From: an uncultured Bacteroidota bacterium | Lineage (GTDB): Bacteria; Bacteroidota; Bacteroidia; Bacteroidales; FEN-979 | Assembly: GCA_937900965.1 (NCBI GenBank) | Contig: CALCGJ010000187.1 | Location: forward strand, 1 to 47,221 | DNA length: 47,221 nucleotides | Direction: 5' to 3' | Shown here: piece after piece, positions 1 through 47,221 of the stretch | Position numbering within the stretch: position 1 is the stretch's first letter | Layout: every line of letters begins with the position of its first letter | Notes under the pieces: model-generated | What the model was told of the DNA's origin: nothing | What the model saw: the letters and a program-made list of their open reading frames with translations, nothing else | Database searches by the model: none | Made by a program: the position numbers and the translations under genes

Positions 1-363
1 CAAACCAATTCTCAGATTCCAATATTTCCACATCTAATATATAATTAAATAACTGCTCATATCCAATCATGTTTTTACATAGAAGGTCAACTTGCTCGTT
101 TATCAAAGAAAGGTTGTAGTCCGAAAAAGGTAGATTTTTGATTTTATTTATATCTTCCTCTAAAATTTTCAGCTTCTGAGGATAAGATAAACGTATAAAT
201 TCGTCAATACATACTTTCGCCAGAGATAAAGCTTCCTCCTGCTTAATTCCTACTTCGTCAATAAATCTCTTAGCCATTTGTTCAGCAGTTGTTCCCACAA
301 CTAAAAATGATTCTTTTGCTATTCGATATAGTTTGGCTTCGTCATTTTCTTTTTGCTTTTCCA
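1..363 (-). CDS. Hypothetical protein, 3' part beyond the window edge
   Basis: An open minus-strand frame starts at ATG 363 and runs off the left edge with no stop (121 codons visible). The protein begins MEKQKENDEAKLYRIAKESF and is rich in Glu, Lys and Leu, with a probable helical, partly coiled-coil character and no signal peptide or membrane segment. I do not recognise a family. It is separated from the TPR gene on the same strand by about 180 bp. The frame length without stops and ordinary residue composition support a real gene; function is unknown. Confidence 0.6.
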
Positions 364-544
364 TAATGGCGAGATTAGAAGATGCTATTTATTTGAAAAA
401 ATACTGCCAACAATCAGCCTGCAACCACTTTGGAAGGATTGCATGACAGGAAGTTCGTTTCCGTTTTTTTCTCTTTTAATATTCCTTACTCTCACTTTGG
501 ATCACTTTGGCCGACATGATCGGCTGCTGGTTTGTTAGGCAACT

Positions 545-1390
545 TTATGATTCATTTAATTTCTTCTTAGCAAGGTCTCTATTATTTATTGCGTTAGAGT
601 GATGCGGATTAATTTCTATTGCCCTTTCAAAATCTTTTAATGCTTCGTTATAATTATTTAATTTCGCTTTTACCAACCCTCTATTATTATAGGCTTCTGC
701 TTCTTCAGGGTTAATTGCAATAGATTTATCTATATCTTTCATTGCCCCATCCAAATCGCCAAGATCTAATTTGGCAATACTCCAATTATTATATGCTTCA
801 GCGTCATTCGGATTAATTTCAACTGCCCTAGAATAATCTTGAATTGCACCATTTATGTTTCCTAGCTCGTATTTAGCATACCCCCTGTTACAATAAGCAT
901 TTGAGTAAAGGGGATTAATTTCAATTGCACTTGAATAATATTTGATTGCGTTTTCCAAATCCCGCTGATTGTATTTAACAACCCCCAAATTATAATAAGC
1001 TCTCGAGTCTCTTGGATTGATATTAATAGCTGATTTAAAATCTTTTATTGCCCCACGATAGTCTTGAAGTCTACATTTTGCAAACCCACGATTAGTGTAT
1101 GCATCATGCATAGTAGGATCAAGTTCAATCGCCCTAGTATAATCCTGTATTGCAGAAGGGAAATCATTTAGACTCTCTTCTATATAACCACGATTATAAA
1201 ATGCATCTGCAAATTTTGGATCAATACTTATAGCTTTATTAAAGTCTTCAAGTGCACCAAAATAATCTTTTGATTCTTCTTTTTTTATACCGCTTTTAAG
1301 TAATATCAAAGATTCACGAATATTATCTCCATCAATCAATTCTATGCTTTTTGTTTTTGAGCGATTGAAGATTTGTTGGAATAGATTCAT
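545..1390 (-). CDS. TPR repeat protein (seven repeats)
   Basis: The 281-residue protein is almost entirely tetratricopeptide repeats. From about residue 34 to the end, seven units of 34 residues follow one another, each carrying the hallmark pattern of a Tyr/Asn-Arg-Gly turn, an Ala-Ile-x-Asp-Tyr/Phe helix and an Ile-x-Pro-x-x-Ala joint. The first 30 residues are not repetitive, and no signal peptide or membrane helix is seen, so it is probably cytoplasmic. TPR arrays are protein-protein scaffolds; the partner cannot be read from sequence. It lies alone among unknown genes in an accessory region. Confidence 0.85.
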   Translation of the reverse strand: MNLFQQIFNRSKTKSIELIDGDNIRESLILLKSGIKKEESKDYFGALEDFNKAISIDPKFADAFYNRGYIEESLNDFPSAIQDYTRAIELDPTMHDAYTNRGFAKCRLQDYRGAIKDFKSAININPRDSRAYYNLGVVKYNQRDLENAIKYYSSAIEINPLYSNAYCNRGYAKYELGNINGAIQDYSRAVEINPNDAEAYNNWSIAKLDLGDLDGAMKDIDKSIAINPEEAEAYNNRGLVKAKLNNYNEALKDFERAIEINPHHSNAINNRDLAKKKLNES

Positions 1391-1480
1391 TATTAAACGT
1401 TATTTCAATTTAGATGTATAATAACATAATAAGAAAAGATTCAATAGTAGAGTCATCTGATATAGAGCTACCCTAGAAAA

Positions 1481-1885
1481 TTAGTTTTCTTTGTTGCTAT
1501 TAAGTATGTATGAATCCCGAAGCTCATTAAAGAAACTTATTGCTTTTTTTACATCAAATAGTTCTGCGTGGTTACCTTGTGCCAAACGCATTGATTTAAT
1601 TGATGAGAACGAAGTAGCATATCCCACTAATGCATAAAAAGGATGATACAAATCAAAATCGAACTTAACAACATTCATTTCATCAACACGACCGTTATAA
1701 AGTGCAAATTTCCAAATCCTTTTAATTGGTAAACCAAAAATATTTTTAATAATAGCCAAACAGGTAAAAAGATTCTCATTAAGAAATCTACCCCCAATAA
1801 GTACTTCTTCTCCGCTTTCTAATTGAAGTTTCACCGTTCCTTCATTTGAATCCCAAGTTAATATCTTTGCTTTCATTTGAATCAT
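1481..1885 (-). CDS. Hypothetical protein, about 134 residues
   Basis: The open frame extends further upstream, but that part overlaps the membrane-protein gene ending at 1887. I therefore place the start at the ATG at 1885 (or the second ATG at 1876), one base after the upstream stop, which suggests translational coupling. The protein starts MIQMKAKILTWDSNEGTVKL and its first 45 residues look like a small beta-barrel (alternating hydrophobics, a Glu-Ser-Gly-Glu turn), loosely reminiscent of cold-shock or SH3-like folds. No family is recognised. It probably forms a two-gene unit with the membrane protein upstream. Confidence 0.55.
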   Translation of the reverse strand: MIQMKAKILTWDSNEGTVKLQLESGEEVLIGGRFLNENLFTCLAIIKNIFGLPIKRIWKFALYNGRVDEMNVVKFDFDLYHPFYALVGYATSFSSIKSMRLAQGNHAELFDVKKAISFFNELRDSYILNSNKEN

Positions 1886-1886
1886 A

Positions 1887-2423
1887 TTAAAATAGATTTG
1901 CAATATATTCTGGAATTCCGAAGTAAATATTATTTCCAATTTCAGGAAATATGAGAAAAATAATGAATGAGATAATTGCAAAATAATATTTATTGAGAAC
2001 CGCCATCTGAATTAGCTTCTGGTATAAATTATCATTGAATTTGTTAAATCGAATCCTATTTTGAACTGCCTCGCCCAGCTCATTATCCTGCTTATTTGCA
2101 TTTCCTAATCCAAAAACCTCAAATTTCAAAATTTTGTGAAATGTCGAATACAATATTGCAAATATGTAAACGATCAAAATAATTTTGACAATTGTTTTTG
2201 GTGAGAAAGTCAGAGCCAGCAACGAATTATACGCACCAACGAAAGAAAATAGATATATTGAAACAGGACTAACAAAAAATTGGATGAAATATTTTTCTGC
2301 TTTGTGATTTCTATACACGATGGGAATGCCTATTAAATATAGGATAAAACTTATTAGTGTTAAAATAAGAAGAAAAATAACGGGGATAAATGTTATTTTA
2401 AGAAAAACAATAATGACATCCAT
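1887..2423 (-). CDS. Hypothetical inner-membrane protein, four helices
   Basis: The 178-residue protein has about four hydrophobic stretches: residues 5-35, 45-72, 80-98 and 145-172. They are separated by a charged middle part (about 100-140) containing LGNANKQDNELGEAVQNR. This is the layout of a small polytopic inner-membrane protein with a cytoplasmic loop. I recognise no family. Its stop is directly followed by the start of the next gene, so the two are likely cotranscribed. Confidence 0.6.
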   Translation of the reverse strand: MDVIIVFLKITFIPVIFLLILTLISFILYLIGIPIVYRNHKAEKYFIQFFVSPVSIYLFSFVGAYNSLLALTFSPKTIVKIILIVYIFAILYSTFHKILKFEVFGLGNANKQDNELGEAVQNRIRFNKFNDNLYQKLIQMAVLNKYYFAIISFIIFLIFPEIGNNIYFGIPEYIANLF

Positions 2424-2466
2424 GTTTTATTGGTTTGGAGTATATCAAATTGAACTACAGTAAATA

Positions 2467-3192
2467 TTATTTAGCTTTATTCAATGCTTGCTTCATGTCT
2501 TTCATTATTTCTTCCCGCTCCTTTTTGTATTCTTCGGGGCTTTTTTTGCCAAATTTCTTATTGTGTTCATCAGCTTCACGCTTCATTTCATCAATAGTCG
2601 CCTGTGCTTGTAGTTTTGTAATATGCTCATTATATTTCCGTTCTAAATCTTCAATCTTATCATCAAATTGAGAAATCGTATCTGCAAATTCTCTGCATTT
2701 CTCTTGTTCGGATATTGTTAATGGTCTTTTCTTTGCTTTTTCACGAATATACCTTTGAACCTCAAATGTGTTAGGAGTAGCTTTATACCTCTTTTTCATA
2801 ATTTGAAAATATTCACCCCTCATTCGAAGTTCCCTCATTGCTATCGCTAAATGCAAATTCAGTGCGGAATCCAGAACATCATTGGGCTCATCAAGGGAAT
2901 TTTCAAGTTCTAAATATTCTTCATGCTTATTTACTTCAGCAAGTATTTCATCAATATCTTCAGTATCGATGGTTCTATGGACTGATTCATATCCCAGCTT
3001 TCGATTTATAGTAATTATCGCCAAATAAGTAGTTAAAATTTGAATCCTATTCTTATTCTTGACAAATTGGTTTAGAAAGTCGTTCCTATCCTCTTCAGTT
3101 AAAAGTGAGTTGTTCTCCGAGAATAGTTGTTTTGTCACCCGCTTAATTATCCTTCTTACACTCCTTTTGTAAAAATATTCCTTAAACATCAT
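2467..3192 (-). CDS. Hypothetical coiled-coil protein
   Basis: The 241-residue protein is highly charged. The N-terminal 20 residues are basic (YKRSVRRIIKRVTKQ). Residues about 165-241 form a likely coiled coil with many Glu, Lys, Arg and Gln, ending in a Lys-rich tail. No membrane segment or catalytic motif is visible. I do not recognise the family. The gene lies upstream of the membrane-protein gene on the same strand, 43 bp away, and could belong to one transcription unit with the two genes downstream. Confidence 0.6.
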   Translation of the reverse strand: MMFKEYFYKRSVRRIIKRVTKQLFSENNSLLTEEDRNDFLNQFVKNKNRIQILTTYLAIITINRKLGYESVHRTIDTEDIDEILAEVNKHEEYLELENSLDEPNDVLDSALNLHLAIAMRELRMRGEYFQIMKKRYKATPNTFEVQRYIREKAKKRPLTISEQEKCREFADTISQFDDKIEDLERKYNEHITKLQAQATIDEMKREADEHNKKFGKKSPEEYKKEREEIMKDMKQALNKAK

Positions 3193-3333
3193 AATCTTTT
3201 ATGGTTTACTCCCCTTTTTGTGGTTTATCCAAATGCCATTCTATGGGTTGCTGGTTTTATATGCACTGGCGGTTAGTTCTTTAAGTCAAATGAATCTGTT
3301 ATTTTAAGCTTCTGATAAGTCTTCAAATGGCCT

Positions 3334-3828
3334 TTATTTTGAAAAGATATTCTTTGTTGATGGGAAAAATTTATTAGTGCTTGGCTGATACAATATTAAT
3401 GGTCGGGGCCATTTAAATTCTTGTGCTTGATAAGCATTGACTGCTTCAAAAAAACTTTTCCATGTACCCGTTGGATAAATAGCGACATGAAAACAAGCCT
3501 TTGGTCGGCAAAATAGATTTCTGCGTGGCTGATAAAGTATGACTAACTCATTAGTGCTATCTTTAATGCCTGAATCAAGGAAGGCTCTAGATATAGATTT
3601 AAAATCGCTTTTATGTTTGATCGGTAAAGATAAGATTCGCTCATTGGGCTCCACATCAGGATTCGGAAGTTCAGCATTAATGACACCAAAAGCCCCTAAT
3701 ATTGGAGGTCTAACTTCATCACCTAATATTTCAGAAAATGGTGTAAAAGAGCGGACACACATGAAATATCCCGCAATATATTTCCAAGGAAAGTTGATTC
3801 CAGCTGTCAATTGTGTTGTATTGGTCAT
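3334..3828 (-). CDS. Hypothetical protein, 164 residues
   Basis: The protein begins MTNTTQLTAGINFPWKYIAG and has many aromatic and Pro residues with no membrane helix. A Tyr-Gln-Pro motif appears twice (YQPRRNLFCR near residue 100 and YQPSTNKFFP near 148), suggesting a short internal repeat of a beta hairpin. No family is recognised. The gene is solitary, with about 140 bp of non-coding sequence on its downstream side and about 190 bp upstream. The even codon content and the competing plus-strand frame being a shadow support this strand. Confidence 0.5.
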   Translation of the reverse strand: MTNTTQLTAGINFPWKYIAGYFMCVRSFTPFSEILGDEVRPPILGAFGVINAELPNPDVEPNERILSLPIKHKSDFKSISRAFLDSGIKDSTNELVILYQPRRNLFCRPKACFHVAIYPTGTWKSFFEAVNAYQAQEFKWPRPLILYQPSTNKFFPSTKNIFSK

Positions 3829-3910
3829 TGGATCTAAAGATGTGTAAGGTTAATTTAAATCATATCAAAGATAGGAATATATTTATTCCAAATAAAAATC
3901 GATGCAGACA

Positions 3911-3939
3911 TATAACCTTTCATCCCAAATCAGATTAAT
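3911..3939 (+). repeat. Short direct repeat, copy 1
   Basis: The 12-mer TATAACCTTTCA at 3911-3922 followed by GATTAAT at 3933-3939 recurs at 4379-4408 in the same orientation with nearly the same spacing (22 against 23 bp). The two copies flank the small gene at 4018-4308. Confidence 0.5.
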
Positions 3940-4017
3940 AAAGGGGTTGTGAACTCAACAGAACAAACCTTACAGCACACCCACATTTCGACTGTCAGGA
4001 TTGGATTATCTAATGTT

Positions 4018-4308
4018 CTATTTTGCGTAGATCCTTTCAAGAATCTCTAATTGTTCACTTTCTGGCACTGACTTAAAATACCATAGAAACTCATGAAGTT
4101 CTTTGGGATTAACCAGATACCCAAAATAATCTATTGATCCGCCACTAGAATTCACTGAAGGAGGACTGATTTTTAAGGATAAGATGTCTCTTATTTCTTT
4201 GGATAAATTAGTAAGGATCTTCTTCTGAACATCATCACTTTTCTCACCACTCTTGTAAGAAATTTGTACTCGAAAAGTACATTCTTGCGAAAATTTACCA
4301 AATGTCAT
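4018..4308 (-). CDS. Hypothetical protein, 96 residues
   Basis: A small acidic and basic protein starting MTFGKFSQECTFRVQISYK. It alternates hydrophobic residues in a beta-strand pattern at the N-terminus and ends in a helical segment (SEQLEILERIYAK). No signal peptide or membrane helix. I do not recognise the family. It is a single gene lying between two copies of a short direct repeat (3911 and 4379). Confidence 0.5.
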   Translation of the reverse strand: MTFGKFSQECTFRVQISYKSGEKSDDVQKKILTNLSKEIRDILSLKISPPSVNSSGGSIDYFGYLVNPKELHEFLWYFKSVPESEQLEILERIYAK

Positions 4309-4378
4309 AATACCTGATGTTGATTAATATATACAAAGATACGACATGAGAAAAGTTGACTGTTTTTTGACTTTGAGG

Positions 4379-4408
4379 TATAACCTTTCACCCGTAAACC
4401 CGATTAAT
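4379..4408 (+). repeat. Short direct repeat, copy 2
   Basis: TATAACCTTTCA at 4379-4390 and GATTAAT at 4402-4408 repeat the arrangement at 3911-3939. In this copy ACCC-GATTAAT-GGGT can also fold as a four-base-pair hairpin. It lies just upstream of the plus-strand frame at 4421. Confidence 0.5.
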
Positions 4409-4420
4409 GGGTAAAAAGCC

Positions 4421-4740
4421 ATGAAACAGACAAACAGACAAATCCGGAAACAGGTGAAGGAACTTCAGAAAACTATTGAGTTAGCAGACTTCTATGCATT
4501 CATGTTAAGAGATCCTAATAACATGGAGGCTATTGATGATCAAACAATACAATATGCCTTGGTGGCTTGTGTTAATGGCCAGTACTATTCCAGGGAGTGT
4601 CAAGTGTATTCAACTTGTCAGTTGACAGCTTGGAGAAGAAGTTTGTTAACCTAAAGCCTTGTCATACAACAGCAGAGCGGACAGTTCATCTTTTACACAG
4701 GCTCCTATATCCTTGAACAACGTGGGATGCCATTATTAGG
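4421..4740 (+). pseudogene. Remains of a plus-strand gene, probably frameshifted
   Basis: A frame of 77 codons starts at 4421 (MKQTNRQIRKQVKELQKTIE, a Lys/Gln-rich helix) and ends at 4654. After about 4600 its residues become unlike a normal protein (many Cys, Trp, Ser). Another plus-strand frame just downstream reads GQFIFYTGSYILEQRGMPLL at about 4678-4737, with natural-looking codons but no start. This pattern suggests a gene broken by frameshifts, whose end meets the 3' end of the convergent J-domain gene. It may also be a genuine short gene followed by chance sequence. No family is recognised. Confidence 0.3.
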
Positions 4741-5497
4741 AATCATTTCCATATTTATTTTTTTTATCAATCCCAACTTCACGATAAGCAAGTCCAAGAT
4801 TATGCTTCTTTATTAGAAATATTCGGTATATAAATCCTACCAGAATCGCCAAAACTAAAAAGGATACACAAATCAAAATTTGGATTAAAATTATGGAGAC
4901 ATATGGGTGATCTGATATGAACTCTTGGATACTGTATTCGTCAAATGAAAATAAAGGTCCAATAATAGGACTAAGAAGACCAAACAACAAACCTCCCGAC
5001 ATAAGTAAAACGAATATAAACAAAAGTATATTTATTAAAATCTTGAAAATCTTTGTCAAAATATCTTTCCCGCTAACACGAATTCTATATTCTGAATCAA
5101 ATGCTGCGTATGCAAACCCAAGCACTGTATAAACAAGTACGACAACTAGTATTCCGGGAATTAGTAATATAGTAAACAGATAGGGAAAAATAACCCAATA
5201 ATTTCTTTTCTTAGTTTTTTTAGATGAAGAGCCATCAGAATAAGTTTCATCTGTATGAGTTGAACTTGTCGTATAAATATTTGTTACCTGAATTGTATCA
5301 AAATTTTCAATTAAAAAATCATATGCTTCTTTTACTTTAATGAATTGCTTTGTTGCAATGACTTTTTGAAGTTCGAGTTGGAATTTGTCTGGATGTATTT
5401 CATGAGCCAGTTTTCTGTACTGTTGCTTTATAGTATCTTTCGTAATTTCAGCCCCCTGAGAAACCTCAAGTTTTTTAAAAGCTTCTTGTATTGTCAT
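4736..5497 (-). CDS. Membrane-anchored J-domain protein
   Basis: The 253-residue protein starts with a DnaJ (J) domain at residues 2-68, with the His-Pro-Asp motif at 35-37 needed to stimulate Hsp70 (DnaK) ATPase activity. A Ser/Thr/Lys-rich linker (about 75-97) follows. Then come three or four membrane helices (about 100-135, 150-175 and 197-230) and a basic cytoplasmic tail. There is no Gly/Phe region and no zinc-finger domain, so this is a class C J-protein that would recruit DnaK to the membrane. It is divergent from the PIWI fragment that follows. Confidence 0.8.
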   Translation of the reverse strand: MTIQEAFKKLEVSQGAEITKDTIKQQYRKLAHEIHPDKFQLELQKVIATKQFIKVKEAYDFLIENFDTIQVTNIYTTSSTHTDETYSDGSSSKKTKKRNYWVIFPYLFTILLIPGILVVVLVYTVLGFAYAAFDSEYRIRVSGKDILTKIFKILINILLFIFVLLMSGGLLFGLLSPIIGPLFSFDEYSIQEFISDHPYVSIILIQILICVSFLVLAILVGFIYRIFLIKKHNLGLAYREVGIDKKNKYGNDS

Positions 5498-5576
5498 AAG
5501 GTTTATAATGGTTATGTTACCCTATATCATGTAAATCGTATGTGTAAAAGTTCACCAGTAAAGGTGTAATTTTAAT

Positions 5577-6059
5577 GTGAGGTTGTCAATAATGCCTGGA
5601 CGGCTCGTATTACATAAAACCTCAAATTATTATCAAGATGAACTTGATGGCTTTGAACAAGCCATGAGAGACTTAGGCATTACTGAATATGATATAATTA
5701 CCGTAATGGAAACAGAACTCCGTTTTTTTAGAAACGGATTATATCCGCCAGTAAGAGGTTCATTATTTTCCTTAACGACAGATAGACATATCCTTTATAC
5801 AAGGGGATCGGTGCATCAGTACGAAACTTATCCTGGTATGTACATCCCTGCTCCACTTGAAATAAGGATTGTAAAACGAGCATCCTCAATCAAAACAGTC
5901 TGTAAAGAAATTTTGGGCTTAACGAAAATGAACTGGAACAATACCCAGTTTGACAACAAATACCCAATAACCATTGGTTGTGCAAGAAAAGTCGGGGAAA
6001 TAATGAAATATATTGGTGAAAATGAAACACCCAAAGAATCCTATGCTTTTTATATGTAG
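5577..6059 (+). pseudogene. C-terminal fragment of a prokaryotic Argonaute PIWI domain
   Basis: This 160-codon frame matches the last third of a PIWI domain as found in prokaryotic Argonautes. It shows MPGRLVLHKTSNY, then YPPVRGS, LYTRGSV, a TYPGMYIPAPLEIR block, LTKMNWNNTQFD, YPITIGCARKVGEI and a Tyr-Ala-Phe-Tyr-Met end. Family members are about 450-800 residues; here the MID domain and the first part of PIWI are missing. An in-frame stop lies at 5559-5561, and the divergent J-domain gene begins at 5497. The position normally holding the catalytic Asp after the His/Arg motif reads HKTS, so the parent protein was of the catalytically inactive type. The frame can start only at GTG 5577 or ATG 5592. 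I read it as a relic. Confidence 0.75.
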
Positions 6060-6105
6060 TAAATATTAACCCGATCCGCAACTATCTGATCCTAAACTAA
6101 ACAAA

Positions 6106-6275
6106 TCAATCATGCTCTTCTTCCAACCATATGTCTTTATCAAGCTTACAAGCAGGTTCAAATAATGCTTTAAGTTCCTGTTCAATAAGTTTTCTTCCTT
6201 TTTGTTTTAAACAGGTAGTGTAGTGGTGACCAACATTAAATCTTCTGAATCCTACGTCGCATTGGAGACACCCTG
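6106..6275 (-). pseudogene. 3' remnant of an unknown Cys/His-rich protein gene
   Basis: On the minus strand a stop-free stretch of about 56 codons ends at TGA 6106-6108. It encodes CLQCDVGFRRFNVGHHYTTC, then a Lys/Glu-rich helix and a Glu-Glu-Glu-His-Asp end. The paired Cys and His residues resemble a zinc-binding knuckle. No start codon is available, because the sequence changes into the CDF-transporter remnant near 6275-6280. The parent family is not recognised. It is one of three gene ends packed into 1 kb. Confidence 0.4.
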
Positions 6276-6279
6276 CACC

Positions 6280-6641
6280 GATTTGGCTGCCTTTTCAATT
6301 CTGGGGGTTTTACACATGCCGCAATCGCTTTACCAATCCGTTATTTTGAAACAGTAATCGTGGCAACCATCGGGTTGATTGTAAATATGGTAAGCGCCTG
6401 GTACCTTCATCTCGACTATAAGCACCACGACCATAACATCAGAGTAGCTTATCTGCATGTCCTTGCCGATGGGCTCACAAGCATTGCGGCTATTGCTGCC
6501 CTTACAGGCGGAATGATCTTCCACCTGCCAGCATTGGATTCTATCGGAGGGATCATCTGTTCACTGGTGATTGTGAAATGGAGTATTGACCTGATCCGAT
6601 CCTCAGGTAAAGTGCTGGTCTGGTTTGAAAAGGTTGGTTAA
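6280..6641 (+). pseudogene. Broken CDF-family cation exporter (DmeF/CzcD-like)
   Basis: The C-terminal half of a cation diffusion facilitator is readable: VATIGLIVNMVSAWYL, a His/Asp-rich loop (KHHDHNIRVAYLHVLAD), ALTGGMIF and a final helix VKWSIDLIRSSGKVL. The His-x-x-x-Asp pair in HVLAD is the metal-binding motif of TM5. An earlier piece (DLAAFSILGVLHM, about 6280-6318) is in a different frame and too close, so there is both a deletion and a frameshift. The N-terminal helices and the cytoplasmic domain are absent. It lies 14 bp from the convergent metal-efflux operon and is probably a dead member of the same resistance locus. Confidence 0.7.
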
Positions 6642-6654
6642 TAAAGTTGATTCG

Positions 6655-6783
6655 TTACATGTATCTGACAACAAGCAATGATAACCCAATCAACGCAACC
6701 ATGAACCCAACAAATATTAACATGAAAAAACCAAAGCTGCTTTTGTGGCCTGAATTGTTTTCTGAATTACTTTTCATTTCCAT
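6655..6783 (-). CDS. Small single-helix membrane protein, 42 residues
   Basis: A 43-codon frame begins at ATG 6783 with MEMKSNSENNSGHKSSFGFF, continues into one long hydrophobic helix (residues about 18-39) and stops at 6655. It lies 18 bp downstream of the outer-membrane factor gene on the same strand, so it is the last gene of the metal-efflux operon. Short single-helix proteins next to RND or cation pumps often act as accessory subunits; for this one that is inference. Confidence 0.55.
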   Translation of the reverse strand: MEMKSNSENNSGHKSSFGFFMLIFVGFMVALIGLSLLVVRYM

Positions 6784-6801
6784 AATGACTGTTTTGTTTG
6801 A

Positions 6802-7983
6802 TTATTGTTTATATTGATATAATTCGACGATCGTTTTATTTATTTCCTTTTCGGTTTCTAACAAATTGGTCGCACTACTATAATAAACAGACAATTCCAG
6901 AATATATTCAAGGAGTGAAATCTCCCCTTTTTCCAGTGCTTTGTAGAGTAATTCTGTATTAACAAAGGATTGGAGCGAGGTCTGGTAGTCAAAAACCGTT
7001 TTTTGCAAACCGATAATTTTCGTATGATATGTTTTAAGTTGATTGTATAACTGTGATTTGCGATCCGCCTCCATGCTCTGCAAGGCGATGGTTCGGGCTT
7101 TTGCAAACTTCACCTTGTTTTTATTCTCCCAGAGCGGAATTGATATCCCGGCAATAATTCCTTGAAGTTGTTGATTTATTACCTTTTCGCTCATATATCC
7201 TGCGGAAAATTTAGGCAAGCTCAATGCAGTCGATAACTGTTGCTGTTTATAGCTGAACGTAATTTCGTTTTTAATCAAATTCAGTTCAGGAATCTGTTGC
7301 AATGATTGCTGATACCATTGGTCAAACTCCTTAGGGATAATTGAGTATGTATAAACTGTATCCGAAAAGTCAATAGGTACACCGGCATTATAGCTGGCTA
7401 ATTCCGATAGCAAGGCCTCTCTGTTGATCCCACTGGTTTCTGCTTCTTTCCGGAGATTTAACAAAAACAACTGCGCTTTATTGAATTCCAGGATATTTGC
7501 TTCACCGGCATCCATCTTTTTTCTATAGGCATCGGCAATCAGTTGCGCTTGCAAAAACCTTCTATTTGTTAGCGTTTGTAACGCATTGGCATATATCAAA
7601 TCAACAAGAATCAACCTTGTTCTTCGCAAAACAGAATTTCGCTGTTTTTGATAATCTATATCACTTTGATCGTTCCTGTTATTGGCAATTTGATTTTTAT
7701 AAACATAGGCAGTTGGGAAATCAAAAGTCTGTTTGACATTGATGTCTATTCTATTACCAATTGTTGTAGGATCCCCCCATAGATAGTGAAATTCAAATTC
7801 AGGATTCTGTAGTGCTAATCCTGTTCTGTTTCCAATTTTTTCTGCTGTAATGTTGCTCCGTAAAGCAGAAAGAGTCGTGTTATTCTTTTCTATTTCACCT
7901 AGGATTTTATCGATACTGGTTTGAGAGATTAGCGAAGAGTGCCAGCAAAAGAGGCTGAATAGTAATAATATTCTTGATTTCAT
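6802..7983 (-). CDS. TolC-family outer-membrane factor of a metal efflux system
   Basis: The 393-residue protein begins with a signal peptide (MKSRILLLFSLFCWHSSLIS, cleavage near residue 20). It contains two repeats of the outer-membrane efflux protein domain: long helices with GNRTGLALQNPEFE in the first half and alternating Leu/Gln/Lys coiled coils (about 120-200 and 290-390). It would form the outer-membrane channel and periplasmic tunnel of the tripartite pump. The stop of the RND pump gene overlaps its start by four bases (7980-7983), a coupled arrangement. Length is slightly short for TolC (usually 400-480) but typical for CusC/CzcC-like proteins of Bacteroidota. Confidence 0.88.
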   Translation of the reverse strand: MKSRILLLFSLFCWHSSLISQTSIDKILGEIEKNNTTLSALRSNITAEKIGNRTGLALQNPEFEFHYLWGDPTTIGNRIDINVKQTFDFPTAYVYKNQIANNRNDQSDIDYQKQRNSVLRRTRLILVDLIYANALQTLTNRRFLQAQLIADAYRKKMDAGEANILEFNKAQLFLLNLRKEAETSGINREALLSELASYNAGVPIDFSDTVYTYSIIPKEFDQWYQQSLQQIPELNLIKNEITFSYKQQQLSTALSLPKFSAGYMSEKVINQQLQGIIAGISIPLWENKNKVKFAKARTIALQSMEADRKSQLYNQLKTYHTKIIGLQKTVFDYQTSLQSFVNTELLYKALEKGEISLLEYILELSVYYSSATNLLETEKEINKTIVELYQYKQ

Positions 7984-10900
7984 AACTTTCCGGGTTTTAC
8001 AGATTCACGATTTTTCAAAAGACTATAAACAATGGGGACGATGTAGATGTTCAGCAGGGTTGAGGTTAGCAACCCTCCCAGGATGACTTTTGCCATTGGG
8101 CTTTGAATCTCATTACCCGTCAGATCTCCGTTGAGCGCTAATGGGACAAGCGCAAGAGCGGCGGTCAATGCGGTCATTAGAATAGGATTCAGACGATCGG
8201 ATGAGCCTTTGATAATGGTTTCACGAATACTGACGCCCAGTTTCTGCAGGTTCTGGTAGTGCGAAATCAGGAGTATACCGTTCCTGGTCGCAATCCCGAA
8301 GAGTGTTATGAAACCAATAATGGCCGGAATACACAACATACCCGATGTGAAATAAATGGAAAATACACCACCAATTAGTGCAAATGGCAGGTTAAGCAGG
8401 ATTATACCTGCCAGTTTCAGATTCTTAAACTCCTGAAAAAGCAACAGGAATATTATCAGAATTGCAATTATAGAAGTAATCAGTAGTGTTTGCGACGCTC
8501 TGGCTTCACTTTCAAACTGACCGCCATATTCGATACGGTAGCCTTTTGGGAGGGTTATTTTTGCGTTGATATTATCCTGGAGATCCTTGACTACACCTCG
8601 TAAATCTCGCCCAGATACATTGGCAGATACTACAATTTTCCGTTGAACATTTTCCCTGCTGATGGAATTTGGTCCTGTAACAGATACGATGTCTGCCACT
8701 TGCTCCAGCGGAACTTTTTTTCCGTCATAGGTATCGATTAGTGAAGAGCGGATTCCTTCGATCGTATTTATATAATCGTTATTTAACCGCAGAACGAGGT
8801 TAAAACTCCTTTGCCCTTCATAGATATTGGCTAATTTTTCGCCGCCCAATGCGATGTCGATAAATTCATTGAACTGTTCAATGGTTATTCCATAATTTGC
8901 CAGCATATCCCTGTTTGCCCGAATTTGAATCTGTGGAATTTCGATTTGCTGTTCAACATTTACATCTACCAACCCCTTTACTCCCACAATAGCAGCTTTA
9001 ATTTCATTACCTGTTGAAAACATGGTATTCAAATCAGTTCCAAACAGTTTTATGGCAATATTAGCCCTGGTCCCTGAAAGCATATGGTCAATTCTATGTC
9101 CCAGCGGCTGCCCTATTGTAAATGCAATTGCAGGTATTCCGGCTAATTTTTTTCTGACATCATCAAGAAACTCAGTTCGGCTTCGATCATTGAGTTTGAA
9201 ATTAACATCAATTTCAGCACTGTTTGTCGTTTGCGAATGTTCATCAAGTTCACCCCGTCCGGTTCTGCGGGCAGTACTTTCCACTTCAGGAATGAGAAGC
9301 AATTCCGTTTCAACTAAGTTTCCCAAACGGTTACTCTCCTCTAAAGATGTCCCAGGCTTACAGATGACCGATAACGTAAGTGATCCTTCATTGAACTCAG
9401 GCAGAAAACTTCGCCCCATCCGGGTGAAGGTCAGTAGTGAGATAAAAAATAGGAGCAGTGAAGAAACAAGGATAAGTCTTTTATGGTTTAAGGCCCATCC
9501 AAGCGAATTCTCATAATAGCCTGAAAGCTTACGTACAAGCCATTTATCTTTCTCGTTTTTCGAAAGATATTTCTCATTTGTTAAAAGTAGTTTGCAAAGC
9601 AATGGTGTCAGCGTCATGGCTACGACAAGCGAGATAAAAAGGGAAACTATAAATGATATCCCCAATGGTTTAAGCATACGCCCTTCCATTCCGGAAAGAA
9701 AGAATAGCGGGAGAAATGCTACCATTATGATCAGCGTGGCGTTAAGAATTGATGCACGGATCTCTTTGGAAGCCTCAAAAACGACAGTGAAAGAAGATTG
9801 ACGTTCGTCTTTGTTTTTCAAACGGTTCTGACGAAGCCTCTTATAAACATTCTCAACATCAATAATGGCATCATCGACCAGGGCTCCGATTGCAATTGCC
9901 ATCCCACCTAGGCTCATCGTATTTATGGTTAATCCCATTGCCTTCAAGACCAACAACGCACCAAAGAGCGACAGTGGAATAGCAAAAAGAGAGATAATGG
10001 TAGTACGGAAACTTCCCAGGAAGAGAAACAGAATGATGATCACAAAAATGCTACCCTCAATCAAAGCTCTTGTAACATTGTTTATGGATGTCTCAATAAA
10101 ATCAGCCTGACGGAATATCTTGGTATCTAATTTGACATCAGCTGGTAGTGTTTTCTGTAGAACAGATAGGTTTGATTCAAGCTGTCTTGTTAATTTCAGC
10201 GTGTTGGCATTGGGCTGTTTTGAAACGGAAATAATGATGGCATTTTTGGCATTTTCAGAAGCGTATCCCATTTTAACGGCACTTCCTATTTTCACCTCGG
10301 CAATATCGCTGATTCTGACAGGCTTGCCATTGATTGACTTTATAAAAGACTTTCCAAGTGCCTCCAGATCATAGGTCCGGGCAATTCCACGCACTGCATA
10401 TTCATTTCCGAATTGCCTGACTGTACCACCGGAAGAGTTCTGACTTATCCCTTTACACACATTCGCCAACTCACTAAATGAAATTTTGTAATACTTCATT
10501 TTCTGAGGGTCAGCCAATACTTGATACTGTTTATAATCTCCGCCGATTATGGTAACCTGTGAGACACCTCCGGTTGCTAGGAGTAAGGGCTTTATATTCC
10601 AGTCGGCAATCGTGCGTAAATCCATCATACTGGTGCTGTCGGACTGGATACCAATGAAAAACATTTCACCCATTACACTGGACTGTGGTGCAAGCATCGG
10701 CTGTCCGACCCCAAGAGGCATTTGAGATGATACGCTTATCAGTTTCTCACTTACAATCTGGCGGGCCTTGAATATGTCTGTTCCCCAATCAAACTCAACC
10801 CAAACAAATGAAAATCCCTGTGCCGAAGCAGATCGTACTCTGCGCACATCAGTCGCTCCATTTACTGCAGCTTCTAAAGGAAAAGTTACCAGTTTCTCAA

Positions 10901-11081
10901 CTTCTTCAGAGGCCATGCCGTGTGCATCAGTCATGATCACAACTGTAGGTGCCGTAAGGTCGGGAAATACATCAACATCAATGGTCGTAGCGGTACGGAT
11001 ACCAAGTACAACCATCACAACTGCGCATAACAATATGAAATACTTATTATTAAGCGAAAATTTTATAATATTGTTTAACAT
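7980..11081 (-). CDS. HME-type RND heavy-metal efflux pump (CusA/CzcA family)
   Basis: At 1033 residues this is a full-length RND pump of the heavy-metal family. It has an N-terminal helix, a periplasmic porter domain (GGVSQVTIIGGDYKQYQVLA), the TM2-TM6 block from about residue 340, a second porter domain from about 565 and a C-terminal helix block. TM4 carries IGALVDDAIIDVENVYKRLR, the paired acidic residues of the proton relay and the signature that separates metal pumps from drug pumps. This DDAIIDVEN version belongs to HME groups whose metal is not predicted with certainty (Cu/Ag or divalent Zn/Co/Ni). The gene is cotranscribed with its adaptor and outer-membrane factor. Confidence 0.92.
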   Translation of the reverse strand: MLNNIIKFSLNNKYFILLCAVVMVVLGIRTATTIDVDVFPDLTAPTVVIMTDAHGMASEEVEKLVTFPLEAAVNGATDVRRVRSASAQGFSFVWVEFDWGTDIFKARQIVSEKLISVSSQMPLGVGQPMLAPQSSVMGEMFFIGIQSDSTSMMDLRTIADWNIKPLLLATGGVSQVTIIGGDYKQYQVLADPQKMKYYKISFSELANVCKGISQNSSGGTVRQFGNEYAVRGIARTYDLEALGKSFIKSINGKPVRISDIAEVKIGSAVKMGYASENAKNAIIISVSKQPNANTLKLTRQLESNLSVLQKTLPADVKLDTKIFRQADFIETSINNVTRALIEGSIFVIIILFLFLGSFRTTIISLFAIPLSLFGALLVLKAMGLTINTMSLGGMAIAIGALVDDAIIDVENVYKRLRQNRLKNKDERQSSFTVVFEASKEIRASILNATLIIMVAFLPLFFLSGMEGRMLKPLGISFIVSLFISLVVAMTLTPLLCKLLLTNEKYLSKNEKDKWLVRKLSGYYENSLGWALNHKRLILVSSLLLFFISLLTFTRMGRSFLPEFNEGSLTLSVICKPGTSLEESNRLGNLVETELLLIPEVESTARRTGRGELDEHSQTTNSAEIDVNFKLNDRSRTEFLDDVRKKLAGIPAIAFTIGQPLGHRIDHMLSGTRANIAIKLFGTDLNTMFSTGNEIKAAIVGVKGLVDVNVEQQIEIPQIQIRANRDMLANYGITIEQFNEFIDIALGGEKLANIYEGQRSFNLVLRLNNDYINTIEGIRSSLIDTYDGKKVPLEQVADIVSVTGPNSISRENVQRKIVVSANVSGRDLRGVVKDLQDNINAKITLPKGYRIEYGGQFESEARASQTLLITSIIAILIIFLLLFQEFKNLKLAGIILLNLPFALIGGVFSIYFTSGMLCIPAIIGFITLFGIATRNGILLISHYQNLQKLGVSIRETIIKGSSDRLNPILMTALTAALALVPLALNGDLTGNEIQSPMAKVILGGLLTSTLLNIYIVPIVYSLLKNRESVKPGKL

Positions 11082-11092
11082 GGTTGCAGTTT

Positions 11093-12595
11093 TTAATGAA
11101 CGTGTCCGGCATGAGCATCTAAAGTACCTGTTGCCTGGGATAATTTTACCATGATGGCTCCATTGCTGACTATCCGCTCGTTTTGATTAATTCCTTGTCG
11201 AATCTCTGTTTTCAATCCATCCGTTACCCCAATCTTAACTTCCCTCTTCTCAAATAACTCAGGGTGGATCTGTATGAAAACAAAATGGTTTCCCTGTTCT
11301 TCCATTATGGATGAATTTGGTATAGTGAGTGCATCACTGCTTGACTGTGTTTTTAAGAAGAGTTCTACAAAACTGCCGGCAACGAAACTGCCCTTATTAT
11401 CAATCTGGAGATTAACCGGGATCAAATAATTGTCATCATTGGTGTTCCGGCCATATGACAATACCTTTCCGTTTAACTCTTCCAGTGTATAGGTTTTATT
11501 ATCCTGAAGTGTTCGGATATTCGCAGAAACGATGGATGCTAAGGATGACACATACTTCTGCTGAACATCTGCGCGAAGCAATAGTACTTTATTCTGTGCA
11601 ACACTGATGAGCGGCTGTCCTGTTTCGACATACTGTCCATTCTGAACAAAAAGTTGCTTTATAAAAGCAGTCAACGGGCTGGTAACAGTTTGGCCTGTCG
11701 AACTAAAATTCTTGCTTAGATTATCATAGACTGTTTTAGCATTTTCATAATCATTTTTTGATTTAGAAAATTCCTTTTCAGATACAATCTTATCCTTAAC
11801 CAATTCAGCCTGGCGGTCAAAGTCAGCCTTGGTCTTCTCGAAATTATTTCTAGCTTCCGAAAACCTTACTTCTGCATTCCCATCAGCCAGACCGCTGCCG
11901 GAAAGGGTAAAAAGAGACTGACCTGCCTTTACCTCTTGACCTTCCAGAATATTCAAACTGGCATACATTACCAGACCATTGGTTTTTGCCGACAAGATAA
12001 CTTCATCACCCTGGGAAGGTTGAATCTTGGCTGTTGTTTTAATTATCCGGCCAAATGGCTGTATTACCGGCAATTCAGTAGCAAAATCAATTTTCCAGGA
12101 TTGCTCTTTTGTAAAAACAACTGTATTGGTCCTTGAGTTAATCCATGTTGCGGCAGCGCTATCAACTGCTTTTTCGTCAGAATAAATAGATATATCCGAA
12201 ATAATGACCTGGTATTGCTGTTGGTTTGTCACTATGTCATAGATGATTTGACCCCGACCCTGCACCTTAGGAGTTATGTCAAAACTATAGATTCCTTTTC
12301 TTGAAGGCTTTTCGAGAAATTGACTTACCTCAATCCCCCCGACAACTAATCTCATTTTCACACCTCCGGTAACAACCGGCTTAAAGTCATTCAGAAAAGA
12401 AAGATGTGATAAAACATTCGACATTTTCCCTTTAACAAATGGGTCTGCTTCTGCAAACACCTCTATATCATTGCTATAAGCCGTAAGTTGAATTTTAATT
12501 TTTTCTGATTCACCGTCATGATCCTTGTCATGTTCACCGGTGCAACCTGCAAATACGAGTGCAAGTAATCCCCAAAAGAATATTTTCCTTTTCAT
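11093..12595 (-). CDS. Periplasmic adaptor lipoprotein of the metal efflux pump (CusB-like)
   Basis: The 500-residue protein starts with a lipoprotein signal (LALVFAGC, lipidated Cys 18), then a short His/Asp/Glu-rich tract (about 20-30) that could bind metal. An extra N-terminal domain (about 35-160) typical of Bacteroidota CusB proteins follows. Next comes the membrane-fusion core: barrel-sandwich hybrid halves around a helical hairpin (about 240-300) and a beta-barrel near 340-420. It ends in a His-rich tail, HAGHVH. It links pump and outer-membrane channel, and is the first gene of the three-gene pump operon, with 11 bp before the pump gene. Confidence 0.9.
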   Translation of the reverse strand: MKRKIFFWGLLALVFAGCTGEHDKDHDGESEKIKIQLTAYSNDIEVFAEADPFVKGKMSNVLSHLSFLNDFKPVVTGGVKMRLVVGGIEVSQFLEKPSRKGIYSFDITPKVQGRGQIIYDIVTNQQQYQVIISDISIYSDEKAVDSAAATWINSRTNTVVFTKEQSWKIDFATELPVIQPFGRIIKTTAKIQPSQGDEVILSAKTNGLVMYASLNILEGQEVKAGQSLFTLSGSGLADGNAEVRFSEARNNFEKTKADFDRQAELVKDKIVSEKEFSKSKNDYENAKTVYDNLSKNFSSTGQTVTSPLTAFIKQLFVQNGQYVETGQPLISVAQNKVLLLRADVQQKYVSSLASIVSANIRTLQDNKTYTLEELNGKVLSYGRNTNDDNYLIPVNLQIDNKGSFVAGSFVELFLKTQSSSDALTIPNSSIMEEQGNHFVFIQIHPELFEKREVKIGVTDGLKTEIRQGINQNERIVSNGAIMVKLSQATGTLDAHAGHVH

Positions 12596-12630
12596 TTATA
12601 AATGGTATTTGATTTGAAAATGATTAACTG

Positions 12631-12677
12631 CAATGCATGAAGGAACGACGGTAAATCACAATTACCGTAATGCATTG
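12631..12677. promoter_or_regulatory. Nested inverted repeat upstream of the pump operon
   Basis: CAATGCAT at 12631-12638 pairs with ATGCATTG at 12670-12677, and inside it ACGGTAA at 12648-12654 pairs with TTACCGT at 12662-12668. The element sits 36 bp upstream of the adaptor start and just after the stop of the His-rich protein gene. There is no T-run on either side, so it is not a standard terminator. An operator or a 5' leader structure controlling the pump operon is possible. Confidence 0.45.
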
Positions 12678-12693
12678 GCCAGAAACGATGAGG

Positions 12694-13131
12694 TTAAGTC
12701 AGGGGAGGCGCCCTTAATCCATCACTATGATTTAAGAATCGAATATAAAAAGGTATGTAAAAATGCTGCTTGTGGAGAGAGAATCCAACAGGTTGCAAGG
12801 ACTTTGTGAATTGTAAATTTAAAAAGCCGGTCTGATATTTAAATGAAAAAATCTGGATTTTGGAGTCAGACCGCAATAAAAATGCTGATCTGATGGAATT
12901 TTTAGAAACAAAAAGGTCTTGTTTTAAGATACATAATTGTGTCTGGCACTCACCGTCATCTTCATGGCCTGGATTTGTGCCCTGATGGCGATTAGTTGCA
13001 TCATCCTTTGCGCAATGAGTATCCAGTAAACAAACCTGCTTTTGGTGATGGTGATGAGGAATAGCACTATGAGCCAATAAGATTATACTGGCAATAAAAA
13101 TGAATGATATTCCAATGAATCGTTTTAGCAT
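12694..13131 (-). CDS. His-rich single-pass membrane or periplasmic protein beside the metal pump
   Basis: I place the start at the internal ATG 13131 (MLKRFIGISFIFIASIILLA), because this begins a clean signal or anchor helix; the longer frame adds 28 unlikely residues. The helix is followed by HSAIPHHHHQKQVC and two further Cys (DTHC, CQTQLC), a set of possible metal ligands in the periplasm. The protein of about 145 residues ends in a Leu-rich stretch and a Pro-Pro tail. It resembles the small unknown proteins often found in Bacteroidota next to CusAB-type pumps. A metal-sensing or metal-handling role is inferred from composition and context. Confidence 0.6.
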   Translation of the reverse strand: MLKRFIGISFIFIASIILLAHSAIPHHHHQKQVCLLDTHCAKDDATNRHQGTNPGHEDDGECQTQLCILKQDLFVSKNSIRSAFLLRSDSKIQIFSFKYQTGFLNLQFTKSLQPVGFSLHKQHFYIPFYIRFLNHSDGLRAPPLT

Positions 13132-13247
13132 TCTATCGCAATCTGAACAATGCAAATGTAAAAAATAATTATTTCCTGTCAAGTCAACCGCAGTCCTTAA
13201 AATCCAACAAGCCAACCATCAGCAATGCTTGATGTTTAATTGACATC

Positions 13248-13805
13248 TTAATTTATATGACTGAGTAGTATTTTCAATCCAATTCCAATTAAAATAACAC
13301 CTCCAATAATCTCCATTCTTTTTCCTAGTTTACCCCCAACCTTTTTCCCAAACAACATCCCGACCATAGAAACCAGGAAGGTAACAACCCCAATAATCAA
13401 TATTGACCAATAAATATTTATTTCAATTAATGCAAAGCTAACCCCGACCACCAGAGCATCAATGCTGGTCGCTACTGCCATTCCGAGTAGCACTACAAGG
13501 TTTAATGGATTGAAATTGCTGTTTTCCTCGTCTTTTTTCAAACTTTCATAGGCCATTTTCATCCCTAGCACAGACAATAATCCAAATGCAACCCAATGGT
13601 CATAATTTGCAATAAGACCGGAAACCTGATTCCCTAAAATCCAACCAATGAGGGGCATCAATGACTGAAAAAATGCCAAGGTAAATGCTATTTTAACAGC
13701 CTGGAAAAACCGGATATGTCGGATAGTTAAGCCAGAGGAGATAGAAACAGCAAAAGTATCAAAGGACAGCCCCACAGCAATCAGAAGTATTGTTATTAAG
13801 TCCAT
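13248..13805 (-). CDS. mntP: MntP-family manganese exporter
   Basis: The 185-residue protein has six predicted helices and the two related halves of the MntP (DUF204) family: GLSFDTFAVSISSGL near residue 12 and MAVATSIDALVVGVSFALIE near 108. The Asp residues in the two motifs are the conserved metal-site residues of the family. Length matches the family (about 180-190). It exports Mn2+ across the inner membrane and protects against manganese overload. In other bacteria a Mn riboswitch or MntR often controls it; I could not identify either upstream. It lies between the His-rich gene and the zinc-ribbon gene on the same strand. Confidence 0.88.
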   Translation of the reverse strand: MDLITILLIAVGLSFDTFAVSISSGLTIRHIRFFQAVKIAFTLAFFQSLMPLIGWILGNQVSGLIANYDHWVAFGLLSVLGMKMAYESLKKDEENSNFNPLNLVVLLGMAVATSIDALVVGVSFALIEINIYWSILIIGVVTFLVSMVGMLFGKKVGGKLGKRMEIIGGVILIGIGLKILLSHIN

Positions 13806-13881
13806 AAAAGTTATTGTATTTACACCGGCAAATGTAAACTAATATTTTCCTCAATTGATGCTATGACTGCAATACCATTGT

Positions 13882-14127
13882 TTAATCAAACAATTCGTTA
13901 AGCCAGTTTTTCTTTCTTTGATGTTTGTAATAATCATGCTGTTTGTGATCATCAAAGTGTGGTCGGGATTGAAAATCGAGGTTATTGACAGGCTGAGATG
14001 ATTTTTCGATAATTTTATCGAGTTCACCCCTGTCCAACCAGATTCCACGACAATTCGGGCAATAATCGATTTCTATTCCCTGTCTCTCGGACATCACTAA
14101 TGGTACATTACATTTCGGGCAATTCAT
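13882..14127 (-). CDS. TFIIB-type zinc-ribbon protein
   Basis: The 81-residue protein opens with MNCPKCNVPLVMSERQGIEI and continues DYCPNCRGIWLDRGELDKII. This is the complete two-CxxC zinc ribbon with the WLDRGEL helix start that defines the bacterial zf-TFIIB family. The rest (about 43-81) is polar and His-rich, with a basic end. Such proteins are small, cytoplasmic and of unknown molecular role; DNA, RNA or protein binding is possible. It stands on the same strand between mntP and the P-type ATPase. Confidence 0.85.
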   Translation of the reverse strand: MNCPKCNVPLVMSERQGIEIDYCPNCRGIWLDRGELDKIIEKSSQPVNNLDFQSRPHFDDHKQHDYYKHQRKKNWLNELFD

Positions 14128-14211
14128 AAGATAAAAGTTTAAGTTATTGGTATATTATTATTTGTGAGTTAAATCTGTATCTGTTTCTGTCCATTATGGG
14201 ATTGAGAAATC

Positions 14212-16944
14212 TTATATCAAGGATTGAACCTTTTTTTCAATCCAAATCATTGGAAAAATTAACAATCCGATACCGGCCGAAACCAAAATATCTCTTAAAT
14301 CCAGAGAGGCTGTTCCAAATATTCTTTGCATAAAAGGATTATAAACAAATAATGCCTGAAGGGCCAGTATTGACCCAATCCCTATAAAAATAGTCTTATT
14401 ACTGAAAATGCCAATCCTTATTAAAGAATCTTTTAGTGACCGGCAATTTAACATGTAAAAAATCTGAAACATAATAATAAAGGTTACTACAATTGTCTGA
14501 GACTTTGGCAATGCTTCCGCATTTGTAACACCACCTGACAACGCTTTTGAGTATTCCCAGTTGAACAGTATAATGGCCCCGGCTGTCATAATAATTGAAA
14601 CGAAAATCACTCGAAACGTGACAAATTTGTTGAAAAGAGGCTCATCCGGATCTCTTGGAGGTCGCCGCATTACATTAGGTTCTTTTGCCTCGAAAGCCAG
14701 TGGCAGGGCAAGGGCTATGGCCGCAACAAGGTTTATCCAGAGAAGCTGGGTTGGCAGCATGGGCAACAAGAGTTCTTTCGTTAGTGCGTTGAACGGGAAA
14801 AACATTATGCCATAGATAAGTATGAGCGCCAGTCCGAAGTTTGTTGGGAGTAAAAACACCAGCGACTTAATCAGGTTGTCATATACCCTCCTTCCTTCCT
14901 CGACTGCGGCACTGATACTTGAAAAATTGTCATCGGCAAGCACAATGTCTGCCGATTCCTTTGAAACCGATGTGCCGGTGATGCCCATAGCTATACCAAT
15001 GTTTGACTGTTTAAGTGATGGTGCGTCATTTACGCCATCACCTGTCATGGCAACAATGTGGTTGTTTCTTTGTAATGCCTTTACTAATTTAAGTTTATGC
15101 TCGGGGGCAACACGAGCAAAAATATTGATTTCATTTACTATTCTATGTAGTGTTTCATCGTCCATTTTTGATAGTTCAACACCTGTCACAACAGCCCCAG
15201 TTGCAGACAACCCGATGTCTATCCCGATAGATCGAGCCGTAGCGCGGTGATCTCCCGTAATCATTTTTACCGTAACCCCTGCATTATGGCAGGCTTTTAT
15301 CGCCTCAATTGCTTCGGCACGGGGAGGATCAATCATGCCAATTAGGCCGACAAATTGGAATCCATCTTGCACATCGGTTTTCAATAGTTCTTTGTTGTCG
15401 TTATTCCAACCTTTCTGAGCCACTGCCAATACGCGCATTCCTTTAAATCCGAATTGTTCAATTTGATGGAAAATTAGATTGTGTTCCAGCGGATAACCTC
15501 CAAGGTGTTGCAGGCAGCGCAACATAATCACCTCGGGTGCACCCTTTATAATGATCATTCTTTCGTTATCCCCGGTAAGAGTGGCCATATACTGCTGTTC
15601 AGAATCAAAAGGGATGACATCTTTTCTGGGATGTTTTTTGCGTAATTCATCTGCAATTATTTTTGCCTTAGCTGCAGCAACGATAATAGCAGCTTCCGTA
15701 GGATCGCCTACAATACAATATTCATTTCCGGCAGCATTAATATTTGCATCGCTGCACAAAACCGCATTTTTCAATAATGTCTTAACATCGTTGGGTAAAT
15801 CCTTCAATTCTTGTCCATTTAGCAAAAAAACACCGGATAAGTTATACCCGACACCCGATATTTGCAAAGAATTTTGGGCAGTCCATAGTTCATTTACGGT
15901 CATCTCATTTCGTGTAAGAGTTCCGGTTTTATCAGTGCAAATTACTGTTGTGCTTCCCAATGTTTCTACCGCCGGGAGTTTACGAATAATCGCCTTGCGT
16001 TTGGCCATGCGTTGTACTCCGATAGCAAGGGCTATTGTGACCACAGCCGGAAGACCTTCCGGAATTGCTCCTACAGCCAATGCAATGGCAAAAATCAAAC
16101 TCTCTTTTAAAGCTAATCCTAACAAAATACCTTGTCCGGTTGAACGGATTGTACCAATTATCATGATTAACGCCGTAATTATGATAATCCCGATGGTGAG
16201 ATAATTGCCGATGGTCGCCAACTTTTTTGTTAGTGGAGTCTCTAAATCAGTCGCTTCACTCAACATATTCGATATTTTTCCAAGTTCGGTCAACATGCCT
16301 GTTGCAACAACGACAGCCGTAGCAGTACCTGATGATATAAGCGTACCGCCATAAACCATACACTTTCGATCACCGGTTACTGCGTCAATGTTAACAGAAT
16401 TAACTGATTTTTGTGCCGGCAATGACTCACCGGTAAGGGCTGCTTCTTCAACCAGTAAGTTTTTCTGGTGAATCAGCCTCATATCAGCAGGTACGCGATC
16501 TCCAGCTGCCAATTGCACCACATCACCAGGAACTATTTCGGATACAGGAATTGTCACAGGATGGTCATCACGCAAAACAGTTGCGTTTTCAGGAACCATA
16601 TCGCTGAGGGCTTCAATAGCTTTTCCGGCTTTAAACTCCTGAATAAAACCTATAATGGTATTTATAATAACAACCGACAGAACTACTAACCCATCTGTAA
16701 TTTTCCCAAGTAGGGTTGCCAATGTGCTGGAACAAAGCAGAACCCAAATGAGGGGATTATTTATTTGTCTCCATAAAAGCTTTAAAGGTCCATCTTTCTT
16801 TTTCCTTTTAATCTGATTTACCCCAAATGTCAAAAGCCTCCTTTTTGCTTCTGCTGATGTCAGCCCATTTTGCGAAGTTCCAAATTCTTCAAGAACTTCA
16901 TCACATTCTTTTGCATGCCATTGTACCGCTTCAGATTTATTCAT
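14212..16944 (-). CDS. Cation-transporting P-type ATPase (P2 type)
   Basis: The 910-residue protein has a full P2-type layout: a cation-ATPase N-terminal domain (about 5-65), the actuator loop with TGES at 171-174, and TM4 with the PEGLP motif at 295-299. The phosphorylation motif DKTGT follows with Asp 338, then the nucleotide domain with KGAPE, the MTGDGVNDAP hinge and a C-terminal six-helix bundle. The PEGLP motif is usual for Ca2+/Mn2+ or related pumps. TM6 reads WINLVAAIALALPLAFE rather than the NLVTDGLPA of classical Ca2+ pumps, so it lacks the Asp of that site and the ion is uncertain. ATP-driven export at the inner membrane is expected. Confidence 0.9.
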   Translation of the reverse strand: MNKSEAVQWHAKECDEVLEEFGTSQNGLTSAEAKRRLLTFGVNQIKRKKKDGPLKLLWRQINNPLIWVLLCSSTLATLLGKITDGLVVLSVVIINTIIGFIQEFKAGKAIEALSDMVPENATVLRDDHPVTIPVSEIVPGDVVQLAAGDRVPADMRLIHQKNLLVEEAALTGESLPAQKSVNSVNIDAVTGDRKCMVYGGTLISSGTATAVVVATGMLTELGKISNMLSEATDLETPLTKKLATIGNYLTIGIIIITALIMIIGTIRSTGQGILLGLALKESLIFAIALAVGAIPEGLPAVVTIALAIGVQRMAKRKAIIRKLPAVETLGSTTVICTDKTGTLTRNEMTVNELWTAQNSLQISGVGYNLSGVFLLNGQELKDLPNDVKTLLKNAVLCSDANINAAGNEYCIVGDPTEAAIIVAAAKAKIIADELRKKHPRKDVIPFDSEQQYMATLTGDNERMIIIKGAPEVIMLRCLQHLGGYPLEHNLIFHQIEQFGFKGMRVLAVAQKGWNNDNKELLKTDVQDGFQFVGLIGMIDPPRAEAIEAIKACHNAGVTVKMITGDHRATARSIGIDIGLSATGAVVTGVELSKMDDETLHRIVNEINIFARVAPEHKLKLVKALQRNNHIVAMTGDGVNDAPSLKQSNIGIAMGITGTSVSKESADIVLADDNFSSISAAVEEGRRVYDNLIKSLVFLLPTNFGLALILIYGIMFFPFNALTKELLLPMLPTQLLWINLVAAIALALPLAFEAKEPNVMRRPPRDPDEPLFNKFVTFRVIFVSIIMTAGAIILFNWEYSKALSGGVTNAEALPKSQTIVVTFIIMFQIFYMLNCRSLKDSLIRIGIFSNKTIFIGIGSILALQALFVYNPFMQRIFGTASLDLRDILVSAGIGLLIFPMIWIEKKVQSLI

Positions 16945-16991
16945 TTTCCTGGTTTTTGCTCACCTACACGATTTTTCTGCTAACCATTTGT

Positions 16992-17843
16992 TCATTTTTT
17001 CTGCAGGTCACTTACTCCAATAAACGGAACGGCACCACCGCCCGTAACCTGGGGCAGGATTCCATTCCATTTCTCTATTGCTTTGAGATTCGCCTCTATT
17101 TTTCTGAGCTCTATAAGGTCGGGTGAAATATTCATTTTCTGTAAACGCAATGCCTCTGCCTCTGCTGTTGCCGCAGCTACCGTTTGCTCTGCCTCAATCT
17201 TTATTCTATCCAGGTCTCTCTTTGCTTTTAGCGCATGTTGTTCTGCAGTCTGCTTGGCCTCAATAGCGTCCATAAATACCTTTGAGAAACTAAATGTAAC
17301 TATGGAAACAGCATCAACTGCAATATTCGAAGCCATAAGTTTTTCAGTAAGGGCTTCTTTCATAGCGGTACTTACTGCCGGCCTCTTTGTTATCAGTTCT
17401 TCAGCCGAATACTTCGCTGATACAGCTTTGGTTACTTCTTGAATTGCTGGATCTATAATACGTTCTTTGAATTCAACCCCGATGGTTTGATAAACTATAT
17501 TTGCCTTGTCGGGTATGATATGATAGTTAAGTGCAACCGATAGAGTCACATCCTGCAAGTCAGATGATGCCGATGATGCATCAGTCTGTGCCTTCTGAAC
17601 CTTTACGTCCATTATGATGACTTTCTGCATGATGGGCATTCTGAAATGCATTCCTTCATTCAAAACCTTGTCTTGAACAGCACCAAAATTCAGGACAATG
17701 CCTCTTTCACCTGCACCAATTTGAACCCAGGGTTTGAATATCATTAAAACCAAAAACAGAACTCCTATAATGAGGATTGTCCTCAAAGGGCCTTTCCTGA
17801 ATACTTTTTGCATCCCATCAATGTTAATATCCCGGTTTATCAT
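16992..17843 (-). CDS. SPFH/prohibitin family membrane protein
   Basis: The 283-residue protein has one N-terminal helix (about 21-40). An SPFH/band 7 domain follows with the GAGERGIVLNFGAVQDKVL start and VQKAQTDASSASSDLQDVTL, then a long Ala/Glu/Lys coiled coil (about 185-245) typical of prohibitins. Such proteins form ring assemblies in the inner membrane that organise microdomains and modulate membrane proteases such as FtsH. It lies 47 bp downstream of no other gene than the small-gene gap at 17844-18000 and is followed by the P-type ATPase, so it may scaffold that pump; this is inference. The C-terminus (GGGAVPFIGVSDLQKK) is family-like. Confidence 0.88.
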   Translation of the reverse strand: MINRDINIDGMQKVFRKGPLRTILIIGVLFLVLMIFKPWVQIGAGERGIVLNFGAVQDKVLNEGMHFRMPIMQKVIIMDVKVQKAQTDASSASSDLQDVTLSVALNYHIIPDKANIVYQTIGVEFKERIIDPAIQEVTKAVSAKYSAEELITKRPAVSTAMKEALTEKLMASNIAVDAVSIVTFSFSKVFMDAIEAKQTAEQHALKAKRDLDRIKIEAEQTVAAATAEAEALRLQKMNISPDLIELRKIEANLKAIEKWNGILPQVTGGGAVPFIGVSDLQKK

Positions 17844-18000
17844 ACTATTTGTTTTTTGTTATCTTGTGCAATTGGCTCTGCGGAATACGCCCCGTTTTTT
17901 AGAGTGGTATCTGATCTCCACTTAACCATTGTTACCGGTAATGAATAGTTCTCATGTTACCTGGTTTCTTTGTCGATTTTGTCCTGCCTGCTTTTCCTTT

Positions 18001-18657
18001 TCATATACTAACCATGACAATCGCAATGGCGACACAAACAGTTGCTATTATTGCAATAGGTTTCAACTTAAATTCAAGTAGTTTCTTAACTTCCGGACCT
18101 ATTTTTATTATCAATAGGGCCAATAAATAAAATTTTATTCCCTGGCTTATTAGCGTGGCAACACTGAAAACGATTATATTAATATCAAATACTCCCGATG
18201 AAATTGAGAATATCTTATAGGGTACTGGTATTAATGCTGCAACAAACAACACCCCAAAACCCCATGTCGTATACAGAACATGAATTTTATTGTAAATTTC
18301 TTGTGAAAAACCGGGAATATTGTTAAACATAAATTGTGCAAGTCCCGTGAAATCTCCATTCGAATTAAGCCAGGCAAAATGACCAATGGAATAGCCTGCA
18401 ATTGCTCCAAATAATGTCCCGAATGTGCCAAATAACGCGTACTTGTATGCATTCGTTATATTTAACAATGCCAGCGTCAGGAAAAACATTGGCGTTGGCA
18501 AGGGTAAAAAGGAGGCGTCGGCAAATGCACAAATAAACAATGCCCATGCACCCCATTTTGTGGTTGCCCAATGCAAACTCCAAACATGTATAGTTTCAAA
18601 CCAATACTTGATTTTGCATTTCAAGTGATTTAAATGGAATACATTGGATTCTTTCAA
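18001..18657 (-). CDS. YqaA/VTT-type membrane protein
   Basis: The 218-residue protein has five or six hydrophobic segments. The central block ADASFLPLPTPMFFLTLALL, followed by the GTFGTLFGAIAGYSIGHFAW re-entrant stretch, is the hallmark of the YqaA branch of the VTT/DedA superfamily. These proteins are linked to membrane lipid flipping and envelope homeostasis in the family at large; a substrate cannot be read here. The start overlaps the stop of the TerB-like gene upstream by four bases (18654-18657), which indicates cotranscription. Confidence 0.8.
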   Translation of the reverse strand: MKESNVFHLNHLKCKIKYWFETIHVWSLHWATTKWGAWALFICAFADASFLPLPTPMFFLTLALLNITNAYKYALFGTFGTLFGAIAGYSIGHFAWLNSNGDFTGLAQFMFNNIPGFSQEIYNKIHVLYTTWGFGVLFVAALIPVPYKIFSISSGVFDINIIVFSVATLISQGIKFYLLALLIIKIGPEVKKLLEFKLKPIAIIATVCVAIAIVMVSI

Positions 18658-19112
18658 GATTTTGTTTCCCTTTCATAACTATCGAAGAGTTCTTTTTCGT
18701 CTTTGCCTTGTTTAATCCCATTTATCAGCAGAAGCAGCAGTTTCGGGATGTTATTTTCATTAAACCCAATTTTAACCGCGAAACTATTTGCTAGGCGAAT
18801 TTCAGCCTTATTAATCGTACCGTCAGCAAGTATCATTTTCACCAGGTCATAAACTTGTTCAAAACGTTTGGAAAATTCATTCAGTGGAATACAATCTGCC
18901 TTTTCTGTTGTTTCGATTAAATTGCCTATATCTGAATCCGTAAAACCCTGCTTTTTACCAATTTTATAAAGCAACTCTGATTCGGCAGCACTTATCGTAC
19001 CGTCTGCCTTTGCAATACGTATAAGAAGAACGAAATATTCAAGGTTCTGCTTTAATATTGAGTGATTTGAAAAATTCATGATTTCCATATTCTGTTTTTT
19101 AGGATAATGCAC
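18654..19112 (-). CDS. TerB-like (tellurite resistance) domain protein
   Basis: A 152-residue soluble helical protein. It contains two copies of the TerB-type motif: RIAKADGTISAAESELLYKI (about 32-51) and KMILADGTINKAEIRLANSF (about 92-111). The Asp-Gly-x-Ile-x-x-x-Glu pattern is that of the family's acidic metal-binding helix pairs. The start may instead be ATG 19088 (MEIMNFSNHS), which fits the family better. TerB-like proteins accompany membrane stress systems together with ion pumps and SPFH proteins. It lies between the DedA and YqaA genes in one transcription unit. Confidence 0.8.
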   Translation of the reverse strand: MHYPKKQNMEIMNFSNHSILKQNLEYFVLLIRIAKADGTISAAESELLYKIGKKQGFTDSDIGNLIETTEKADCIPLNEFSKRFEQVYDLVKMILADGTINKAEIRLANSFAVKIGFNENNIPKLLLLLINGIKQGKDEKELFDSYERETKS

Positions 19113-19116
19113 TCCA

Positions 19117-19806
19117 TTACGCTGAAAGTTTTGTTTCTGTTTTTTTCAATTTGGCACGAATGGCTTCAATGACCATCGGCAACAATGACAATCCAATAAT
19201 TCCAAACACTACAAGCTCAAAATTTTGTTGTATAAAAGACAAATTGCCAAAGAAATACCCCATTAATACCAGGCCAATTACCCACAAACAACCTCCAAAA
19301 ATGTTATACCGAATAAATTTGGCATAATTCATAGCCCCGATGCCTGCAACAAATGGGGCGAAGGTCCGGACGATCGGCACAAACCGGGCAATAATGATCG
19401 TTTTCGGCCCATGTTTTTCATAAAACACATGTGTCTGGTCAATGTATTTTTGCTTCACCAACTGACGGCCTTTTATCTTCCATGAAATTAATTTTAACCC
19501 AATTGTTTTTCCCAAAAAATAATTTAGACTGTCGCCGAAAACTGCAGCGGTAATAAGCAGTACGATTACGATCCATAAATTTAATTCTGCTGTATTCCCC
19601 GCTTCGTTAACAACTCCGGCACAAAAAGTTCCTGCGACAAACAAAAGTGAATCACCTGGTAAGAATGGCATCAGAATTATACCTGTTTCAATGAAAATGA
19701 TTAAAAACAGAATGGCGTAAATCCAAATTCCATAGTTCTGAATCATTGAAAACAAATGTGTATCTAATTGTAAAAAAAAATCAATGACTGAATTAACGAT
19801 TTCCAT
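19117..19806 (-). CDS. DedA-family membrane protein
   Basis: The open frame extends 71 codons upstream into the metallopeptidase gene, so I place the start at ATG 19806, giving 229 residues, the usual family length. It starts MEIVNSVIDFFLQLD. The signature blocks are visible: FIETGIILMPFLPGDSLLFV, a loop with ALFGDSLNY-like AAVFGDSLNYFLGK, and ARFVPIVRTFAPFVAGIGAM with the conserved Arg residues. DedA proteins are inner-membrane VTT proteins needed for envelope integrity and proposed to flip lipid carriers. The gene follows the metallopeptidase with 59 bp between. Confidence 0.88.
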   Translation of the reverse strand: MEIVNSVIDFFLQLDTHLFSMIQNYGIWIYAILFLIIFIETGIILMPFLPGDSLLFVAGTFCAGVVNEAGNTAELNLWIVIVLLITAAVFGDSLNYFLGKTIGLKLISWKIKGRQLVKQKYIDQTHVFYEKHGPKTIIIARFVPIVRTFAPFVAGIGAMNYAKFIRYNIFGGCLWVIGLVLMGYFFGNLSFIQQNFELVVFGIIGLSLLPMVIEAIRAKLKKTETKLSA

Positions 19807-19865
19807 TGTCAGTTGTGTGTGGTCTATTAGGAAAATTGATGCTCTTAATTTTTTCTTTTTGAGAA

Positions 19866-20546
19866 TTAATTTCTTCTTCCTAAATATATCATGATGTAAT
19901 ACAATAACGTGGCCAGAGACCCTAATGCCGCAACTACATAAGTGTATGCAGCCCATTTTAAGGCATCCTGGGCTTTTGGTTGTGTGATATGGTCCGTTAC
20001 ACCGGCAGTTCTTAACCATGCCATTGCCCTCTTACTTGCATTAATTTCGACCGGAAGGGTAACAAAGCTGAATATGGTTGTAAAAGCAAATAATCCTATG
20101 CCGGCTAATAAAAGCTGGGGAAATACATTAATCACAAGTATTCCTCCAAGTAGTACCCATTGTACCCAGTTGGATGCAAAACTGACTACCGGGACCAATG
20201 TTGACCGCATTCGCAACCATGAATATGCACTTGCATGTTGAAGTGCGTGACCGCATTCATGAGCGGCAACAGCCCCGGCTGCTACGTGTTTTCCAAAGTA
20301 CACATCGTGACTTAGATTAATGGTTCTGGCAGTAGGGTCATAATGGTCGGTAAGCTCACCTTTTACCGAAAGTATTTTTACATCTTTTATTCCATTATCT
20401 CTTAGCATTTTTTCAGCAACCTCGCATCCTGATAGACCATAATTCATCGGAATCAGAGCGTATTTCTTAAATCTCGATTTAAGCTGGTAGCTGATCAACC
20501 AACTGAGTAGCATAAATCCACCAAAAATTAAAAAATATGTTATCAT
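19866..20546 (-). CDS. YugP-type membrane zinc metallopeptidase
   Basis: The 226-residue protein begins with a membrane helix (MITYFLIFGGFMLLSWLIS). It then carries the zinc-peptidase motif HECGH at 96-100 (AAHECGHALQHASAY), and two more hydrophobic segments (about 125-165 and 200-220). This matches the neutral zinc metallopeptidase family represented by YugP, whose substrate is unknown. Conserved stretches of the family such as MNYGLSGCEVAE and DHYDPTARTINLS are present, so the active site looks intact. It may form an operon with the DedA and TerB-like genes; a role in envelope protein quality control is inferred. Confidence 0.88.
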   Translation of the reverse strand: MITYFLIFGGFMLLSWLISYQLKSRFKKYALIPMNYGLSGCEVAEKMLRDNGIKDVKILSVKGELTDHYDPTARTINLSHDVYFGKHVAAGAVAAHECGHALQHASAYSWLRMRSTLVPVVSFASNWVQWVLLGGILVINVFPQLLLAGIGLFAFTTIFSFVTLPVEINASKRAMAWLRTAGVTDHITQPKAQDALKWAAYTYVVAALGSLATLLYYIMIYLGRRN

Positions 20547-20643
20547 GGCTTTAGAGTTTTATTCTTCCTGACTTCGGACAATACGAAAAGTGTAGTGTGT
20601 GAAAGGGGGTCAAGATTAGCAACCATCATTATATCAAACGAGA

Positions 20644-20994
20644 TCATTTGCCGAAACCTTTCCATAGTTTATCCAGAAATACTGTAATGCTGTCTAAAAT
20701 CCCCTGTAAGCCATTCTGGCTGATAAAGTAAGCGGCTTTCATAATTAGAGGAAACAGAACAACAACCAATAGAATTATTATCGCTATCACCACTATTACA
20801 GCTATTTTTGTAAATATTCTGATCGTTCTATTGGTCCTGTATTTCATCAGAAAAAATAGCCATTTTTGGTATGCATCACTTCGATGATATGCAGGGTGTG
20901 AATAATGTTGGTATCGATTGCCTTCATGATACCTGGATTGTCTGTAACCCTCGTGATACTTACGTTTGTTCTCAACAATGTCATCAAATTCCAT
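20644..20994 (-). CDS. Hypothetical protein with one membrane helix
   Basis: I prefer the start at ATG 20994 (MEFDDIVENKRKYHEGYRQS), giving 116 residues. The first 45 are rich in Tyr, His, Arg and Asp. Then a basic segment (KYRTNRTIRIFTK) precedes a strong membrane helix (about 68-92) and an amphipathic C-terminus. No family is recognised. Orientation would put the His-rich part in the cytoplasm. It is the gene before the metallopeptidase on the same strand, about 100 bp away. Confidence 0.55.
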   Translation of the reverse strand: MEFDDIVENKRKYHEGYRQSRYHEGNRYQHYSHPAYHRSDAYQKWLFFLMKYRTNRTIRIFTKIAVIVVIAIIILLVVVLFPLIMKAAYFISQNGLQGILDSITVFLDKLWKGFGK

Positions 20995-21109
20995 ATCGAA
21001 ATGATTAAAAAACAATTAAAGAAATCAGTGAATACTAAAATTCAGGGATGCACAAATTCAATAAACATAAGGCATACCCTATGAAGGAACTTGTGAGAAA
21101 AAAAATATA

Positions 21110-21412
21110 TTAGGAAATTTTTGGCGGCTGCCAGATAGAACAGGAGAACTTTAGAATTAATGAATAGTCCTGTGCAATTTGAATTGGTGAACTGAAGTCT
21201 GCAATGGAAAAGACCTCATTGGAATGATGGATTTGATCATCGTCAAATGTGTTTATTTCCGAATTAAACCGATTCTCGGCATTGTTTGTTCCTGCAGAAG
21301 TTTCAAGAATATATGGCCTTATCTGGGAATTAGAGTACACAGTTATTCCAAAGCAGGTGAACACTGCAAATAAAATGATTACCCTGAGAAATGTTTTTCT
21401 GTGTATTTTCAT
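21110..21412 (-). CDS. Hypothetical exported protein, 100 residues
   Basis: The start MKIHRKTFLRVIILFAVFTC gives a plausible signal sequence or anchor helix (about 8-25). A polar, Asn/Asp/Ser-rich region of 70 residues follows, ending in SCSIWQPPKIS. The Trp-Gln-Pro-Pro-Lys ending recurs in small unknown secreted proteins of Bacteroidota in my experience, but no family name follows. No other feature can be assigned. About 100 bp of AT-rich sequence separates it from the cytochrome gene. Confidence 0.5.
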   Translation of the reverse strand: MKIHRKTFLRVIILFAVFTCFGITVYSNSQIRPYILETSAGTNNAENRFNSEINTFDDDQIHHSNEVFSIADFSSPIQIAQDYSLILKFSCSIWQPPKIS

Positions 21413-21514
21413 TGGTAGGCAAAAGTACTATTACTTCTGATATCTGCTAAGCGTTTCATGTTAAATAATTGTTAATTAATTCGAATTCACAGATATGCTT
21501 TATTATTTGCTGTA

Positions 21515-21853
21515 TTATTTGCCTTTGCTTAAGTATTTAAGGATTTGTTCTTTTTCAAAGGTATCCATGGATACTTTTATTGTCATTTTTTCTACCCATT
21601 GATGCCACTCTGCTTTCGTGTACTTTTCTGGCAAATACAAAGTGTGACAACCTGCACATTTTTGAATATAAAATTTTCTTCCTGCCTGTAGTTCTGAAAG
21701 GCTGGCGGCAGTTGTTTCCTGGCTTGAAGAAGGAATGTACAATGTAGATGTACAGGAAAACGCAACTGTCAAGCCAATTAGACAAACAATCAGGATTTGT
21801 TTATTAAAACATATACGAGAATAGCAATCTAAACTGTACTTTTTCATATTCAT
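21515..21853 (-). CDS. Monohaem c-type cytochrome lipoprotein
   Basis: The 112-residue protein has a hydrophobic segment ending in a lipobox (LTVAFSC, Cys 34). A haem-binding motif CAGCH at 66-70 follows (AGRKFYIQKCAGCHTLYLPE). The segment WHQWVEKMTIKVSMDTFEKE offers Met 89 as the sixth haem ligand. This is the size of a minimal cytochrome c domain exported and lipid-anchored in the periplasm. Its start overlaps the stop of the outer-membrane protein gene (21804-21853), so they are probably one operon. An electron-transfer role is expected; the partner is unknown. Confidence 0.8.
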   Translation of the reverse strand: MNMKKYSLDCYSRICFNKQILIVCLIGLTVAFSCTSTLYIPSSSQETTAASLSELQAGRKFYIQKCAGCHTLYLPEKYTKAEWHQWVEKMTIKVSMDTFEKEQILKYLSKGK

Positions 21854-22619
21854 TCAAATTAAGGCCTGAGTTTGTTGATCCTTTGAAAGAAGCGACTTGC
21901 GGCAATACCGTGAAGTTAAGCCAGAATTTATCCAGGGTGTAAGAAAAGCCAAGGCCTGAATAGAGAGCACTATGGGCTATGTTCCCGTCCAAAAAGACAT
22001 TTTTAAATGTATTTTCCTGGGTCAGATGAAATCTTGGACTAAATGACCAGGCAAATGCAAGTAAGCCATCCAGTTTCTGTTCTGTATTCCATTCAAGCTC
22101 ATTATTTTTATAATAGGGAGCAAATTCATGTTCATAAACCCCATTAAATGCAATGGTCAAATTGCCGATTTTCTTATCTAATATTAATTTACCTTCCAGA
22201 TCAAATTCATTACTGGCGATACCCACCTCAGCGTATAGTGCAAGTCCGACAGGATGTGCTACAGGGTCGAGCAGTTTGAGTTTCCACTCATTGGAAAACC
22301 CGAATTCATTTTCAGTGGATAACGACTTGATTGAATCATCCATCATAGTACTGGTTTTAGAACTAAAGTTCAGATAAAAAGCGGTCTGCAGGTTACTGCC
22401 AAGTCCGATTTCATATTCTGTCCGGTTGTCGTAGCGAACATAAAAATCTTCCCTTCCGGTTCGTATGGTGTTCCAAGATTCCAGTTCGCGCTGGCCTTTA
22501 TTTAAAACAGTACTTTGATAAGTATAGGTAAATAATCTGTCCTGCGCCTGTGTAACCATTATGCCCGATAGAGCAACAACAAAAACGAGACATCTCTTTA
22601 TGGTATTATTTGCATTCAT
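21804..22619 (-). CDS. Beta-barrel outer-membrane protein of unknown function
   Basis: The 271-residue protein has a signal peptide (MNANNTIKRCLVFVVALSGI, cleavage after TQAQ near 26). Alternating hydrophobic and aromatic residues follow throughout, with repeated turns (NRTEYEIGLGSNLQTAFYLN, FALYAEV-like LALYAEVGI), and the C-terminus is Phe (LLFSYMF), the usual end of an outer-membrane barrel. It resembles transporter-like proteins (DUF6662-type) placed beside metal and stress genes, though I cannot confirm the family. It overlaps the cytochrome gene and lies about 75 bp from the LuxR-type gene upstream. Confidence 0.65.
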   Translation of the reverse strand: MNANNTIKRCLVFVVALSGIMVTQAQDRLFTYTYQSTVLNKGQRELESWNTIRTGREDFYVRYDNRTEYEIGLGSNLQTAFYLNFSSKTSTMMDDSIKSLSTENEFGFSNEWKLKLLDPVAHPVGLALYAEVGIASNEFDLEGKLILDKKIGNLTIAFNGVYEHEFAPYYKNNELEWNTEQKLDGLLAFAWSFSPRFHLTQENTFKNVFLDGNIAHSALYSGLGFSYTLDKFWLNFTVLPQVASFKGSTNSGLNLNEYEKVQFRLLFSYMF

Positions 22620-22693
22620 GTGACTGAAGTTTAAAATTAGAATGCAAAGGAACGGAGAGAAATCCGCTCGGGCAATCCCAATATGTTGGTATA

Positions 22694-23260
22694 TTATCGC
22701 TGGAAATCGACCAGGTTATTTAAGGCAGCATAAAGGGTCAAACCAGGGATGCTCTTGATACCGAGCTTAAATGTGATATTTTTCCGATGGGTTATTACCG
22801 TATGGATGCTGATAAACAGTTGACCGGCAATTTGTTTATTGCTGTATCCCTGTGCAACCATCGTCAGGACTTCTATTTCCCGGTGTGAGAGCTGGTTGTC
22901 GGATTTAACATCGGATACTCCGGATAGGTATTCCATGAGTGTTTGATTAATCGTATCCAGGTTGTCGTGTACATAGAGAATATCGTCAGAGCATGAATCC
23001 AGTTTGTTGAAAAAAACCGCAGTTTCAATTCCGACAATTCGATTTCCATTCTTCTTTATGACCTTAGCGTGTTTCTTTATTTCATCCGAAAACTGAGTAT
23101 CAACCATGATCAACATATTCTTCCAGGTATTGAGCACCGTATCTTCAGGAACAGCAACCATCACATCAGTAATCCCAATGTTTCTGGATAACAGAATACT
23201 TTTTAATCCCTGTTGAATAATGGGTGAACTATGGATGATAACAGAATTTCCAGTTTGCAT
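22694..23260 (-). CDS. LuxR-type (NarL family) transcription regulator
   Basis: The start at ATG 23260 (MQTGNSVIIHSSPIIQQGLK) avoids overlap with the hemerythrin stop and gives 188 residues. Residues about 1-115 form a receiver-like alpha/beta domain with a possible phosphoacceptor Asp in LIMVDTQ, but the acidic pocket is poor. Residues about 125-185 are a LuxR helix-turn-helix with LSHREIEVLTMVAQGYSNKQ, followed by ISIHTVITHRKNI. It is eleven bases from the hemerythrin gene, so the two are coexpressed; a role in responding to oxidative or nitrosative stress is inferred. No cognate histidine kinase lies in the window. Confidence 0.82.
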   Translation of the reverse strand: MQTGNSVIIHSSPIIQQGLKSILLSRNIGITDVMVAVPEDTVLNTWKNMLIMVDTQFSDEIKKHAKVIKKNGNRIVGIETAVFFNKLDSCSDDILYVHDNLDTINQTLMEYLSGVSDVKSDNQLSHREIEVLTMVAQGYSNKQIAGQLFISIHTVITHRKNITFKLGIKSIPGLTLYAALNNLVDFQR

Positions 23261-23270
23261 TAGAACAGAT

Positions 23271-23942
23271 TTAAGGAGCCTGCAAGGCAATAAGCCTGGG
23301 AATCAAAATTTTATCCTCAAACCTTGCATGGTCAAGTTGCTCTTTTTCAAAATGGGATAAGGTGTGAAGCAAATCGTTAATCAGGTTCATATCAATCTGC
23401 ACGGGAATATGCCTTATGATGATGGTCTTTAGGTCGCTGAGCTCATTTTCGACGTTAGTATGTTGCTTGAAGAGTTTTTTAAGGTTCGAAACTTGAGTTT
23501 TTCCTTTAGCTTCAACCCTCTTCCTTACTAAAGGAAATACCTCCGTTTCTTCGTAATCGATATGTTTAATAAGTTTTTCGATGTATTGGTTCAAATAATC
23601 TTCAACAACGATCAGCAATTTTTCATTGGGCATCAATTGTTTCATCTGAACTATTAATCCTGATAACCGGGGAATTGTTACCTGCTTATGAAATTCATGT
23701 GTTTTTGTAAGAAAATCAATCAGAGGACATAGATCCATATCTTCCGGATTGGGAAGGTAATTGGCAGTAGAAAAAGTGTTTAAAATTCCAAGTGTAAATT
23801 TTACATCCCGGTCAAATAGGATGCAAATTTCACGGATGGTTTTTTCACCGATATGTGTGCTCAACCCCAGTCGATGTGTAATCGGCAACAGATCGATGTT
23901 CATGCTGATTACATCTGATAATTTATCTCTCTCTGTTATCAT
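23271..23942 (-). CDS. Hemerythrin-domain protein (RIC/ScdA-like)
   Basis: The 223-residue helical protein has an N-terminal part (about 1-60) of the ScdA_N type but without the usual Cys-Cys pair. A hemerythrin HHE domain follows, with His and Glu ligands in HEFHKQ (about 88), HIDYEETEVFPLVRKR, FKQHTNVENEL and FEKEQLDHARFEDKILI. These are the residues that bind a non-haem di-iron centre. Related proteins repair Fe-S clusters damaged by NO or oxygen, or sense O2. It precedes the LuxR-type gene with an 11-bp gap; such pairs recur in Bacteroidota. Confidence 0.82.
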   Translation of the reverse strand: MITERDKLSDVISMNIDLLPITHRLGLSTHIGEKTIREICILFDRDVKFTLGILNTFSTANYLPNPEDMDLCPLIDFLTKTHEFHKQVTIPRLSGLIVQMKQLMPNEKLLIVVEDYLNQYIEKLIKHIDYEETEVFPLVRKRVEAKGKTQVSNLKKLFKQHTNVENELSDLKTIIIRHIPVQIDMNLINDLLHTLSHFEKEQLDHARFEDKILIPRLIALQAP

Positions 23943-23981
23943 TTGGAAGCAATTGGATTGAATGGATTATTGATCTTCGGT

Positions 23982-24971
23982 TTAACAAGAAGATTCTATT
24001 ATTTTCATAGGTGAATTTGTCGGAATAATGCGATTGAGTTTCAGTCCTGCTGATTCAAACAAAATCTTAAATTCTTGTTCAGTCCGCTCAGCGCCTCCTA
24101 ACATCACCTGCATGTGCAAATCATAAAATAGCGACATAATTGTATAAGGCTCTTCAACAACCTGCTCTACAAGTATTATTTTACCTCCGGGTTTAAGTTT
24201 TTTGCGACAGTTTGTGAGAATTTTTATGGCGTTTTCATCATTCCAGTCATGAATAATCGTTTTCAGAACCATGCAGTCAGCAGAAGGTATGGAATCGAAA
24301 AAACTTCCACTGACTATATCAACTGTATCGGAAGCGTTTTCTAAGACATGTTTTTTTACAACACTTTCTATGTCAAATAGGATTCCTTTTGACCGTGGAG
24401 ATTTCTCCAGAATGGCTTTGAGCAATAACCCTTGACCCCCACCAACATCGCAAATCGTGTCAAAAGCACTGAAGTTGTAAGATTCCGCCACAACAGGAGC
24501 AACCATGGCTGTCATCATTGTCATGTAATGATTAAAGGGTTTGCCAAATTTCTGATTGGTGTCTAGAAACTGAAAAAAGGGTTGACCAAAAACATGGTCG
24601 AAAGCAGGTTCGCCCGATTTCAGGCAATGCTCAAAATTCATCCAGCTATCGCGCCATGGCGGTGCGCTTAAAAAATTTGCCGAACCATATAAACTTCCCG
24701 GTGTGTTTTTTAGAAAACAAAGTCCTACGTCAGTTAGTGAATATTTATTTTCATTAATGTTCACCAATCCAATGAATGAGGCATATCGTAACGTCCTTGC
24801 TAAAACATTATAATTTAGTTTACATTTTGCTGCAAGTTCATCAATTGAGATAATTCCCGAATCAATTGCTTCAATGACCTCATTTTTAATAAGGGAAGAA
24901 AGGATAAATGAATTCATCATTCCTCCTATAATCTGAAATGCACGGATTGGTGCAGGTGTTTGATTTTCCAT
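23982..24971 (-). CDS. SAM-dependent O-methyltransferase (winged-helix type), copy 1
   Basis: Starting at ATG 24971 (MENQTPAPIRAFQIIGGMMN), the protein has 329 residues. A winged-helix dimerisation domain comes first (about 15-90). A Rossmann methyltransferase domain follows, with motif I FDTICDVGGGQGLLLKAIL (about 165), a SAM-binding acidic FDIESVV, and KTIIHDWNDENAIKIL. The His-Asp in IIHDWND corresponds to the catalytic base region of the O-methyltransferase family 2 (acetylserotonin/hydroxyneurosporene type). The substrate is unknown. It lies 39 bp from the hemerythrin gene and about 150 bp from a second, related methyltransferase. Confidence 0.85.
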   Translation of the reverse strand: MENQTPAPIRAFQIIGGMMNSFILSSLIKNEVIEAIDSGIISIDELAAKCKLNYNVLARTLRYASFIGLVNINENKYSLTDVGLCFLKNTPGSLYGSANFLSAPPWRDSWMNFEHCLKSGEPAFDHVFGQPFFQFLDTNQKFGKPFNHYMTMMTAMVAPVVAESYNFSAFDTICDVGGGQGLLLKAILEKSPRSKGILFDIESVVKKHVLENASDTVDIVSGSFFDSIPSADCMVLKTIIHDWNDENAIKILTNCRKKLKPGGKIILVEQVVEEPYTIMSLFYDLHMQVMLGGAERTEQEFKILFESAGLKLNRIIPTNSPMKIIESSC

Positions 24972-25124
24972 ATTTTTTATTGTTTTATAAGGCACATCAT
25001 CTGTTTTGTCAAAAATAATTTATTTTATAATTATGTTTTGAAGTTCGCAGCACGGTGTGGAATTAGGCATACTGTTACGCCTGGGGCTACTCGGTAAAAA
25101 TAGAATTAAAATTGGTAAACTGTT

Positions 25125-26162
25125 TTATTTAGTGCAAATAATTACTCCAAATCCAGGCGCATTTAGCTTTTTAATTTCAGTGTTTTTAAAACCTACTTTT
25201 TGCGTGATGGTATCAACTTCATTTTTTGAATAGGTTTTACCTCCTGCCTGATGCAGAAGGTTTAATGCCATATATGATGTTGTCGCCTTTGACATTTGAG
25301 AATTACCACCTATACCTTTTATCTGGTCAAGTATCACATATACTCCTCCGTTATTGAGTGACTGGTAAACTCTTTGAGCAAGGGCTTCGTTTTCGGATGG
25401 ATTAAGTCCATGAATAATGTTGAATGCAAGAATGATGTCATTGTTTTTAGGAAGGTCATCTTTCATAAAATCCAAAGCAAGAAAGGAAACGCATTTACCT
25501 GCATTGTGTTGATTAATACATTCGTCCGCATATTTTTTTACCGGAGGCAGGTCAATTATAGTGGCTTTCAAATCAGGATTTCGTTTACAAAGCTCAATAC
25601 TGTATAATCCATGAGAACCACCCAAGTCCAGCATCTTCAAAGCACTTTTAGCTATGGGTATTTTCCCTGCGACTTCTTTATAATTTGTCCTTGATATATC
25701 TATCATAGCTCTTGAAAACAATTCCCACTCATAATCAGTCATTTCTTCAAGCATGTTTGACTGCGCTCGTTTGCCTAAACGAATAGTTTCGTCTAAATGG
25801 ATATATCCTTTATACAAGTAATCGCAGAACAGAATAAAATGCCTGAAGTTATTTGGAGAATTGGGACATAGATTTCTGAAACCCCGTTTTGTAAAGGCGT
25901 ATTGATTGTCTTTTTTTTGAACATATCCCAACGCATCTAAACAGTCAAGTATTAATTCTGTCCCGACTTCGCTTACATTGGCTGCCCGGGCAATAGTCCC
26001 GACATCATTAAATTCCATGGAAAGCTGATCGGCAATTTTTAGTTTCACGGCACTGCCCAATGCAAATCCAAGTCCTACAGAAAATGATGCGTCAGCAAAC
26101 GGATGTGGTATTACATTGGTGGAAAGCAGAATTTTTTCAATGAGTGAGAATTTGTATATCAT
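25125..26162 (-). CDS. SAM-dependent O-methyltransferase (winged-helix type), copy 2
   Basis: The open frame runs upstream through the AraC-type gene, so I set the start at ATG 26162 (MIYKFSLIEKILLSTNVIPH), giving 345 residues. The winged-helix part (about 15-85) is followed by the Rossmann fold with motif I LKMLDLGGSHGLYSIELCKR and the acidic ATIIDLPPVKKYADE. Later come DLPKNNDIILAFNIIHGLN, where His takes the catalytic position, and VYVILDQIKGIGGN. It is a divergent paralogue of the gene downstream, similar in layout but with low identity. The AraC regulator lies just upstream. Confidence 0.85.
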   Translation of the reverse strand: MIYKFSLIEKILLSTNVIPHPFADASFSVGLGFALGSAVKLKIADQLSMEFNDVGTIARAANVSEVGTELILDCLDALGYVQKKDNQYAFTKRGFRNLCPNSPNNFRHFILFCDYLYKGYIHLDETIRLGKRAQSNMLEEMTDYEWELFSRAMIDISRTNYKEVAGKIPIAKSALKMLDLGGSHGLYSIELCKRNPDLKATIIDLPPVKKYADECINQHNAGKCVSFLALDFMKDDLPKNNDIILAFNIIHGLNPSENEALAQRVYQSLNNGGVYVILDQIKGIGGNSQMSKATTSYMALNLLHQAGGKTYSKNEVDTITQKVGFKNTEIKKLNAPGFGVIICTK

Positions 26163-26244
26163 ATTGCAGATGTATTGATGTGAATAATCTGCAAAGATGG
26201 TAAATGCGGTTGCCACTAAAATTGTATAATTCGGACATTTTGGA

Positions 26245-27057
26245 TCAACAGATGATATGACCTGGTAAATTTGTAATTGATAACCGATACTCACCAGGTG
26301 TCAGGTCAGTATAGGACTTGAATTCCCTGATAAAATGAGATTGGTCGAAATATCCGGCTTCCAAACCAATTTGAGTTAGGGGTAAATCTGACTTGTGCAA
26401 TAAGTGTAAAGATGATAGATATTTATTGTATAGTATAAATGTTTCCGTATTCATTCCTAACCACTCTGAAGATAATCGCCTTAAATGTCTGTCCGAAAGG
26501 GAAACTTCATTACAAAGCTTTTTAACAGTAAGGTCATTTATCGCTTTAGAAAAAAATAAAGCATGAATCTGATTAATGGCTTTGTAATAATTTGAAACGG
26601 AAATCCTTTGGGAAATCCATTTCATAATTGTTACTACTTGTTCGTTAAATGTTTTTTTAGAAAATAATTGATGGGTTAATGTGTCCAAAGATTTGCATAC
26701 ATGCGAACCTTCCAAGACGTTATTATTGAATTCCTTAACTGATACATTAAGCAAAATTTTCAGTCCAATTGCATTTAGTTGAATACCCAGAAATATCTGT
26801 TGTCCGTTTTTAATAAGGTTGAAGGGTTTAAAGTTGATGCCGTTAATGAAGCAGGAAGGCAGTTTTTTTCTAATTTCTGAAGCGGAATTACAATAAAAGA
26901 TGTCGTCTGCGAGATTAAAGATTAACTCTACTGTTCCTTTAGGCAGTATTATCTCCGTCTTTTCCTGAATATTACATTCGTGAATTCTCCAAATACAATT
27001 GATAAATTGTTTTTCTGTTTCTCCAGACGGATGGTATACGTCAGTAGTATTGGTCAT
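26245..27057 (-). CDS. AraC-family transcription regulator
   Basis: The 270-residue protein has an N-terminal sensory-type domain of the DUF6597 kind (about 1-140; PKGTVELIFNLADDIFYCNS). Its C-terminal AraC DNA-binding domain (about 165-265) has two helix-turn-helix motifs: LTVKKLCNEVSLSDRHLRRL and PLTQIGLEAGYFDQSHFIRE, then the family end LTPGEYR. Ligand unknown. It lies on the same strand 82 bp upstream of the second methyltransferase, and this gap is where a promoter under its control could sit. Confidence 0.87.
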   Translation of the reverse strand: MTNTTDVYHPSGETEKQFINCIWRIHECNIQEKTEIILPKGTVELIFNLADDIFYCNSASEIRKKLPSCFINGINFKPFNLIKNGQQIFLGIQLNAIGLKILLNVSVKEFNNNVLEGSHVCKSLDTLTHQLFSKKTFNEQVVTIMKWISQRISVSNYYKAINQIHALFFSKAINDLTVKKLCNEVSLSDRHLRRLSSEWLGMNTETFILYNKYLSSLHLLHKSDLPLTQIGLEAGYFDQSHFIREFKSYTDLTPGEYRLSITNLPGHIIC

Positions 27058-27134
27058 TGGTTAATGTCTGTAGTCGATCTTTTCACGCCATGTGAATAAC
27101 AGCCAAATATAACTCGAACTAAGGATATTAAAGG

Positions 27135-27680
27135 TCATCTTCCTTCCAGCAAATATAGAAGATTATCTTCAACCTTGTAGAATAAAGGAACAACGGTTAT
27201 GCCCGGATATACAGAACGCAAACGTTTTGCTTCACTGATTGCGAAATCAATTTCATCCCCAATTTCAAACATCGGGGCGAACCTCATAAAGTGCTCTTCT
27301 GCCCTTTCCTTGTCCCAGCCGGCATTATCTACCAATCCGTTTATAAACTGGCTTTTCCGTGAAAGAAGGTTCACCATTCCACAGTTATTGTGGACAATAA
27401 TGGCAATATATCTGATATTTCCGACCGCGATGGCATATGATACCTTAAATGCACTATATCGTAAATTTGCTCCACCGGAACGGATAATAAATGCAAAGTT
27501 GTCGGGAATCCGCAAGTGTTTCCGGTTGTCCATACACATCCCGATTAAAATTTGCGCATTTGTGTAAGAATCCGGTCTGCGCAGTAAATTATGATATTCT
27601 AAAAGAAACCCAATTGGTGTATGAATGAGGCTCGGAAAAATATCTTTAGAAGTTTTAACGCTAATCAATCTATTCATCAT
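27135..27680 (-). CDS. Beta-carbonic-anhydrase-family protein
   Basis: The 181-residue protein carries the zinc site and dyad of the beta class: Cys 49, Asp 51 and Arg 53 in GMCMDNRKHL, then His 97 and Cys 100 in IIVHNNCGM. The RSGGANLR and VSYAIAVGN stretches around them are also family-like. The full residue set suggests an active CO2 hydratase, or a divergent member with another substrate, since the length (181) is short and the C-terminus differs. An alternative start is ATG 2 codons in. It lies between the AraC gene and the thiolase on the same strand, 53 bp from the latter. Confidence 0.7.
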   Translation of the reverse strand: MMNRLISVKTSKDIFPSLIHTPIGFLLEYHNLLRRPDSYTNAQILIGMCMDNRKHLRIPDNFAFIIRSGGANLRYSAFKVSYAIAVGNIRYIAIIVHNNCGMVNLLSRKSQFINGLVDNAGWDKERAEEHFMRFAPMFEIGDEIDFAISEAKRLRSVYPGITVVPLFYKVEDNLLYLLEGR

Positions 27681-27733
27681 ATTTCACCAGGAGGTTCATA
27701 ACAGGTAAAGAAGTAGGTCAAAATTAAAATGGC

Positions 27734-28942
27734 TCAAACTCTTTCGATGATTATTGAAATACCCTGTCCAACACCTATACACATCGTGCCAAGGGCTTTT
27801 TTTTGAGTTGATCGTTGTAACTGATAACAGGCAGTAGTGATGAGTCTGGCCCCGCTCATCCCCAACGGATGCCCAAAAGCAATGGCGCCGCCAAGCGGAT
27901 TTATTCTGGGATCATCATCTGCCAGTCCCAACTCACGGATACAACCCAAGGCCTGGGCAGCAAATGCTTCATTAAGTTCAATGATATCCATATCATCCAG
28001 GGATAATCCTAACCTCATGAGAAGTTTCCTGGTAGCGGGGACTGGTCCCATGCCCATGATTCGTGGAAGAACACCCGCAGTTTCCATACCCAATAACCTG
28101 GCCATCGGAGTAAGATGGTATTTGTTAACTGCTGCTTCGGAGGCAATGATCAGGGCTGCAGATCCATCATTAATCCCTGAAGAGTTTCCGGCAGTGATGG
28201 TCCCGTTGTCACCGGTAAGTGGTTTTAATGCGCTTAATTTTTCAAGTGATGTCAACCTGGGATGCTCATCTTCGTAAAAAATCGATGGTTCTCCTTTTGA
28301 TTGCTTGATAACAACCGGGATGATCTCATCCTTTAGCAATCCTTCTGCCTGGGCCTGGGTGCACTTGTTCTGGCTACGGTAAGCAAATTTGTCCTGGTCT
28401 TCCCGGGTTATTTTATAATCTGACGCAATGTTTTCCGCAGTTTCCATCATGGACTCAATGCCGTAGAGGGACATGAAATCTTTATTGATAAACCGCCATC
28501 CCAGGGTAGTATCGAAAATCTCCACCGATCTCGAAAAGGCTGTTGCAGCTTTTGCCATTACGAAAGGGGCCCGGGTCATGCTTTCAACCCCGCCTGCAAC
28601 AATTAATTCAGCTTCGCCGGCACGGATTATTCTGGCTGCGGTTCCGATTGCATCCATTCCTGAGCCGCACAACCTGTTTATGGTTGCCCCCGAAACTGTA
28701 TGGGGATACCCTGCTATGAGCAGCGCCATGCGTGCAACATTGCGGTTATCTTCGCCGGCCTGATTGGCACACCCCATGAGCACATCATCAATGGCACTCC
28801 AGTCAATGGCCGGATTTCTCTCCATCAATGCTTTTAATGGAATTGCAGCAAGATCGTCAGCCCGCACTGAAGAAAGAGAACCACCAAATTTTCCAACCGG
28901 TGTCCTGATGGCATCGCAAATAAATGCTTCGTTCATATTCAA
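27734..28942 (-). CDS. pcaF: Acetyl-CoA acyltransferase (3-oxoadipyl-CoA thiolase-like)
   Basis: The 402-residue protein is a full-length thiolase with the nucleophile Cys 92 (NRLCGSGMDAIG), the base His 358 (GGAIAFGHPLGMSG) and Cys 388 (TMCIGVGQG). The N-terminal half (GKFGGSLSSVRADDLAAIPL, VLMGCANQAGEDNRNVARMA) closely follows PcaF/PaaJ, which cleaves 3-oxoadipyl-CoA to succinyl-CoA and acetyl-CoA in aromatic degradation. No other ring-degradation gene lies in the window, so a general 3-ketoacyl-CoA thiolase role is possible. The aminotransferase gene lies nine bases upstream, so the two form an operon. Confidence 0.85.
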   Translation of the reverse strand: MNMNEAFICDAIRTPVGKFGGSLSSVRADDLAAIPLKALMERNPAIDWSAIDDVLMGCANQAGEDNRNVARMALLIAGYPHTVSGATINRLCGSGMDAIGTAARIIRAGEAELIVAGGVESMTRAPFVMAKAATAFSRSVEIFDTTLGWRFINKDFMSLYGIESMMETAENIASDYKITREDQDKFAYRSQNKCTQAQAEGLLKDEIIPVVIKQSKGEPSIFYEDEHPRLTSLEKLSALKPLTGDNGTITAGNSSGINDGSAALIIASEAAVNKYHLTPMARLLGMETAGVLPRIMGMGPVPATRKLLMRLGLSLDDMDIIELNEAFAAQALGCIRELGLADDDPRINPLGGAIAFGHPLGMSGARLITTACYQLQRSTQKKALGTMCIGVGQGISIIIERV

Positions 28943-28951
28943 GATTGAGTT

Positions 28952-30334
28952 TTATTGTAATTTTTCGAATTCAGGTTTTAATATCTTCAATCCTTTTAAC
29001 ACTGCCTCAGCAAGCCGATCCACTTCCCGGATGGTCAAAGCAGTAGAAAACATGCAGGAACCGGTATTGACCAGCAACATCTTCTCATCCAGAAAGAGGC
29101 GGTCGAGAAATGAATTGATCAGTTCCGTCTCCTTTTTTGTTTGAAAGGCTTCACGGTAAGATTGTGGTGGGGTGTCCCTTAAATGGAATCTGAACATGGA
29201 ACCGCTCCCTGTGACGGATACCGGAACATCAGCTATCCTGATGGCTTCACCTATCCGGGCAATGGCCGTTTGAGTCAGGTCATTTAAATGATGAACGGCA
29301 TCCTGATCAAATAATTTCATGGTCACAAATCCTGCCGTCATGGAGATGGGATTTGCAGAGAATGTTCCCGACAAAGAGTACCTCAGCGGGCTTTCCCTTT
29401 GATCCATAACCTGCATTACATCTGATCGTCCTGCCAATGCTCCAATTGGAAATCCCCCGCCAATGATTTTTCCAAGAGCCGTCAGGTCGGGTTTACAATT
29501 ATAATTCTCCTGTGCTCCACGGTAGCTTACACGAAAGGTCACCACTTCATCGAAAACCATCAGTGCACCATGTTTGCGCGTCCATTTATATATTGCATCA
29601 ATAAATTCGTTTGAAGCCGGAAATAAACCGATCCGATGCGGAACCGGATCAATCAGAATGCATGCAATCTGGTCCTGGTATTGATCCAGGATAGAAATAG
29701 TTCTTTCTGCATCATTGAACGGAAATACAATGACGTCATCCAAAACGCCCTGTGGCGTCCCTTTGACAAGTGGCACGCTATTGGGTTTGTTACTGTTTCC
29801 CCAATTTGCCGGGGATGATGTTTGGCTCACCTCCGCAAAATCATAGGTGCCATGATATGCTCCTTCGGCCTTGGCGATTTTGGACAGCCCCGTAAAGGCC
29901 CTTGAAGCTTTAATCATGGCCATAACAGCCTCCGTGCCCGAATTGACAAAACGAATTTTCTCAAACCCCGGAACCCTGTTACAAAGTAGTTCCGCATATT
30001 TAACCTCGGCTTCTGTGGCCATCATGTACGCTGTTCCTTTTTTAACCTGTTCAATCACTGATTCAACAACCGCCGGATGGGCATGTCCATGGATCAGAGA
30101 AGCCATATTATTCGCAAAATCAATGCGCTGAACACCTTCAATATCGGTAATATAACATCCTGCTGCACTGGCAGCATAGGATGGATACGGTTTCCGAAAG
30201 ACGGTATTTCTGCTAATACCCCCGGGAATTACCTTACAGGCTTGTTGGAATAATTCATCACTTGTGATATTGTGTTCTTTTGTGCATTGTTTCGGTATTC
30301 CCATGGATGGAAAAATTTCTTGGTTAGTTTTCAA
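28952..30334 (-). CDS. Class III aminotransferase (glutamate-1-semialdehyde aminomutase-like)
   Basis: The 460-residue PLP enzyme has the class III layout: a substrate and phosphate loop at NSGTEAVMA (131-139), the cofactor-aromatic region EGAYHG (157-162), the PLP-ring Asp in FDEVVTFR (262) and the Schiff-base Lys 289 in GKIIGGGFPIG. Overall it is closest in feel to the HemL family, but longer than HemL (about 430) and outside any haem gene group. It may therefore act on another amino acid or acyl-linked substrate. It opens the operon with the thiolase. The IS21 element begins about 40 bp upstream, where its promoter would lie. Confidence 0.82.
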   Translation of the reverse strand: MKTNQEIFPSMGIPKQCTKEHNITSDELFQQACKVIPGGISRNTVFRKPYPSYAASAAGCYITDIEGVQRIDFANNMASLIHGHAHPAVVESVIEQVKKGTAYMMATEAEVKYAELLCNRVPGFEKIRFVNSGTEAVMAMIKASRAFTGLSKIAKAEGAYHGTYDFAEVSQTSSPANWGNSNKPNSVPLVKGTPQGVLDDVIVFPFNDAERTISILDQYQDQIACILIDPVPHRIGLFPASNEFIDAIYKWTRKHGALMVFDEVVTFRVSYRGAQENYNCKPDLTALGKIIGGGFPIGALAGRSDVMQVMDQRESPLRYSLSGTFSANPISMTAGFVTMKLFDQDAVHHLNDLTQTAIARIGEAIRIADVPVSVTGSGSMFRFHLRDTPPQSYREAFQTKKETELINSFLDRLFLDEKMLLVNTGSCMFSTALTIREVDRLAEAVLKGLKILKPEFEKLQ

Positions 30335-30374
30335 TAGATTTCTGGTTCACAGATAAATCGGAATAAAGATGAAC

Positions 30375-30508
30375 TGCGGCGCCGGTGGATAAACCATTCC
30401 ATTTGACCAGTCTCCGCCGATCCAAATTGACCACCCCTATGCCGGTGTAAAAATCGGTTCACGCCGGGGCAAATTGACCACCCCCTGCCGATTCAAATTG
30501 ACCACCCC
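30375..30508 (+). repeat. IS21 left-end multiple repeats
   Basis: The motif AAATTGACCACCCC recurs at 30424-30437, 30471-30485 and 30494-30508, each preceded by a GCCGA/GCCGG block, and a degenerate copy (CATTTGACCAG) lies near 30400. Multiple terminal repeats are typical transposase binding sites of IS21 elements. Confidence 0.75.
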
Positions 30509-30580
30509 TTAAGAACGATATTTTCCTTGCTTTAAGGCAGGCATTTATGATTATGTTGATGTGTTATTAACATATCATAA

Positions 30581-32143
30581 ATGTCAAACAAACTAATTGT
30601 TATGAGCAAGGTAAGAAACATTATCAGGCTATACACCGAAGGTGTAAGCAAACAGTCCATTGGGGATCGGACAGGACTTCCCCGCAACAGTGTAAAAAAG
30701 TATATCCGGCTGTTCCTGGCCTCGGACAAGTCTCCTCAGGAGCTTGAACAGATGAGCGATACGGAGTTGGAGCAGTTCTTCATGGACATGGTCCCGCGCC
30801 ATTATGTTGAAGATGATCCCCGGTATATCGCAGCAGTAGAGTTTTTCCCGGGGATGGAGAAAGCCCTCAAACACCGTGAAAATACCAAGGAGAAGCAATG
30901 GCAGCAATATATTGCGCTGCATCCCGATGGTTACCGCGTGTCTCAGTTCAAGGGGTATTACCTCAAGTGGCTGAAGGTACGCAACCCGGTGATGCACATG
31001 GAACATAAGGCCGGAGAGAAGATGTATGTTGACTATGCCGGCCAAAAGCTGCATATTATAGACCCTGAAAGCGGAGAGATAATCCCTGTCGAGGTCTTTG
31101 TCGCCATCCTTGGCGCCAGCCAGTTAACCTATGTTGAGGCCAGCTACAGTCAGAAGAAAGAAGACTTCATCGGCTCCTGTGAAAATGCCCTGTATTACTT
31201 CGGGGGCGTTCCCAATGCCATTGTCACCGATAATCTGAAGTCGGCTGTGATAAAGGGGAACCGTTACGAGCCGACTCTCAACGCAGCATTCCGTGACTTT
31301 GTAAGCCATTACACGATGTCTGCGCTGCCTGCAGCACCATATAAGCCCAAGTACAAGGCGCTGGTAGAAGGGGCCGTGAAGATCATCTATCGCACCATTT
31401 ACGGCACGGTAAAGGAACGAGTCTATTCGAGCCTGGAGTTGATCAACCAGTCTATTCGTGCAGCTCTGGAGGAACACAACAACAGGTTGCTCAGGAACAG
31501 GCCGTTCAGCCGCAGGCATCTGTTTGAAGAAACCGAGCGTCAAACGCTACACCCATTGGCCACTCACAGGTATGAACTAAAACACCGGGTTATCGTTACG
31601 GTGATGAAGAACAATTACGTCAACCTCACTGAAGACAAGCATTATTACAGCGTTCCGTATCACTTCATCGGCAAGAAGGTAACTCTTTTATACAGCCAGA
31701 GTGTTGTTGAAGTGTATCACCGCTATGAACGCATTGCCATACACAACAGGAGCAGGCAGCCGTATGGATATACGACGGTCAATGAACACATGGCTTCAAA
31801 GCACCGTTACATGAGCGACTGGAACCCAAGCAAGTTTATTGAGCGCGGGGAAGAGGTTGGACCAGAAACAAAGCAGTACATCATCGAGTTGCTTAATACC
31901 CGCCAGCACCCGGAACAGACTTACCGTTCGTGCCAGGGGGTGTTGAGCTTTGCTGCACGGGTAGGCAAGGAGCGGCTTAACAATGCATGCCGGCGTGCCC
32001 TCCAATATGGTGATTACGGGTACCAGACCATCAAGGCAATCCTTGAACGGGGGCTTGACGGGAACGCAGATGAGGTAGACCCCGGCAGTGATCAGCCATT
32101 ACCCCCGCATGATAATATCCGGGGTAATAACTATTACCGATAA
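30581..32143 (+). CDS. istA: IS21-family transposase IstA
   Basis: The 520-residue protein has an N-terminal helix-turn-helix (about 8-45; LYTEGVSKQSIGDRTGLPRN) and the rve-type catalytic core with Asp 151 (VDYAGQK), Asp 217 (IVTDNLKSAV) and Glu 263 (LVEGAVK). A C-terminal Mu-type beta-barrel region (about 335-400) follows. It cuts the element ends and joins them to target DNA, assisted by IstB. The frame is intact. An alternative start at the second Met (30602) is possible. It lies 80 bp before istB. Confidence 0.93.
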   Translation: MSNKLIVMSKVRNIIRLYTEGVSKQSIGDRTGLPRNSVKKYIRLFLASDKSPQELEQMSDTELEQFFMDMVPRHYVEDDPRYIAAVEFFPGMEKALKHRENTKEKQWQQYIALHPDGYRVSQFKGYYLKWLKVRNPVMHMEHKAGEKMYVDYAGQKLHIIDPESGEIIPVEVFVAILGASQLTYVEASYSQKKEDFIGSCENALYYFGGVPNAIVTDNLKSAVIKGNRYEPTLNAAFRDFVSHYTMSALPAAPYKPKYKALVEGAVKIIYRTIYGTVKERVYSSLELINQSIRAALEEHNNRLLRNRPFSRRHLFEETERQTLHPLATHRYELKHRVIVTVMKNNYVNLTEDKHYYSVPYHFIGKKVTLLYSQSVVEVYHRYERIAIHNRSRQPYGYTTVNEHMASKHRYMSDWNPSKFIERGEEVGPETKQYIIELLNTRQHPEQTYRSCQGVLSFAARVGKERLNNACRRALQYGDYGYQTIKAILERGLDGNADEVDPGSDQPLPPHDNIRGNNYYR

Positions 32144-32222
32144 AATCCCTCCGGTACTTGGACCCGGGCCCGGTTCCGGGTCCCTGACGCCGGATATTGT
32201 TTAACTTAAAACCTGTAAAAAA

Positions 32223-32978
32223 ATGAACGAACAAACTCTTCAAAAAATGAAACAGATGAAGTTCTTTGGCATGGTCAGGGCATTCCGTACAAACATGGAA
32301 AATGGCAATATGGACAAAGTGACCAACGATGAGATGGTATCCATACTGATTGACTCAGAGTGGGATGACCGCAACAATCGACGCATTGAAAGGCAAATGC
32401 GCAACGCCCGGTTCCGGTACAAGGCTAATGTCGAACAGTTGCACTTTGATATCGATCGTAATCTTGACAAAAACCAGTTGATGCGTCTTGCTGAATGTGC
32501 CTTCATTCAACGGAAAGAGAACCTGCTTATAACTGGCAGCACTGGTATCGGTAAGAGTTACATTGCCTCAGCCATCGGGAACCAGGCCTGCACACTTGGA
32601 TACAAAGTACTTTACGCAAATGCAACCAAACTGTTTTCCAGGTTAAAGATGTCCAAGGCCGACGGGTCCTATATCAGGGAGGTCGCTAAAATAGAACGGC
32701 AGGATCTTCTCATCCTTGATGACTTCGGCCTTCAGCCCTTGGATGGATATGGCAGAGCTGTTCTTATGGAAATCATTGAGGACCGGCACGGGAACCGGTC
32801 AACCATCATTACTTCACAGTTGCCGGTGGCCCAATGGTACGAAGTGATCGGAGAGCAAACAGTTGCGGATGCTATCCTTGACCGGATTGTTCATGATGCT
32901 CACAGAATAGAACTGCTTGGAGAATCTCTGCGCAAGACGCAGAGAAACAAAATCACAGAAGATGTTGAAACAGTCTAA
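32223..32978 (+). CDS. istB: IS21 helper ATPase IstB
   Basis: The 251-residue AAA+ protein has a Walker A at 105-112 (GSTGIGKS), a Walker B at about 162-169 (LLILDDFGLQPL) and the sensor region (GNRSTIITSQLPVAQW). These match IstB, the DnaA-like ATPase that selects the target and activates IstA. The frame is full length (IstB is about 245-270 residues). It follows istA on the same strand with an 80-bp gap. Confidence 0.93.
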   Translation: MNEQTLQKMKQMKFFGMVRAFRTNMENGNMDKVTNDEMVSILIDSEWDDRNNRRIERQMRNARFRYKANVEQLHFDIDRNLDKNQLMRLAECAFIQRKENLLITGSTGIGKSYIASAIGNQACTLGYKVLYANATKLFSRLKMSKADGSYIREVAKIERQDLLILDDFGLQPLDGYGRAVLMEIIEDRHGNRSTIITSQLPVAQWYEVIGEQTVADAILDRIVHDAHRIELLGESLRKTQRNKITEDVETV

Positions 32979-33042
32979 AACTATCTAATTTTGTATAACG
33001 TCTAAAAACCAGGAAAATGATCTTTCTTAAGAAGGCAGAAGT

Positions 33043-33111
33043 GGGGTGGTCAACATCGTCGGCAGAAAGGCGGTAAAATGAATCGGCAGAGGGTGGTCAA
33101 TTTGGTCGGCA
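33043..33111 (-). repeat. IS21 right-end multiple repeats
   Basis: GGGGTGGTCAACATCGTCGG at 33043-33062 and GGGTGGTCAATTTGGTCGGC at 33091-33110 are inverted copies of the left-end motif, with a degenerate one between them (GGCGGTAAAATGAATCGGC). Confidence 0.75.
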
Positions 33112-33405
33112 TATCCAATTAATGCCAGCAATTAATTGTTTGTTTTTAGGAATATTTTTTATTACATGGAAATTTGTTACCCCATAAATGGAGTCACCCT
33201 TCAAGATAAGTAACCCTGAGCCTAAAATATTTGATACAAAATTAGTATCAATTAATTCTATTGAAATGGAAACTCGTTTAAGAAGTTGAGCTCTTTCAGG
33301 TAGTTTATAAAAAGTATAATTGTTATATTCTTTAATTTGTGAGTATAATGTGGAGTTTATAGTAATAGCAATAAAAAGCGTAATAATTTTTATTATTGTT
33401 TTCAT
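33097..33405 (-). pseudogene. Trypsin-like serine protease gene cut by the insertion sequence
   Basis: The frame begins at ATG 33405 with a signal peptide (MKTIIKIITLFIAITINSTL, likely cleaved after YSQ). It reads up to GSGLLILKGDSIYGVTNFHV at about residues 61-80, where His is the catalytic His of a trypsin/DegP-like protease. Six codons later the frame enters the IS end (WICRPN is partly IS sequence) and stops at 33097. The Asp and Ser of the triad are missing, so the product is dead. The 3' half is not found on the other side of the IS. Confidence 0.7.
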
Positions 33406-33671
33406 ACTCTTGAGATTAGTCAGAAAAAAAATATGATATTTTGGTTTTGATGTCATTGTGTTTGCATCTGATAAGCCTAAATATCTCAAATCAATAGTTA
33501 TAACGCCTTAATATTAAACATATTAGTATCCAATATTTATTGGCATTAACCTAACTAGTAGCTGGTAATCAGGCTGTTAAAATAATGAAAAAAAGAACTT
33601 AGTCAACACTGCAGCCATCTTTTTTATCCAGATTGAAGGTGCTTGAGCATGATAACTAGTGCGTTTTGGCC

Positions 33672-33913
33672 TTAAAATAACCCGCCTTCATGAAAACTAT
33701 AGTATCCATTCTCGCACACGATAATGTGATCTAGAATACTGATCTCAAAGATCTTCCCTCCCTCTGCAATCTTCTTTGTAATCTCGATATCCTGCTGAGA
33801 TGGCTGAGTATTGCCTGATGGATGGTTGTGGACCAGGATCAAAGCTGATGCCAGTCCTTGAATAGCAATGTGAAAGATTTTCCTGGGATCAACCACAGTT
33901 GGCGAGATGCCCC
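33672..33913 (-). pseudogene. Truncated radC (second copy, 3' part only)
   Basis: This 74-codon frame, with homology extending in-frame to about 33913, is nearly identical to the C-terminal part of the complete radC at 35817-36464. It carries the JAB/MPN motif HNHPSGNTQPS and the block KKIAEGGKIFEIS. Residues equivalent to 1-135 of RadC are absent. The final residues differ (FHEGGLF against FADYGQI), so the copies have diverged since duplication. It is either a remnant from a duplication or the edge of an older integration. Unlikely to be functional. Confidence 0.75.
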
Positions 33914-34010
33914 CAGTATAATGAAGAAACCTTGAACAAACGGGTGAATGAAAGACTTCTTCAGGATACTAGATTTGGGATAATAAATCATTTATTACTA
34001 TTCCTGGAGG

Positions 34011-34050
34011 TTACTTACTTAAACCTATAGGGAAGTTATCAAGTAAGTAA
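34011..34050. promoter_or_regulatory. Ten-base-pair perfect hairpin before the GIY-YIG-like gene
   Basis: TTACTTACTT at 34011-34020 pairs exactly with AAGTAAGTAA at 34041-34050 across a 20-base loop. On the plus strand GTTTTTA follows, so a weak terminator is possible. It could equally be an operator for the gene starting at 34128. It lies in the 214-bp non-coding gap, which otherwise holds nothing recognisable. Confidence 0.4.
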
Positions 34051-34127
34051 GTTTTTACCTATGGAAAAAGTTATTGTTCTATGCTTTTGAGTTACATTTA
34101 CCGTCAACTTTTTCTTGAATACTTATA

Positions 34128-34685
34128 TTGAGTATATTAAATATGGATATTAGTGAATACATAATGCTCCATGCGGAGCAACTTATCAAGGATTCAAATA
34201 AGCTTAAAGAGATTACCATTCATTGGGAGATACCAATCATCATTGAATGTTCTAATCTTAAATCTAAAGACACTTTTATTAAACAAACTCATAACCCAGA
34301 ATTGCAATATGGTAAATCAAAGCCTGGGATATACTATTTCAAAATAGATAATGAAATTGGAGGCATCGAAGTTGTAAGTTCGTTAGAGCATTATAAAGAG
34401 AAGAAAGAACGATCATGTCCAAAGATTGATAGAAGTAAAAGCATGGATTCCACTTACCTATATTGTGGTAGTGTTAAGAAAAATCTCTTGGATAGACTTA
34501 TTCAACATTTAGGATTTAGACATAAGGATACCTATAGTTTACAATTGGTCCATTGGGCTAAAAATCTTGGTTTAAAACTTGAGTACCACTACGCTTTTAT
34601 GAGAGCTGAGGAAAAGCATCTTATAAGACATGTGGAAGCATCTTTATTCAAAGCATTAAATCCATTGGTAGGGAAAAGGGTTTGA
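34128..34685 (+). CDS. GIY-YIG-like nuclease-domain protein
   Basis: The 185-residue protein has elements of the GIY-YIG fold in order: PGIYYFKID (66-74), YLYCGS (110-115) in place of YxGxT, Arg 123 in LLDRLIQHLG, a helix with Glu 170 (HVEASLFKALNPLVGK), and Asn 178. These correspond to the Tyr, Arg and Glu active-site residues of the family. About 65 N-terminal residues are unrelated and may be a binding domain. Start at ATG 34128 or 34143. It is among the few plus-strand genes here and is isolated on both sides. DNA nicking or restriction-type activity is possible but not shown. Confidence 0.6.
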   Translation: MSILNMDISEYIMLHAEQLIKDSNKLKEITIHWEIPIIIECSNLKSKDTFIKQTHNPELQYGKSKPGIYYFKIDNEIGGIEVVSSLEHYKEKKERSCPKIDRSKSMDSTYLYCGSVKKNLLDRLIQHLGFRHKDTYSLQLVHWAKNLGLKLEYHYAFMRAEEKHLIRHVEASLFKALNPLVGKRV

Positions 34686-34993
34686 TGAGAAGACTCTAAT
34701 TTAAATATAAACTGAAATAATCTATCCTGCCTTTCTGGGATAGAACAGCAAGGCAATTTTGATCCACCGCCCTGATGATTTTCTCAACCTCAATCTGGAA
34801 TCCAACCTGACACAATTGAATCATGGATAGTGAAAATAGGTATATCCAGATTTTCACTACAAGGACTCTTGGATATATAGCCAAATGTCTACCTGTACTC
34901 CATTATCAATAACAAGATGGGGAGATTAGCAAAGCAGTACTTCTTAAATGCTGCAAATACATTATAGACGGTTTAGATTATTGTATATTTTTC

Positions 34994-35001
34994 TATATTT
35001 G
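34994..35001 (+). promoter_or_regulatory. Possible Bacteroidota -7 promoter box
   Basis: TATATTTG at 34994-35001 fits the Bacteroidota -7 consensus TAnnTTTG, with ATTG about 20 bases upstream as a weak -33 box. It is only six bases before the lipoprotein start codon at 35007, which would make the message nearly leaderless, so either the promoter or the start is uncertain. Confidence 0.3.
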
Positions 35002-35006
35002 TTGAT

Positions 35007-35711
35007 ATGAAAAAGGAACAAAACAACAGGCTTTACCTAATAGTATGTATCAACATATTATTTATATTTGCTTCTGGATGTTCAGAAAAAGGGGGCGTAC
35101 CTCAACCTCCCGTTAATGTTCCAGTAGTTATAACTAATAGCAAGGTTTCCTCTCTTACATACTATTCTGCTAAAATATCAGGAAGTTGTTCTGGTAAGGG
35201 GATTAATAGCAGAGGAATCTGTTGGAATACAGGGCATAATCCAACAATAGAATCACCCAAAGTTGATTCCTGTTGTGGAGAGGGGCCTATTTTGGGTAAT
35301 TTGTTTGGTTTAAAACCAAACACTACATATTATGCTAGAGCGTTTGCAGTGAATTCATTTGGAAATGGGTATGGAAATGAAATAACTTTCAACACACCCA
35401 TTCATCCTGAGTTTATTATTACATCAAAGCCCGTGCTGTTGCTAAGTGGGATGGATGGCTTTCAGTTTTTTGCTAAATGCATCAATTACAATGTGCAATT
35501 GACAAAGGTATCCATCATTAATCCAAATCAAGACTCTATCATAACACATTTAAACGGTAATTATTTCATAATGAATGAGCAATTCGATTTACAATCAGTG
35601 GGTACGGCTTATATCAAAGAAATTGGATTATGGACATTCAACTTCAATGGAACAACTGTCGAAAATGGATTGTTGTTCAATGCCGATGTGTTTGTCCAGA
35701 TCAGCAAATGA
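35007..35711 (+). CDS. Lipoprotein with a fibronectin-like domain
   Basis: The 234-residue protein has a signal peptide ending in the lipobox FASGC (Cys 25), then PQPPVNVPVV. A beta-rich domain follows (about 38-130) that ends in NTTYYARAFAVNSFGNGYGN. This is the closing strand pattern of fibronectin-like domains common in surface lipoproteins of Bacteroidota. The C-terminal half (about 135-234) is a second beta-rich part of unknown family. It has four Cys in the mature domain (two adjacent in DSCCGEG). It is a plus-strand gene flanked by mobile-element genes on the opposite strand. Confidence 0.65.
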   Translation: MKKEQNNRLYLIVCINILFIFASGCSEKGGVPQPPVNVPVVITNSKVSSLTYYSAKISGSCSGKGINSRGICWNTGHNPTIESPKVDSCCGEGPILGNLFGLKPNTTYYARAFAVNSFGNGYGNEITFNTPIHPEFIITSKPVLLLSGMDGFQFFAKCINYNVQLTKVSIINPNQDSIITHLNGNYFIMNEQFDLQSVGTAYIKEIGLWTFNFNGTTVENGLLFNADVFVQISK

Positions 35712-35816
35712 AACAAAGAAATAAAGATTCAATACCAGCCCAAGTTTTTCCAACTTGACTCCACTTTTTTTAAACTCCTTCTTGGTAAATTTGACAGGCT
35801 GAACACACAGAATGAA

Positions 35817-36464
35817 TCATATTTGACCATAATCTGCAAAACTGTAGTATCCATCCTCTGTCACAATAATATGATCCAGCACTGAAATCTCGAAGATCTT
35901 TCCTCCCTCAGCGATCTTCTTGGTAATCTCAATATCCACCTGAGATGGTTGAGTATTTCCAGAAGGGTGGTTATGGACCAGAATCAGTGCTGATGCCAAT
36001 CCCTGAATGGCAAGATGGAAGATTTTGCGGGGATCAACCACAGTTGAAGAGATACCACCTTCACTGATCTTTTTTCGATCTATAATGCAACCAGCTCTGT
36101 TTAGAAGCACAATCCAAAATTCTTCGTATGGAATACTGGCCAGAAACTGAAACAGCTCATAGACCTCCTCAGGGCATGAAATTTTTACCTTCTCATCAAC
36201 TCTGGTGGTTTTTCTACGATCTGCCAGTTCAAAGGCAGCTTTCAGCCGGATACTGTCTGAAATACTGATTCCATACCTTGCTGCTAGATCCTGACTGGGT
36301 GTTGAGTATAGCTTTTTCAGGTTATGATCACAAGCTTTGAGAATCTCTTCTGATTTCTCTAATGAGTAATACCGGGCTGTGCCTGAGCTCAGAATCAAAG
36401 CCAGTAGAACGTTATCTGTCAGCTGATGGATTGTATCATCGGATATTTGGTGTTGTTGTTTCAT
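35817..36464 (-). CDS. radC: RadC-family JAB/MPN protein
   Basis: The 215-residue protein has a helix-hairpin-like N-terminal half (about 15-85) and the RadC MPN domain (about 95-215) with the metallo motif HNHPSGNTQPS (His 164, His 166, then Ser and an Asp-bearing DIEI segment). RadC proteins are common in mobile elements of Bacteroidota. Their DNA-repair role is disputed and a metallo-isopeptidase-like activity is possible. It is slightly shorter than chromosomal RadC (about 225-235). A truncated near-copy lies at 33672-33913. It is upstream of nothing on its strand but follows the J-domain gene by 30 bp, so they are likely one operon. Confidence 0.88.
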   Translation of the reverse strand: MKQQHQISDDTIHQLTDNVLLALILSSGTARYYSLEKSEEILKACDHNLKKLYSTPSQDLAARYGISISDSIRLKAAFELADRRKTTRVDEKVKISCPEEVYELFQFLASIPYEEFWIVLLNRAGCIIDRKKISEGGISSTVVDPRKIFHLAIQGLASALILVHNHPSGNTQPSQVDIEITKKIAEGGKIFEISVLDHIIVTEDGYYSFADYGQI

Positions 36465-36493
36465 ATGTTATATAAGCTATGTAATTATAAGAG

Positions 36494-36979
36494 TCATTTT
36501 TGTGATGTCGTTTCTAGTTCTGGTTGGGGGGAGGGGGTGTAGACATCAGACCCGTACTTCCTTCTGATTTGATCAATGCTAAGAGGTTTCCGATTTGCAG
36601 ATTTGTAATCATTCGGCCTCCAGTACCAGAGCTTCTTTTCACCGGCGAAGTAAAATCCCAGCGTTTTCAGTTGTTTGCTATAGCGAAATGTGGCTCCTGA
36701 AAGCCAGATCCAGTTCCCGCAAAGTTCAATAGTGATATCACGGAAGCCGATGATGTTGTTGATGATCTCGGGAAATTCGCTATAGTCTTTCCTTGTTTCT
36801 TCCTTCTGTTTCCAGAATCTGAAGTGCGGGTTCTTCCTGATGGCTTCATACTGGGCATTGATCTCTTGCATCACACGGGTGTCACCACCTCTGTCAGGAT
36901 GATACTGTAATGCCAATTCTTTGTAACGTAATTTAACTTGGTCCAGACTGTCACAGCCTGTATAATATTGTGTCTTCAT
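36494..36979 (-). CDS. Small J-domain (DnaJ-like) protein of the mobile element
   Basis: The 161-residue protein starts with a short J domain (about 5-48): DSLDQVKLRYKELALQYHPD with HPD at 27-29, and a helix MQEINAQYEAIRKN. The rest (about 75-161) is a beta-rich part with WLSGATFRYSKQLKTLGFYF and a Tyr-Trp-Arg-Pro stretch, shared by J-like proteins of Bacteroidota mobile elements. It may recruit host DnaK to the element's replication or partition proteins; this is inference. It sits 30 bp from radC on the same strand. Confidence 0.8.
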   Translation of the reverse strand: MKTQYYTGCDSLDQVKLRYKELALQYHPDRGGDTRVMQEINAQYEAIRKNPHFRFWKQKEETRKDYSEFPEIINNIIGFRDITIELCGNWIWLSGATFRYSKQLKTLGFYFAGEKKLWYWRPNDYKSANRKPLSIDQIRRKYGSDVYTPSPQPELETTSQK

Positions 36980-37103
36980 GATTATTATATTTTGTTTGAT
37001 GATGAATTACTAGTTGTTTTCTTTGTTTTTTATCCTGCCCTAGTATAGAGCAACGAGGTGTTGTGCAGGTTGGAATAGGAAGGGAGCACTGAGCTCCCCT
37101 CCA

Positions 37104-37358
37104 TTATCGTAGGATTAGAAAGTGGTAGTAGGGATAGGCAATCTTGTCAATCAGGTACAGCAGCTTGAGGTCTTTTGAAATATCCACAGACTCCACCCAG
37201 AGGACAAATCCTCGCTGGTATTTGGAGATAGGTATTACAACATGCACCTTGAAAGGACATTTTAACCGTGTGATGATACCATCATTACCTAACACCAGTA
37301 GGCTGTGATGTGAGCAGTACCTGAAGATTCCATCAATGTACTTTTGACGGTTCTCCAT
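37104..37358 (-). CDS. Hypothetical protein, 84 residues
   Basis: A small basic protein starting MENRQKYIDGIFRYCSHHSL. It shows alternating hydrophobic and charged residues (IITRLKCPFKVHVVIPISKY) that suggest a beta fold, and two Cys. No family recognised. It follows the 126-residue gene after three bases, so it is in the same operon. Downstream lies a six-base-pair hairpin (GGGAGC/GCTCCC, 37082-37098) without a T-run. Confidence 0.5.
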   Translation of the reverse strand: MENRQKYIDGIFRYCSHHSLLVLGNDGIITRLKCPFKVHVVIPISKYQRGFVLWVESVDISKDLKLLYLIDKIAYPYYHFLILR

Positions 37359-37361
37359 AGA

Positions 37362-37742
37362 TTAATACTCTGAGGGTAACAGACAGACACCATCAACTAA
37401 CCAGACCTCGAATTTCTCTAATGGGAAGTCACTGTAAGCGATCTCCTGAGCAGCAAGGAAATTCTCATTCCCGTCAGTACACTGGATGAACCAAGAGCCA
37501 TCTCCCTGTTTGATCAGATTCCATACTTGGAACTTCTGTTTTTTTAGATGGATCTGCCAGCTTAAGATTAGATCAAAGAGCCAGTAAGCTGAAGCATGAT
37601 CCCTCGCAAATTCGCATCCATCTGTGAGGTTCATTGTTAATCCTGCTGTAATTCGATGTAAATAGTAGTGCTGTGTGCCGGTAAATCCATCCAGAGCAAT
37701 CTCCAGCTCTTGTTTTGATAATTTTATTGTTTCTGTTCTCAT
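37362..37742 (-). CDS. Hypothetical protein, 126 residues
   Basis: The protein begins MRTETIKLSKQELEIALDGF and has a compact alpha/beta composition: FTGTQHYYLHRITAGLTMNL, a Trp-rich centre (AYWLFDLILSWQIHLKK) and an end resembling a short beta sheet (FIQCTDGNENFLAAQEIAYS). This resembles DUF6876-type proteins of Bacteroidota mobile elements (they share a TDG and W-rich core), but I cannot confirm it. It is three bases upstream of the next small gene. Confidence 0.6.
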   Translation of the reverse strand: MRTETIKLSKQELEIALDGFTGTQHYYLHRITAGLTMNLTDGCEFARDHASAYWLFDLILSWQIHLKKQKFQVWNLIKQGDGSWFIQCTDGNENFLAAQEIAYSDFPLEKFEVWLVDGVCLLPSEY

Positions 37743-37771
37743 ATATAGTTTGGTTTAGATTAATGTTGAAT

Positions 37772-37803
37772 AAAAAAAGGGTAGCCCAGTTGTCGGACTA
37801 CCC
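37772..37803 (-). terminator. Rho-independent terminator for the gene at 37828
   Basis: GGGTAG at 37779-37784 pairs with CTACCC at 37798-37803 (plus a CC/GG pair inside). On the minus strand the hairpin is followed by seven T (the A-run at 37772-37778). It lies 25 bp after the stop of the gene at 37828. Confidence 0.8.
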
Positions 37804-37827
37804 TCTATTGCATACTCAGTTTCTGAG

Positions 37828-38184
37828 TCAGGCTTCTACAGATACAGCCTCTGGTGTGAATACAGCCTCCTCCATTGTCTCCTCATTTGGATTAGGGTTA
37901 TACCTGTACTTGTGGGTCAGCATGATTGTCTCCCCTGTTGATGGGATTGTGTACTCATAGGGCTCAGAGTCTACCTTCTGAATTTCTCCGGGAAGTGATT
38001 TGCCTACCAGCCCTTTGCATACCTCCTCAGAGAAAGTCGTAGAAATGCTGCCCTTCCAAGCTGTTGCATAGAAATTTCCGGTTTTAGATGACAATACAAA
38101 AGTGATGTCACCCATGAGCGTCAATGCATTAAATGGTTCCCCATCAGCATTGATCAATGTCTTGAAATCTGTTACTTGTACCAT
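37828..38184 (-). CDS. Hypothetical protein, 118 residues
   Basis: The start MVQVTDFKTLINADGEPFNA is followed by beta strands (LTLMGDITFVLSSKTGNFYA) and an acidic C-terminus with several Pro and Glu (NPNPNEETMEEAVFTPEAVS). The layout resembles a small single-domain protein common in Bacteroidota mobile elements, perhaps a single-strand-binding-like or phage accessory protein; this is a guess. It has its own terminator downstream (37772-37803), and starts 253 bp from the secreted-protein gene stop. Confidence 0.55.
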   Translation of the reverse strand: MVQVTDFKTLINADGEPFNALTLMGDITFVLSSKTGNFYATAWKGSISTTFSEEVCKGLVGKSLPGEIQKVDSEPYEYTIPSTGETIMLTHKYRYNPNPNEETMEEAVFTPEAVSVEA

Positions 38185-38437
38185 AGTTTTACGGTGTTAA
38201 GTTGGTTTTTACACATGGGATGGGCTTTTCCCACCCAGAAGTTAGGGGGGGTCATTGGGCAAGTCAGGTCACGCTCAAAAATTTTCCAGAAATTTTTTTA
38301 GAAAAATTTATAAAAACACTGCTGGTTGGAACTTTCTTATTTGCTTAAATATCTAGAAAGTTTATTAAATGCAATAATATATATACATGCATATAAAGTA
38401 AGGTAGCTATCACTACCCTCACTTATTGAGGACTATC
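38185..38437. other. Non-coding gap with small hairpins
   Basis: The 253-bp AT-rich gap contains GGTAG/CTACC at 38402-38417, a weak hairpin for the 3' end of the gene at 38438 on the minus strand. It also holds a GGGATGGGC...TTTTCCCACCC arrangement near 38216-38240 that could fold in the leader of the gene ending at 38184. I see no further gene. Confidence 0.4.
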
Positions 38438-39556
38438 TTAAAACCGAGTTCCAGGGTCGAAGTTATACAGAAGGTGGAACATGCATTGCCCGAGCCAGTT
38501 GATCTCCCATACAAGGGTTTGAGTGTTGTAAGTAAGGATGGGTGGATCAACACCACCAATATCATTCAGGTCACCAACAGCTTGAAGAATCTCAATACCT
38601 AACACATAGGTTGATTGATATGTATCTGGCCAGTGGGCATAGCACCAATCAATAAGATTGTTTAGAACGAAAGTGTTGTTAGATGCATTAAAACTTGGAT
38701 CTATCGCCATTTGCAAATAGGGTGTAGTTGGCTGAACTGTATCTTCCTGATAAACCATGTTGAGCTTCCCTTTTGTAGCAGGAGGAAGTTGATCCTCTAT
38801 CCAATACAGACACCTTTCCCTGGCGGTGGCTGTTGGAGCGGTGTAGTTCAAGTCAAACCATGCAGGAGCATTAAGATCGTTATCACTGAACCTGTGGGTC
38901 TGACCCTGTGGGCCTGAGCCGATTACTTGGTTAACCGTAAACATATTGAAGTCACTCATCACCTTGTAGATGTATAGAGTGTCGGCGTTGCCTGTGAAAG
39001 TTACTGGACTACTGTAATCATCCCTTGCTCGTTGTTCAACGTTAGAGAGTTGCCCTGGTCTTTGAATAGCTGTGTATTCGTACCAGATGCTTGTCCAGTC
39101 GATGGTGTTTGGGTGGATAGCATCTACCTCATACGTCCCAGGTGTAACTGCTATACTCGTGTCTCCTGTAGTTAGAACGAGTGAATCTCCTCCTATTATC
39201 AGTGTCGCTCCCGTGAGTAGTGTATCCTCCATCAGGTCCATTATCTTGAAGTATATCTGTGGCGGTGGGGGACTTATTGTCCCTGCTCCAAAGTTGATCT
39301 CTTTCCACTGGTTGGCAGTCTGCACAAACACATAGAACTTGCTGTCCGAGGTACAGAATACCAACAGTCCATTTGCTGGGTCTGGGATAGCTTGGATCTG
39401 AGCCTGGGTTAGACGAGGGAGCAGCACGCCCTTGGAAGTGGACTTTACATCCAGTATGGAGGAGGGGTCTGGAGAAGTGCCATCATTGTTAATACTTACC
39501 TGACCATATCCAGAGACATAGCCCAACACAATAATTAATAAGATTACCCTTCTCAT
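38438..39556 (-). CDS. Secreted protein of unknown function
   Basis: The 372-residue protein has a signal peptide (MRRVILLIIVLGYVSGYGQ). Its first domain (about 20-95) reads SSILDVKSTSKGVLLPRLTQ, AQIQAIPDPANGLLVFCTSD and FYVFVQTANQWKEI, a pattern found at the N-terminus of many Bacteroidota extracellular and fibre-like proteins. The middle (about 100-175) looks like a beta-sandwich (YFKIMDLMEDTLLTGATLII). The rest may be a zinc-free metallopeptidase-like or glycan-binding domain, but I see no His-Glu motif. It is probably exported cargo of the element. Confidence 0.6.
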   Translation of the reverse strand: MRRVILLIIVLGYVSGYGQVSINNDGTSPDPSSILDVKSTSKGVLLPRLTQAQIQAIPDPANGLLVFCTSDSKFYVFVQTANQWKEINFGAGTISPPPPQIYFKIMDLMEDTLLTGATLIIGGDSLVLTTGDTSIAVTPGTYEVDAIHPNTIDWTSIWYEYTAIQRPGQLSNVEQRARDDYSSPVTFTGNADTLYIYKVMSDFNMFTVNQVIGSGPQGQTHRFSDNDLNAPAWFDLNYTAPTATARERCLYWIEDQLPPATKGKLNMVYQEDTVQPTTPYLQMAIDPSFNASNNTFVLNNLIDWCYAHWPDTYQSTYVLGIEILQAVGDLNDIGGVDPPILTYNTQTLVWEINWLGQCMFHLLYNFDPGTRF

Positions 39557-39841
39557 ACGAACTGGATGTAAAAATATAAAAAGTTAGTTAGATGCTGCTA
39601 CTTCACCAATACAAAAGGACACTTTGAAGATACAATCCAAAGCCATCAGTAGACAATGTGTTGATCAATGTTACCTTACATAGAACTACTTTCTTCCTCT
39701 CTCATCAGGGTATCGGGTCAAGCATCTTCCGATATGCACTTTTATCTATACTAGGCCCGTGTGCTGTAAAAGAAAGGGGAATTTGAAGTATAAGTCTGTG
39801 TGATAAAGGTTTGTAAAAATATTGCTGAAAAATATTTCTCC
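39557..39841. other. Non-coding gap between DUF3987 and the secreted protein
   Basis: No frame of note is seen in either direction. The stretch holds the likely promoter and 5' leader of the secreted-protein gene (start 39556) and, at its right end, the 9-bp repeats listed separately. Confidence 0.45.
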
Positions 39842-39868
39842 AACTCCGATAACTCCGATAACTCCGAT
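39842..39868. repeat. Three tandem 9-bp repeats (iteron-like)
   Basis: AACTCCGAT occurs three times in succession at 39842-39850, 39851-39859 and 39860-39868, directly after the stop codon (39872-39874) of the DUF3987 gene. A related set in opposite orientation lies inside that gene at 41135-41161. Confidence 0.7.
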
Positions 39869-39871
39869 GAG

Positions 39872-41515
39872 TTACTCCACTTTTCTATAAAGGTCGCGTT
39901 TTGGGTGCTCAATATATTCAGGTTGAAGGTTTTCTAGATATCTCTCTACAGTGTTTTCTTTAAGCCCTAGCTTTTCGCCAATGGACTCTGCTTCTTTCCT
40001 GGTGAATTTTTTAGGTAGGCTATTTAGAAATTCTCTTGTTGGTCCATATAGCTGCTTTTTATAAGATCCAGGTAGTTGCCGGGCGATGCTAAATGCATGA
40101 TGAGAGAAAACATCTGAGAGGGTTAGAGCAGTTTCAAAATCTTCATTAGTGGCTATTAACTTGTCACCAGGCTTCTCATACATCCTGACAGCAGTGAGGA
40201 TGCCTGCCAACCGAAAACAAACCATACCTTGTCTTCTAATAGTTGCAATAGCATTAGTTGTGACGTGACTTTTATACCGGGCAGACATTTCAGAGAAATG
40301 ATAATTCAGCATAGATTTCTGTTCTTTAGTTAGGTCAAACTTGAAAGTCTTATCAGATGGATCGTTGTATGCCATGAAAATATTAATTGCCTTAGTTTTA
40401 AATGGTTTTAGTAGATCATCCAAGGATTTCTCTTCCACTTCATTCCCTCCATCCGGAAAAACGCTTTTCCAAGTTGGATCAAGTTCAATCCGATAAAAGC
40501 AAAATCTTGAAAATAGGCCATCCTCAGTATCTCTAATGAGGCGATTAACCTGATTAGGCGTACCTGTTAACAAGATGGTTAAGGCCGGCTTTTTAAGTAT
40601 GTGAATAATTGCAGGACTCCCTTTCACACCCTTCCGCATATTTTCATATCGTTCATGCTCATAAGCTTGTCGGAGTAATGCAGTGGTATTCCCCCAATCT
40701 TGATTAAAATTTTGAGTTAAGGTATCTGCTTCAAAAGCGAACATAATCCCCTTACCGTCATTAGCTTTAAGACGTTCAATCAAGACGGCAAAGCTTGTAT
40801 CTGCAGGAAAAAACAACATCTTCTCTTGTCTATCATATTCATCTTCGATCTCCTCCAAAATTACACGAGACCATCTGGCCACAGATTTTCCAGCACTGGC
40901 AGCCCCGACGATCATAGAGTATATATTGAGATGAATCTCTTTCCTGTCATACTTACCATATATATTCGGAAAGCACCCACTGAGCACAGTCAATGTTGAA
41001 AGAAGCAGTAAGTCTTTGTCCTGTTTACTATCGAATAGATCCACGAGATCTTTCAGGAATACAGGTAATCTTGGGTAAATGGATATAGGAATATGTGGTA
41101 GCTGAACTCGGTTATCTTGAGGGGGGTGCATCCCATCGGATTCATCGGATTCATCGGATTTGATCCAGATTTCTGTTTCAGGTAACAGACCCAAATTCAG
41201 CTCCCGGTCAATAATACCACAGATGTGGACAAAATCCAAGCCGTGATCTAGTTTTTTTATTCGAGCACAAAGCTTGAACATATCTCCATACTCTTGACCT
41301 TTTCCTACAGAGAAGGAATATGCCCAAAGATCACCTAGATAACTGATTATCAAATCACTTTCTCTCTCCAGAATGGGATTCCATGAAGAAACCAGTTCTT
41401 CTTCAGATATTTCTTCAAGGTTGCGAAACACATTCTTATAATAATCCATGCCTCTGTCAGTTTTTTCAAGGAGTAACTTCCTTAATTCTTCGTGGGTAAT
41501 TGGTTTATTTGTCAT
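39872..41515 (-). CDS. DUF3987 family ATPase (primase/helicase-like) of the mobile element
   Basis: The 547-residue protein has a Walker A at 204-211 (GAASAGKS in MIVGAASAGKSVARWSRVIL). A downstream region with LTGTPNQVNRLIRDTEDGLF and an Arg-rich FCFYRIELD follows, as in the DUF3987 family that takes the place of a D5/RepA-type helicase in Bacteroidota mobile elements. The N-terminal 110 residues are helical and Lys/Asp-rich. Residues about 121-127 (DESDESD) come from the 9-bp repeats in the DNA. The C-terminal 60 residues contain a winged-helix-like tail (KFTRKEAESIGEKLGLKENT). It would drive unwinding for replication of the excised element. Confidence 0.8.
   Translation of the reverse strand: MTNKPITHEELRKLLLEKTDRGMDYYKNVFRNLEEISEEELVSSWNPILERESDLIISYLGDLWAYSFSVGKGQEYGDMFKLCARIKKLDHGLDFVHICGIIDRELNLGLLPETEIWIKSDESDESDGMHPPQDNRVQLPHIPISIYPRLPVFLKDLVDLFDSKQDKDLLLLSTLTVLSGCFPNIYGKYDRKEIHLNIYSMIVGAASAGKSVARWSRVILEEIEDEYDRQEKMLFFPADTSFAVLIERLKANDGKGIMFAFEADTLTQNFNQDWGNTTALLRQAYEHERYENMRKGVKGSPAIIHILKKPALTILLTGTPNQVNRLIRDTEDGLFSRFCFYRIELDPTWKSVFPDGGNEVEEKSLDDLLKPFKTKAINIFMAYNDPSDKTFKFDLTKEQKSMLNYHFSEMSARYKSHVTTNAIATIRRQGMVCFRLAGILTAVRMYEKPGDKLIATNEDFETALTLSDVFSHHAFSIARQLPGSYKKQLYGPTREFLNSLPKKFTRKEAESIGEKLGLKENTVERYLENLQPEYIEHPKRDLYRKVE
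41135..41161. repeat. Three tandem 9-bp repeats inside the DUF3987 gene
   Basis: ATCGGATTC at 41135-41143 and 41144-41152, then ATCGGATTT at 41153-41161, make an Asp-Glu-Ser-type repeat in the protein. The same core ATCGGA (in reverse orientation) makes the array at 39842-39868. Confidence 0.65.
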
Positions 41516-41580
41516 TGCATCAGTTTATATAGGACAGCAGTGGTTGTTTAGACCACTACTGTCCAAATTTAGATGTGCTA

Positions 41581-41940
41581 TTAATGATCTTCAGGAATAG
41601 TGCCTCCCTTCCATTCCGCTGTCTCTCTCTTTGACAAGCCATGGAAGACTGAAGACGACTCTCGACACCAAATCCTATAGCATTTAAGTTCATTTTCCAG
41701 ATCGACGAGCCTGAAGTAATATCTTCCATTTCGGAAAACGTATGGAAGGTAATTAGCTTCTCTCATCCATTTCAACTCATCTCTCGACATCCCTAAATAC
41801 TCACAGGCTTCTCTAGTGGTATAAAATCGCTTGGTCATAGTCTTCTGAATTTCAGTAACTATCTTTGTTAGTTGTTCGATTTTTTTTGTCAGAGCGACGA
41901 TTTCGTTAACATCTGACTGATTTGAGTTTAATTGCTTCAT
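41581..41940 (-). CDS. Excisionase-like helix-turn-helix protein
   Basis: The 119-residue protein has a coiled-coil start (about 10-35; VALTKKIEQLTKIVTEIQKT). A MerR/excisionase-type winged helix-turn-helix follows (about 40-90): YTTREACEYLGMSRDELKWM and YVFRNGRYYFRLVDLENEL. Such proteins bind the attachment-site DNA and direct excision, or act as regulators. It is the third of three related HTH genes in this operon. Its Trp/Arg-rich C-terminal 25 residues are not in the family. Confidence 0.75.
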   Translation of the reverse strand: MKQLNSNQSDVNEIVALTKKIEQLTKIVTEIQKTMTKRFYTTREACEYLGMSRDELKWMREANYLPYVFRNGRYYFRLVDLENELKCYRIWCRESSSVFHGLSKRETAEWKGGTIPEDH

Positions 41941-42017
41941 GATATTTATTTTGAGTTAATAATTCCTGCTATTTCTCACGTAGTTAAGGTCAGCAGTAAA
42001 CCTTACGGCCTGTATTG

Positions 42018-42302
42018 TTACTGTCGTTTTTGACATTTTCGTAAAAAGCGACGTATATCACCTGAGTAAAAAAGGACTTTGCCTCCAGATCGGGTCTCCT
42101 GAAGTTCTCCCTGATCTCGAAGTGCCTTCATTGCTTTCACTGGTATTCCAAGAAACTCTGCTGTCTCACGAATTGTATATCGGTATTGCTGATAACGGAA
42201 TGCCCTTTTACTATAAAGCTCCTTCTCTTTTGCTTTTGGAGATTTAATCGGGAGTATAAGCTCCTCCATCTCCTTCTCACTAAATAGTGTCGCCATTTTC
42301 AC
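42018..42302 (-). CDS. Small excisionase-type helix-turn-helix protein
   Basis: The 94-residue protein carries a single HTH_17-type domain (about 37-92): YTIRETAEFLGIPVKAMKAL, then SGGKVLFYSGDIRRFLRK. The N-terminal part (EEMEELILPIKSPKAKEKEL) is charged. Its start overlaps the stop of the gene upstream by four bases (42299-42302), so the pair is translationally coupled. It is likely an accessory DNA-binding protein of the element. Confidence 0.78.
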   Translation of the reverse strand: MKMATLFSEKEMEELILPIKSPKAKEKELYSKRAFRYQQYRYTIRETAEFLGIPVKAMKALRDQGELQETRSGGKVLFYSGDIRRFLRKCQKRQ

Positions 42303-42595
42303 TTGCCTGATTCATAAGATTCTACTCTATACTTAGAAAGGAAATTCTCAATATCTGTATGTCGGAAAAAAATTTTATTTCCAATTTGAGAGAAACTCAA
42401 CATCCCTTCATCCCGGTACTTCTGTAAGGTTCTCTTTGAAACCTGTAATAGAGTGCAAGCCTCCATAATTGTGTAGAGTGACTTTGACCCTATACCTCCA
42501 TTAAGGGAATCAACCTTCTTTTCAAGTGATTCGAGCTTCTTTGAAAGCTGAATATATTCCTCCACAGTTATTAGATTGACGTTCATTTTATACAA
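42299..42595 (-). CDS. Excisionase-type helix-turn-helix protein
   Basis: The 98-residue protein has a short coiled coil (about 10-30) and the HTH_17 domain at about 40-92: LYTIMEACTLLQVSKRTLQK, YRDEGMLSFSQIGNKIFFRH and a TDIENFLSK end. This is the binding domain of excisionases and AlpA-type regulators. It is the first gene of the excisionase pair and overlaps it by four bases. Upstream lies a tandem 12-bp repeat (42685-42708) that could be a binding site. Confidence 0.8.
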   Translation of the reverse strand: MYKMNVNLITVEEYIQLSKKLESLEKKVDSLNGGIGSKSLYTIMEACTLLQVSKRTLQKYRDEGMLSFSQIGNKIFFRHTDIENFLSKYRVESYESGK

Positions 42596-42684
42596 CTTTT
42601 TAGTTCCTAATCTTGTTTAATCCATCGAACTTGACGGGGTAAATTTAGCCCTATAAACAGCTGCAAATCAGATACCAAAAAGGA

Positions 42685-42708
42685 AAGGTAGAGTGGAAGG
42701 TAGAGTGA
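42685..42708. repeat. Two tandem 12-bp repeats upstream of the HTH genes
   Basis: AAGGTAGAGTGG at 42685-42696 and AAGGTAGAGTGA at 42697-42708 lie in the 183-bp gap between the 313-residue gene and the first HTH gene. Their position suggests an operator or recombination-protein site. Confidence 0.5.
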
Positions 42709-42778
42709 AAACTGATCTAATCAATAGCAATTGACGGAAAGTGAAAGCGATATGGGAAAGGATATTTTTCTAAAAAAA

Positions 42779-43720
42779 CTACTTAGAGGTAGAGGCTGGC
42801 AACATGGCTTTTATTATACCAACAATTTTTTTAGCTTTATTGTACTTAGGAGCTGGCCCGGGACGGGTTAGTTGAGAGGTTTTGATAATCTTTCCATTAT
42901 GAGTAAAAAATTGCACGGCTCTTTGCCATTTATTCTTTGGAAGCACTTCCTTGACGTATGGTTCCAAATCCCAGATCCCATTTATGAATACATGTAGATC
43001 ATAGATTGTGCCAAGCCAGTCAAGTTGATGTTTTGTTTGCCTTCCGGTGAAAAAGTCAACTAAGATTTGATGATTAATGCTTGTATTTCTCATTAAACCA
43101 AGTTCAAATAACTCCTCAACTAATTGACTAACCGATGCTTCAACGTTATCCTCTCCTGAATTTCCGAGAACAGATTCAATATTAATACCTACTTCGCTTT
43201 TTATTGTAATCTTACCTGCTCTTCCTAAATATTCTTTTTTTAACTTCTGTACAGCTATAATTAGATTTAAAATATGCTGTCTGACAAATGGATAGCGTTC
43301 ATTCCATTCTATTCTGTCTAATTCTCTATTAATATTGTTCAATCCAGTCTCTAAAGACACAAAATATCTTCTGACCAGTTCAAGAGAATCTTTAGTTGAA
43401 ATAGTGGATTGGATATCAGTATAGGCCTTGTCAATCCGTTTCTTAAATTCATAATCTAAAAAACCAGAGAATGAAAATCCTTCTGAGCAACTCAACTGGC
43501 CTGTTAGAGGATGAAAATAAGTGAGATATCGGATTATTTTATCATCGTCAGTGTATTCTGCCAAAGAAGCATTGATTGATTCGTCATCCAGTCCTTGTTC
43601 CTCGTGTAATTCAATTATCATTTTGCCCTCAGGATGGGGAGTTCGGATATATTGTAAATGCATCTGGTTAAGAAAATCCGGTTGTAAACATGCTGCTATG
43701 GAGGTGATTTGTTGAACCAT
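42779..43720 (-). CDS. Hypothetical mobile-element protein, 313 residues
   Basis: The protein starts MVQQITSIAACLQPDFLNQM and is mostly helical and charged. Residues about 190-270 (GEDNVEASVSQLVEELFELG, then FFTGRQTKHQLDWLGTIYDL) have the look of the C-terminal part of RteC-type regulators, but I cannot claim the family. The C-terminus (about 285-313) is basic. It is 11 bp from the integrase gene on the same strand, so the two are probably cotranscribed, and a role in control of excision is plausible. Frame, length and codon use indicate a real gene. Confidence 0.6.
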   Translation of the reverse strand: MVQQITSIAACLQPDFLNQMHLQYIRTPHPEGKMIIELHEEQGLDDESINASLAEYTDDDKIIRYLTYFHPLTGQLSCSEGFSFSGFLDYEFKKRIDKAYTDIQSTISTKDSLELVRRYFVSLETGLNNINRELDRIEWNERYPFVRQHILNLIIAVQKLKKEYLGRAGKITIKSEVGINIESVLGNSGEDNVEASVSQLVEELFELGLMRNTSINHQILVDFFTGRQTKHQLDWLGTIYDLHVFINGIWDLEPYVKEVLPKNKWQRAVQFFTHNGKIIKTSQLTRPGPAPKYNKAKKIVGIIKAMLPASTSK

Positions 43721-43731
43721 TATTTGTAATA

Positions 43732-44940
43732 TTAATCGTTGAACACATCCATCGCCTTGTCCAATTCCTCGTTGATCACTTTAGCATATATCTGTGTCTC
43801 TTTTAGATCCGAATGTCCAAGAAGTTTAGAAACGTACTCTATTCTCATGCCTTTTCTTAGTGCAATTGTGGCAAAGGAATGGCGGCTTACGTGGAAAGTG
43901 ATCTTCTTTGGAATTTTTGCCAGATCAGCAATTTCCTTGAGGTTCTTATTACATAGGGCTGTCTTCTTACCAACGAAGTTGTGAAGTTTAAGCGGAGTAT
44001 CAATATCTTTATCACTGGTCACATAGGGAAATACGAAAGATTCTTGAAAGGATTGATCTGTATGATATAGGTCAAGGATGTCCAATGCCTTTTGTGGCAG
44101 TTTAACCATCTGTGTCCCGCCAGTCTTTTTCATACGAATCAACAACCTTCCATCAGAAATATCCTTCCACCTAAGCACCAGCAAATCGGATATTCTTATC
44201 CCACCTGAATAACAAGCAAAAATAAACATGTCTCTGGTCAACTTGTACCCCGGTGTTTTTGATAGATCTAGCTCTTCGATTGTTTTTAACTCCTCTTCCA
44301 GAAGATAATTGCGTTGAGTGGACTCTGTTTTAAGTGTCATTTTCAGAAATGGATTGTCATCTCTAGACATTAAATCATCTCTAATAGCATCATTCAGGAT
44401 CTTACGTATTATTCTCAGGTTCCCATGAATCGTATTTGTCCTGTTTCCCCATTCTTTTATGCAACAGTCTTCATATTCCTGCAAGAATGTATGTGTGATA
44501 TCCTCCAGATACAAAGGCTTTCCGTCCGTAAATTTCTTCAATTTCTCAATTACTGCCTTAGCACGCTTATAAGTTGCAATTTGCTGGCCAGTCAACAATG
44601 CATTAGTATACTTTTCGGAATATGTGAAAAAGTTAGTTGGTGTAATACCGATAACTTTCTCTTTAAGTCTTTGGGAGGATATAGTTTTTGTCTTTGTTTC
44701 AGCCTCCACAATAAGCCCTTGGGCATCAGCTAACTTCTGGGCAATAAAAGCATTTAAGCGGGCTGAGTTCTTATGTGATTTTTTTACTTTGCAACTAACC
44801 TCATCCCAATCTTTTTCCTGTAATTTGATCCCAAGAGAGAGGATATGTTTTTTTCGATGTTTGATAATCCTCAGATATAGAGGAGATTCTCCCTTTTTAT
44901 TCTTCTTATCTGTAAGAAGTATTAACTTTGTTGAGGCCAT
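43732..44940 (-). CDS. Tyrosine recombinase (integrase)
   Basis: The 402-residue protein has an N-terminal Arm-type region (about 1-95) and a SAM-like core-binding domain (about 100-200). The catalytic domain shows all conserved residues: Arg 249 (SGGIRISDL), His 350 and Arg 353 (FHVSRHSFA), His 376 (LLGHSD) and Tyr 385 (QIYAKV). It would insert and excise the element by recombination at an attachment site. The gene reads away from the presumed element edge at about 45 kb. It belongs to the type typical of Bacteroidota conjugative and mobilisable elements. Confidence 0.93.
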   Translation of the reverse strand: MASTKLILLTDKKNKKGESPLYLRIIKHRKKHILSLGIKLQEKDWDEVSCKVKKSHKNSARLNAFIAQKLADAQGLIVEAETKTKTISSQRLKEKVIGITPTNFFTYSEKYTNALLTGQQIATYKRAKAVIEKLKKFTDGKPLYLEDITHTFLQEYEDCCIKEWGNRTNTIHGNLRIIRKILNDAIRDDLMSRDDNPFLKMTLKTESTQRNYLLEEELKTIEELDLSKTPGYKLTRDMFIFACYSGGIRISDLLVLRWKDISDGRLLIRMKKTGGTQMVKLPQKALDILDLYHTDQSFQESFVFPYVTSDKDIDTPLKLHNFVGKKTALCNKNLKEIADLAKIPKKITFHVSRHSFATIALRKGMRIEYVSKLLGHSDLKETQIYAKVINEELDKAMDVFND

Positions 44941-45094
44941 ACAATATAATTGGTTATAAAGGTATTGAAAAGAGAAATAGGTGCAACAATAGGTGCAACA
45001 AATACTTCATTTAACTTCTTTTGGCTGCATTACAATACAAACTCACAGATATCTATAAGCCTGATAATCTGTTATATGAAAGAATTTGAAAGCA

Positions 45095-45135
45095 GGTGAG
45101 TGCAGTCTCATAAGTCCCCTACGGGCTACTGGAAA
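45095..45135 (+). ncRNA. Possible structured RNA before a terminator
   Basis: CAGT at about 45103-45106 pairs with ACTG at 45128-45131, and AG(T)CCC pairs with GGGCT inside (45113-45127). This makes a bulged hairpin 5 bases before a strong terminator on the same strand. It overlaps no convincing coding frame. It could be the end of a small RNA or the leader of an attachment-site region. A tRNA is not seen. Confidence 0.35.
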
Positions 45136-45176
45136 AAGGTCTGTAAATCATTCGATTTACAGACCTTTTTTTTCCA
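45136..45176 (+). terminator. Strong rho-independent terminator
   Basis: AAAGGTCTGTAAATC pairs perfectly with GATTTACAGACCTTT across the loop ATTC, followed by a T-run (45136-45176). Fifteen base pairs make this the strongest terminator in the window. It ends a plus-strand transcript coming from about 45 kb. Confidence 0.85.
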
Positions 45177-45329
45177 TATGCCTTTGGGGTTCCGGGACAG
45201 ACAGGCAGGGCCTCGCAACCGCCTTCACAATTGTAACGCTCTTTTACCTCAAACTGTCATTGATTTAGGCATCCTGATTACCGGTTAAAATGCAGTCATT
45301 TTTGGAAAAATGCCTTTGGAGCCGGGATG

Positions 45330-45929
45330 TTACGAACCAGCAAACACAATTAATGGCCTGTAATCACCATTATCAGCTTTTCGTCAAGCTATGATGTAGG
45401 TGGTCCGTAACTCACTTTCCTGATATAGACTATTATGACTCCCCCAGGTAAAGCCATCCTGCCCTGTCAAATACTTTATCAGTATATCAGCACATAATCT
45501 TGCATGTCGGCCATTACCGTTTGGGAAGCAGTGGATTGATACCAATCTATGCTTAAAGCGAACTGCAATTTCAACAGGATCAAAGGTTCTATTGATAATC
45601 CAGTATTTTATATCATCAAGCATGTGGATTAATGCCGGGTCAATAGAATATTTATCAACCCCTATATTTTTATTTGAAGTGCGTTTTTCTCCAGCCCAAT
45701 CCCAAACTTTATTGAACATCCTGAAATGAACATTGAAGATCCATTCTCTGGTTAACAACGTCTTAATGGGAATTTTCCGGTTAAGTGCCCAGTGAAAAGC
45801 CTCTTCAATATTGTTCTGCTCATGTTCGTTGAGTTCACCCACAGTAGTAATAGTTTTGATCTTTAGCCCGGAAATCTCAATTTCATTTAAAGGGGTCTGG
45901 CCACTTATATAGTCCAATTTTATTCCCAT
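45330..45929 (-). pseudogene. Mobile mystery protein B (Fic domain) with a premature stop
   Basis: The protein has a Fic domain with HCFPNGNGRHAR at 133-144, the AMPylation motif in which the usual Asp/Glu is Asn. The frame stops at TGA 45384-45386 after 181 codons, but continues in the same frame for 18 codons (RKADNGDYRPLIVFAGS) to TAA at 45330. This tail is the conserved end of mobile mystery protein B, so the TGA replaces a Leu-type codon and truncates the product. The start overlaps the HTH gene by ten bases. A short product lacking the tail may still be made. Confidence 0.75.
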
Positions 45930-46375
45930 AATAACTTTATATTTTTTTGTTTGATTTCCTGTGCTTTGGCTTTTATAGATTTATTCAGCATCTTTTGACT
46001 CACTGCCTGATCCTCCAATTTCATAGTATTGGCTGTCCTGGCAACTATCTTTGTTGCTATTTCAAATGCTCTCTTATCGATCATTTTTTGCAAAGATCCA
46101 TCTAAAGGAACAAAACCATAAACCAGCTTCATGTTTAACTTTTTGCCTATCTGTTCCAAAGATGAAAGGGTGATATTCCCATTTTTCTCCCGGGTTTCGA
46201 TATCTTTGACTCCTTGTGGCGTAATTTCAACCAACTTTCCAAGTTGTCGCATCGACATTCCAAGAGCCATACGGATTGTGTAAATCCAACCATTCGGTGG
46301 ACTATCATCTTTTATCTTGGCTATTTTTTCTATCCTTTTATCGGTTTGGATTAGGATTAACTCTTGTGTTTTCAT
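45920..46375 (-). CDS. Mobile mystery protein A (helix-turn-helix regulator)
   Basis: The 151-residue protein has a Cro/XRE helix-turn-helix at about 32-80 (LGMSMRQLGKLVEITPQGVK, then TLSSLEQIGKKLNMKLVYGF). A C-terminal helical part rich in Lys and Ala follows. This is the partner gene of the Fic protein in the widespread mobile mystery A/B pair, which resembles a toxin-antitoxin system. Its start codon directly abuts the first of three repeats at 46376-46460, so it is probably autoregulated. The 3' end overlaps the Fic gene by ten bases. Confidence 0.85.
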   Translation of the reverse strand: MKTQELILIQTDKRIEKIAKIKDDSPPNGWIYTIRMALGMSMRQLGKLVEITPQGVKDIETREKNGNITLSSLEQIGKKLNMKLVYGFVPLDGSLQKMIDKRAFEIATKIVARTANTMKLEDQAVSQKMLNKSIKAKAQEIKQKNIKLLWE

Positions 46376-46460
46376 AAAGCTATTACTTTAAATATATAAT
46401 GCAAATATAAAGCAATTACTTTAAATAAGGTATATATAATTAAAGTTATTACTTTAAATA
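46376..46460 (-). promoter_or_regulatory. Three evenly spaced operator-like repeats
   Basis: The 19-bp sequence AAAGYWATTACTTTAAATA occurs at 46376-46394, 46409-46427 and 46442-46460, exactly 33 bp apart, that is about three helical turns. Each contains the inverted pair AAAG...CTTT. They sit immediately upstream of the HTH gene (start 46375), as expected for autoregulation by a Cro-type repressor. Confidence 0.75.
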
Positions 46461-46518
46461 TTTATTTCTTACGAGTAGTTATTGGTTTATTTGAATGCCC
46501 ATTGGACAAAACAGATCA

Positions 46519-46622
46519 TGTGACCACCCTCCGCCGATTTTAGTTGACCACATCAACCTATTAATAATCAATTCTTAGGGGTGGTCCATTTATATCGGTC
46601 TGAGATGGTCAAAACCGTCGGC
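46519..46622 (+). mobile_element. Relic of IS21-type ends without transposase
   Basis: TGACCACCCTCCGCCGATTT at 46521-46540 and TTGACCAC at 46544-46551 form a left-type end, and GGGGTGGTCC at 46578-46587 with ATGGTC and TCGGC near 46605-46622 form an inverted right-type end. About 25 bp separate the two. The motifs match those at the ends of the IS21 element at 30.4-33.1 kb, but with many substitutions. It is a deleted or MITE-like relic. Confidence 0.55.
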
Positions 46623-46638
46623 TTGTCCAGTAAATTCC

Positions 46639-46737
46639 CCATCTTGTATCAACTATCCGCATACCGCATTGCGTTTCTCACACCTCGTATCGATTATCGC
46701 TAATCTCTTATCGCGAATCACGGATCTTGCATCGCTT
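46639..46737 (-). repeat. Seven-bp periodic array downstream of the type IX secreted protein gene
   Basis: On the minus strand the sequence after the stop codon can be cut into about 14 heptads with a degenerate consensus MGNGATW (e.g. AGCGATG, CAAGATC, CGTGATT, CGCGATA, AGAGATT, AGCGATA, ATCGATA). The GAT stays in phase for the first seven and decays afterwards. No protein frame uses it. Confidence 0.6.
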
Positions 46738-47221
46738 ACAATGGAACCTTAACAAACCTCGCCACGACAGCTACTCCATCTCCTTTGATGGATAACATAT
46801 ACAAGCCTGAAGAAAGTGTGGTGATATCAAAGTTGTTTCTTCCGGGCCTGATTGTCACAGCCATTCTTTTATTTCCCAGGATATCCATTACGGTGCCGGA
46901 AAGGTCTGCAGAGGTGCAGGAGTTCTCAATTGAAAGAGTGGAGAAAACGGGGTTGGGATAGATTCTGAGGCAGGAAGGGTTGAACTCCTCGATACCAACG
47001 CAACCAGTAAAGCTTATTGTGGTATTGACAATAGCGGGGCAGCCGTTTTTCGTGACGATTAACGTGATCAGACGGGTGCTGTCGGAACTCATGCCCGTGG
47101 CATTGACTGCCACAGAGGAGGTGATTGCCCCGGTTGACCAGAGGTAGGAGTCGTAACCGGGACCGACATCAAGGATCACTGTTTGCCAGTGGCAGACGGA
47201 GGTGTCGGCAGGCAATTTCAC
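46736..47221 (-). CDS. End of a type IX secretion-system protein (sorting domain)
   Basis: The frame is open at the right edge and ends at 46736, giving 161 residues of the C-terminal part. The first 75 look like an Ig/PKD-like beta domain (VILDVGPGYDSYLWSTGAIT). The last 80 are the type A sorting domain: the Tyr-Pro-Asn-Pro start (IYPNPVFSTLSIENS), IVMDILGNK-like MDILGNKRMAVTI, then the conserved LSSGLYMLSI and a short FVKVPL end. Proteins with this tail cross the outer membrane by the Por/type IX system, which is confined to Bacteroidota. The N-terminal part lies outside the window. Confidence 0.85.
   Translation of the reverse strand: MKLPADTSVCHWQTVILDVGPGYDSYLWSTGAITSSVAVNATGMSSDSTRLITLIVTKNGCPAIVNTTISFTGCVGIEEFNPSCLRIYPNPVFSTLSIENSCTSADLSGTVMDILGNKRMAVTIRPGRNNFDITTLSSGLYMLSIKGDGVAVVARFVKVPL

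Follow-up and report, generated by a model that had tools for sequence, protein, structure and literature searches.

An integrated element at the end of a tRNA-Glu gene in an uncultured Bacteroidales genome: a possible helper-dependent island

The stretch of DNA analysed here (the window) is the entire contig CALCGJ010000187.1, and all readings are confined to its 47,221 nt. It carries a site-specifically integrated element with excision- and replication-type genes, a reading that is supported by several observations: a copy of a tRNA end forms an attachment site, an integrase gene lies next to it, a relative has the same site without the element, and the genes scanned contain no recognisable transfer or virion family. 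Taken as a whole, the evidence makes it roughly an even call that this is a non-autonomous mobile island at the 3' end of tRNA-Glu that would be disseminated via a helper. Since the element has no recognisable genes for intercellular movement, it most likely spreads with the aid of a phage or some other mobile element, and dependence on a helper, as judged from gene content, is likely. The helper would most likely be a phage, a guess by analogy, because the core has the gene order of PICMIs, established phage satellites found in Vibrionaceae (PMC10803314).

Integration site and boundaries

The right end of the element, TCCCCTACGGGCTAC, is equal at 15/15 nt to the 3' end of a tRNA-Glu gene on contig C186. 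With up to one mismatch allowed, this sequence occurs at two places in the 3.79-Mb genome, the window and C186, both exact.

45115..45129, + strand: attR, copy of the 3'-terminal 15 nt of tRNA-Glu, element to the left and flank to the right (identity to the C186 tRNA-Glu 3' end; flank matching the element-free site in G100)
44980..44999, + strand: direct-repeat pair GGTGCAACA-ATA-GGTGCAAC on the integrase side, presumed arm sites of the integrase (repeat search; the delimited relatives L112 and L078 have like pairs at either end)
45384..46375, − strand: fic (mobile mystery protein B) and xre (mobile mystery protein A), in the flank, outside the element (TIGR02613 and TIGR02612 above cut-off)

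G100, a genome of the same family, has the element-free site. There, tRNA-Glu is followed immediately by a fic/xre pair, 85% and 87% homologues of the pair in the window's flank. The distance of attR from the integrase gene (174 nt upstream) is close to that of the tRNA copy in the relative L112 (172 nt). The original prediction had set the right border at 44940; the actual right end is at 45129. Comparison with an element-free relative, which it had proposed as the way to the attachment site, has yielded the empty site.

A second att was sought across the window within 3 mismatches, and a second arm-repeat pair was sought there as well; neither was found. Because the left end was not found, this copy may be immobile. 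The earlier left border, 33672, marks only where a truncated radC remnant stops, and GC content does not mark the limits of the element. The att that would match at the other end is absent from the window, and the intact tRNA-Glu on C186 has other repeats behind it. C186 was considered as the left end of the element and rejected as unproven, the repeat after its tRNA being of the TTTTGTGCC type and not of the GGTGCAAC type.

Paired repeats follow tRNA-Glu at 8 of 25 loci, including this genome's own, compared with a mean of 1.4 and a maximum of 5 in 500 rounds of letter shuffling; the count left out rows for anything other than tRNA-Glu, those that the expression did not match and those with less than 120 nt downstream. 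Three genomes with such repeats (G1034, G1028 and G634) show no homologues of the element's genes in the 40 kb examined, so the repeats may be scars. An Rfam scan of 32.9-47.2 kb gave four matches, all far below gathering scores, two of which sit on a hairpin 3' of attR.

Integrase, excisionase-like and replication-type genes

43732..44940, − strand: tyrosine integrase, 402 aa (PF00589, PF13102 and PF17293 above the Pfam cut-off)
42779..43720, − strand: orf313, 11 nt after the integrase gene, in the position of the integrase-adjacent gene of PICMIs
42299..42595, − strand: HTHc, HTH_17 protein (PF12728, 44 bits)
42018..42302, − strand: HTHb, HTH_17 protein (PF12728, 37.9 bits; 39% to the corresponding L030 gene)
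41581..41940, − strand: HTHa, HTH_17 protein (PF12728, 38.6 bits; PHROG 66, excisionase/regulator, E 1.3e-5)
39872..41515, − strand: DUF3987 helicase-type ATPase, 547 aa (PF13148, 126 bits)

An integrase, three excisionase-like proteins and a DUF3987 ATPase had been predicted, and all are confirmed by Pfam domains above cut-off, including those of the three HTH_17 proteins. The core genes are full-length open frames. The integrase has Arm-DNA-bind_5, Phage_int_SAM_5 and Phage_integrase domains in Pfam and retains R, K, HxxR, H and Y segments, which we take to be the active-site motif.

No family was found for orf313 in Pfam, NCBIfam, PHROGs, PADLOC or PDB, and among 198 genomes of the order it occurs in one, its own. 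BLASTP with three integrase-adjacent genes and hhalign with thirteen proteins from relatives, including an RteC, gave nothing, and a single-sequence fold was unusable (pLDDT 36.5). As orf313 is without any family, it could still be a transfer protein of a new type.

Integrase relatives were compared at 14 loci. A BLAST homologue of HTHc lies near the integrase gene in seven of them (31-48% identity), and HTHc is likely the excisionase paired with the integrase. A primase/DUF3987-type BLAST homologue is likewise near the integrase gene in seven, with an eighth (L112) recognised by PHROGs. In 6/14 both are missing by BLAST or the contig end comes first; L113, L115, L118, L119 and L120 have neither by BLAST.

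The DUF3987 protein has a Walker A motif. Its primase half was not recognised by Pfam or PHROGs, and the best PHROG primase match covers only profile positions 342-672 of 750. The protein is 62-67% identical to those of L030 and L029; no close relatives were found in viral contigs, and phage and plasmid sets gave distant matches only (20-29%).

Search for transfer and virion genes

Fifteen element ORFs were searched in Pfam and ten of these also in PHROGs. The Pfam search of the 15, which include the family-less orf313, found no relaxase, coupling-protein or virion family. The ten ORFs in PHROGs gave no credible virion match; the sole marginal one is a 'minor tail' match (E 0.014) on the predicted lipoprotein. 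Within this scope, with the left end missing, there are no head or packaging genes of the element's own, as a capsid-forming PICI has, and no terminase, portal, capsid or tail gene, as in a prophage (Pfam and PHROGs); nor is there a relaxase gene of its own, as in an integrative and mobilizable element (IME), or VirB4, coupling protein or relaxase, as in an integrative and conjugative element (ICE) (15 ORFs, Pfam). The original statement that relaxase, coupling protein and capsid genes are lacking therefore holds for the 15 ORFs, with the caveat of orf313, and the profile search named as its possible refutation turned up no such gene in the 15 ORFs (Pfam) or the ten (PHROGs).

A recurrent module and possible cargo

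38438..39556, − strand: predicted secreted protein, 372 aa, possible cargo (signal-like N-terminus by eye)
37828..38184, − strand: sm118, possible single-stranded DNA-binding protein (recurrent module; predicted fold and weak Foldseek matches)
37362..37742, − strand: DUF6876 protein (PF21781, 112 bits, above cut-off)
37104..37358, − strand: sm84, small protein (BLAST homologues near sm118 in relatives)
36494..36979, − strand: J-domain-like protein (PF00226, 24.8 bits, below the cut-off of 27.8; PHROG 15863, E 1.5e-37)
35817..36464, − strand: RadC, JAB domain (PF04002, 138 bits, above cut-off; homologue near sm118 in relatives)
35007..35711, + strand: predicted lipoprotein, possible cargo, on the opposite strand (lipobox-like start by eye)
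34128..34685, + strand: 185-aa protein, GIY-YIG-like by eye only (PHROG 19050, E 1.9e-10, without function; no Pfam match)

Homologues of sm118 are found in 12 of 395 genomes of the phylum, its own included. The pieces that carry the other relatives contain an integrase homologue in 8/11 cases and a tRNA or tmRNA gene in 9/11. In relatives sm118, sm84 and RadC recur together, and they resemble working parts of the element more than cargo. DUF6876 occurs in 8 of 295 genomes of the class, again counting its own.

The predicted fold of sm118 (pLDDT 77, pTM 0.56) has a strand order that we take to be that of an OB fold. Single-stranded DNA-binding proteins (SSBs) head its Foldseek list (best E 0.019, TM about 0.3), the best VIA-align Z is 4.2 with none at 5, and the best match in a viral structure library has E 0.013 among mixed names. 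Since these scores are weak or mixed, an SSB-like role is offered only as a suggestion from the model. No close relatives of sm118 were found in viral contigs.

All of these proteins had originally been listed as cargo, with the suggestion that cargo could be the purpose of the element. The secreted protein and the lipoprotein may still be cargo. Three or more of the genes taken for cargo belong to the recurrent module, and the only match to a defence family in ten element proteins was a weak JAB one for RadC (E 0.0056), so cargo as purpose is weakened. RadC was correctly named, the J-domain is J-like only, and the GIY-YIG assignment did not hold up in Pfam. PHROG 15863, matched by the J-domain-like protein, is annotated without function. 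The secreted protein has no credible family in Pfam, NCBIfam or PHROGs, and the lipoprotein matches an NCBIfam model in part (E 2.3e-9; 36 bits, where the cut-off is 600).

Related islands

The nearest named relatives of the element are uncultured Bacteroidales. L030 (CAIQUS010000164.1) corresponds to the window in HTHb (39%), DUF3987 (62%), sm118 (58%), sm84 (41%) and RadC (43%); its right part is cut by the contig end. Its integrase is only 27% identical over 271 aa and adjoins, by eye, the 3' half of a tRNA-Lys, where ARAGORN reports no tRNA. Given this distant integrase beside an apparent tRNA-Lys and the closer likeness of the other genes, the window element is a mosaic.

Three islands with sm118 (L078, L082 and L090) could be delimited, at 10.8-18.2 kb and near tRNA or tmRNA genes. 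They have sm118, an integrase and a tRNA site in common with the window, with RadC in L078 and L082 and sm84 in L090, and no transfer or virion family was found in the 24 of their 49 ORFs that were scanned. They differ in carrying Hachiman and Shedu or restriction-modification genes, in having no BLAST homologue of the window's DUF3987, and in integrases that share 25-30% identity with that of the window. An AAA_24 ATPase accompanies the sm118 module in the delimited islands (1 of 24 proteins scanned), and a DUF3871 protein does so in the related L076, which has only a 13-nt repeat and was left out of the delimited set. The arm repeats at the ends of L082 and L090 are less regular. Beyond the 80-nt repeat that was taken to end L078, at 21.6 and 21.2 kb, are two more incomplete copies (43 and 36 nt) of the sequence that directly follows its tRNA. 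In the stretches examined, no end repeat was found for L080, L084, L085, L088 or L089.

Comparison with known systems

In PICMIs, excision requires the integrase and alpA genes, and copy number depends on prim (PMC10803314). The published model requires co-localised integrase (PF00589), AlpA-type (PF12728) and DUF3987/DUF5906 genes; PICMIs integrate at fis, and six divergent ones have two or three alpA copies (PMC10803314). The three gene types are co-localised in the window, and the order of integrase, adjacent gene, HTH_17 and DUF3987 is the same in both, as is the presence of direct repeats. No capsid genes were found in the window, and PICMIs are without capsid-remodelling genes (PMC10803314). 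The window differs in its site, the end of tRNA-Glu rather than fis, in its host group, which is not Vibrionaceae, in having three HTH genes, in adding SSB-like, RadC, DUF6876 and J genes, and in a DUF3987 protein in which no primase half is seen. PICMIs are induced and packaged by a helper phage (PMC10803314), whereas a helper and packaging are hypothetical for the window element.

Pseudomonas tmRNA islands such as I55 resemble the window in their tyrosine integrase, RNA-gene direct repeats and lack of autonomous transfer genes (PMC12595487). Islands of this type carry defence cargo, which here is seen in the window's relatives; I55 differs in its host and in that a jumbo phage has been shown to move it (PMC12595487). 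A search of titles and abstract openings of open-licence PMC articles found no description of phage satellites of Bacteroidota, which is not proof that none exists.

Models for dissemination

If the element is a helper-dependent island, the integrase would recombine the element att with the 3' end of tRNA-Glu, HTHc, with HTHa and HTHb, would act as excisionase or regulator, and orf313 would perhaps be an integrase partner. On the excised circle, the DUF3987 helicase, the SSB-like sm118 and RadC may serve replication or repair, and dissemination would then need a helper. This copy has probably suffered damage on its left side or been stacked there with another element. The original idea of a helper-dependent satellite thus gains from the PICMI-like core order and the lack of transfer and virion genes in the scanned ORFs, but the relatives point both ways on helper dependence and on the kind of helper.

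It is possible, if rather doubtful, that the helper is conjugative and that the island has only an oriT, using in trans the relaxase and type IV secretion system of a conjugative element in the same cell. Such elements are common in Bacteroidales, and IMEs, oriT-only elements and ICEs have an integrase and excisionase-like genes, as the window does. In L022, moreover, a VirB4 gene has homologues of DUF6876 and the J-domain-like protein at a distance of about 5 kb. Relaxase-free hitchhikers with only an oriT have been discussed, and the movement of many genomic islands without transfer genes is described as an open question (PMC11389934). However, the scanned ORFs of the window contain no relaxase, coupling-protein or type IV secretion family, and the core gene order is that of a phage satellite.

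The left side of the window suggests another model, which we likewise consider unlikely.

33672..33914, − strand: 3' part of a truncated second radC, a remnant (match to the RadC domain begins at profile position 49)
30400..33118, + strand, outer ends approximate: IS21-type insertion sequence on the side of the missing left end (istA 30581-32143, istB 32223-32978; families by Pfam)

The element could be an immobile relic, the right part of an island whose left end was lost through IS21, deletion or stacking at tRNA-Glu. The missing left att and arm pair, the insertion sequence, the radC remnant (81% identical to the intact radC over 222 nt) and the different repeats behind the intact tRNA-Glu on C186 are consistent with this. 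The IS21 has inverted ends, and a 6-nt match sought as its target duplication does not coincide with clear ends of the IS. The aminotransferase and thiolase genes to its left are neighbours in G1042 as well, so the DNA there may be ordinary chromosome. On the other hand, the core genes retain full-length frames, the integrase its active-site segments, and the missing end may simply be on another contig.

A larger autonomous ICE or prophage, with transfer or virion genes beyond the contig or left of IS21, would also account for the missing left end, and the att-bounded 38-kb island of an integrase relative does contain terminase (TerL) and portal genes, but this is quite improbable, as the ORFs at 1-30 kb of the window, by eye only, are of efflux, P-type ATPase, methyltransferase and metabolic appearance, with no tra or virion set noticed.

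Returning to the helper-dependent island, a broader and tentative suggestion, in our view improbable as it stands, is that it belongs to undescribed phage satellites found throughout the Bacteroidota. These would be islands targeted to tRNA and tmRNA genes, in which the integrase-excisionase block and the replication block can be exchanged, an SSB-like/RadC module is private to the group and the anti-phage cargo rotates; some (as in G172) would have packaging genes like those of capsid-forming satellites.

The analysis thus defines the site of the window element, one of its ends and its core genes. The recurring module connects islands across genomes of the phylum, some of which carry Hachiman, Shedu or restriction-modification genes, and sm118 provides a marker by which complete copies could be found in culturable hosts and a phage or conjugative helper tested.

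Gene content of the element

The window is the complete contig C187 (47,221 bp) of a 3.79-Mb genome in 301 contigs, and the element lies in its right part. Most of its genes form a single minus-strand series.

43732-44940, minus strand: integrase, rightmost gene of the series, which is read from right to left
11 nt beyond the integrase, minus strand: orf313
After orf313, minus strand: three HTH_17 excisionase-like genes, then the DUF3987 gene
After DUF3987, minus strand: secreted protein, small protein sm118, DUF6876, small protein sm84 and J-domain-like gene, in that order
35817-36464, minus strand: intact radC, last of the series
Left of radC, other strand: lipoprotein and 185-aa protein
33672-33914, beyond the 185-aa protein: truncated radC
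About 30.4-33.1 kb, left of the truncated radC: IS21

The truncated radC is 81% identical to the intact copy over 222 nt. In keeping with the original prediction of an integrated element lacking visible transfer or virion genes, profile searches of 15 element ORFs against Pfam reveal no relaxase, coupling-protein or virion (structural) family. PHROGs searches with ten of the 15 give no credible match to these groups and one marginal tail match (E 0.014). Of ten element proteins compared with PADLOC, none matches a defence family apart from RadC, which resembles JAB weakly (E 0.0056). Outside the series, at 46515-46628, both IS21-type ends occur in a short stretch without a transposase, perhaps a MITE-like IS21 remnant.

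The tRNA-Glu attachment site

The 15-nt sequence TCCCCTACGGGCTAC lies at 45115-45129, 174 nt from the integrase start, and is identical to the final 15 nt of a tRNA-Glu(TTC) gene on another contig of the same genome (C186, 3250-3322), the only tRNA end of that kind shown by a pattern search of the genome. The window itself contains no tRNA according to ARAGORN. Allowing up to one mismatch, TCCCCTACGGGCTAC occurs at these two places genome-wide, exactly in both. A backward control pattern at the same tolerance also gives two places, and the weight therefore rests on the exactness and position of the match. In a genome of the same family and another genus (G100), a fic and an xre gene lie 94 nt downstream of tRNA-Glu; they are 85% and 87% identical to the pair flanking the attachment copy in the window, and have the same order and orientation. 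In the window this pair lies 254 nt from the copy, and the alignment with G100 extends to DNA from about 60 nt ahead of fic. G100 therefore represents the site without the element. Their products belong to the "mobile mystery" families (fic to protein B, xre to protein A), which suggests that this flanking DNA, too, may be mobile.

The predicted element is borne out, with its proposed bounds (33672-44940) revised on the right to 45115-45129; its left bound, and with it the size and completeness of the element, is provisional. For the left end, no second attachment copy (up to three mismatches) and no second GGTGCAACA pair, the paired direct repeats presumed to be integrase arm sites, are found in the window. 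In two other islands (L112 and L078), by contrast, each end is marked by the island's own repeat pair. The missing boundary may reflect stacking, loss linked to the IS, or a break in the assembly.

The repeat pair downstream of the intact tRNA-Glu on C186 differs, being of the TTTTGTGCC type, so another element seems to lie directly behind that tRNA. The stretch at 2591-3322 (L128) comprises the tRNA, the TTTTGTGCC-type pair and a gene resembling, by eye, an HTH/excisionase protein, and appears to be one end of a second element that uses this tRNA. The 5' flank of the tRNA is similar, by eye, to that in two genomes of the same genus. At the tRNA-Glu loci of the family (L125 and L131-L159), paired direct repeats start 53-55 nt past the tRNA in seven of 25, and at 36 nt in one further locus. 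The gene looks like a recurrent integration site, and some repeat copies are perhaps scars.

The first 30 kb of the window contain an aminotransferase and a thiolase, also adjacent in G1042 with a third shared gene alongside; the aminotransferase is found in two of 43 family genomes, including this one (E 1e-60). A cluster at 6802-16944, near a P-type ATPase, reads by eye as RND-type efflux (outer-membrane part, pump and adaptor).

Relatives of the integrase and the sm118 module

The integrase resembles those of L110 and L111 (52-53%), but in gene content L030 comes nearest, with identities of 62% for DUF3987, 58% for sm118 and only 27% for the integrase. These similarities make the element a mosaic, in which an integrase-excisionase block is combined with one for replication/maintenance. 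Among 14 integrase-relative loci, some cut by contig ends, a homologue of the HTH_17 gene nearest the integrase (HTHc) lies near the integrase in seven, and a primase/DUF3987-type BLAST homologue does so in seven (eight with L112, by PHROGs).

DNA upstream of the integrase was inspected in the window, in an IMG/VR contig (L017) and, of 16 further loci encoding a similar integrase, in 13. L112 has 19 nt of a tRNA-Arg 3' end duplicated upstream of its integrase, and the intact tRNA-Arg is 38.1 kb away. Joined to L124 (G172, contig C3), this locus forms a 38-kb island at 1632-39737 of the joined stretch, between the only two copies of the 19-nt end. Its integrase is 48% identical to that of the window, and a scan of ten proteins, from among many other genes, gives a terminase large subunit (PHROG E 1.8e-44; TerL also in PDB) and a portal (E 2.7e-20); it is possibly a capsid-forming type of satellite. 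L017 (10001-20837) encodes an integrase 44% identical to that of the window, with a tRNA-end-like sequence (by eye) upstream; next to it come an HTH gene and then the M, S and R subunits of a type I restriction-modification system. In L022 (G295, contig C60, 11437-19765), homologues of DUF6876 and the J-domain gene are about 5 kb from an ATPase of the VirB4 type (TrwK in PDB, E 2e-9).

Among 198 genomes of the order, orf313 occurs in this one only; sm118 occurs in 12 of 395 genomes of the phylum, including this one. In 20-kb pieces around the other 11 sm118 genes, eight contain an integrase homologue and nine a tRNA or tmRNA gene. Three are islands delimited by tRNA repeats: L078 (18.1 kb, 80 nt; extra partial copies lie outside it), L082 (18.2 kb, 57 nt) and L090 (10.8 kb, 40 nt). 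The remaining loci show no convincing repeat within the stretches examined. These islands have 49 ORFs of at least 60 aa; the 24 compared with Pfam (E 1e-5) include no relaxase, coupling-protein or virion family, the other 25 being integrases, HTH and module proteins, and small ORFs. By PADLOC, L078 encodes HamA, HamB and SduA, and L090 a methyltransferase together with a type II enzyme; L082 has a methyltransferase and, less strongly matched, LmuB. In L078 (G868, contig C1), Shedu (SduA) lies beside Hachiman (HamB, HamA) at 9796-14461, in the island of about 18 kb with the tRNA-Asn repeat. The description of the element's accessory genes as cargo fails for part of them: sm118-, RadC- and sm84-type genes recur in relatives and look like shared element machinery. 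The secreted protein and the lipoprotein are possible cargo.

Comparison with PICMI satellites

The element resembles the PICMI phage satellites of Vibrionaceae in the order integrase, adjacent gene, HTH_17 and DUF3987, as far as the PICMI account describes it (PMC10803314). The detection model given there uses PF00589, PF12728/PF05930 and PF13148/PF19263, and the same account reports that excision needs int, alpA and the int-overlapping gene, and copy number prim. DUF3987 is described as a predicted helicase of mobile-element replication (PMC5862659), and a structure model weakly suggests that sm118 may be a single-stranded DNA-binding (SSB) protein. Direct observation extends to the integration site, one junction and the gene content only. 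By analogy, a phage satellite is the leading candidate reading: the element would integrate into tRNA-Glu, be excised with the aid of the HTH proteins, replicate through DUF3987 assisted by the SSB-like sm118, and depend on a helper for its movement, a phage being the likeliest.
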